A DNA stretch of 24,972 bases from a virus, in the IMG/VR virus record IMGVR_UViG_3300042406_000517, positions 1 to 24,972 of that record; one strand, written 5' to 3'. Shown here piece by piece: positions 1 through 24,972 of this stretch. The translations under genes and the position numbers were made by a program. The notes below the pieces were generated by a model. That model was not told the origin of the DNA, did not search any database, and saw nothing but the letters and a program-made list of their open reading frames with translations. Numbering within the stretch: position 1 is the first letter of the stretch; every line of letters begins with the position of its first letter.

Positions 1-21
1 AACGAAGACTAAAAGAATAAG

Positions 22-144
22 ATGGCATTTAACTACGCAAAATACTATGCAACGCTATTCCGCAAACGAGGCTACACGCTAATTAACGGTGTGTGGTACT
101 ATGACGCAGAAGGCAAGTACCAAGTTTATAACACAGCATCCTAG
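22..144 (+). CDS. Small aromatic-rich hypothetical protein, 40 aa
   Basis: A 40-codon frame opens with ATG and ends in TAG. The product is rich in Tyr and Phe, basic in its first half, with no visible signal peptide, membrane segment or known motif. The purine stretch just upstream (around 11-20) is only a weak ribosome binding site. The first 12 bases read as three sense codons and a stop, so the tail of a preceding gene may lie at the window edge. Function is not recognised. I call it a gene because its composition looks coding and it continues the same-strand run of tiny genes. Confidence 0.5.
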   Translation: MAFNYAKYYATLFRKRGYTLINGVWYYDAEGKYQVYNTAS

Positions 145-317
145 GAGCATAAGAAGAATAAGGGGTATCGGGTAGAATAGCGCTAAGACAGAACCCGGTT
201 TAAATGGCTACCCGTATTGGGACCAGCCCCACCTTACAGAAAACAGTAGTACTCACTTTTCTAAAAAAAAGTATAGTTACTCTATCAACCAGGTTTCAGG
301 CACAGTTACTTATACCT
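145..317. other. Noncoding gap with a short possible stem
   Basis: No convincing gene is visible. A purine-rich leader at about 151-165 resembles the one before the first small gene (shared AAGAATAAG). CGGGTAG at 169-175 can pair with CTACCCG at 208-214 across 32 nt. A frame open from 204 runs through into the next gene, but its first part lacks a ribosome site and looks untranslated. No tRNA fold could be completed here. Confidence 0.4.
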
Positions 318-545
318 ATGTTTAAATTTTTTCGCGCGCTAGAATTTCCCGCTAGAAACTCCCCTCTGAAAAATTTTTGCGCTAGAATTCACCTTCTAAA
401 GATTCCCTATATTATAGAATGGATCTGGAAAATTTTCTGGCGCGGAATTTTCATTATTGTATACTCCTTTGTTGGCCTTTTAATGCTCTTCCTGGTTGGG
501 GGACTCAGTTATGCTGGTTTACTCCACCTATGGAAGATGTTATGA
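318..545 (+). CDS. Small membrane protein, 75 aa
   Basis: From the ATG at 318 the product is 75 aa: a basic, aromatic N-terminal half followed by one strong hydrophobic segment at about residues 45-68. It is likely a single-pass inner-membrane protein with a cytoplasmic basic face. An in-frame start at 204 would add 38 residues of unlikely composition, so I prefer 318. The first half of the gene carries three GCTAGAA copies (338, 351, 381), which may be DNA-level repeats rather than a coding constraint. It overlaps the next gene by ATGA. Function is unknown; small phage membrane proteins of this type often act on host envelope or lysis, but nothing here shows that. Confidence 0.5.
   Translation: MFKFFRALEFPARNSPLKNFCARIHLLKIPYIIEWIWKIFWRGIFIIVYSFVGLLMLFLVGGLSYAGLLHLWKML
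338..387 (+). repeat. Short direct repeats, GCTAGAA x3
   Basis: GCTAGAA occurs at 338-344, 351-357 and 381-387. The first and third copies extend to GCGCTAGAATT. A related GCGCTAAGA lies at about 179. The copies are in an AT-rich stretch at the start of a small membrane-protein gene. They may be a binding site or degenerate duplication. Confidence 0.4.
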
Positions 546-658
546 TGAATCAGTACGACTATTATTTCCTGTCTCTGGTAGTAAAGATTGCATTTGTGTG
601 CTTTATCTTATATAATGATCTATCGGCCTGGTGGCTGTTATTACTATTACTTCTATGA
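542..658 (+). CDS. Very small membrane peptide, 38 aa
   Basis: A 38-aa frame starts at an ATG overlapping the previous stop (ATGA, 542-545) and ends with an ATGA overlap into the next gene (655-658). The peptide is almost entirely hydrophobic, with a segment at about residues 9-24 and a C-terminal run of seven leucines. It could be one helical hairpin or two short membrane helices. A longer frame from 419 exists but would overlap the upstream gene heavily. The double ATGA coupling is the best evidence that it is real. Function unknown. Confidence 0.5.
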   Translation: MMNQYDYYFLSLVVKIAFVCFILYNDLSAWWLLLLLLL

Positions 659-840
659 AACCTAAAATTTTACCGGTGTTAGAGATGTGTATTGAGAATG
701 GGTTAACCTATGGTTATCGCCGTGCATTTAAGCATGATGATAAACCTACAGAAGAAATGATAACAGAACAGATCAGGCAATGTATCATGCATGAACTCTA
801 CGAATGGTTTGACTTTGATAAGGTAGATTATGAACGATAA
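655..840 (+). CDS. Conserved small phage protein, 61 aa
   Basis: The product is acidic and helical, with a core pattern of Cys-Ile-Glu, Gly, then Tyr-Arg-Arg-Ala and a Trp-Phe-Asp-Phe tail. From memory this matches a family of uncharacterised proteins of about 60-75 aa found in many tailed phages. The start at 655 is chosen because it makes an ATGA junction with the preceding gene; an in-frame start at 631 would add eight residues. It overlaps the next gene by 11 nt, which implies translational coupling. No catalytic motif or membrane segment is visible. Confidence 0.65.
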   Translation: MKPKILPVLEMCIENGLTYGYRRAFKHDDKPTEEMITEQIRQCIMHELYEWFDFDKVDYER

Positions 841-1036
841 TATCAGGCAATTGGCCGAACTATCCAAGTCATTCAAGACTATGATTGTGGACGGTCAGAT
901 GCAGTCCGTACTTGTGATTGACCCTGAAAGGTTTGCCAATATGATTGTATTCGAATGTACAAAGATTGCCGCATTCAATGGAGATTTAAAAACTGCACGA
1001 CAAATCAAAGAACATTTTGGAGTTACTAATGAGTAA
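830..1036 (+). CDS. Small helical phage protein, paralogue A, 68 aa
   Basis: A 68-aa helical protein that opens with Met-Asn-Asp-Asn-Ile-Arg-Gln-Leu-Ala-Glu and ends near Glu-His-Phe-Gly-Val. The same opening (Met-Asn-x-x-Ile-x-Gln-Leu-Ala-Glu), a central Ile-Val-x-Glu-Cys and the Glu-His-Phe-Gly end occur in the gene at 1214-1444, so the two look like paralogues. Similar small proteins are common in T4-like genomes and have no assigned function. It overlaps its neighbours by 11 and 8 nt. Confidence 0.7.
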   Translation: MNDNIRQLAELSKSFKTMIVDGQMQSVLVIDPERFANMIVFECTKIAAFNGDLKTARQIKEHFGVTNE

Positions 1037-1217
1037 GAATGAAGTAGCACAACGCATGAGTGAACTCATGGCACCGGTGGAACAACAGATCATGATGTGT
1101 GATAATAGGGAGGAGATACTCATGATGGCCTGTGCCATGATGCAGCGTACCCACGAAATATTCCTTCATGAATTAGGTGAAGAAGGTTCGAAGTTAATGT
1201 ACAAGGGATACGTATGA
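1029..1217 (+). CDS. Small Met-rich phage protein, 62 aa
   Basis: A 62-aa mostly helical product with a Met-rich centre (about residues 26-40) and no membrane segment. I start it at the ATG at 1029, which overlaps the preceding stop by 8 nt; a TTG at 1017 would add four residues and is less likely. It overlaps the next gene by ATGA. The pattern Ala-Pro-x-x-Gln-Gln followed by Met-Cys-Asp resembles uncharacterised small proteins of other T4-like phages. No function can be given. Confidence 0.65.
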   Translation: MSKNEVAQRMSELMAPVEQQIMMCDNREEILMMACAMMQRTHEIFLHELGEEGSKLMYKGYV

Positions 1218-1444
1218 ACGAACGAATTAAACAACTTGCCGAAAAGGCAGGGTTTGTACTGTGGGGTGAAGAGACCTGGAACCCAGGGGATGCTATTGAT
1301 TGGTCTTCTGGCTACGATGAAGAACTAAACAAGTTTGCCCAGTTGATTGTTAAAGAATGTATGGAAATTAACAAGCAAGAACTTTCATTTACAGCATTTG
1401 AGCGATTGATGCATCGGTATCAAGAACATTTTGGAATTGAATGA
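1214..1444 (+). CDS. Small helical phage protein, paralogue B, 76 aa
   Basis: A 76-aa protein sharing its first ten residues, a middle Ile-Val-Lys-Glu-Cys motif and the closing Glu-His-Phe-Gly with the gene at 830-1036. The extra residues form a Trp/Gly/Asp-rich insert at about residues 17-34. Proteins with this layout are frequent in T4-like phages and uncharacterised. ATGA junctions at both ends tie it into one transcript. The conserved Cys and terminal His-Phe-Gly may be structural. Confidence 0.7.
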   Translation: MNERIKQLAEKAGFVLWGEETWNPGDAIDWSSGYDEELNKFAQLIVKECMEINKQELSFTAFERLMHRYQEHFGIE

Positions 1445-1755
1445 TGAATAAAAAGATTAGAAACGGTAAAGTAGCAGTTTTGTTTTCTCCCTACCATGGA
1501 GCCGGTTGGTATTCGTGGCATAATATTGAGGAGTTACTCTTTGATCCCAAAGTAGTGGATATGGTACTGGAGAAAACCTCTGCGGAGACCATAGAATTAT
1601 ACTGTAACGAGGTGTATGGAAAGGGATACTATTACGGTGGGGCCGATGACTTAGAGGTTAAATGGCTTCCTGTTGGTACCCCCTTCCGTATCCATGAATA
1701 CGATGGTGCCGAGACGCTTGAAATTCGTGATGAAATTAACTGGAACATAGCATGA
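1441..1755 (+). CDS. Conserved phage hypothetical protein, 104 aa
   Basis: A 104-aa soluble protein. Visible landmarks are an N-terminal strand with Val-Leu-Phe-Ser, then Gly-Ala-Gly-Trp-Tyr, a Leu-Leu-Phe-Asp-Pro block, a Tyr-Gly-Gly, and Pro-x-Gly-Thr-x-Phe-x-Ile-x-Glu-Tyr-Asp-Gly near the C-terminus. I recall this architecture from uncharacterised phage and prophage proteins, without a known role. Two ATGs are adjacent (1441 and 1444); the first makes the ATGA coupling. It is followed by a 4-nt overlap with the next gene. Confidence 0.7.
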   Translation: MMNKKIRNGKVAVLFSPYHGAGWYSWHNIEELLFDPKVVDMVLEKTSAETIELYCNEVYGKGYYYGGADDLEVKWLPVGTPFRIHEYDGAETLEIRDEINWNIA

Positions 1756-2285
1756 ACGAAATACTAGATAAACAACTGTGTGAAAAGTATCCTTTACTCT
1801 TTAAAGACCGAAATGCCGATATGAGAACTACGGCTATGTGCTGGGGCTTTGCCCATGGTGATGGCTGGTTTAATATTATCGATACGTTATGCTGGCACCT
1901 TCACCGCAAATATGATGATTCAAAGTCTAGGTATGAATACCTGGTCTCCCGCCTGGGTAAATCCCGCTTTGGCGAGAATAATAAGCATATCGTAACTCAG
2001 GAAGATATCGATGATGCAAAGGTAAGAATGGATGAGGAAGCCGAAAGGGTTCCTACCGTAGTTCAGGTTAAGGAAAAGTTCGGTACCTTACGTTTCTATA
2101 TCCAGGCTGGTACCGATGAGCATTACAACTACATTTCCTTTGCCGAATCCATGTCTGCGGTTACTTGTGAGACCTGTGGTAAACCTGGGAAACGCCTGGG
2201 CCGTGGATGGATCTATACTGCTTGTGAAGAACATGCAGAGGACGATGACTGGGCTCAATCCCTGGTTACGGATGAAGAAGAGTAA
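1752..2285 (+). CDS. Conserved phage protein with putative zinc site, 177 aa
   Basis: A 177-aa soluble protein. The C-terminal third has Cys139-x2-Cys142 and Cys158-x2-His161, a plausible zinc knuckle. Before it is a Lys-Glu-Lys-Phe-Gly-Thr-Leu-Arg-Phe-Tyr block (about 107-116), a signature I associate with uncharacterised phage and bacterial proteins of this size. The N-terminal part has Gly-Asp-Gly-Trp-Phe near residues 36-40. The tail is very acidic. It closes the first operon: a clear sigma70-like promoter follows at once. Function unknown; the zinc site may be structural. Confidence 0.7.
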   Translation: MNEILDKQLCEKYPLLFKDRNADMRTTAMCWGFAHGDGWFNIIDTLCWHLHRKYDDSKSRYEYLVSRLGKSRFGENNKHIVTQEDIDDAKVRMDEEAERVPTVVQVKEKFGTLRFYIQAGTDEHYNYISFAESMSAVTCETCGKPGKRLGRGWIYTACEEHAEDDDWAQSLVTDEEE

Positions 2286-2299
2286 CGTTACGTAGATAG

Positions 2300-2327
2300 T
2301 TGATTTTCTCGCTCAAGCCCCTATAAT
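2300..2327 (+). promoter_or_regulatory. Sigma70-like promoter before metallopeptidase gene
   Basis: The -35 box is TTGATT (2300-2305) and the -10 box is TATAAT (2322-2327), with a 16-nt spacer. AGTTGATTTT and the following TCGC also occur in the promoter at 3092. The -10 box lies inside a perfect inverted repeat, CCCTAT-A-ATAGGG (2319-2331), which might be an operator. The ribosome site AGAAGGAG (about 2336-2343) and the ATG at 2353 follow. Confidence 0.75.
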
Positions 2328-2352
2328 AGGGTATGAGAAGGAGTTATATATT

Positions 2353-2838
2353 ATGATTAAAGAAACCGATAAACTGGTTACGAAGGGCGTCTACATGTCC
2401 CTCTCGGCCATCTATACCCATACTAAAACTGCCAAGGTCATTGCTCTGATGATCCAACGTTCTCTACCTGAGTTTCGTAAGCAATTGAATCTACCCAGAG
2501 ACGTAAAGTTTCGTATTGCGCCTATTAAGGCTAAAAATACGAACGGTTACTACGAGGTAGAAAATAATATGGCTACCATCGATTGTAGACTTGGGTGGGC
2601 TAAGGCGTTAGAGGTGATTGCCCATGAACTAGTCCATGCCGAACAATACCATACCGGTAAACTTAAGAAGAAATTCGTTAAACGTAAGGGTTGGTTACAT
2701 CATTGGAACGGTACTCCAGGTAAAAAAGGTACTACCTATAAGGCTTACCGTGATCAACCGTGGGAGCAAGAGGCCTGGAATCGTCAGATGTATCTAGCCG
2801 AGACTGTTTGCCGTATTTTAGAGGAAAAATATCCATGA
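2353..2838 (+). CDS. SprT-like/HExxH zinc metallopeptidase-like protein
   Basis: A 161-aa protein with the zinc-metallopeptidase motif His91-Glu-Leu-Val-His95, predicted to hold Zn through both His and to use Glu92 as general base. A downstream Pro-Trp-Glu138-Gln-Glu140-Ala supplies a likely third ligand, as in small phage and bacterial SprT-like or gluzincin-type peptidases. Between them is a very basic loop (about 103-118), which could bind nucleic acid. I prefer the start at 2353 because of the AGAAGGAG site; 2395 is an alternative. It overlaps the MazG-like gene by ATGA. The substrate is not known, and the SprT assignment is by motif only. Confidence 0.7.
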   Translation: MIKETDKLVTKGVYMSLSAIYTHTKTAKVIALMIQRSLPEFRKQLNLPRDVKFRIAPIKAKNTNGYYEVENNMATIDCRLGWAKALEVIAHELVHAEQYHTGKLKKKFVKRKGWLHHWNGTPGKKGTTYKAYRDQPWEQEAWNRQMYLAETVCRILEEKYP

Positions 2839-3095
2839 ACCGTAATGAAGAGATAATGACCATACTCCAGGAGGAGTGTGCAGAGGTGATTCAAGCAGTT
2901 TCTAAGGTGAGACGCTTTGGAATGTCAGAAAATCACTCCAATTTAGTGGTTGAACTGTGTGACCTCCAGGCAATGCTTGACCTGATGTATGAATATGAGG
3001 TGGTTCACTGCAGTTACGAGCAACGACTTGACAATATTTTCACAAAACGTGAAAAATTAAAAAAGTTTTCCAAGATTTTCGAAAGTAACAGTTGA
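2835..3095 (+). CDS. MazG-like NTP pyrophosphohydrolase
   Basis: An 86-aa all-alpha protein of the MazG-like family, which hydrolyses NTPs or dNTPs to monophosphate and pyrophosphate using Mg. The metal-binding pattern is visible: Glu13-Glu14-x2-Glu17 and, in the next helix, Glu40-x2-Asp43. The block after the first motif, ending Ser-Lys-x-x-Arg-Phe-Gly, is typical of phage members. The start at 2835 makes an ATGA junction with the peptidase gene; a longer frame from 2760 is a shadow. Phage MazG proteins are thought to adjust nucleotide or alarmone pools. The substrate here is unknown. Confidence 0.8.
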   Translation: MNRNEEIMTILQEECAEVIQAVSKVRRFGMSENHSNLVVELCDLQAMLDLMYEYEVVHCSYEQRLDNIFTKREKLKKFSKIFESNS

Positions 3096-3120
3096 TTTTA
3101 TCGCAAAACCGCGTTATAAT
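3092..3120 (+). promoter_or_regulatory. Strong sigma70-like promoter before DUF932 gene
   Basis: TTGATT (3092-3097), a 17-nt spacer and TATAAT (3115-3120). The 16-mer TATAATTGATACATCA (3115-3130) is repeated exactly in the promoter at 20535-20550, and both are preceded by GTAACAGTTG. The signal starts at the very end of the MazG-like gene. It is probably an early promoter read by host RNA polymerase. Confidence 0.8.
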
Positions 3121-3151
3121 TGATACATCACAACACAGAAAGGTAATTTAA

Positions 3152-4126
3152 ATGTCACATGAACTTGAAATTCAGAAAAACGGCGAAGCAGACATGGCAT
3201 ATGTCGGTGAAACCCCCTGGCATGGCTTAGGTAAACGCGTTCCTAACGATGTTTCGCCTGAGCAGATGCTCAAAGCAGCAAATCTTGACTGGTCTGTCAG
3301 TAAGAAACAGCTTTTCTTCAATACTGAAGGTGGTCCTGTACCTACTACGGCTCAGGCCCTGGTACGTTCTACCGATAGTAAGGTTTTGACCATTGTTTCT
3401 GATAATTGGAACCCGGTTCAGAACCTGGAAGCGTTCGAATTCTTCAATGACTTCGTTCACGCCGGGGATATGGAGATGCATACCGCTGGATCCCTTAAAG
3501 GCGGTAAGATGGTCTGGGCTATGGCGCAGATTAAAGACTCGTTTACTCTATTTGGAGGAGATAAGGTTGAAGGATATTTGCTATTTAGTAATCCTCATGA
3601 GTTTGGTCGTTCTATCGATGTTCGTTTCACACCCGTTAGAGTGGTTTGCAATAATACGTTAACTATGGCTCTGGATAGTAAAGCCAAGCACTCTGTTAAG
3701 ATCAATCACCGTTCTAAATTCGATGGTGACTCTGTAAAAGAGACCTTGGGTATTGCTAAAGATCAGTTGTCTCGTTATAAAGAGCAAGCCCAGTTCCTGG
3801 GTAAGAAGAAGTATAACAAAGAAACGATTGTTGAGTACTTTAACCGTGTATTCCCATCTATGTCTAAAGATGAGATGAAACGTGCTAATACTTCATTCCC
3901 TATCAGCCGTCAGGCCGAAGAGGCAATGGCGATTGTTCATACCCAGCCTGGTGCAAACTTTGCCGAGGGTAGCTGGTGGCAGGCATTCAATGCCGTTACC
4001 TATATGACTGATCACAAGATGGGTCGTTCACGCGATAGTCGTTTGACTTCTGCCTGGTACGGTCTTAATCGTGTAAAGAAAGAACGTGCCCTTGACCTGG
4101 CCGTTGAGTATGCAGAAACTGCTTGA
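3152..4126 (+). CDS. DUF932 family phage/plasmid-like protein
   Basis: A 324-aa protein matching the DUF932 (phage/plasmid-like, TIGR03299-type) family. Landmarks are the opening stretch with Thr-Pro-Trp-His-Gly-Leu-Gly (about residues 21-27), a central Arg-Phe-Thr-Pro-Val-Arg-Val-Val-Cys-x-Asn-Thr block, and the C-terminal Asn-Ala-Val-Thr-Tyr-x-Thr-Asp-His segment. The family is widespread on phages and plasmids; its biochemical role is not established. It has its own strong promoter and an AGAAAGG ribosome site, suggesting high early expression. GroES follows after 22 nt, probably on the same transcript. Confidence 0.85.
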   Translation: MSHELEIQKNGEADMAYVGETPWHGLGKRVPNDVSPEQMLKAANLDWSVSKKQLFFNTEGGPVPTTAQALVRSTDSKVLTIVSDNWNPVQNLEAFEFFNDFVHAGDMEMHTAGSLKGGKMVWAMAQIKDSFTLFGGDKVEGYLLFSNPHEFGRSIDVRFTPVRVVCNNTLTMALDSKAKHSVKINHRSKFDGDSVKETLGIAKDQLSRYKEQAQFLGKKKYNKETIVEYFNRVFPSMSKDEMKRANTSFPISRQAEEAMAIVHTQPGANFAEGSWWQAFNAVTYMTDHKMGRSRDSRLTSAWYGLNRVKKERALDLAVEYAETA

Positions 4127-4148
4127 TTAAATTTAAAAAGGAATTATA

Positions 4149-4412
4149 ATGATTGTTAAACCTCTTAAAGATAAGGTACTGATTGCTGAAGGTAAGAAAG
4201 ATACCACAACAGAGAGTGGTATTATTCTAGATGGCCGTGGTCTAGGTAATACAACACCTGGGATTATTGTAGCTGTAGGTCCTGATGTTAAAGAGGTTAA
4301 AGAGGGTGACACCGTCTACCTTGACTGGAGTAAATCATCTCCTGTTAACGTAGACGGTGCACAACGGGTTATGATTTCTGAGAAAGAAATTATTGCTGTA
4401 ATAGAAGTTTAA
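4149..4412 (+). CDS. groES: Co-chaperonin GroES
   Basis: An 87-aa GroES. It opens with the family strand (Val-Lys-Pro-Leu-x-Asp-Lys-Val-Leu), has a mobile loop with the hydrophobic Gly-Ile-Ile-Leu tripeptide for GroEL binding (about residues 24-27), then Pro-Gly-x-Ile-x-Ala-Val-Gly-Pro and Val-Lys-Glu-Gly-Asp-x-Val. It is slightly shorter than E. coli GroES (97 aa) but looks complete. It would form the heptameric lid on host GroEL and may retune the chaperonin for phage capsid or other proteins, as T4 gp31 does; unlike gp31 its sequence is plainly GroES-like. An AAAAAGGAATT ribosome site precedes it. Confidence 0.93.
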   Translation: MIVKPLKDKVLIAEGKKDTTTESGIILDGRGLGNTTPGIIVAVGPDVKEVKEGDTVYLDWSKSSPVNVDGAQRVMISEKEIIAVIEV

Positions 4413-4619
4413 GATCCCGTTCCTACTTTTCGTTAAAGTAGCGTTTGACTAACGATAGAGGTCCGGTGGCAGAAAACCGTTAGCGTAGGGATGGAAACTA
4501 CCCCCGCAGACTCTGATAGGCAGAATCCTAACTGCACACAGACATCGAGAATAAAATGGAAGGACAGGGTAACAACTCATGTAGGGGCGATTGTGGAAGA
4601 CGTAGCCTGCAACTAATTT
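4413..4619 (+). ncRNA. Putative structured noncoding RNA upstream of tRNA cluster
   Basis: This 207-nt stretch has no convincing ORF but several hairpins. CTACTTT/AAAGTAG (4423-4429 with 4435-4441) has a 5-nt loop. CTAACG/CGTTAG (4449-4454 with 4478-4483) and GTAGGG/CTACCC (4485-4490 with 4498-4503) follow. A nested GCAG..CTGC (4506-4509 with 4532-4535) encloses TAGG..CCTA. None is followed by a U-run, so they are not plain terminators. It matches no RNA family I recognise (not tmRNA, not RNase P RNA). It may be a stable RNA, a long processed tRNA leader, or a GroES 3' UTR. Confidence 0.4.
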
Positions 4620-4694
4620 GGTCTCATAGTATAACGGTTAGTACGGTGGCTTGTCACGCCATTAATAGGAGTTCGATTCTCCTTGAGACCGCCA
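4620..4694 (+). tRNA. tRNA-Asp (GTC)
   Basis: The acceptor stem GGTCTCA pairs with TGAGACC, and CCA is encoded (ends 4694). The D stem is GTAT/GTAC. The anticodon arm is GTGGC-TTGTCAC-GCCAT with anticodon GTC. The T arm is AGGAG-TTCGATT-CTCCT. The variable loop is 4 nt. Confidence 0.95.
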
Positions 4695-4697
4695 TAA

Positions 4698-4772
4698 GGA
4701 GCGTTCGTCTATCGGTTAGGACATTAGGTTTTCATCCTAATAAGAGGAGTTCGATTCTCCTACGCTCTTCCA
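4698..4772 (+). tRNA. tRNA-Glu (TTC)
   Basis: The acceptor stem GGAGCGT pairs with ACGCTCT (one G-T), with T discriminator and encoded CCA. The anticodon arm is TTAGG-TTTTCAT-CCTAA, anticodon TTC. The T arm is identical to that of the tRNA-Asp just upstream, three bases away. Confidence 0.93.
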
Positions 4773-4779
4773 TTTTATT

Positions 4780-4853
4780 GCGGGGTTAGTTTAGTGGTAA
4801 AACGAGATCCTTCCAAGTTCAAGTCAGGAGTCCGATTCTCCTACCCCGCTCCA
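4780..4853 (+). tRNA. tRNA-Gly (TCC), weak anticodon stem
   Basis: The acceptor stem GCGGGGT/ACCCCGC is perfect, CCA is encoded and the D arm is GTTT-AGTGGTA-AAAC. The anticodon loop CTTCCAA gives TCC, but the stem AGATC/GTTCA has two mismatches (A-A and T-T). The T loop is TCCGATT, with C in place of the usual T55. It is probably functional but degenerating. Confidence 0.8.
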
Positions 4854-4857
4854 TCCT

Positions 4858-4934
4858 GCCCCGGTGACGGAATTGGTATACGTGTTGGTCTTAGAAGCCA
4901 AATTTTAGGAGTTCGAGTCTCCTCTGGGGCACCA
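4858..4934 (+). tRNA. tRNA-Leu (TAG), short variable loop
   Basis: The acceptor stem GCCCCGG/CTGGGGC, encoded CCA and anticodon arm TTGGT-CTTAGAA-GCCAA give anticodon TAG. The D arm (3-bp ACG/CGT with a long loop) is of the leucine class II type. The variable region is only five nt (ATTTT), whereas bacterial tRNA-Leu normally has a long variable arm. Confidence 0.88.
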
Positions 4935-4939
4935 TTCTT

Positions 4940-5014
4940 CTGGCGTTAGTTCAATGGATAGAACAGTAGCCTTCTAAGCTATCAATACAGGTTCGATTCC
5001 TGTACGCCGGACCA
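4940..5014 (+). tRNA. tRNA-Arg (TCT)
   Basis: The acceptor stem CTGGCGT pairs with ACGCCGG (one T-G), with encoded CCA. The D stem is GTTC/GAAC. The anticodon arm is GTAGC-CTTCTAA-GCTAT with anticodon TCT, reading AGA/AGG codons favoured by AT-rich phages. The T arm is ACAGG-TTCGATT-CCTGT. Confidence 0.94.
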
Positions 5015-5015
5015 T

Positions 5016-5594
5016 TTATTCTGCAGGTGGAGTTTCAAATATTAAATTACGTAAACCATATTCATAATCTTTAAGTATTTCTAGCATAAGATTACAAACC
5101 TTTACTCTATGTTGAAAAGTAATTAGTTCTTGTCTTCTTTGCTGGATTTGATTAATGACAAAGCTATTTAATAAATTTTCACCTTCGGTTTTTATTCGTA
5201 ACTTCTTAGAAACCTTTTCAAGATTAACAATATACCTTTCTGTAACTCCTATGTCCTTAAATACCAATTCAAGCATAGTTCTAGTTTCCATTTCAGCAAT
5301 TAAAATTAAATCATCTTGATCAACATTAAAGCTAGGTACAACGTGTAAAAGTATTTGAACTATATTTGCAACAGCTTCATCTTTAGCATTTGATGTAGTA
5401 GTTTCCCCGGTAATGTCATATTGTTTTCTTCTAACAGGATCACTTAATATTTCGTACGCTAATTTAATGCTCTTGAATATCTCTTCATCACCACCTTTAT
5501 CGGGGTGATACATTTGTGCTAAAGTTCTATATCGTTGTCTAATAGTTTCTAAAGAAGCATCAACAGGTACGTCTAATTCGGTGTAGGGGTTCAT
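5016..5594 (-). CDS. J-domain (DnaJ-like) protein
   Basis: A 192-aa protein on the minus strand. Residues about 3-62 form a J domain with the Hsp70-stimulating His30-Pro31-Asp32 motif, followed by Lys-Gly-Gly and the helix ending Tyr-Glu-Ile-Leu-Ser-Asp. No Gly/Phe region, zinc domain or client-binding barrel follows. Instead there is a helical, charged C-terminal region (about 75-192) I do not recognise. It should recruit and stimulate host DnaK on a phage-chosen client. It is the only convincing minus-strand gene, set between tRNA-Arg and tRNA-Leu with 1 nt separating its stop from tRNA-Arg, and is markedly AT-rich. This suggests separate acquisition and timing. Confidence 0.9.
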   Translation of the reverse strand: MNPYTELDVPVDASLETIRQRYRTLAQMYHPDKGGDEEIFKSIKLAYEILSDPVRRKQYDITGETTTSNAKDEAVANIVQILLHVVPSFNVDQDDLILIAEMETRTMLELVFKDIGVTERYIVNLEKVSKKLRIKTEGENLLNSFVINQIQQRRQELITFQHRVKVCNLMLEILKDYEYGLRNLIFETPPAE

Positions 5595-5624
5595 TTTTTA
5601 TAAAGTAGTTTTATATATTTATGT

Positions 5625-5707
5625 GCGGGTGTGGTGAAATAGGTAGACACAAGAGACTTAAAATCTCTCGCTTCGGCATGCTGGTTCGATTCCGGTCACC
5701 CGCACCA
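5625..5707 (+). tRNA. tRNA-Leu (TAA)
   Basis: The acceptor stem GCGGGTG/CACCCGC and encoded CCA are clear. The anticodon arm is AGAGA-CTTAAAA-TCTCT with anticodon TAA. A variable arm, CGCTTCGGCAT, is present, and the T loop is TTCGATT. It sits on the plus strand 30 nt from the start of the divergently transcribed J-domain gene. Confidence 0.93.
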
Positions 5708-5717
5708 TTTATTGTTG

Positions 5718-5725
5718 TATAAATA
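5718..5725 (+). promoter_or_regulatory. Candidate T4-type late promoter TATAAATA
   Basis: An exact match to the T4 late -10 element, 60 nt before the first glycan-island gene. A transcript from it would begin inside or next to the terminator hairpin, so it may be chance in AT-rich DNA. Confidence 0.25.
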
Positions 5726-5726
5726 A

Positions 5727-5752
5727 CCCGTCCCCAGTGGCGGTTTTTCTTT
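5727..5752 (+). terminator. Probable rho-independent terminator after tRNA cluster
   Basis: CCGTC (5728-5732) pairs with GGCGG (5739-5743, one T-G) over a six-nt loop and is followed by TTTTT CTTT. It would end the tRNA transcript before the glycan island. Confidence 0.6.
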
Positions 5753-5760
5753 GTCTATAT

Positions 5761-5766
5761 TATAAT
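5761..5766 (+). promoter_or_regulatory. Candidate -10 box for the glycan island
   Basis: TATAAT lies after the terminator and 20 nt before the ATG at 5786. No good -35 box is 17 nt upstream (TGGCGG). The ribosome site ATAGGAGCG follows. Some promoter is expected here because the terminator precedes the first gene. Confidence 0.35.
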
Positions 5767-5785
5767 TATACAATAGGAGCGTGAT

Positions 5786-6451
5786 ATGAAAGTTGAGTTT
5801 AATTCGTTACATTGGAATAACGTTGATAAGGATATGCTATCGGCACATCAACGTGTTATGGACCATTTTAGTATTCCGATGAATTATGATAACCGTGATG
5901 GTCATAATCACGGTATGTGGATGCAATGGGTAATCAATAACTCGTCAAGTGACGTTATTGTGTTTATGGAGCCCGATTGTATTCCTCTTAATAAGAACTA
6001 CTTAGAGTATATCAAGTATGCAAATCGTAATGAGACATTTGTTGGTATTGCTCAAGTCTCAAACCACATTCCCCCCAAGTCTCATATTTACGCTGCACCT
6101 GCCTTCTATGCAATCTCTAAGAAAGCATATGACAAGCTAGGCCGGCCCTCGTTTACTGAAACACGCCGATCAGATACAGCTGAAGAGATATGCTACATGG
6201 CAGAAGATAGGGGTATGAAGTATCGTGCACTAATGCCGACTTACTTTGAAAAGCCGTCCTCTGAGGGTATCTGGCCTTTAAGCAATCTTGGTTATTATGG
6301 TATTGGTACAGTGTTCGATAATTCGATATACCATCTATATCAATCCAGAATGGCAGAGAATATTGAGATGTTTGTTAAGCGTTGCGATGAAGTAACTAAA
6401 GACGAATTTACAACTGAGTTATTTACTTCTGCTACTACATTTAAATTATGA
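5786..6451 (+). CDS. Putative GT-A type glycosyltransferase
   Basis: A 221-aa soluble protein. The N-terminal half carries an Asp-Gly-His-Asn-His-Gly stretch and a strand ending Val-Phe-Met-Glu-Pro-Asp64-Cys-Ile-Pro. The latter looks like the acidic metal and nucleotide-sugar site of GT-A folds, although it is not a textbook DxD. Acceptor-side features include a Tyr-Ala-Ala-Pro-Ala-Phe-Tyr block (about 109-115). It is first in the island, with a good ribosome site, and overlaps the GT-B gene by ATGA. Assignment to glycosyltransferases rests on this site and the context; sugar and acceptor are unknown. Confidence 0.6.
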   Translation: MKVEFNSLHWNNVDKDMLSAHQRVMDHFSIPMNYDNRDGHNHGMWMQWVINNSSSDVIVFMEPDCIPLNKNYLEYIKYANRNETFVGIAQVSNHIPPKSHIYAAPAFYAISKKAYDKLGRPSFTETRRSDTAEEICYMAEDRGMKYRALMPTYFEKPSSEGIWPLSNLGYYGIGTVFDNSIYHLYQSRMAENIEMFVKRCDEVTKDEFTTELFTSATTFKL

Positions 6452-7395
6452 AAATATTATTTCACGCTAATACAATTAACTACAGAGGTACTACTGTAGC
6501 CATTACTGATTATGCAAGATATAATCAAGAGATCCTTGGCAACGAGAGTGTTATTACATACTGTAAAACAAATGGCATTGAAAAAGACATGGGTAATGAG
6601 CAAGCTGTTATCGATGAGCTTAAAAAAGAGTTTGAAGTTGTAGGTTACCGAGCTGGTGACTTAGAAAGGAAGATTGATGATCTTCATATTGACTTAGCTT
6701 ATTTTATTAACTCAGGTCAAAAAGAATCTATACCAACTAATTGTAAGACTGCAGTACACGCAGTATTCCAGTTCAATCAACCACATGGTGACCGGTACGC
6801 ATACATCAGCGATTGGTTATCACAAAAGATGTCTGGTGGTGAAATTCCTTTCGTACCTCATATTGTGCAATTACCTGATACAACAGAAAATTACCGTAGT
6901 GCTTTTAACATTAGAGAAGATCAAATTGTTATTGGTCGTATTGGTGGTTACTATACATTTGATATTCCGTTTGTAAAAGAATATATTAAACGTTTGGTTA
7001 CAGATAATGATGCATTCATATTCCTTTTTGCGGGTACAGAACCTTTTATTTCTCATCCTAATGTTCGGTTTATAAACGAGTTCCATAACCCGTTAAAGAA
7101 GGCTAAGTTTATTAATACCTGCGATGCTATGTTGCATGCAAGAGATAGGGGTGAGAGTTTCGGACTATCAATTGCAGAATTCTTATCTTTAAATAAACCG
7201 GTCCTTGCATGGAATGGTGGTCATGATTTAAATCATTTAGATATGTTAAAAGATAGCGGGTTGTTATATAATGATGCTAATGATTTAAATTACCTACTGC
7301 ATAACTTACCGGACTTTAAAGAAGACTGGACCAAGCGGGTTGAGCAGTATAAACCTATACCTGTTATGAATAAATTTAAAGAGGTGTTTATATGA
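6448..7395 (+). CDS. GT-B glycosyltransferase (GT4-like)
   Basis: A 315-aa GT-B type protein. The first strand and loop (Lys-Ile-Leu-Phe-His-Ala-Asn) begin the N-terminal Rossmann domain. The C-terminal donor domain has Arg-Gly-Glu-Ser-Phe-Gly-Leu-Ser-Ile-Ala-Glu-Phe (about residues 232-243), the family 4 nucleotide-sugar site with its Glu pair. It then has Asn-Lys-Pro-Val-Leu-Ala-Trp-Asn-Gly-Gly. It would transfer a sugar from an NDP-sugar with retention. At 315 aa it is shorter than many GT4 enzymes but both domains appear present. ATGA junctions join it to genes on both sides. Confidence 0.82.
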   Translation: MKILFHANTINYRGTTVAITDYARYNQEILGNESVITYCKTNGIEKDMGNEQAVIDELKKEFEVVGYRAGDLERKIDDLHIDLAYFINSGQKESIPTNCKTAVHAVFQFNQPHGDRYAYISDWLSQKMSGGEIPFVPHIVQLPDTTENYRSAFNIREDQIVIGRIGGYYTFDIPFVKEYIKRLVTDNDAFIFLFAGTEPFISHPNVRFINEFHNPLKKAKFINTCDAMLHARDRGESFGLSIAEFLSLNKPVLAWNGGHDLNHLDMLKDSGLLYNDANDLNYLLHNLPDFKEDWTKRVEQYKPIPVMNKFKEVFI

Positions 7396-7856
7396 CACAA
7401 ATAGTTTTTAAACGAGTTACAACTCCTGCTGAGGCTGAGAATCTTCGCGTAGTGCGTAATCAATGCCGTGAATATATGACCCGTAGTACAGATTACATTA
7501 CACCTGAACAGCAGGAAGAATGGTTCAAGACAGCATTTCGCAAGTATGATCTTTACATTGCGTATGCTATCGAGCATGGTGTATGTATTGTTGATGCTGG
7601 TTTTGGAGTTGTTCATAAAAATGAAAATGAATTTCTTCTAACTGGTGGTCTAGTACCCGAGTACAGGGATAAGGGCTTAGGTAAAATTATTTTTAAGTTC
7701 CTTGTCGATCAATGTCATAAGTCATTACCTATTCGGCTTGAAGTATTAAAAAGTAATACACGAGCATTCAAAACATACGAAGGCCTGAACTTTAAAGTAA
7801 CAGGCGAAACAGATAAAATATTTTACATGGAGTATCAATATGATTCCGTTATTTAA
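7392..7856 (+). CDS. GNAT-family acetyltransferase
   Basis: A 154-aa GNAT protein. The acetyl-CoA pyrophosphate loop is Arg92-Asp-Lys-Gly-Leu-Gly97-Lys, preceded by strand beta4 with Val-Pro-Glu-Tyr. Motif B follows as Ser-Asn-Thr-Arg-Ala-Phe-Lys-x-Tyr-Glu-Gly-Leu-Asn-Phe (about 121-134). It lies directly before and overlaps (17 nt) a DegT aminotransferase gene. That pairing is typical of enzymes that N-acetylate an amino group newly placed on an NDP-sugar (WecD/FdtC type logic). I infer an amino-sugar substrate; protein or other amines are possible. Confidence 0.85.
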   Translation: MTQIVFKRVTTPAEAENLRVVRNQCREYMTRSTDYITPEQQEEWFKTAFRKYDLYIAYAIEHGVCIVDAGFGVVHKNENEFLLTGGLVPEYRDKGLGKIIFKFLVDQCHKSLPIRLEVLKSNTRAFKTYEGLNFKVTGETDKIFYMEYQYDSVI

Positions 7857-8919
7857 AGTTGCGATGTCGGATCATGCAGCAGAGAAAGTTTCCGCTGTAC
7901 TAACTTCAGGCTTTATTGGTCAGGGGCCTATTGTAGAAGAGTTTGAAGATAAGCTTTGGCATATATTAAAATCTAAGACAAGACCTGTCACTGTAAATTC
8001 GTGTACTGCGGCTATTGATCTTTCTTTAGATCTGTTAAATATTAACCCCGGTGACGAAGTTATTGCTACACCTCAGACTTGTTTTGCATCTAACGTAGGT
8101 GCAATTCATCGAGGCGCTAGACTGCGCTGGGCTGATATTGATCCCTTGACAGGACTCATTGATCCTGTATCTGTTGGTAAACTAGTTAACGAAAAAACTA
8201 AAGCCATACTTGCTGTTAACTGGGCAGGTAAGATTTGTGATTATAAATCACTTAAAGCATTTGGTGTACCTGTAATCGAGGATGCTGCTCACACGTGGGA
8301 TGTTTTTGGTATAGGTGATAATGAGCGAGGAGATTATATTTGTTATAGTTTCCAGGCTATTAAGTTCCTTACTACCGGTGACGGTGGAATCTTAGTTTGC
8401 CCACCTGAAATGGAAAACGAAGCTCGTACACTTCGCTGGTATGGTTTAGATAGAACAAAGAACGAATCGTTCCGTTGTACTCAAGACATTACAAAAGTTG
8501 GCTTTAAGTATCACATGAATGATATTAATGCTGCAATTGGTTTATCCAATATAGGTAAAGCAGAATATTCAGTTGCTTGTAGTAGAAGGAATTCTAAAGA
8601 GTATATTACTAAAGTTAATAACCCTTTTCTTACTTTACCTGATTGGGACGAAACCTGTTCATACTGGTTATTCAGTATGCATGTAAAAGCAGGTTTAAAA
8701 GATCACTTTACTAAGTACTTGGAAAATAATGGTGTTGCAGTTAGCCCGGTTCACTTCCGTAATGATATGTACAGCAGTATATCTCAATTCCGTGAGGGTG
8801 ATCTACCAGGTGTGACATCGTTTACTGAAACACAGATCTGTATTCCTAACGGGTGGTGGTTGACTATGTTTGAGCAAGAGCATATAATCAAAGTATTGAA
8901 TGAGTATACTGGAATATGA
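7840..8919 (+). CDS. DegT/DnrJ/EryC1/StrS sugar aminotransferase
   Basis: A 359-aa PLP enzyme that converts a keto group of an NDP-sugar to an amine. Visible features are the Gly-Phe-Ile-Gly-Gln-Gly-Pro entry motif (24-30), Asn53-Ser-Cys-Thr-Ala-Ala phosphate-binding loop, Glu147-Asp148-Ala-Ala-His151 for the PLP ring nitrogen, and the Schiff-base lysine Lys175 in Ser-Phe-Gln-Ala-Ile-Lys-x-Leu-Thr-Thr-Gly-Asp-Gly-Gly. The length is near the family norm (about 370). It overlaps the GNAT gene upstream and makes an ATGA junction with the epimerase-like gene downstream. Together they suggest an N-acetylated amino-deoxysugar product. Confidence 0.92.
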   Translation: MIPLFKVAMSDHAAEKVSAVLTSGFIGQGPIVEEFEDKLWHILKSKTRPVTVNSCTAAIDLSLDLLNINPGDEVIATPQTCFASNVGAIHRGARLRWADIDPLTGLIDPVSVGKLVNEKTKAILAVNWAGKICDYKSLKAFGVPVIEDAAHTWDVFGIGDNERGDYICYSFQAIKFLTTGDGGILVCPPEMENEARTLRWYGLDRTKNESFRCTQDITKVGFKYHMNDINAAIGLSNIGKAEYSVACSRRNSKEYITKVNNPFLTLPDWDETCSYWLFSMHVKAGLKDHFTKYLENNGVAVSPVHFRNDMYSSISQFREGDLPGVTSFTETQICIPNGWWLTMFEQEHIIKVLNEYTGI

Positions 8920-9800
8920 AAATTTTAATTATTGGTGGTGAAGGGTACATTGGTACCTATCTTAATAACCATCTAAATAGTCAAGGCTTAAATGTTCAAA
9001 CCTTTGGTAATAGGAAACAAGATTATAATATTTTAGGAAGAGAATTCCTTAGTCAGTTCTCTCACATTGTATTATTAGCTGGTCATTCAAGTGTTCAGTG
9101 TTGTAATGGCCCGTTAGATTCTCCTTGGAAAAACAACGTACGCAATTTTAAAAATCTAGTTGAAAAAACGGATAATAAGCAAACTATTATATACGCTAGT
9201 AGTGCATCGGTGTATGGTGCTAATGATGTTAAACGTCTGTATATTGAAAATGAAATTAGTGTTGATTTTGTAAACAATTACGATCTTACAAAAGTAAGTT
9301 TAGACTTATTGGCAATGAAGTATATGTCTGAAGGTAGAAAGCTAATAGGTCTTCGATTCGGTACTGTCAATGGTAATTCACCAGTCATTCGAAGAGATCT
9401 AATGATTAACTCTATGGTGTATTCAGCTATTACAGAAGGCCATATTACTATTACAAATAAGCATATTAAACGCCCTATACTTTCTGTAAGAGATCTATCA
9501 AGGGCTGTTGAATCAATAATTATACAAAATACACATTCAAATATATTTAATCTTGCAACTTTTAATTCAACAGTTGAAGATATTTGTAAGATAGTTAATG
9601 AGCATACAAAAGTAGATATTATTGATAACGGAAATACATCAGGTACATATAATTTTGCTATTGATAATACTAAATTTAAAGTGCTGAATAAGTTTACATA
9701 TGAAGATAACATTCACTCGGTTGTTGAGAGTGTAATTGATTGTTATAAAAACAGAAACCCTAAAGTAGTAATTAGAAACGAATACTTCCAATATGATTGA
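8916..9800 (+). CDS. NAD-dependent sugar epimerase/dehydratase (extended SDR)
   Basis: A 294-aa extended SDR. The NAD(P)-binding Gly-Gly-Glu-Gly-Tyr-Ile-Gly (7-13) is at the N-terminus. The catalytic set is Ser95/Ser96 in Tyr-Ala-Ser-Ser-Ala-Ser-Val-Tyr-Gly and Tyr122-x3-Lys126. Such enzymes epimerise, dehydrate or reduce NDP-sugars; the exact reaction cannot be told. It could make the keto-sugar used by the adjacent aminotransferase or adjust a later product. It overlaps the next gene by 8 nt. Confidence 0.85.
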   Translation: MKILIIGGEGYIGTYLNNHLNSQGLNVQTFGNRKQDYNILGREFLSQFSHIVLLAGHSSVQCCNGPLDSPWKNNVRNFKNLVEKTDNKQTIIYASSASVYGANDVKRLYIENEISVDFVNNYDLTKVSLDLLAMKYMSEGRKLIGLRFGTVNGNSPVIRRDLMINSMVYSAITEGHITITNKHIKRPILSVRDLSRAVESIIIQNTHSNIFNLATFNSTVEDICKIVNEHTKVDIIDNGNTSGTYNFAIDNTKFKVLNKFTYEDNIHSVVESVIDCYKNRNPKVVIRNEYFQYD

Positions 9801-11700
9801 TTACATTGTTGTTATCTATAAAAATTATGATTTGCTTGAATTGCAAATAGAAAATTTTAAACGTCTTTTTTCACATAAAGATTATAATTTAATAGTTGTA
9901 GATAATACACCGGATAGCGAAAAGCAGATTACTGATGCATGCTTGGATCCTATTATAGATCACTTTGTAAAATGTGAAAGTGTACCAACATTCGATGGTT
10001 TATCCCACGGTAAGGCTATTAATGAAGGCTTAAAATACGTTAAGTCCGATATTGTTGGTATTATAGATTCAGACTATTTTATTCTTAATAGTAATATTCA
10101 CGATTACGTACATAAAAAGTTTAAAGCGGGATACAAGGCTATTGGAACCGAATACAATGATGGTAAAGATACAAAGAGCTGGGTAGAAAAGAACCCTGAA
10201 GCTTTTAAAGACATTCCTGTTTGCTTTGGTGCATATTATGATGCAGAGCTAGCTAAATCACATTCCTGGATTATTACAGAACAAGAAGTAAACGAAAATC
10301 GAGCTACAGGTTATGTTGAAGTAGGATATCGAATTCGTAAACATATTTTTGAAAATAATATCCTATCAGAAAACTGGAAGACAGATGCCACTAGCTATGG
10401 TAACTGTTATTTTAAAAACAGCGATGGTGAGATGATGGGTGTTCATTATGTCGCGGGGTCGCATAGACGCTGGAGTGATGTATCTAAGTCTGAGTTAAGA
10501 GATATTCTTTCTTTGGATTACAGTAGCTACAAAAGGTTAACAAATTGTCTTTGCTGCGGTGGTACTAACTTAGAAGATATTTTAAACCTTAACAACCAAC
10601 CACTGGCTAATAGTTATCTTGAAGCCGTTGATGAAGAAGAGTATAGTTACCCGTTAGGTATTAACTATTGTATGGATTGTACGCATATTCAGCTAACACA
10701 TGTCGTAGACCCTGATAAACTATTCAAACACTATCTCTACGTAAGTGGTACAACAAAGACGTTAAGGGATTACTTTGATTGGTTTGTAGACTTTACTAGT
10801 AATTACACAGAAGGTAAAAAGGTACTTGATATAGCGTGTAACGATGGTACCCAACTTGACTCTTATAAAGAGAAAGGTTTTATTACATACGGTATTGATC
10901 CAGCTGAAAACTTATACCCTGAAAGCTCTAAGAAGCATTCTATTGTATGTGATTACTTTACATCTGCTAAACAGTTTGATACAAAGTTTGATATCATTAC
11001 CGCTCAAAACGTATTTGCTCATAACTCATACCCTAAGGAGTTTTTAGTGTCCTGTAGAGAGGCGTTGAGCGATAAGGGGTGTATCTTTATTCAGACCTCA
11101 CAGGCTGATATGGTAGTCAACAATCAGTTTGATACTATATACCATGAGCATATTTCTTTCTTTAGTGTTAAATCTTTTTGTGCACTAGCTCATCGGGCAG
11201 GGTTAAATGTTATTGATATAACTCGTACCCCTATTCATGGTACAAGTTTTGTATTTGTCTTATCTAAGGATCTACCAGATCAATCAGAAAAGTTTATTGC
11301 AGAAGAACAAACACTTACATATCGTACTATGCTTAAGTATGCAAACAACTGCATACGTATTGCTAAAGAAACAAAAGCAATGGTTGAGGCATTGCAAAAG
11401 CAGGGCATTAAGGTTATCGGGTACGGGGCCGCTGCTAAGGGTAATACATTCCTTAACTTTTCAAAATTTAACTTAGATTATATTGTAGATGATAATCCTT
11501 TGAAGCATAACTTGTTTAGCCCCGGTACAAGAATTCCTATTCTGCCCACTGACTCTTTGTTTAGTGAAGAGGGGGAAATTTGCGTTGTACCTTTAGCCTG
11601 GAACTTCTTTGATGAGATTAAATCTAAAGTTCTTTCCCGTAAATCGGATAAAATTAACTTTTTAAAATACTTCCCTGAAGTGGTATGCACAAAACTATAA
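9793..11700 (+). CDS. Fusion: GT-A glycosyltransferase plus sugar C-methyltransferase
   Basis: A 635-aa two-part protein. Residues about 1-245 look like a GT-A glycosyltransferase: Val-Val-Asp-Asn (35-38) and the metal-binding Asp92-Ser-Asp94. Residues about 250-635 form a complete NDP-sugar C-methyltransferase of the TylCIII/NovU type. That part has a zinc-binding domain (Cys252-x2-Cys255, Cys293-x2-Cys296), the SAM loop Val-Leu-Asp-Ile-Ala-Cys-Asn-Asp-Gly (344-352), the family block Tyr450-His-Glu-His, and a C-terminal Rossmann-like domain opening with Gly-Tyr-Gly-Ala-Ala-Ala-Lys-Gly (543-550). It would add a methyl branch to a keto-sugar and transfer sugar in one chain. There is no frameshift or stop between the halves. 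Confidence 0.85.
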   Translation: MIDYIVVIYKNYDLLELQIENFKRLFSHKDYNLIVVDNTPDSEKQITDACLDPIIDHFVKCESVPTFDGLSHGKAINEGLKYVKSDIVGIIDSDYFILNSNIHDYVHKKFKAGYKAIGTEYNDGKDTKSWVEKNPEAFKDIPVCFGAYYDAELAKSHSWIITEQEVNENRATGYVEVGYRIRKHIFENNILSENWKTDATSYGNCYFKNSDGEMMGVHYVAGSHRRWSDVSKSELRDILSLDYSSYKRLTNCLCCGGTNLEDILNLNNQPLANSYLEAVDEEEYSYPLGINYCMDCTHIQLTHVVDPDKLFKHYLYVSGTTKTLRDYFDWFVDFTSNYTEGKKVLDIACNDGTQLDSYKEKGFITYGIDPAENLYPESSKKHSIVCDYFTSAKQFDTKFDIITAQNVFAHNSYPKEFLVSCREALSDKGCIFIQTSQADMVVNNQFDTIYHEHISFFSVKSFCALAHRAGLNVIDITRTPIHGTSFVFVLSKDLPDQSEKFIAEEQTLTYRTMLKYANNCIRIAKETKAMVEALQKQGIKVIGYGAAAKGNTFLNFSKFNLDYIVDDNPLKHNLFSPGTRIPILPTDSLFSEEGEICVVPLAWNFFDEIKSKVLSRKSDKINFLKYFPEVVCTKL

Positions 11701-12401
11701 TTTCACATTTCTTTAATGAAGAGTACTTACTTCCCTGGTGGTTAGAACATCATAAAAAATACTTTGACCATGGTATCATGATTAATTATGCCTCTACAGA
11801 TAACTCGGTTAGTATTATTAAACAAACTTGCCCAGAATGGACTATTATAAATTCTAGAAATCATTTCTTTGATGCTAAGCTTATAGATGATGAAGTCATG
11901 GATATTGAAAGCACGGTAGCGGGCTGGAAAACATGTCTTAATACAACAGAATTTTTAGTTGGAGATTATTCTATAATGAATGAGGTTGCAGACCAAGAGA
12001 TTATTGCTCCGTGTTTTATTATGGTTGATAGTCAACCTGACAACCAACCTACTTACAGTAAATCTTTAATTGAACAAAAGCATTGCGGTATACATTACCA
12101 TGGTAGGGACCCTTTAGCTAGACGTCCAAGATTAATCCATAATAAAAACAGAGTCACGTATCCACTAGGTAGACATTACCCAGATCATAATACTGAAAAG
12201 CTCAAGGTACTGTGGTATGGTTGGTCACCTTTTAATAATAAAACACTAGACCGTAAATTACAAATACAAGATAGGATACCTGAGGCAGACAAGGCAAGAG
12301 GGTTCGGTTCACAACATATTGCTGATGAGCATAAGTTGAACGCAATCTTCTATAAAGATTACTTTCCGTTTGCTGTAGATCTTAAATCAGAATATAAATA
12401 A
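11685..12401 (+). CDS. Glycosyltransferase, Glyco_tranf_2_4/GT92-like
   Basis: A 238-aa protein whose opening, His-Phe-Phe-Asn-Glu-Glu-Tyr-Leu-Leu-Pro-Trp-Trp-x-x-His-His, is the hallmark of the small family-2-like glycosyltransferases (Pfam Glyco_tranf_2_4; GT92-like). It is followed by the usual strand and Ser-Thr-Asp-Asn-Ser motif (about 37-41). The rest has the His-Tyr-His-Gly and Pro-Arg-Leu-Ile blocks common in these proteins. It starts inside the end of the fusion gene (16-nt overlap), so the two are translationally coupled. Donor and acceptor are unknown. Confidence 0.75.
   Translation: MHKTIISHFFNEEYLLPWWLEHHKKYFDHGIMINYASTDNSVSIIKQTCPEWTIINSRNHFFDAKLIDDEVMDIESTVAGWKTCLNTTEFLVGDYSIMNEVADQEIIAPCFIMVDSQPDNQPTYSKSLIEQKHCGIHYHGRDPLARRPRLIHNKNRVTYPLGRHYPDHNTEKLKVLWYGWSPFNNKTLDRKLQIQDRIPEADKARGFGSQHIADEHKLNAIFYKDYFPFAVDLKSEYK
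12393..12400 (+). promoter_or_regulatory. Candidate T4-type late promoter TATAAATA
   Basis: An exact TATAAATA at the end of the preceding gene, overlapping its stop codon, 22 nt before the ATG at 12422. The following 20-nt gap is one of the few real gaps in the island, which gives it slight support. Confidence 0.35.
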
Positions 12402-12421
12402 AAAAAACTTAAAAGGTGATT

Positions 12422-13090
12422 ATGAACATAGCATTAATTTTTGCAGGTATATCTTTCGGTCATAAATCAGAGAGAGATTTCAATCATTGTTTTCCTAATA
12501 TAGATCGTAACTTAATTCAACCGCTTCGGGAAGAACATTCTGTTTACAATTACGTTATGACGTATAATAATGATAGAATGGATGAAGTTACCAAACTCCT
12601 TAACCCTAAAAGACTTGCTTCTATACCTTTTGAAGGTAGTAAGCAAAACCCTACTCGTGCCGCTGCTATCGATCTTACCGGTAATGATGATCATATTGAC
12701 TTCTATATTATGTCGAGGTTTGACGTCCACTACAATAAAAATTTAAAAGACTTTAACTTAGACTGGGATAAATTTAATTTTGTTTCCCGTGAGGGTAATG
12801 GGTATTGGGAGAGTCAACAATTTGTAGGTGATACATTTTATGCCTGGCCGAAACGTCTTCATAAACAAGTTGTACAAGGGTTTAATGAATTAGCAAAGTT
12901 CGATCCTAATCACATGCATAACTTTTACTCTATTCTTGCTCCTATCATCGGTCAAGAAAATATTCACTTCATGAGTGAGGAACCGCAATTAAGTGGCCAC
13001 TTGCTAACAAGTATTTGTACAAGTGACTACACAGGTCGCTTACGTGGTAAGATACCAATTAACGAAGAAATCTTAGCTAGATTTCCATAA
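12422..13090 (+). CDS. Hypothetical protein in glycan island, possible glycosyltransferase
   Basis: A 222-aa soluble protein. It has an Asn-Ile-Ala-Leu-Ile-Phe-Ala-Gly-Ile opening strand and a Tyr-Ile-Met-Ser-Arg-Phe-Asp-Val block (about 97-104). Arg-Phe-Asp in this position recalls the acidic nucleotide-sugar site of some GT-A proteins. I choose ATG 12422 with AAAAGGTG upstream rather than the in-frame GTG at 12416. It follows a short gap that may hold a promoter. I do not recognise a specific family; a glycosyltransferase-like role is inferred from context and the motif. Confidence 0.55.
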   Translation: MNIALIFAGISFGHKSERDFNHCFPNIDRNLIQPLREEHSVYNYVMTYNNDRMDEVTKLLNPKRLASIPFEGSKQNPTRAAAIDLTGNDDHIDFYIMSRFDVHYNKNLKDFNLDWDKFNFVSREGNGYWESQQFVGDTFYAWPKRLHKQVVQGFNELAKFDPNHMHNFYSILAPIIGQENIHFMSEEPQLSGHLLTSICTSDYTGRLRGKIPINEEILARFP

Positions 13091-13101
13091 TAAGGATTTA
13101 A

Positions 13102-13827
13102 ATGATTAATGTAGTTATTCCAATGGCCGGTAGAGGTCAGCGATTTGTAGAAAGTGGTTACGATAAACCCAAACCAATGATTGATGTGGTTGGTGTTCCT
13201 ATGATCAAACGAGTCATAGATTCACTTACGTCCAAACACAGTGAATGTAATTTTATTTTTATTGCATTGAAAGAACATTTAGATAACGGACTTCAGGAAT
13301 TTCTTGAACAACAAGGTACAATTATTCCGTTAGATATTGTTACTGAAGGTGCTGCATGTACCACTTTGATGGCCCTACATTACATTAATAATTTAGAGCC
13401 TTTAGTTATTGCAAACTGTGATCAATATCTTGAATGGGATTTTGATAGTTTTTTAGAGCATTCTAAAGACCGCGATGGTTCACTGGTTGTGTTTAATTCA
13501 ACCAACCCCCATCATAGTTATGCTAAGGTAAAAAAAGGCCAAGTTATAGAAGTAGCTGAAAAGAAAGTTATTTCCGATAAAGCATGCGCAGGTATCTATT
13601 ACTTCCGACATGGTAATGAATATATCGAGAGTGTAGTTATGATGATTGCTAAGAATATAAGAACTAATAACGAGTTTTATATTGCGCCTGCATACAATGA
13701 ATTAATTGCAGGGTCAGGCAATGTTTCGGTATATGAAGTTGATGTTAACAAAAAGCATATGCTTGGTACACCGTATGAGTTAGAAATATTTTTAGATAAA
13801 GTTGAAAACGGGGATGTTGTATTATGA
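13102..13827 (+). CDS. Sugar-phosphate nucleotidyltransferase
   Basis: A 241-aa protein opening with Val-Ile-Pro-Met-Ala-Gly-Arg-Gly-Gln-Arg-Phe and Asp-Lys-Pro-Lys-Pro-Met, the signature of NDP-sugar pyrophosphorylases (NTP_transferase). The first part binds the nucleotide and the Lys-Pro-Lys-Pro region (22-25) orients the phosphates. Asn-Cys-Asp-Gln (about 110-113) is the metal-site strand. It would activate a sugar 1-phosphate (or similar) to the NDP-sugar used by other island enzymes. It overlaps the SDR gene by ATGA, so the two probably act in sequence. A ribosome site, AAGGA, is present in the 11-nt gap. Confidence 0.85.
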   Translation: MINVVIPMAGRGQRFVESGYDKPKPMIDVVGVPMIKRVIDSLTSKHSECNFIFIALKEHLDNGLQEFLEQQGTIIPLDIVTEGAACTTLMALHYINNLEPLVIANCDQYLEWDFDSFLEHSKDRDGSLVVFNSTNPHHSYAKVKKGQVIEVAEKKVISDKACAGIYYFRHGNEYIESVVMMIAKNIRTNNEFYIAPAYNELIAGSGNVSVYEVDVNKKHMLGTPYELEIFLDKVENGDVVL

Positions 13828-14480
13828 AAGTATTAATTTTTGGTAAGAGTGATATAGGTGAAGGTATTAAACAGCTATATCCAGATACGGTAAACGTACC
13901 TAAAGAAGAATGCGATGTTAGAGATTATAATGCTATCTGTGCAACACTAGAGAAATATAAACCTGATGTAATTGTTAACTGCGCTGGAATTTCTCATGTA
14001 CAAGTGGTTAAAGATTCAAATATTAAACACTGGCAGGAAGAGATTGAAGTTAACTTGTTAGGAAGTTATTTAATTGCACGAGCATCTATTAACTGGAATG
14101 TTAAGACTATGATCTTTATTGCATCAGTTGCTGGTATGTACGGTAAACCAGAACATAGTGGTTACTCTGCATCTAAGTCTGGCGTCATCTCATTCGTACA
14201 GTCATTAGGTTTTGAGGGCTATAAAGCATATTCTGTTAGCCCTGGGCGTGTAGATACTAAGATGAGAGAAAACGATTACCCTGGTGAAGATAAGCGTACC
14301 AGACTTTCTACGCTACAAGTTGCAGAAGTGGTAAAGGAATGTATTGACGGTAATTACGAGCCAGGTGATAATATCGTTATTCGCAAAAGAGGTTTTACGA
14401 AGCTTAAGCGCGTTGATAAAGGTCAACCCTGGAAGAAGTACCTTAACGTACAACCACTGGGTGCACCTAAGCTAATCTAA
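13824..14480 (+). CDS. Short-chain dehydrogenase/reductase
   Basis: A 218-aa classical SDR. The catalytic residues are Asn52-Cys-Ala-Gly55, Ser101 and Tyr114-x3-Lys118, with Pro-Gly after Ser-Val-Ser. The N-terminal cofactor loop is Gly-Lys-Ser-Asp-Ile-Gly-Glu-Gly-Ile, a shortened form of the usual Thr-Gly-x3-Gly-x-Gly. It reduces or oxidises a carbonyl with NAD(P). Coupling to the nucleotidyltransferase gene suggests the substrate is the activated sugar (or alditol) made by that enzyme. It is followed by a TAATG junction. Confidence 0.85.
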   Translation: MKVLIFGKSDIGEGIKQLYPDTVNVPKEECDVRDYNAICATLEKYKPDVIVNCAGISHVQVVKDSNIKHWQEEIEVNLLGSYLIARASINWNVKTMIFIASVAGMYGKPEHSGYSASKSGVISFVQSLGFEGYKAYSVSPGRVDTKMRENDYPGEDKRTRLSTLQVAEVVKECIDGNYEPGDNIVIRKRGFTKLKRVDKGQPWKKYLNVQPLGAPKLI

Positions 14481-14920
14481 TGAAAATTATTTGTCATCGT
14501 GGTAATACATTTGGACCTGATCCAGATAATGAAAATAAACCCGAAGTAATTGATTATTGTATTAATCAAGGATACGATATAGAAATTGACCTCTGGGTCA
14601 ATAATAACGATCTGTATCTCGGACATGATGAGCCGACCTACCCTATTCATATGGATTATCTTGTATCAATGAAGACAAGATTGTGGATCCATTGTAAGAA
14701 TCTCCAAGCAAGCGCGGAGTTGTTTAGGTTCAGAGGCTTTAATTATTTTATGCATGATAAGGATGATTACACCCTAACATCTCATGGATATGTTTGGACA
14801 TATCCAAAGCTACAGAACGTTTTTTCTTATAATCAAATTCTACTGGATTTTTACCCTAATGTTAATTTTGAAAAATATAAGCTATTAGGCATTCATGGGG
14901 TATGTGTTGACTATGTCTAA
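14480..14920 (+). CDS. GDPD/PI-PLC-like phosphodiesterase fold protein
   Basis: A 146-aa protein with the start of a glycerophosphodiester phosphodiesterase barrel: His6-Arg7-Gly-Asn, Glu35-Ile-Asp37 and Gly-His49-Asp-Glu. These correspond to the two catalytic His and the metal-binding Glu/Asp of the family. A Leu-Trp-Ile-His-Cys-Lys-Asn strand follows. At 146 aa it is well short of the usual 230-250, so it may be a minimal barrel. Proteins of this kind occur in bacterial polysaccharide loci. It may hydrolyse a phosphodiester in a glycan or lipid, but this is inference. Confidence 0.65.
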   Translation: MKIICHRGNTFGPDPDNENKPEVIDYCINQGYDIEIDLWVNNNDLYLGHDEPTYPIHMDYLVSMKTRLWIHCKNLQASAELFRFRGFNYFMHDKDDYTLTSHGYVWTYPKLQNVFSYNQILLDFYPNVNFEKYKLLGIHGVCVDYV

Positions 14921-15653
14921 AATTTCTTTATGCTGTCCAGTTTATACCATGAGCGGTACCCGAGCTGAAAAGTTTCTAGTTGAATATCTCTCTCATTTAA
15001 TCTTTCAAACGTTTAAAGACTTTGAAGTTATTATTTCAGATCAAAGCACGTTTGATAACTTAAGATCTATAGTAGATACCTTTGACCACGTTCTTAATAT
15101 TCGATATGTACGAAATACCAGTGAGAAAAAGAACGCTGCTAACAATGTCAATAATGCTGTACGGCATGCCACAGGAGACATTGTAAAATTACTTTACATG
15201 GATGACTTCTTTGTAGATCCATTTGCGTTACAAAAGATAAGTGATGCATTTGATAATAAACCAGAAGGTAAATGGTTTATATCTGGGTTTACTCATTGCA
15301 ATGAAGATAGGTCTCAGTACTTTGATACTAGACTTCCTTGGTATGGTAACAAGCACGTGAATGGAGACAACACAACCGGTAATCCATCTAACTATGCCGT
15401 AAGACGAGACTGCGCAATCGAGATGGATGATGACTTATTGTGGATTGTAGATGGTGAATACTTCTACCGGTCTTATTACTATCATGGTGATCCTATAATG
15501 ATAGATGATGTTTTGGTTTGCTTTAGAGAACATGGTTCTTCTGCATTCCGGGACCCTAAGTTTCAAGAACTCGATGCAAAAGAAAGACAGTACTGTATCG
15601 ACAAATATAATGGTCCCATGCCAACGAAAGAAGTAGCACTGAGCTGGAAATGA
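14913..15653 (+). CDS. Family 2 glycosyltransferase
   Basis: A 246-aa GT-A protein. It opens with Ile-Ser-Leu-Cys-Cys-Pro-Val-Tyr, has Val-Ile-Ile-Ser-Asp-Gln-Ser as second strand and Leu-Tyr-Met-Asp-Asp-Asp-Phe-Phe type acidic motif (Met-Asp-Asp, about residue 95) for Mn and NDP-sugar. A later Trp-Ile-Val-Asp-Gly-Glu supplies the likely catalytic base region. I start it at 14913, overlapping the previous gene by 8 nt, because the GT2 strand begins directly there; 14895 is the alternative. It is the last island gene, 31 nt before the sliding clamp gene. Confidence 0.82.
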   Translation: MSKISLCCPVYTMSGTRAEKFLVEYLSHLIFQTFKDFEVIISDQSTFDNLRSIVDTFDHVLNIRYVRNTSEKKNAANNVNNAVRHATGDIVKLLYMDDFFVDPFALQKISDAFDNKPEGKWFISGFTHCNEDRSQYFDTRLPWYGNKHVNGDNTTGNPSNYAVRRDCAIEMDDDLLWIVDGEYFYRSYYYHGDPIMIDDVLVCFREHGSSAFRDPKFQELDAKERQYCIDKYNGPMPTKEVALSWK

Positions 15654-15656
15654 CGT

Positions 15657-15662
15657 TATAAT
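15657..15662 (+). promoter_or_regulatory. Candidate -10 box before sliding clamp gene
   Basis: TATAAT sits just after the last island gene and 23 nt before the clamp start. The upstream -35 position (TAGCAC) is poor, so a phage activator may be used. An AAGGA ribosome site and a TATTATGAAAATT start region follow. RegA regulates gene 45 in T4 through its start region, and this AU-rich start could be such a target (inference). Confidence 0.4.
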
Positions 15663-15684
15663 ATGTAATTATAAGGACTATATT

Positions 15685-16356
15685 ATGAAAATTGGAAGTG
15701 AAACTATTGCGCTGCTGAAGAACTTTGCATCGATCAATACTAATATTGTATTTAAAGAGGGTGATGCAGTTAGTACTATCTCTAATGCAAAGAATATCTT
15801 TGCTAAAGCTACTATCAAAGAAACTATTCCTAAAGAGTTTGCAATCTATGATTTGAACTCTTTACTGGCTATGTGGACGTTGACGGATAGCCAGGATATT
15901 GAGTTTGGAGATAAATGTATCGGTATTACTAGCCCGGCTGGTAAGTTTGAATACTACTATTCTAATCCTGAGATTGTAACTGCTGCTCCTACTACTGAGA
16001 TTGAGCATATCGATGTTTATAAGTTTAAAGTAACGGCTGAAGATATTCAAATGATTATGAAAGCGGCCGCTATCACCGGAGCGCCTACTGTATCGGTAAC
16101 TTGTAAGAACCAAGCAGTTGTATTATCGGTAAGTGATCGTAAAAATGATACTGCATCTAACTTTAGGAAGTCTCTTGGTACATCTTTTGATGACTTTGAT
16201 GTGTTTATTGCAGTTGAGAATCTAAAAGTTATTCCTGATGCATATGACATTACGGTTGCTAAGACCCCTAATGGTAAAGCTAAGTTCCTTCATTTCAAGC
16301 ATGAATCTAGACAACTACAATATTGGATTGCAGCAGAACCTGGTTCGGTAGTTTGA
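15685..16356 (+). CDS. 45: DNA polymerase sliding clamp (T4 gp45-like)
   Basis: A 223-aa sliding clamp, close to T4 gp45 (228 aa). It would form a trimeric ring that tethers the phage DNA polymerase and also serves late transcription. The C-terminal part with Val-Ala/Ile-Glu-Asn-Leu-Lys-Val-Ile-Pro-x-x-Tyr-Asp is the family signature (about 173-186). Identification is reinforced by the clamp loader and RegA genes that follow in T4 order. It comes 9 nt before the gp44 gene. Confidence 0.92.
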   Translation: MKIGSETIALLKNFASINTNIVFKEGDAVSTISNAKNIFAKATIKETIPKEFAIYDLNSLLAMWTLTDSQDIEFGDKCIGITSPAGKFEYYYSNPEIVTAAPTTEIEHIDVYKFKVTAEDIQMIMKAAAITGAPTVSVTCKNQAVVLSVSDRKNDTASNFRKSLGTSFDDFDVFIAVENLKVIPDAYDITVAKTPNGKAKFLHFKHESRQLQYWIAAEPGSVV

Positions 16357-16365
16357 GGGTAGCAT

Positions 16366-17298
16366 ATGAGTGAGCATTTTATCTGGGTTGAAAAATATCG
16401 CCCTAGGAAAATTGACGATTGTATCTTACCTGAGTCTCAGAAAGAGTACTTTAAGCAGATGGTTGCTAAAGGTGAGATTCAGAATATGTTGTTATGTGGT
16501 TCCGCAGGTACTGGTAAGACTACGGTAGCTAGGGCCCTGTGTGAGGAACTTCAGACCGACTATATGATCATTAACGGATCAGAAGAGTCTGGTATTGATG
16601 TATTGCGTACTAAGATTAAGCAATTTGCCTCTACGGTATCGTTTACTGGTAATACCAAGGTAGTTATCCTTGACGAAGCTGATTACTTAAACCCTAACTC
16701 TACTCAGCCTGCATTGCGCGGGTTCATCGAAGAGTTTGCAAGCAATTGTCGCTTTATTCTAACTTGTAATTTTAAGAATCGTATTATACCACCTTTGCAT
16801 TCAAGGTGTGCAGTAATTGAGTTTAAGATTCCTAACGCTGATAAGCCAACTATTGCAGCTAACTTCTTTAAGCGTGTATGTAGTATACTAGAGCAAGAAG
16901 CTATACCGTTTGATCAAAAGGTTATCGTTAAGATTGTGCAGAAGCACTTCCCTGACTTTCGTAGAACGTTAAACGAGCTTCAGCGTTATTCTCAATCTGG
17001 TTCTATTGATGAAGGTATCTTAGTTAGTGTCAGCGAAGCTAATATGAAAGAGCTTATTGATGCTATTAAAGAAAAAGACTGGAAGAAAATGCGCGCATGG
17101 GTTGTTAATAACTTAGATAACGACCCTGTATCCTTGTTCCGTAAGATCTATGATACGTTTGTACCGTTAACTAATCAAGTACCGCAACTGGTTCTAACTA
17201 TTGCTGACTATCAGTATAAGTCTGCGTTTGTTGCAGATCAAGAGATTAACTTGGTTGCATGTCTGACTGAAATTATGGCGTCTGTGGAGTTAAAATGA
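16366..17298 (+). CDS. 44: Clamp loader ATPase subunit (T4 gp44-like)
   Basis: A 310-aa AAA+ ATPase, similar in length to T4 gp44 (319). It opens with Trp-Val-Glu-Lys-Tyr-Arg-Pro-Arg, then Walker A Gly45-Ser-Ala-Gly-Thr-Gly-Lys51-Thr, Walker B Asp103-Glu-Ala-Asp106 and the arginine-finger Ser146-Arg-Cys148. Four copies with one gp62 open and load the clamp onto primer-template DNA. It ends in an ATGA junction with a small ORF. Confidence 0.96.
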   Translation: MSEHFIWVEKYRPRKIDDCILPESQKEYFKQMVAKGEIQNMLLCGSAGTGKTTVARALCEELQTDYMIINGSEESGIDVLRTKIKQFASTVSFTGNTKVVILDEADYLNPNSTQPALRGFIEEFASNCRFILTCNFKNRIIPPLHSRCAVIEFKIPNADKPTIAANFFKRVCSILEQEAIPFDQKVIVKIVQKHFPDFRRTLNELQRYSQSGSIDEGILVSVSEANMKELIDAIKEKDWKKMRAWVVNNLDNDPVSLFRKIYDTFVPLTNQVPQLVLTIADYQYKSAFVADQEINLVACLTEIMASVELK

Positions 17299-17477
17299 CA
17301 ACATTAATTAGTGAACATTATTCAGAAGATAAACTTAAGTACGCCGCAGTATTTGCTCGCGGTGGTGGTTACCGGGTATTGTGTCTAGATAGCTATTTTG
17401 AAACTCAAAAAGAATTCTTTTTTAAAGAAATTAATAAAGCTGAGGATCGCGCAGAAGACTGGATTTTAAATGAATGA
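17295..17477 (+). CDS. Small hypothetical protein between gp44 and gp62, 60 aa
   Basis: A 60-aa acidic protein with a Gly-Gly-Gly-Tyr strand turn (about 23-26), a Tyr-Phe-Glu block and a charged C-terminal helix rich in Glu and Lys. It overlaps gp44 by 4 nt and the membrane ORF by 8 nt, so it is made along with the clamp loader. I recall small uncharacterised proteins of this form in exo-T-even phages at this place. Function unknown. Confidence 0.65.
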   Translation: MTTLISEHYSEDKLKYAAVFARGGGYRVLCLDSYFETQKEFFFKEINKAEDRAEDWILNE

Positions 17478-17757
17478 ATTACTAAGACCTACATTTGAAT
17501 GGATAAAAGATGATTGGAATTCTCACCCTGTACGCTTTGCTATCGAGTTGCTTGCTTGGGGCATTAGTATTGGCTGTAGTATCACTATGGCCGCTACAGT
17601 CCCTAACCCACCGCTTCTTGTTTTGTATCCTATTTGGATTATTGGCTGCGCTTTGTATGCTTGGGCTGCTTACACTAGGAAATCATTTGGAATGCTCGCC
17701 AACTATATACTACTCACCACAATCGACACAGTCGGTTTAATTAGAATGGTAATCTAA
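17470..17757 (+). CDS. Small membrane protein inside clamp-loader operon, 95 aa
   Basis: A 95-aa protein with about three hydrophobic segments (residues about 24-43, 48-67 and 74-94) connected by short polar loops. The N-terminus starts polar and acidic (Met-Asn-Glu-Leu-Leu-Arg). It overlaps the preceding gene by 8 nt and the gp62 gene by 1 nt (TAATG). A membrane protein translated between the two halves of the clamp loader is unexpected. A role in anchoring or in host-envelope change is possible but unproved; the sequence could also be PnuC-like in layout, which I cannot verify. Confidence 0.7.
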   Translation: MNELLRPTFEWIKDDWNSHPVRFAIELLAWGISIGCSITMAATVPNPPLLVLYPIWIIGCALYAWAAYTRKSFGMLANYILLTTIDTVGLIRMVI

Positions 17758-18212
17758 TGTTCGGGGAACCTAAAGTAGAGATAGTTATTGAGCCTTATAA
17801 AGCACCAGCTATCTCGCCTTTCGATTTTATAAATGCAATCACCTATAATAAGAACGATCTTATGGTAGATGATTGGGCTGAAAAGCAATACGCTCCATAC
17901 ATTGTAAATAAAGGTCTTTCGTACGGCGCTGATACCGTAATCCAGGCAAACGAGATGAACTCTAGACCTCATCTCGATAAGAAACTCCAATTCCAATTTC
18001 TAATAAATAATATTAGGCCTAAGAAACGCTATAATAAGTGGATTAAAGCTGAGAAGATTGAATCGATAGAAGTAATTAAACAATACTATGGTTATAGCAC
18101 AGATAAAGCGCGCCAAGTACTCCCCCTTCTAGATCAATCTCAAATTGACCTGATAAAACAAAAATTAGAAAAAGGTGGAATTAATAATGTCAAACGAGTA
18201 CTTCAAGATTGA
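17757..18212 (+). CDS. 62: Clamp loader small subunit (T4 gp62-like)
   Basis: A 151-aa gp62-like protein, shorter than T4 gp62 (187). The family signature is visible: Ser-Pro-Phe-Asp-Phe-Ile-Asn-Ala-Ile-Thr-Tyr (about 20-30), Tyr-x-x-Tyr-Ile-Val-Asn-Lys-Gly-Leu-Ser-Tyr (46-57), Ala-Asn-Glu-Met-Asn, and Leu-Asp-Lys-Lys-Leu-Gln-Phe-x-Phe-Leu-Ile-Asn. It completes the gp44/62 loader. It overlaps the regA start by 26 nt, as expected for coupled expression. Confidence 0.9.
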   Translation: MFGEPKVEIVIEPYKAPAISPFDFINAITYNKNDLMVDDWAEKQYAPYIVNKGLSYGADTVIQANEMNSRPHLDKKLQFQFLINNIRPKKRYNKWIKAEKIESIEVIKQYYGYSTDKARQVLPLLDQSQIDLIKQKLEKGGINNVKRVLQD

Positions 18213-18621
18213 CTTGCCTGGATATGCACCCCTAGAAGTCCTACTTGTTCAGCCAGATGATTTTCTTAAGGTAAGAGAAACACTAACAAGAATTGGTGTC
18301 GCCTCAAGAAAAGATAAGATTCTTTTTCAATCTTGCCATATTTTACATAAACAAGGAAAATACTATATCGTTCACTTTAAGGAACTCTTTGCCTTAGATG
18401 GGAAGCAGACCGACTTAACAGAGAACGATCTAGAACGCAGAAATACAATTGCCAAGCTTCTCTCTGATTGGGAACTGGTAAAGATTATAGATGCTACAAA
18501 ATTTACCGATCTAGCCCCTCTATCGCAGATTAAAGTAATTGCGTATAAAGATAAGCACGAATGGGATCTACAAACCAAGTATAATATTGGTAGTAAAAAA
18601 AGAGTAGATTCTAACGAGTAA
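18187..18621 (+). CDS. regA: RegA translational repressor
   Basis: A 144-aa RegA (T4 RegA is 122 aa; this has about 20 extra residues, mostly at the C-terminus). The block Phe-Leu-Lys-Val-Arg-Glu-Thr-Leu-Thr-Arg-Ile-Gly-Val-Ala-Ser followed by Cys-His-Ile-Leu-His-Lys-x-Gly-Lys-Tyr-Tyr-Ile-Val-His-Phe-Lys-Glu-Leu-Phe is diagnostic. It binds AU-rich start regions of early mRNAs and blocks translation, in T4 including 45, 44 and its own. I start at 18187 because AAGGTGG precedes it; the 18175 frame start is unlikely. Confidence 0.92.
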   Translation: MSNEYFKIDLPGYAPLEVLLVQPDDFLKVRETLTRIGVASRKDKILFQSCHILHKQGKYYIVHFKELFALDGKQTDLTENDLERRNTIAKLLSDWELVKIIDATKFTDLAPLSQIKVIAYKDKHEWDLQTKYNIGSKKRVDSNE

Positions 18622-18787
18622 AAGCATATATAATAACATATCCCCGAGATGGGAACGTTACAGGCTCTTCTACCTTAGGAGCGTCTAAAGCCGGTACAAC
18701 GATAAGGTACCCCAGTAGTCGGTAAGCTGGATCAATGATACGCCTTCGGGGTATCGAATTTTAAACTCGCTTAATAGGAGAAACTAT
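18622..18787 (+). ncRNA. Putative structured leader RNA of the small-protein/hsp20 operon
   Basis: A 166-nt gap with no ORF. TATAAT (18629-18634) may be a -10 box, without a good -35. Downstream are paired elements. CCCCGA (18642-18647) can pair at long range with TCGGGG (18746-18751). GCTC/GAGC (18664-18667, 18679-18682) and GGTAC/GTACC (18693-18697, 18707-18711) lie inside. A UUCG-capped hairpin, GATAC..GTATC (18737-18741, 18751-18755), competes with the long-range helix. The AGGAG ribosome site (18776-18780) follows. The layout resembles a cis-regulatory leader or RNA thermometer, but no known riboswitch class is recognised. Confidence 0.45.
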
Positions 18788-19009
18788 ATGTTCTACGCAA
18801 ACATGGCTATCGATTCAATTCAAGACGCCAAAATTACCTTCCTCAAACAAACTGTTCAGGAAGAATCCCTTAAAAAACCTTTAGTTGATTTTGTCGAGGC
18901 ACAGCGTGTCTTTACAAAGCAAATTGCTAAGTCTGCTAGTGATGTAATTACACTGACAGCTCAAACATTTGCAAATGCAATTACAGGTACTACTAAAAAG
19001 GGAGCTTAA
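18788..19009 (+). CDS. Small helical, phasin-like protein, 73 aa
   Basis: A 73-aa helical protein with no Cys or Trp. The central part (about residues 32-62), with Phe-Val-Glu-Ala-Gln, Lys-Gln-Ile-Ala-Lys-Ser-Ala-Ser-Asp-Val-Ile-Thr-Leu, recalls phasin-type amphipathic helices that coat granules. That likeness is weak and by eye only. It has a strong AGGAG ribosome site and is separated from the hsp20 gene by one base. Being made with Hsp20 behind a structured leader, it may act in stress or protein aggregation. Confidence 0.7.
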   Translation: MFYANMAIDSIQDAKITFLKQTVQEESLKKPLVDFVEAQRVFTKQIAKSASDVITLTAQTFANAITGTTKKGA

Positions 19010-19010
19010 T

Positions 19011-19520
19011 ATGACATTATTGACGACTTTTGGTCCAGCATTCAAGGACATGGATAAATTTTTTGTTGGCTTTGATGACCAGTTTACTCGTCTTGCTAAA
19101 ATGCATGATGACATGACAAAAAATATTCCCAACTATCCCCCATACAACATTAAAAAGACAGGTGACAATACTTACGTTGTTGAAGTAGCTGTTGCTGGGT
19201 TTGCCAAACAAGATATCGAAATCGAACTTGCTGATGGTAAGATGTTAATTAAGGGTAACGTTCAGTCAAACGAAGCCGAGGAAAATTTCCTATTCAAGGG
19301 AATCGCAAATCGTGCCTTCACTCGTACTTTTGCACTCGATGATCAAGTCGAAGTACAAAATGCCGAAATGTTCAATGGTATGCTTAAGGTCTTCCTAGAG
19401 CGTATTATTCCTGAGCATAAAAAGCCAAAGAAGATCGAAGTTAAAGATACTTCAGAAGCTAAACCTAAAAAAACTAAACCCCAACTACTTACAGAAGACC
19501 CAGAAGGTCGCGACCTGTAA
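19011..19520 (+). CDS. Small heat shock protein Hsp20 (IbpA-like)
   Basis: A 169-aa small heat shock protein. The alpha-crystallin domain spans about residues 42-142, starting with Tyr-Pro-Pro-Tyr-Asn-Ile as in IbpA/IbpB. It contains the Ala-Phe-Thr-Arg-x-Phe-Ala-Leu block and Gly-Met-Leu-Lys-Val, and ends with Ile-Pro-Glu-x-Lys-Lys-Pro-Lys-Lys-Ile. A charged tail follows. It should form oligomers that hold unfolding proteins for refolding by DnaK. I choose the ATG at 19011 (GGGAG upstream) rather than the in-frame start at 18969, which lies inside the preceding gene. Hsp20 genes are common in T4-like aquatic phages. A terminator follows. Confidence 0.93.
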   Translation: MTLLTTFGPAFKDMDKFFVGFDDQFTRLAKMHDDMTKNIPNYPPYNIKKTGDNTYVVEVAVAGFAKQDIEIELADGKMLIKGNVQSNEAEENFLFKGIANRAFTRTFALDDQVEVQNAEMFNGMLKVFLERIIPEHKKPKKIEVKDTSEAKPKKTKPQLLTEDPEGRDL

Positions 19521-19524
19521 TACT

Positions 19525-19547
19525 AAGCCCCTTCGGGGGCTTTTTTT
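19525..19547 (+). terminator. Rho-independent terminator after hsp20
   Basis: AAGCCCC (19525-19531), loop TTCG and GGGGCTT (19536-19542) form a perfect 7-bp stem followed by a T-run. It is the clearest terminator in the window. Confidence 0.95.
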
Positions 19548-19574
19548 AAATTGTTCACAAGACAAGGAAAAGCT

Positions 19575-19760
19575 ATGTATAAAGAACTAGAAGCATTTGG
19601 GGGTGTACATACTCCTTCAATGTCGGATTTTTGGTCATGGGTAGAGAAAGTATTTACACCTTCCTACCAGAATGAGATAGAAATATATCTTAAAGATTGT
19701 GTTGATCATAAAGATCTTCAATCAAGAATGGATGTTTTAATTAGACGGGGGTTAATCTAA
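19575..19760 (+). CDS. Small hypothetical phage protein, 61 aa
   Basis: A 61-aa soluble protein with Trp-Ser-Trp-Val-Glu-Lys-Val-Phe (about 19-26), Tyr-x-x-Glu-Ile-Glu-x-Tyr-Leu and a basic C-terminal Leu-Ile-Arg-Arg-Gly-Leu-Ile. I start it at 19575 with AAGGAAA upstream; the frame from 19551 begins with TTG in the terminator tail. It resembles small conserved proteins of T4-like aquatic phages. It begins a chain of short genes joined by TAATG and ATGA overlaps. Confidence 0.65.
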   Translation: MYKELEAFGGVHTPSMSDFWSWVEKVFTPSYQNEIEIYLKDCVDHKDLQSRMDVLIRRGLI

Positions 19761-19843
19761 TGTTTATAAAATTACTAAATATGATGTATGAAATTAGAAA
19801 TGCAGTACGCAAAAGCCGAATGAGACATCCAAAAGGATCATGA
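19760..19843 (+). CDS. Very small basic peptide, 27 aa
   Basis: A 27-codon frame from the ATG in a TAATG junction at 19760 to a TGA that overlaps the next start (ATGA). The product has a hydrophobic first third and a basic second half (Arg-Lys-Ser-Arg-Met-Arg-His). Both junctions fit the coupling style of neighbouring genes, which is the main argument for translation. Confidence 0.4.
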   Translation: MFIKLLNMMYEIRNAVRKSRMRHPKGS

Positions 19844-20016
19844 TCTTACTTTCACTAATACCTGTTAGAAGAAAAAACTGGGTTATTAAAGCCAGTGTTT
19901 TCGATGATCAGATATTAGTGTTTTTTCATAACCCGTTAACACTTGCATATTTTTTTAAAATATTTTATAATGAAGAATGTGCTTATAAATTTATAGAAGA
20001 GATTGTTGTAACATGA
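19840..20016 (+). CDS. Small hypothetical phage protein, 58 aa
   Basis: A 58-aa frame with ATGA overlaps at both ends. It contains Ser-Val-Phe-Asp-Asp-Gln-Ile-Leu-Val-Phe (about 19-28), Asn-Pro-Leu-Thr-Leu and Phe-Tyr-Asn-Glu-Glu-x-Ala-Tyr-Lys-Phe-Ile-Glu-Glu, a pattern I associate with a short conserved protein of T4-like cyanophages. It is hydrophobic but lacks a clear transmembrane helix. Function unknown. Confidence 0.6.
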   Translation: MILLSLIPVRRKNWVIKASVFDDQILVFFHNPLTLAYFFKIFYNEECAYKFIEEIVVT

Positions 20017-20297
20017 TTAAAATTGTAAAATTAATTACTGGCGAAGAGTTGATTGCAGATGTAACGGGTGGTGATGTTTTTGTAACATTAAGTAAACCAT
20101 GCTCCTTACAAATGGTACCGTCTCGTAATAACCCAGATCAGCCTATGATGGGAATGTTTCCTTATGCCGCTTACACAGAAGATCATTCTATTGACGTTGA
20201 CGTAGATAAAATTGTCTGGGACGCAAAACCATTAAAAGAACTTTATAATCAGTATAACTCTGCTTTTGGTTCAGGTATTCAACTTGCCGGTCTATAA
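20013..20297 (+). CDS. Conserved phage protein, possible Sm-like fold, 94 aa
   Basis: A 94-aa protein opening with Ile-Val-Lys-Leu-Ile-Thr-Gly-Glu-Glu-Leu-Ile-Ala-Asp-Val. This first strand-turn-strand pattern is like that of Sm/LSm-type small beta barrels. Then Lys-Pro-Cys-x-Leu-Gln-Met and a Tyr-x-Asp/Val-rich strand, ending with an Asn-Gln-Tyr-Asn-Ser-Ala-Phe-Gly-Ser-Gly helix-tail. Equivalent proteins are common in exo-T-even phages. RNA binding would fit an Sm-like fold, but that is inference. It is coupled to both neighbours. Confidence 0.7.
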   Translation: MIKIVKLITGEELIADVTGGDVFVTLSKPCSLQMVPSRNNPDQPMMGMFPYAAYTEDHSIDVDVDKIVWDAKPLKELYNQYNSAFGSGIQLAGL

Positions 20298-20503
20298 TGT
20301 TTCATGTCATAGTACAAAATATTATGAAAGTAGTAAAAAAACCGTATTCCGTAACGTTAGTAAATCCTGTAAACACTGAAGAGTGGATTTGTGAGGATTA
20401 TAATGATATACGTATTATTGATGGTGTTGAATATGTAAAAGTACGTAAGCCCATCATGCAGCGCACAGTACTAATGCGTAAAGATGTGTTACGTAAGAAG
20501 TAA
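20297..20503 (+). CDS. Small hypothetical phage protein, 68 aa
   Basis: A 68-aa beta-rich protein with Thr-Glu-Glu-Trp-Ile-Cys-Glu-Asp (about 27-34), Ile-Arg-x-Ile-Asp-Gly-Val-Glu-Tyr-Val and a basic Val-Leu-Met-Arg-Lys-Asp tail. The start at 20297 makes a TAATG junction; the ATG at 20324 gives 59 aa and fits memory of related cyanophage proteins that start at the Lys-Val-Val-Lys-Lys-Pro. No function recognised. Confidence 0.6.
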   Translation: MFHVIVQNIMKVVKKPYSVTLVNPVNTEEWICEDYNDIRIIDGVEYVKVRKPIMQRTVLMRKDVLRKK

Positions 20504-20511
20504 CGTAACAG

Positions 20512-20540
20512 TTGCATTCTGGTCTGAATTGATATATAAT
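20512..20540 (+). promoter_or_regulatory. Sigma70-like promoter before the secreted protein gene
   Basis: TTGCAT (20512-20517), a 17-nt spacer and TATAAT (20535-20540). TATAATTGATACATCA (20535-20550) is identical to the promoter at 3115-3130, and both have GTAACAGTTG at the -35 region. AAGGAG (about 20554-20559) then serves the ATG at 20566. Confidence 0.8.
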
Positions 20541-20565
20541 TGATACATCAACTAAGGAGAATCAG

Positions 20566-20877
20566 ATGAAGAAATTTATTGTAGCTGTAATTGCTGGTCT
20601 AGCTTTTAGTAGTTCTGCCTTCGCCTGGGGCGAACGCGAACAAGGCGCGCTTGCTGGTATTGCAGGTCTGTGGGCGATTCAACAACTGCATAGAGCAGGT
20701 CAACCTCAGGTTGTATATCAGCAGACACCACCCGTAATAGTACAACAGGCACCTGTAATTGTACAGCAACCCCCTATCTATAGCTTTCCTATTCGGAACT
20801 ATTATTCTTGCCTGGTGCAAGTGCAAGACCCGTTTTCAGGTGTTATTAGAAACGAAGTTCGTACTTGCGTTAATTAA
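20566..20877 (+). CDS. Secreted/periplasmic small protein with signal peptide, 103 aa
   Basis: A 103-aa protein with a clear Sec signal peptide: Met-Lys-Lys, a hydrophobic core to about residue 15 and an Ala-Phe-Ala cleavage site near residue 20. The mature part has Gln/Val/Pro-rich repeats (Val-Ile-Val-Gln-Gln-x-Pro, about 57-70), an aromatic stretch and two Cys (about 82 and 101) that could form a disulfide. It has its own promoter and strong ribosome site and lies in a separate transcription unit. It is probably exported by the host in infection. The role is unknown; it could bind the envelope, block superinfection, or be host-derived. Confidence 0.8.
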   Translation: MKKFIVAVIAGLAFSSSAFAWGEREQGALAGIAGLWAIQQLHRAGQPQVVYQQTPPVIVQQAPVIVQQPPIYSFPIRNYYSCLVQVQDPFSGVIRNEVRTCVN

Positions 20878-20896
20878 TAACTCCTATTGAGTTAAT

Positions 20897-20971
20897 GGGC
20901 TCATAGCTTAATGGTAAAGCAGTCGACTCATAATCGATTGAGTCTAAGTTCAATTCTTAGTGAGCCTACCA
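20897..20971 (+). tRNA. tRNA-Met/Ile2 (CAT)
   Basis: The acceptor stem GGGCTCA/TGAGCCT, encoded CCA and D arm GCTT-AATGGTA-AAGC are present. The anticodon arm is GTCGA-CTCATAA-TCGAT with anticodon CAT. The T arm is CTAAG-TTCAATT-CTTAG. It is not initiator-like. Elongator Met and lysidine-modified Ile2 cannot be separated from the sequence alone. Confidence 0.93.
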
Positions 20972-20983
20972 ATTGGAGTAAGT

Positions 20984-21223
20984 ATGGTGAATAAAGTATA
21001 TACCCTAGACGTTGTAGCAGCCGATGATGGGTCTGAAGATCAAATGCTTCAGTTTTCAGAAGAATTTTTAGCAGAAAATGACTGGCGTGTAGATGATGTT
21101 ATAAGTTTTGATTTGCAAGAAGATAAGTCAATTATATTAAAGAATAAAACCTGGGAAGCAAGAAATGAAAGTCTATCTAAGCAAATACCGCTACCATTGG
21201 ATCAGCCCCTACAAGATTCTTGA
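20984..21223 (+). CDS. Small phage protein, AbrB-like features, 79 aa
   Basis: A 79-aa acidic protein. The central Phe-Ser-Glu-Glu-Phe-Leu-x-x-x-x-Trp-Arg-Val-Asp-Asp-Val-Ile-Ser-Phe and a Lys-Ser-Ile-Ile-Leu-Lys-Asn strand resemble the swapped-hairpin layout of SpoVT/AbrB-type DNA-binding proteins. The likeness is by eye. I start at 20984 (GGAG just upstream) instead of 20960, which would lie in the tRNA gene. It overlaps the following gene by 59 nt. Confidence 0.6.
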   Translation: MVNKVYTLDVVAADDGSEDQMLQFSEEFLAENDWRVDDVISFDLQEDKSIILKNKTWEARNESLSKQIPLPLDQPLQDS

Positions 21224-21815
21224 GAAGATTTTCTTTTGGCGTGAGATTGATTACGATGAGCCACTCATCGATAAGCTAAGTAATATACTTCAGCCTTTCT
21301 GCCAAGGTATACAAAAAGTACTAGATACTGTTCATCCTAAAATCGATTATGTTAAGATCGATAAATGGGATACCTGGAATATGGATACTTCTCTTTCCCA
21401 GATCATCCTGCCCATGCTAAAACAGCTTCAAGCAACTAAGCATGGGGCACCTTCCGTTGACGATGGGGATGTACCTGAAGGTTTGAATCTTCGTTCTACA
21501 GAAGCATCTGCAAAAGAGAACGAATGGGATACAGACGAAAACTGGCATAAGCGCTGGGACTGGGTACTAGCAGAAATGATTTGGACCTTTGAGCAATTGA
21601 CCTCTGAATGGGATAAACAATACCATACAGGTGAATTTGATAGAGTAACTACACCATGTGCATGGGATGAGAACGGTAAGCCTACTATGTACAGTTGGGA
21701 TAAGGGTCCAAACGATACTAGTGAGTTTGATAGTGAAGGTTATATGAAGCATGACAAACGTATTTCAAACGGTCTAGTTTTATTTGGTAAATACTACAGA
21801 GGGCTTTGGGATTGA
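21165..21815 (+). CDS. Conserved T4-like phage protein, 216 aa
   Basis: A 216-aa protein I recall as a conserved, uncharacterised family in T4-like and cyanophages. Landmarks are Lys-Ile-Asp-Lys-Trp-Asp-Thr-Trp-Asn-Met-Asp (about 66-76), Ile-Ile-Leu-Pro-Met-Leu-Lys-Gln-Leu (81-89), Lys-His-Gly-Ala-Pro-x-Val-Asp-Asp-x-Asp-Val-Pro (93-105) and Arg-Trp-Asp-Trp-Val-Leu-x-Glu-Met-Ile-Trp-x-Phe-Glu-Gln (about 130-144). The conserved Asp and Trp suggest a metal or nucleic-acid role, but no function is established. The long 59-nt overlap with the upstream gene is unusual for the window. Confidence 0.75.
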   Translation: MKVYLSKYRYHWISPYKILEKIFFWREIDYDEPLIDKLSNILQPFCQGIQKVLDTVHPKIDYVKIDKWDTWNMDTSLSQIILPMLKQLQATKHGAPSVDDGDVPEGLNLRSTEASAKENEWDTDENWHKRWDWVLAEMIWTFEQLTSEWDKQYHTGEFDRVTTPCAWDENGKPTMYSWDKGPNDTSEFDSEGYMKHDKRISNGLVLFGKYYRGLWD

Positions 21816-22540
21816 GTATATTAGTTATAACCCCTACTACAGGGTCACCTGAATTAGCTGATGCTGTATATTCGGTATTGAATCAGACAAACAAAGAGGT
21901 AGAGCACCTTCTAGTTGTAGACGGTGTTAAGTTTTCATCAAAGGTAGACGAGGTATTAAATGATGCAAGAATTATTACAGGCGGAAAAGTTAAACGAATT
22001 GACTTACCGTTTAATACCGGTAAAAATGGCTTTTATGGCCACCGAATCATGGCTGGGTTTGGCCATCTTATCGATCACGATTATGTTCTCTTTTTAGATC
22101 AAGATAATTGGTTTGAGCCTGAACATGTAGACTCACTTATTAATATTATAGAGAGTAAAAAGCTTGACTGGGCATATTCTCTTAGACAAATTTATGATAA
22201 AGATAAAAATTATGTAACTGATGATAATTGTGAATCCTTAGGTCGATGGCCTGCATGGGTTGGTGAAGACGTCTATCTAATAGATACAAGTTCATATTGT
22301 TTTAAGACATCTTTCTATCGTCAAGTATGTCATATCTGGGATTTCGGATGGGGCGGGGATAGAAGATTCTATAATATTTTAAAAGATAATATTAAGCATG
22401 ATAACTATGTATGTACAGGTGAATATACACTCTCATACCGATTAGGTGGTAACGAAGGCTCCGTTAATCAAGAGTTCTTTGATGAAGGTAACAAAAAGAT
22501 GCATACAAAGTATGCAGGTAAATATCCTTGGGTTAAATAA
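21812..22540 (+). CDS. Family 2 glycosyltransferase, TTG start
   Basis: A 242-aa GT-A protein. It opens with Ser-Ile-Leu-Val-Ile-Thr-Pro-Thr-Thr-Gly, has the His-Leu-Leu-Val-Val-Asp-Gly strand (about 34-40), Phe-Asn-Thr-Gly-Lys and the metal site Leu-Asp-Gln-Asp-Asn-Trp (about 94-99). Trp-Gly-Gly-Asp-Arg (about 182-186) is near the acceptor side. No ATG precedes this strand; a TTG at 21812 makes a TTGA junction with the previous stop (TTG 21806 is the alternative). It begins the heptose module and may transfer the heptose or build the chain carrying it. Confidence 0.82.
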   Translation: MSILVITPTTGSPELADAVYSVLNQTNKEVEHLLVVDGVKFSSKVDEVLNDARIITGGKVKRIDLPFNTGKNGFYGHRIMAGFGHLIDHDYVLFLDQDNWFEPEHVDSLINIIESKKLDWAYSLRQIYDKDKNYVTDDNCESLGRWPAWVGEDVYLIDTSSYCFKTSFYRQVCHIWDFGWGGDRRFYNILKDNIKHDNYVCTGEYTLSYRLGGNEGSVNQEFFDEGNKKMHTKYAGKYPWVK

Positions 22541-22541
22541 A

Positions 22542-23306
22542 GTGAATATTTTAGTAACAGGTCATAGAGGCTTTATAGGCCAGAATCTTGTACCTCATTT
22601 AGAACATATTGGTCATAATGTAACTGGTTTCGAATGGGGCGATGTATTCCCGGACATAGAGCAGTTCGAACAGGTTATTCATCTAGGTGCTATCTCCTCT
22701 ACAACAGAACGTAATGTAGAGAAAATAATGACACAGAATTACAAATTCAGTGTTGATCTTTTAGATATGTGTAATTACTTTGGTATACCTTTCCAGTATT
22801 CAAGTTCGGCGTCTGTATATGGTTTGAACCAACAGTTTACTGAAACATCACCAGTTGATCCTAGAACACCCTATGCATGGTCAAAATATATGTTTGAATT
22901 ATATGCTGCTGGTAAAGAAGCACAAGGATTTAGATACTTTAATGTATACGGACCACATGAAGATCATAAAGGTTCACAGGCTAGTCCCTATCACCAGTTT
23001 ACAGAGCAAGCGCTTAATACAAGAGTAATTAATGTATTTGAAAATAGTGAAAACTTTTTAAGAGATTTTATACCTGTTAAGACTATTATTGATGCACATG
23101 TTCGCTTTATGGATTTAGAGGTTAACGGTATTTGGAATGTTGGTACAGGTAAGGCTAAATCGTTTTTAGATGTAGCAGGTGAGATTGCAGAGAGGTATAA
23201 TGCTAGTATTGAGTATATTCCTTTCCCCGATCACCTTAAACATTCCTATCAACGCTACACATGTGCTGATATAACAAATTTTAACAAGGCATATTCTGGT
23301 GTCTAA
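22542..23306 (+). CDS. ADP-heptose 6-epimerase-like protein (HldD-like), GTG start
   Basis: A 254-aa extended SDR resembling ADP-L-glycero-D-manno-heptose 6-epimerase HldD. It has Thr-Gly-His-Arg-Gly-Phe-Ile-Gly13 for NADP, His-Leu-Gly-Ala-Ile-Ser-Ser-Thr-Thr-Glu (47-56), catalytic Tyr111-x3-Lys115, and Asn-Val-Tyr-Gly-Pro-x-Glu-x-His-Lys-Gly. It ends with Phe-Leu-Arg-Asp-Phe-Ile and Asn-Val-Gly-Thr-Gly-Lys-Ala-Lys-Ser-Phe, all in HldD order. E. coli HldD is about 310 aa, so this is a compact form. GTG 22542 is the only sensible start; the longer frame from 22446 overlaps the GT2 gene. It would convert ADP-D-glycero- to L-glycero-heptose. Confidence 0.85.
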   Translation: MNILVTGHRGFIGQNLVPHLEHIGHNVTGFEWGDVFPDIEQFEQVIHLGAISSTTERNVEKIMTQNYKFSVDLLDMCNYFGIPFQYSSSASVYGLNQQFTETSPVDPRTPYAWSKYMFELYAAGKEAQGFRYFNVYGPHEDHKGSQASPYHQFTEQALNTRVINVFENSENFLRDFIPVKTIIDAHVRFMDLEVNGIWNVGTGKAKSFLDVAGEIAERYNASIEYIPFPDHLKHSYQRYTCADITNFNKAYSGV

Positions 23307-23700
23307 GTCTGTATTTGTTAACGGTACGTTTGATATCCTACATCTTGGTCATCTGGCTCTTCTTAATTATGCTAAGAGTTTAGGTGATAAGTTATTCGTT
23401 GCTATTGATAGTGATGAAAGAGTAAGGCAGTTGAAAGGTCCTACCAGACCTATTTACGATTCATTTCAACGTAAGACTATGTTACTTAATCTCAAAGCTG
23501 TAGATGAGGTTGAGATATTCAGTAGTAATGAAGAGTTAGAGCTGTGGATTAAGCAGATCAAACCCACTATAATGGTAGTAGGTAGTGACTGGCGTAATAA
23601 GACTGTTATAGGTAGCCAATACGCTAAACGATTAGAATTTTTTGAACGCATTGATGATTACTCCTCTACAAAAACAATTGAAAATATTATTAATAGGTGA
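23299..23700 (+). CDS. HldE C-terminal-type adenylyltransferase, stand-alone
   Basis: A 133-aa nucleotidyltransferase with Gly9-Thr-Phe-Asp-Ile-Leu-His15-Leu-Gly-His18, the HxGH nucleotide-binding motif, and a C-terminal Ser-Ser-Thr-Lys-Thr-Ile corresponding to the second ATP motif. It matches the adenylyltransferase half of HldE (RfaE), which makes ADP-heptose from heptose 1-phosphate. In E. coli this half is fused after the kinase; here it is a separate gene placed before the kinase. It starts with GTG, overlapping the epimerase stop by 8 nt. A glycerol-3-phosphate cytidylyltransferase-type role is a less likely alternative given the neighbours. Confidence 0.88.
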   Translation: MSKSVFVNGTFDILHLGHLALLNYAKSLGDKLFVAIDSDERVRQLKGPTRPIYDSFQRKTMLLNLKAVDEVEIFSSNEELELWIKQIKPTIMVVGSDWRNKTVIGSQYAKRLEFFERIDDYSSTKTIENIINR

Positions 23701-24406
23701 TTGCTGTATCGACGAATACCAGTATGGTACTGTTGATAGAATAAGTCCGGAAGCCCCTGTCCCTATTTTTAAACATCTTCGCTCGGATGAAAAACTTGGC
23801 ATGGTTTATAATGTAAGAAGTAACCTAGAAAAACTAGGTTGTGAGGTAACGCTTATTACCCGTGAACCATCAAGAAAAATTAGACTTATCGATAGTAGAA
23901 CAGGTCATCATATAGTTCGTATTGACCAGGACGTGTTTGCTGTCCCCGTAGATATATTACCAAATGTTACACTTAACTATGATGCAATAGTTATCTCAGA
24001 TTATGACAAAGGTGTTGTTACATATGAATTAGTTGAACAGTTAATTCAAACGACTTCTGTGCCAATTTTTATTGACACAAAGAAAACTGACTTGGCTAGA
24101 TTTGAAGGTGCAATAGTTAAAATTAATAGTTCGGAAAATAGCTTAGCAAGGACATTTCCTACAGAATTAATTGTAACCACAGGTAAACAAGGTGCCCGGT
24201 ATAAGGGTAGGCAGTACCCGGCAGTTGACATCGACGTTGTTGATGTCTGTGGCGCAGGTGATACATTCTTAGCCGCCTTAGTATATGGATATCTTCTTGA
24301 ACGTAAGATGTCAACAGCAATTGCATTTGCTGTACAGGCAGGGTCAGTAACAGTACAACACATGGGTGTATATGCTCCCACGTTAGAGGAAATAGTATGC
24401 GTTTAG
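23654..24406 (+). CDS. Heptose-7-phosphate kinase-like (HldE N-terminal type)
   Basis: A 250-aa ribokinase-fold protein resembling the kinase half of HldE. It has Gly-Asp-x-x-x-Asp-x-Tyr-x-Tyr-Gly-x-Val-x-Arg-Ile-Ser-Pro-Glu-Ala-Pro-Val-Pro (15-37), Ile-Ser-Asp-Tyr-Asp-Lys-Gly, Ile-Asp-Thr-Lys-Lys, and the PfkB anion-hole Cys-Gly-Ala-Gly-Asp203. The usual Gly-Gly-Ala-Ala-Asn loop after the first motif is altered to Leu-Gly-Met-Val-Tyr-Asn, and the protein is shorter than the usual 310-320 aa. So substrate use may differ. ATG 23654 is chosen, overlapping the adenylyltransferase gene by 47 nt. Confidence 0.85.
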   Translation: MITPLQKQLKILLIGDCCIDEYQYGTVDRISPEAPVPIFKHLRSDEKLGMVYNVRSNLEKLGCEVTLITREPSRKIRLIDSRTGHHIVRIDQDVFAVPVDILPNVTLNYDAIVISDYDKGVVTYELVEQLIQTTSVPIFIDTKKTDLARFEGAIVKINSSENSLARTFPTELIVTTGKQGARYKGRQYPAVDIDVVDVCGAGDTFLAALVYGYLLERKMSTAIAFAVQAGSVTVQHMGVYAPTLEEIVCV

Positions 24407-24774
24407 AAGGCTTTGTAGAGAAGGGTTGGGGCCACGAGCTGATCTGGGCTACCAATGATAAATATTGTGGTAAGCTTTTACACTTTAAAAGAGCATCAAA
24501 ATTTTCTATGCATTTTCATGCACAGAAAGATGAAACGTGGTATGTGCTATCGGGTAGGTTTGAGATTCGTTGGATCGATACTACCGATGCTTCAGAAAAA
24601 TTCGTTCAATTGTTTCAAGGTGATACATGGCACAATAAGCCATTACTACCCCATCAGTTGATATGTATTGAAGAGGGTACTATAATAGAAGTATCAACGC
24701 CTGATTCAGTAGAAGACAATTATAGGGTAGCACCCGGGGACAGTCAAACAAATGGCACAATTCATTCCAAATGA
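24397..24774 (+). CDS. Cupin, mannose-6-phosphate isomerase type II-like
   Basis: A 125-aa single cupin barrel. The metal-binding set is His39, His41, Glu46 (Met-His-Phe-His-x4-Glu-Thr-Trp-Tyr-Val-Leu-Ser-Gly) and His86 in Leu-Pro-His-Gln. It begins with Glu-Lys-Gly-Trp-Gly-His-Glu and ends with Val-Ser-Thr-Pro-Asp, Glu-Asp-Asn-x-Arg-Val and Pro-Gly-Asp-Ser-Gln, as in cupins beside heptose or mannose genes. It overlaps the kinase gene by 10 nt. It may isomerise a phosphosugar or bind a nucleotide sugar; the substrate is not shown. Confidence 0.85.
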   Translation: MRLEGFVEKGWGHELIWATNDKYCGKLLHFKRASKFSMHFHAQKDETWYVLSGRFEIRWIDTTDASEKFVQLFQGDTWHNKPLLPHQLICIEEGTIIEVSTPDSVEDNYRVAPGDSQTNGTIHSK

Positions 24775-24961
24775 TATTATGAATAGTAAAAATAGGCCTA
24801 AGTTTGTGGCTGCTGCTTATCAAAATGCTACAAGACAAAATCAATCGCGGGGTAGCTCAGTAGTAGAGCGCTGGACTCATAATCCAGAGGTCGGAGGCGC
24901 GCAACCTTCCCCCGCATCCCAATTTTTCATACCACCGAATATTATACTGGGGTATAACTAA
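24752..24961 (+). CDS. Doubtful small ORF overlapping the tRNA-like gene
   Basis: A 69-codon frame begins inside the cupin gene and runs through the tRNA-like gene. Its middle (Gly-Ser-Ser-Val-Val-Glu-Arg onwards) is the translation typical of tRNA DNA and argues against a real protein. In favour, the first 30 residues look coding and the stop overlaps the next ATG in a TAATG junction. No ribosome site is visible. Probably spurious. Confidence 0.2.
   Translation: MAQFIPNDIMNSKNRPKFVAAAYQNATRQNQSRGSSVVERWTHNPEVGGAQPSPASQFFIPPNIILGYN
24846..24921 (+). tRNA. Initiator-like tRNA-Met (CAT), odd T loop
   Basis: The acceptor stem CGCGGGG/CCCCGCA has a C-A mismatch at its end, the mark of bacterial initiator tRNA. 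The D arm is GCTC-AGTAGTA-GAGC. The anticodon arm is CTGGA-CTCATAA-TCCAG with anticodon CAT, which lacks one of the three G-C pairs of true initiators. The T stem GGAGG/CCTTC holds, but the loop is CGCGCAA instead of a TTCRANY type. The 3' end reads TCCCA rather than NCCA. It may be a divergent tRNA or a pseudogene. Confidence 0.65.
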
Positions 24962-24972
24962 TGTTCTTTTAC
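24961..24972 (+). CDS. Start of a gene cut by the window end
   Basis: ATG at 24961 follows a stop in a TAATG junction, a start style seen at several other places in this window. Four codons (Met-Phe-Phe-Tyr) are visible. Product unknown; a missing heptose enzyme (gmhA or gmhB type) would be a natural guess for the locus but there is no evidence. Confidence 0.35.

Follow-up and report, generated by a model that had tools for sequence, protein, structure and literature searches.

A compact glycan operon in a T4-like aquatic phage that seems to build methylated amino sugars

Comparable clusters of glycan genes, often situated near tRNAs, are carried by T4-like cyanophages and pelagimyophages (PMC2984593, PMC3037559, PMC7029224). 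For the cyanophage LPS clusters, the idea has been raised that they represent stuffer DNA, and the choice between function and stuffer was left open in 2010 (PMC3037559). The window studied here, the whole stretch of 24,972 nucleotides of the IMG/VR record IMGVR_UViG_3300042406_000517, derives from a T4-like aquatic phage that carries a compact, selectively maintained glycan operon of 12 genes. Starting from a sugar nucleotide that is common in hosts, this operon seems to produce unusual amino sugars with methyl groups and to build them into a glycan. Compared with the definition of a phage LPS/glycan cluster (PMC3037559), the locus shows the same traits: nucleotide-sugar and transferase genes linked near tRNAs in a T4-like phage. 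Megablast searches with the island against isolate phages gave no match. A role in defence is not supported, PADLOC having returned one weak methyltransferase match only.

Layout and boundaries of the island

Positions 5786-15653 form one tight, real glycan operon of 12 intact ORFs on the plus strand (w1 to w12; all features below lie on this strand), one fewer than the thirteen genes counted in the first-pass annotation. Neighboring ORFs overlap by 1-26 nt, and the sole gaps amount to 14 nt (before 12416) and 11 nt (before 13102). The island had been correctly placed between tRNA and gene 45: its left edge is formed by a tRNA-Leu(taa) gene (5625-5707; ARAGORN) and a terminator-like hairpin (5728-5743) followed by TTTTTCTTTG, its right edge by the genes for the gp45 sliding clamp (from 15685; PF02916/PF09116) and the gp44 clamp loader (from 16366; Gp44_lid), which extend over 15685-17298. 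The same tRNA gene lies upstream of the island in relatives L004, L005, L007, L010, and L026, and the hairpin sequence is visible in the first three of these as well.

Matches above the Pfam cut-off were obtained for GNAT, DegT, extended SDR, GT2 plus Methyltransf_13/23/14 (in a single ORF), NTP_transf_3, adh_short, and GT2, and GT4 (6448) and Glyco_tranf_2_4 (11685) fell short of it. Six transferase domains, one of them fused to a sugar C-methyltransferase, are spread across the island as judged by Pfam, sub-cut-off Pfam, and AlphaFold2 folds. The earlier proposal of at least four glycosyltransferases plus the fusion stands, as does that of a nucleotidyltransferase, two SDRs, a GNAT, and an aminotransferase of the DegT type. 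Instead of the single sugar set envisaged there, the island consists of a stable eight-gene core and an optional four-gene cassette (12416-14920), which inserts without a scar according to presence/absence comparisons across relatives.

The order of the core genes beside gp45 is kept in L004-L011, L024, L026, L027, and L029. Comparison with sister phages, as had been suggested, revealed conserved linkage beyond what chance would give, some dozen viral contigs sharing this gene order; in the isolates Melnitz and Mosig the core is absent from the gp45-adjacent place. Judged by gene order, the core is a long-standing phage property beside gp45. Contrary to the earlier view, it is not loose tRNA cargo, even though the tRNA side of the island is variable.

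A T4-late-promoter-like octamer, TATAAATA, occurs only twice in the window, each time at a module start (5718-5725 ahead of the core, 12393-12400 ahead of the cassette), an outcome seen in 0/500 shuffles. Copies of this octamer also stand ahead of gp18, gp22, and gp23 in G001 and G002, two near-genome-length relatives of roughly 160 kb. The first copy is kept in L004 and L005, has one mismatch in L007, and is absent from the distant relatives L010, L024, and L026-L029, and was consequently rejected as an ancestral promoter. The second is conserved in L004-L007 and L009 despite differences in the frame in which w7 is terminated. Late transcription in this lineage would begin just past the octamer at 5718. 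Because this start would fall within the left arm of the terminator hairpin or downstream of it, the transcript would escape termination; transcription would begin anew after 12393.

Sugar enzymes and transferases of the core

The best reading of the operon, which we hold to be moderately probable, is a pathway for a C-methylated, 4-aminated, N-acetylated 6-deoxyhexose combined with cytosolic transferases, a cassette, and late starts. RmlA and RmlB of the host would make dTDP-4-keto-6-deoxyglucose, and the methyltransferase half of w6 would add a methyl group beside the keto group (C3, possibly C5). Subsequent amination of C4 by w4 and N-acetylation by w3 would yield dTDP-4-acetamido-C-methyl-4,6-dideoxyhexose, and w5 would reduce or epimerise the branched keto sugar, perhaps into a second, neutral sugar. 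The first-pass annotation had predicted an N-acetylated, aminated, C-methylated deoxy sugar, and as a prediction from gene families this is sound.

The GNAT acetyltransferase w3 (7392-7856; PF00583 above cut-off) is predicted to carry out the N-acetylation. A score of 198.9 bits for PF01041 (cut-off 19.8) places w4 (7840-8919) in the DegT/DnrJ/EryC1/StrS family of sugar aminotransferases; its best solved relatives are 4zwv/4xau (2e-60) and CalS13 (1e-46). The extended SDR w5 (8916-9800; PF01370; best solved relative 6vo6) is of the sugar-nucleotide reductase/epimerase type. Its SSxSVYG and YDxTK-type residues are invariant across 20 relatives and the DE pair of dehydratases is absent, so it was rejected as the missing 4,6-dehydratase. 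Since none of w4, w5, and the RmlB-like neighbors reaches an NCBIfam equivalog cut-off, the substrate positions, including C4 for w4, are proposed by analogy.

The w6 protein (9793-11700) fuses a GT2 glycosyltransferase (residues ~1-235; PF00535) to a sugar C-methyltransferase (residues ~250-630) with the NovU/TcaB9-type domains PF08421 (64 bits), PF13489 (69 bits), and PF08484 (92.9 bits), all above cut-off; in many relatives, the two halves are adjacent genes. MtmC, TcaB9, and a sugar 3-C-methyltransferase are the best solved relatives. The zinc cysteines C14, C17, C55, and C58 as well as Y212, H213, E214, and H215 of the Y-x-E-H region are invariant in 13 relatives, and the phage methyltransferases cluster strongly (3 label changes vs. 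48 when shuffled). From RmlB linkage only, we infer that this half may act on a dTDP-4-keto sugar, placing the methyl group on C3 (or C5).

That linkage is recurrent: an RmlB-type dTDP-glucose 4,6-dehydratase gene lies 1-4 genes upstream of the methyltransferase gene in about 37 other viral loci, the order RmlB-methyltransferase-acetyltransferase-DegT is found in L046/L056/L058, and RmlC exceeds its curated cut-off in L018. The linked RmlB and RmlC genes of relatives therefore point to dTDP-4-keto-6-deoxyglucose. The product, once held to be beyond guessing from known phage systems, can thus be approached through this chemistry and through the published T4-like clusters. A complete dTDP-sugar pathway (RmlA plus RmlB) is absent from the window, and profile searches for RmlA (PF00483) and RmlB-type genes were negative in G001 and G002; a 317-aa SDR of G001 proved to be GalE-like and was rejected as RmlB. 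The set is accordingly less complete than the "almost complete" one first described. Because searches of these two relatives detected neither RmlA and RmlB nor Wzy_C and Bac_transf, the host probably supplies the precursor; as the window is a genome fragment, RmlA/RmlB could also lie elsewhere in the same genome.

The w1, w2, w6 (N-terminal half), w7, and w12 proteins would assemble these sugars in the cytosol, and no segment hydrophobic enough to form a membrane helix was seen. The 221-aa w1 protein (5786-6451) has an (E/D)xDC motif and no Pfam match; its AlphaFold2 model (A1, pLDDT 86) aligns with GT-A enzymes, including viral A197 and the PBCV-1 capsid glycosyltransferase, at VIA-align Z scores of about 10-12. 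The GT4-like w2 (6448-7395; 315 aa; PF00534 with E 9e-4, under cut-off) is 40% identical to a protein from the sugar-gene region of cyanophage S-SKS1. The GT2-like w7 (11685-12401) matches PF13704 slightly under cut-off (1.5e-5), and the last core gene, w12 (14895-15653), encodes a GT2 enzyme (PF00535, 2.6e-12).

The optional cassette

No Pfam match was obtained for w8 (12416-13090; likely start ATG at 12422 after AAGGTG), and its AlphaFold2 model (A2, pLDDT 80) finds mainly GT-A enzymes in Foldseek; by Foldseek and VIA-align matches, w1 and w8 are both predicted GT-A-fold glycosyltransferases. The sugar-phosphate nucleotidyltransferase w9 (13102-13827; PF12804 above cut-off; phrog_3980, 2.9e-58) has 4evw and 6-deoxy-mannoheptose pathway proteins as best solved relatives, and w10 (13824-14480; PF00106) is a classical short-chain dehydrogenase/reductase with FabG-type solved matches. 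The 146-aa phage protein w11 (14480-14920; phrog_34507) had been called GDPD-like. Its HRG/ExD/GHD motif is real (H6, R7, G8, E35, D37, and H49 are 91-100% conserved in 85 sequences), but the GDPD profile gave no match at E<1 among nine relatives, and profile searches against solved structures and Pfam found no relative; the GDPD name is not supported by profile. In the proposed scheme, w9 would activate another sugar or polyol phosphate, w10 would perform a reduction, and w8 would transfer the product; w11 might conceivably process a phosphodiester or related ester.

The chances are about even that what the cassette makes has nothing to do with the C-methyl amino sugar and is a product in its own right (e.g., an activated heptose or polyol phosphate); this would not conflict with the explanation preferred for the core. 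The cassette is all-or-none in loci showing both ends and possesses its own octamer, a HAD domain is present in w9-type proteins found elsewhere, and in most viral loci the w9-w11 pair is not accompanied by the core, w11 lying no more than four genes from a gene of the w9 type at 69 of 80 loci; yet the cassette resides within the core operon, flanked by two core transferases, and in L015 it is placed just after the core. The recurrent w9-w11 pair is a second target for study, both genes being common in viral contigs and without an assigned role.

Acceptor of the glycan and relation to known systems

The acceptor would be a target within reach of the cytosol, and the glycan is probably placed on the virus particle or the surface of the infected cell. 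Virion proteins are narrowly favored, with a likelihood a little short of even, over host surface-glycan precursors at the inner membrane face. A more specific version of this preferred reading, which we consider rather unlikely in all its parts, has the phage making a branched amino sugar (dTDP-4-acetamido-3-C-methyl-4,6-dideoxyhexose), an oligosaccharide with it being attached late to virion proteins; swappable transferases and a plug-in cassette would vary the particle antigens, and the widespread w9-w11 pair would form a phage unit of its own for sugar activation, one that has yet to be described.

Somewhat less probable than virion proteins as the acceptor, but a serious contender, is remodelling of the host surface, where LPS-core or O-antigen intermediates would be decorated on the cytosolic face and adsorption of competing phages blocked. 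Phage LPS genes are usually explained in this way, and the proposal has been published for P-SSM2 (PMC2984593) and pelagimyophages (PMC7029224). ADP-heptose genes (22446-24403) lie with a GT2 gene at 21806-24403, and an LPS-core-like target would fit equally well; w7-type genes are third in SDR-MT-GT triads on alphaproteobacterial chromosomes (Methylobacterium, Hyphomicrobium), and w2, w7, and w12 alleles are swapped among near relatives. The late-type octamers, however, suggest late expression, when exclusion helps less, and neither the polymerase Wzy_C (PF04932) nor the initiating transferase Bac_transf (PF02397), as expected of a Wzy-type surface polysaccharide operon, was found in G001/G002, with positive controls.

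DNA is an unlikely acceptor, and we give glycosylation against restriction very little credence, even though phage transferases can glycosylate DNA (PMC7029224, PMC10611076) and the island adjoins replication genes. A search of G001/G002 for a thymidylate-synthase-fold dCMP hydroxymethylase (PF00303) was negative; a Tet_JBP search gave no match, but its control was silent too. Six different transferases plus sugar synthesis surpass any DNA-sugar system known to us. That the genes are non-functional stuffer retained for head filling is the least credible of all: such clusters do differ from phage to phage, and plasticity is evident on the tRNA side, but every ORF is intact, dN/dS values of 0.02-0.15 against L004-L007 show strong purifying selection and thus argue against it, and the gp45-adjacent core order survives deep divergence. 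The question of function versus stuffer (PMC3037559) is therefore testable on this island, which also offers a chemically specific prediction: a C-methyl, acetamido 6-deoxyhexose in virions or host LPS.

Like the cyanophage LPS clusters of P-SSM2, S-SSM7, and S-SM2 (PMC2984593, PMC3037559), the island gathers genes for sugar synthesis and transferases into a large block close to tRNAs in a T4-like phage; it differs from them in its fixed core of eight genes next to gp45, in combining amination with C-methylation, and in having a selection test that argues against stuffer. Pelagimyophages (PMC7029224), whose hosts are streamlined aquatic bacteria, are related T4-like phages that carry transferases and rfaE. 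The island of Synechococcus phage DSL-LC02 (L199) likewise combines a 4,6-dehydratase, a C-methyltransferase homologue (28.5% identity), and several transferases in one run, but is annotated for a GDP-mannose/fucose route, has no DegT or GNAT annotated, and keeps transferase and methyltransferase unfused. The methyltransferase half of w6 is homologous over nearly its full length, including the YxEH region, to MtmC, TcaB9, and the 5t64-type enzyme, sugar 3-C-methyltransferases of actinomycete antibiotic pathways, and differs from them in being phage-borne and fused to a GT2 domain. In its chemistry, the predicted product resembles N-acyl-kansosamine and sibirosamine, 4-amino-4,6-dideoxy-3-C-methylhexoses that occur as sugars of bacterial cell-wall lipids or antibiotics.

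Island architecture and its two modules

The window, an IMG/VR virus record of 24,972 bases, is a fragment of a T4-like phage in which gp45 (15685), gp44 (16366), gp62 (17757) and regA (18175) were identified by Pfam. Among isolates, its clamp loader comes closest to the protein of Methylophilales phage Melnitz (63%), followed by that of Pelagibacter phage Mosig (59%). The sugar island (5786-15653) comprises 12 consecutive ORFs, w1 to w12, all on the plus strand; they overlap by 1-26 nt, the sole gaps being 14 nt (before 12416) and 11 nt (before 13102), and tRNA-Leu(taa) together with a terminator-like hairpin forms the left boundary. The window also carries genes for Cpn10, a DnaJ-domain protein and Hsp20 (4149-4412, 5016-5594 on the minus strand, and 18969-19520), the DnaJ-domain gene lying antisense within the tRNA array. 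A second sugar block (21806-24774) encodes a GT2, an HldD-like epimerase, an HldE adenylyltransferase domain, an HldE kinase-like domain (254 aa, matched over three separate segments) and a cupin. Comparable sets of genes occur in L042, L043, L044, L049 and L072.

For viral contigs with a relative of w6, the GT2-methyltransferase fusion, we mapped the window proteins to the ORFs of each contig. The order w1-w7, w12, gp45, gp44 recurs in L004, L005, L007, L010/L011, L024, L026, L027 and L029; L006, L008 and L009 are left-truncated. L004-L009 and L027 carry the w8-w11 block; L010, L011, L024, L026 and L029 lack it, and in these w7 directly adjoins or overlaps w12. In the methyltransferase tree L026 and L027 form a sister pair, yet only L027 possesses the block; this cassette has therefore undergone more than one gain or loss. 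The interval between DUF932 and gp45 in Melnitz (about 1.3 kb) holds no sugar genes, just Hsp20 and small genes, and sugar genes are likewise missing from the corresponding place in Mosig. Core genes are found downstream of gp41 instead in L014, L016, L018, L021 and L028, so that the module is able to occupy different sites. In the T4-like contig G002, the stretch between the island and DUF932 contains unusual phage cargo: a TonB-dependent receptor (L106:16045-18255), a DUF1552 protein (L106:18593-19807) and a di-haem cytochrome c peroxidase (L107:10697-11713), all on the minus strand.

Pairwise dN/dS values between the window and L004-L007, where dS was computable, were 0.02-0.15 for the island genes, similar to or somewhat higher than those of gp45/gp44 (0.01-0.07). 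In particular pairs, the silent-site divergence of w2, w7, w10, w11 and w12 lay far above that of their neighbours; these sharp jumps between adjacent genes, seen for L004 and L005 against the window, suggest allele replacement by recombination.

Predicted enzymes and the sugar product

Structure models were built for w1 and w8, which lack a Pfam match, together with their relatives. Both matched GT-A glycosyltransferases (pLDDT 86 and 80, respectively), w1 with VIA-align Z values of 10-12 against several different GT-A enzymes, viral ones included. This gives six predicted transferase domains (w1, w2, the N-terminal half of w6, w7, w8 and w12), of which w2 and w7 are likely rather than certain because their Pfam scores fall below the cut-off. 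The top solved relatives of the w4 aminotransferase are 4zwv/4xau and CalS13, and the methyltransferase half of w6 aligns over almost its full length with MtmC, with TcaB9 and with a sugar 3-C-methyltransferase. By analogy with known enzymes, the methyl group would be placed at C3 and the amino group at C4. In no island protein does a 19-residue stretch reach the hydrophobicity required of a membrane helix (the highest Kyte-Doolittle mean is 1.49). The first-pass annotation had described w11 (146 aa; 14480-14920) as GDPD-like; the HRG/ExD/GHD residues are indeed present, but the GDPD profile was unmatched in nine family members, and we treat w11 as a member of phrog_34507, a phage family without assigned function.

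About 37 other viral loci encode an RmlB-like dTDP-glucose 4,6-dehydratase one to four genes ahead of the methyltransferase; the three scanned scored 234-246 bits against TIGR01181, their top NCBIfam model but under its curated cut-off. L046, L056 and L058 present the order RmlB, methyltransferase, hexapeptide acetyltransferase, DegT, which amounts to a compact operon with the chemistry of the island, and L018 carries an RmlC over its cut-off after w12. This linkage makes dTDP-4-keto-6-deoxyglucose the most likely precursor. In G001 (165 kb) and G002 (159 kb), two core-bearing relatives that approach full genome length, neither RmlC, an RmlB-like gene nor a PF00483 nucleotidyltransferase was found, which makes the host the probable source of this compound. 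An RmlB candidate in G001 proved to be GalE-like and was rejected.

History of the methyltransferase and the w9-w11 pair

A single ORF encodes both GT2 and methyltransferase in L004-L008, L010/L011 and L024 as well as in the window (L009 being truncated). In L012-L014, L016-L019, L021, L022 and L026-L029 each has an ORF of its own, and the two neighbouring ORFs share up to 80 nt or almost abut. Fused and split forms alternate among the branches of the methyltransferase tree, and fusion or fission therefore probably occurred more than once. This tree samples 74 enzymes from phages and 72 from cellular genomes; it was built by a quick method and has several long and uncertain branches. The phage label changes three times on it, versus 48 in shuffles. 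The nearest cellular branches belong to SDR-methyltransferase-glycosyltransferase gene triads of Methylobacterium and Hyphomicrobium. Nested in the phage clade are two Pelagibacteraceae single-cell genomes (L117, L118) with RmlB adjoining the methyltransferase, reflecting either phage-to-host transfer or co-sorted phage DNA. The enzyme is a long-term resident of phages.

Scanning with w11 relatives yielded at least 585 confirmed stretches. Among the best 80 loci (L200-L279), 69 possess a w9-type nucleotidyltransferase within four genes of the w11 relative; what lies between the two differs from locus to locus and includes methyltransferases, an SDR, a HAD protein and small proteins. In most other loci this nucleotidyltransferase measures 440-460 aa, versus 241 aa in the window (13102-13827), and in the examples read it bears an N-terminal HAD (phosphatase-like) domain (L198:7341-8723, L232:2563-3933, L237:3273-4655). 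The isolate S-CAM9 (L198) has the pairing too. Its recurrence suggests that phages share a common unit for sugar-phosphate activation; a literature search of general scope yielded no description of it.

Predicted late expression, glycan acceptor and comparison with known clusters

The window contains two copies of the T4-late-promoter-like octamer TATAAATA, each on the coding strand; one lies 68 nt upstream of w1, the other 23 nt ahead of the annotated start of w8. In 500 first-order Markov shuffles the octamer never fell into both 100-nt upstream zones, a supportive result rather than a formal probability, as the zones were picked after the sites had been seen. The octamer also precedes gp18, gp22 and gp23 in G001 and G002. 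Upstream of w1 it is confined to the closest relatives; before w8 it is kept in L004-L007 and L009 despite an indel that causes the end of w7 to be read in another frame; this speaks for conservation of the DNA and not of the protein. At 5718-5743, the octamer is directly followed by the terminator hairpin. Transcription would start about 6-8 nt past the octamer, in the hairpin's left arm or farther downstream, and late transcripts could thus bypass a terminator that would block read-through from the tRNA cluster.

All enzymes are predicted to be soluble, the expression signals are of the late type, and neither Bac_transf nor Wzy_C was found in the two relatives G001 and G002; on these grounds we favour, narrowly and tentatively, a virion protein as the glycan acceptor. 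Remodelling of the host surface is almost as probable: the ADP-heptose genes at 22446-24403 and the swapping of transferase alleles fit it as well, and it has been proposed for related phage clusters (PMC2984593, PMC7029224). The remaining probability lies elsewhere, and modification of DNA by the island is unlikely.

Phage glycan clusters near tRNAs are already known. Among the isolates and other phage records of the collection searched, no DegT above 41% identity and no w6 relative above 32% was found. New in this island are the fixed core beside gp45, the combination of amination with C-methylation, the glycosyltransferase-methyltransferase fusion and the plug-in cassette.

Follow-up and report, generated by a model that had tools for sequence, protein, structure and literature searches.

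The 24,972-base window analysed here spans an entire IMG/VR record and is a fragment of a T4-like phage that carries a cassette of overlapping sugar genes (Table 1), and we propose, with a probability of roughly 0.7, that this cassette makes ADP-heptose with a small cupin serving as the isomerase. We infer that the cupin acts as a sedoheptulose-7-phosphate isomerase in place of the non-orthologous GmhA, on account of the cupin's conserved residues, its company with heptose kinases and the absence of GmhA. It also seems probable, if held with slightly less assurance, that a compact and self-contained NDP-heptose pathway occurs in aquatic phages, that a cupin isomerase of ~120 residues is common to its HldA/HldC and HddA/HddC routes, which are otherwise unrelated, and that some of the hosts are cyanobacteria without LPS heptose.

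Table 1. The putative heptose cassette and the adjoining glycosyltransferase gene (21812-24774 of the window).
Feature	Position	Strand	Family matches and remarks
GT2-family glycosyltransferase	21812..22540	+	PF00535 2.3e-10; also in L005
HldD-like ADP-glyceromanno-heptose 6-epimerase homologue, 254 aa, GTG start	22542..23306	+	TIGR02197 4.2e-65
HldC/HldE-C-like adenylyltransferase (NT), GTG start at 23299	23299..23700	+	TIGR02199 5.7e-33; phrog_7878 4.4e-44
HldA/HldE-N-like kinase, ATG start at 23654	23654..24406	+	TIGR02198 4.2e-40; phrog_8133 4.2e-82
NT/kinase overlap, 47 nt	23654..23700	+	NT C-terminus (YSST...) and kinase N-terminus, in different frames
Metal-dependent cupin, 125 aa, predicted sedoheptulose-7-phosphate ketol-isomerase	24397..24774	+	phrog_7851 3.2e-40; hhalign to type II PMI

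The fragment encodes a gp45-like clamp and a gp44-like clamp loader, and the nearest named relatives of its gp44 are those of Methylophilales phage Melnitz (63%) and Pelagibacter phage Mosig, so that the phage is not a close relative of the cyanophages with which its sugar genes are compared below. Each gene in Table 1 abuts or overlaps the next, with shared stretches of 8 nt between epimerase and NT and 10 nt between kinase and cupin in addition to the longer NT/kinase overlap. A preliminary description of this DNA had placed epimerase, NT and kinase side by side with a glycosyltransferase upstream and a cupin downstream, and had put the NT/kinase overlap at 47 nt; positions, order and overlap were all borne out. 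Among the loci compared, the GT2 gene lies beside the cassette only in the window phage and in its nearest relative, L005.

The same description had assigned the epimerase, NT and kinase to the heptose pathway by homology, and the best family matches of all three are indeed heptose enzymes; neither a glycerol-phosphate cytidylyltransferase nor a non-heptose kinase emerged as a best match from the family search. A generic sugar kinase was ruled out on scores (ribokinase 7.5e-13 against 4e-40 for TIGR02198, RfaE domain I), as was a glycerol-phosphate cytidylyltransferase for the NT (6e-17, 62 bits, against 6e-33 for TIGR02199, RfaE domain II). The three proteins are divergent, because all of them score below the curated equivalog cut-offs of NCBIfam (epimerase, 220 against 274.6 bits; NT, 113.8 against 181.5 bits; kinase, 137.8 against 345 bits), and we file the kinase as a compact, divergent homologue of HldA/HldE, not as an equivalog. 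The epimerase matches E. coli HldD (1eq2) at 7.8e-49, and its Y111, K115 and K143, invariant in 17 phage homologues, align with the catalytic Y140, K144 and K178 of HldD. In the NT the HxGH motif and the GxD residues are conserved, while the C-terminal STT motif reads SST in the window and is preceded by Tyr, not Arg. Since the residue at that position is rarely Arg among NT homologues (1/64), the STTR5 rule reported in PMC11461863 predicts a preference for ATP.

The kinase had been described as one half of HldE. It is HldE-N-like, and the AF2 model (pLDDT 92.8) has HldA (4e8y, 1.7e-20) as its best PDB match, with ribokinases at ~1e-14 or worse, but its sequence places it in a compact phage lineage and is not simply half of the bacterial protein. 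At ~250 aa it is ~50 residues shorter than its bacterial counterparts (~302 aa, the median span of 80 bacterial kinases), with deletions after residues 70 (~29 residues), 96, 131 and 167 (17 residues). Several segments conserved in bacterial kinases are missing and the second Gly of the GG motif is replaced by Met; of the positions with 93% or more conservation across the 80 bacterial kinases, however, nearly all are retained, including SPEAPVP, K75, R77, R89, D91, NxxE and GAGD. In the tree a single, fully supported branch parts phage from bacterial kinases, and among the matches listed in a comparison with 84,980 cellular species, the best were 25-32% identical to the compact kinase and of bacterial length.

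We compared 84 kinase loci (66 distinct sequences), chosen by kinase similarity, many of which are close kin, so that the counts are not independent events. In 83 of them the NT gene immediately precedes the kinase gene, in one constant relative frame, and in 82 the kinase G(D) codon is followed by the NT stop at a distance of 4, 7 or 19 nt. A frameshift fusion of NT and kinase would be compatible with the constant frame; nothing else was in its favour, and it was set aside. Within 3.5 kb of the kinase, 80 loci have the cupin and 76 a heptose-type epimerase homologue; a small HAD turns up in 25 loci and a carbamoyltransferase in eight. The reversed and overlapping order, which had been singled out from the one sequence, is a conserved phage trait. 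The splitting of HldE into two genes, put forward together with it, is in contrast ordinary, because HldE-type fusions were detected at just 27 of the 80 bacterial kinase loci sampled; separate HldA and HldC genes are common in bacteria.

Conservation of this kind bears on a suggestion made for the cyanophage LPS clusters in PMC3037559, where 'stuffer DNA' is mentioned: that such genes are decayed host-derived passengers or functionless filler. Sporadic distribution would suit that explanation, yet we regard it as highly improbable for the cassette, in view of the shared order and overlap, the invariant catalytic residues and a dN/dS of about 0.06-0.15 against L005. The cassette genes lack internal stops and are under purifying selection relative to that phage.

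The cupin is a homologue of type II phosphomannose isomerase (PMI) that retains the active-site residues of D-lyxose isomerases. In hhalign it matches the cupin domain of type II PMI over the full domain (96.2%, 2.6e-9), with 25% identity, although the phage proteins form a stand-alone family of ~116-135 aa. The whole-profile comparison with D-lyxose isomerases is weak (5%, E 0.007), while the core motif matches. A fold search recovered the barrel, with oxalate decarboxylases and quercetinases outranking D-lyxose isomerases, and family searches also return WbuC-like and generic cupin matches. Residues K26, H39, H41, K44, E46, H86, E98 and D107 are invariant in 43 phage cupins, and the active site of the D-lyxose isomerase TsLI (K62, H75, H77, K86, E88, H143, E156 and D163; PMC8378251) maps onto them, the counterpart of D163 being D103 or D107. 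Metal ligands (His, His, Glu, His) and the substrate lysines, Glu and Asp are all present. Type II PMI (PF01050) and the D-lyxose/D-mannose isomerases (PF07385) share fold, metal site and catalytic lysines with the window cupin, and the C1/C2 ketol chemistry in the manno/lyxo series would be the same, but the window cupin stands alone and is predicted to take a seven-carbon substrate.

The cupin occurs in 35 of 50,697 phage records, every one of which has a heptose-7-phosphate kinase: the compact HldA-type in 31 and the unrelated HddA-type in four. All 31 compact-kinase records, representing ~16 phages, carry it. The HddA-type GHMP kinase adjoins the cupin in Bellamy (twice), SynMITS9220M01 and AG-345-E15, and is followed by an HddC-like nucleotidyltransferase in Bellamy and SynMITS9220M01. 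The HldA and HddA routes employ unrelated kinases and have the isomerase and phosphatase steps alone in common; both need heptose-7-phosphate. A GDP-alpha-heptose (HddA/HddC) route, with which other phages pair the cupin, was rejected for the window itself, since that route uses a GHMP kinase and an NTP_transferase, whereas the window kinase is PfkB-type and the NT CTP_transf_like. A gene-neighbour check of bacterial cupin homologues found no heptose genes beside them.

Pairing with a second, unrelated heptose kinase also bears on whether the cassette might instead activate a hexose or pentose, with a PMI-like cupin and with a kinase, nucleotidyltransferase and epimerase that have drifted away from heptose substrates. 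The scores below equivalog cut-offs, the segments lost by the kinase and the standing of type II PMI as the nearest enzyme family of the cupin could all be read in this way. We nevertheless consider it very unlikely, given that pairing and the retention of the heptose-kinase residues and of the HldD residues, K178 included.

No GmhA-type SIS protein rose above the PF13580 cut-off in any of 66 kinase-bearing records, the one weak match having E=0.006. Because PF13580 alone would miss a divergent phage GmhA, we searched again with TIGR00441, which found a match in one of 50 records, SynMITS9220M01 alone, where the GmhA-like protein sits in a separate second module beside another kinase. The compact-kinase records tested yielded no GmhA, an absence weakened by the fragmentary state of most of them. 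In the window we found neither a GmhA-like SIS protein nor an HAD phosphatase, in keeping with the earlier remark that gmhA- and gmhB-type steps are not encoded there; what that remark passed over is that the adjacent cupin is the best candidate for the isomerase.

Hosts with GmhA could supply heptose-7-phosphate, and the gene is present in a related bacterial Methylophilaceae genome. ADP-heptose might then be made from the product of host GmhA while the cupin acted further along, for instance in the C3/C5 epimerisation of the NDP-heptose or in some other change made to it. The C3/C5 heptose epimerases of Campylobacter are RmlC-type cupins, and RmlC-type epimerases are not known to have a metal site. 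Epimerases of this specificity acting on heptoses are described for Campylobacter in PMC7949155, and the WbuC-like and generic matches of the phage cupin likewise fit a later step. This seems unlikely to us, however: the family keeps all four metal ligands and two isomerase lysines invariant, and it also accompanies the HddA/HddC route, where the nucleotide-sugar chemistry is different.

A candidate for the phosphatase step comes from a small gene annotated as phosphoheptose isomerase in P-SSM2, S-CAM1, Sf-CH8 and S-SM2. We rejected the P-SSM2-type protein as a GmhA, since its sequence is that of a small HAD, not of an SIS protein: for the copy in P-SSM2 the match is to capsule biosynthesis HAD phosphatases (TIGR01689, 1e-8), and the three aligned copies (P-SSM2, Sf-CH8, S-CAM1) have the HAD DxD motif. 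The small HAD, found in 25/84 loci and 5/16 records, may perform the GmhB step in some relatives; no phosphatase was found in the 35-kb record of L005, and none was recognised in the window.

In the pathway that we favour, with the cupin in GmhA's place, it would isomerise sedoheptulose-7-phosphate to heptose-7-phosphate, and the compact HldA-type kinase would convert this to the 1,7-bisphosphate. The 7-phosphate would be stripped by the small HAD in some relatives and here by a host enzyme or by the product of a gene beyond the fragment. The HldC-type NT would add AMP, the HldD-type epimerase would invert C6, and a glycosyltransferase, perhaps the GT2, would transfer the sugar onto a surface or virion glycan. 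The substrates, the isomerase role of the cupin, the choice of ADP over other nucleotides and the acceptor of the finished sugar are predicted here from homology and gene context. Relative to the bacterial ADP-heptose pathway, the kinase, adenylyltransferase and epimerase families are the same and their catalytic residues are kept, but the phages have an unrelated cupin instead of GmhA, a compact kinase and an overlapping gene pair in the order NT-kinase, and their small HAD, where present, is not closely homologous to GmhB.

Phage heptose synthesis and cyanophage LPS clusters are already known. Viral enzymes have been reported to make ADP-heptose (Tang et al., 2024, Science, as cited in PMC11461863 and PMC11573728), and the survey of viral NDP-heptose genes in that work, so far as those citing papers relay it, found virus-encoded heptose enzymes, as we do, but reported no viral phosphatase, whereas an HAD candidate is present in the 25 loci noted above. 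Heptose genes of SynMITS9220M01 have also been listed (PMC7378029). In cyanophages P-SSM2, S-SM2 and S-SSM7, the co-occurring T4-GC 304, 305, 307 and 308 were termed linked LPS genes (PMC3037559); from the P-SSM2 and S-SM2 annotations we identify these as NT, kinase, cupin and epimerase. Jumbo cyanophages were described as having PfkB kinases, HIGH nucleotidyltransferases, epimerases and cupin sugar isomerases (PMC7824862). Both sets of clusters contain homologues of the window NT, kinase, cupin and epimerase and were recognised as linked sugar genes, but the accessible portions of these two papers assign them neither a heptose route nor a cupin in place of GmhA. We found no published proposal of a cupin isomerase for the GmhA step in a literature that was mostly open-access, and the predicted isomerase replacement would be the new point.

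As to the destination of the sugar, a tail-fibre-like gene lies ~3 kb downstream of the cassette in L005, and tail-fibre and hoc genes surround it in P-SSM2 and S-CAM1; this proximity, like that of the glycosyltransferase, is compatible with surface or virion glycans. Modification of phage DNA has no specific support, and the recognition of ADP-heptose by animal cells, raised in the preliminary description, is background only. Simple supply of a normal host core sugar is argued against because the LPS of Synechococcus WH8102 contains neither heptose nor KDO (PMC4515613), while phage Sf-CH8, which infects this strain, carries the NT, kinase, HAD and cupin. Such phages may thus add a sugar that the host does not normally make. 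If our reading is true, a widespread group of phage genes labelled just 'LPS' or 'unknown' would gain a five-step pathway and the cupin fold a new activity. Two annotations in P-SSM2 call for correction: PSSM2_311, given as 'phosphoheptose isomerase', looks like an HAD phosphatase, and PSSM2_312, given as 'nucleotidyltransferase', is the cupin.

Among the 84 kinase loci compared, one alone (L031) lacks the adenylyltransferase gene directly upstream of the kinase, its genes running in the order kinase, cupin, adenylyltransferase, epimerase. The phage cupin, a predicted sedoheptulose-7-phosphate isomerase, has a strong match (2e-26) in a bacterial genome (L166 / L178), where the same contig encodes a KdsB-like protein; no heptose genes were found beside this homologue among the contig neighbours inspected. 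Two cyanophage P-SSM2 genes are likely misannotated: the 'phosphoheptose isomerase' PSSM2_311 would be a small HAD and the 'nucleotidyltransferase' PSSM2_312 the cupin of the cassette, and these probable errors are repeated in S-CAM1, Sf-CH8 and S-SM2. SynMITS9220M01 carries an additional heptose module, in which a further HddA-like kinase is accompanied by a GmhA-like protein; the latter is divergent (47 bits) and was missed by Pfam SIS_2.

Coordinates of the features discussed
Feature	Record	Position
PSSM2_311	P-SSM2 (L002)	15728-16072
PSSM2_312	P-SSM2 (L002)	16053-16409
Additional heptose module	SynMITS9220M01 (L201)	12556-14006
Locus with exceptional gene order	L031	9962-12242
GroES-like gene	window	4149-4412
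Further sugar gene cluster	window	5786-15653
Hsp20-like gene	window	18969-19520
Eighth tRNA (Rfam)	window	24846-24917

Besides the heptose cassette, the window carries a further sugar gene cluster, which looks like a branched amino-sugar pathway. Its genes encode GT1-like, GNAT acetyltransferase, DegT aminotransferase and NAD epimerase/dehydratase proteins, a 635 aa protein that fuses a GT2 to a C-methyltransferase (Methyltransf_13/23/14), two separate GT2 proteins, and a MobA/IspD-like NTP transferase together with an SDR. Just 3' of the cupin Rfam scores an eighth tRNA (55 bits), absent from the ARAGORN calls, which list seven in the window. The phage also encodes a GroES-like co-chaperonin and an Hsp20-like protein.
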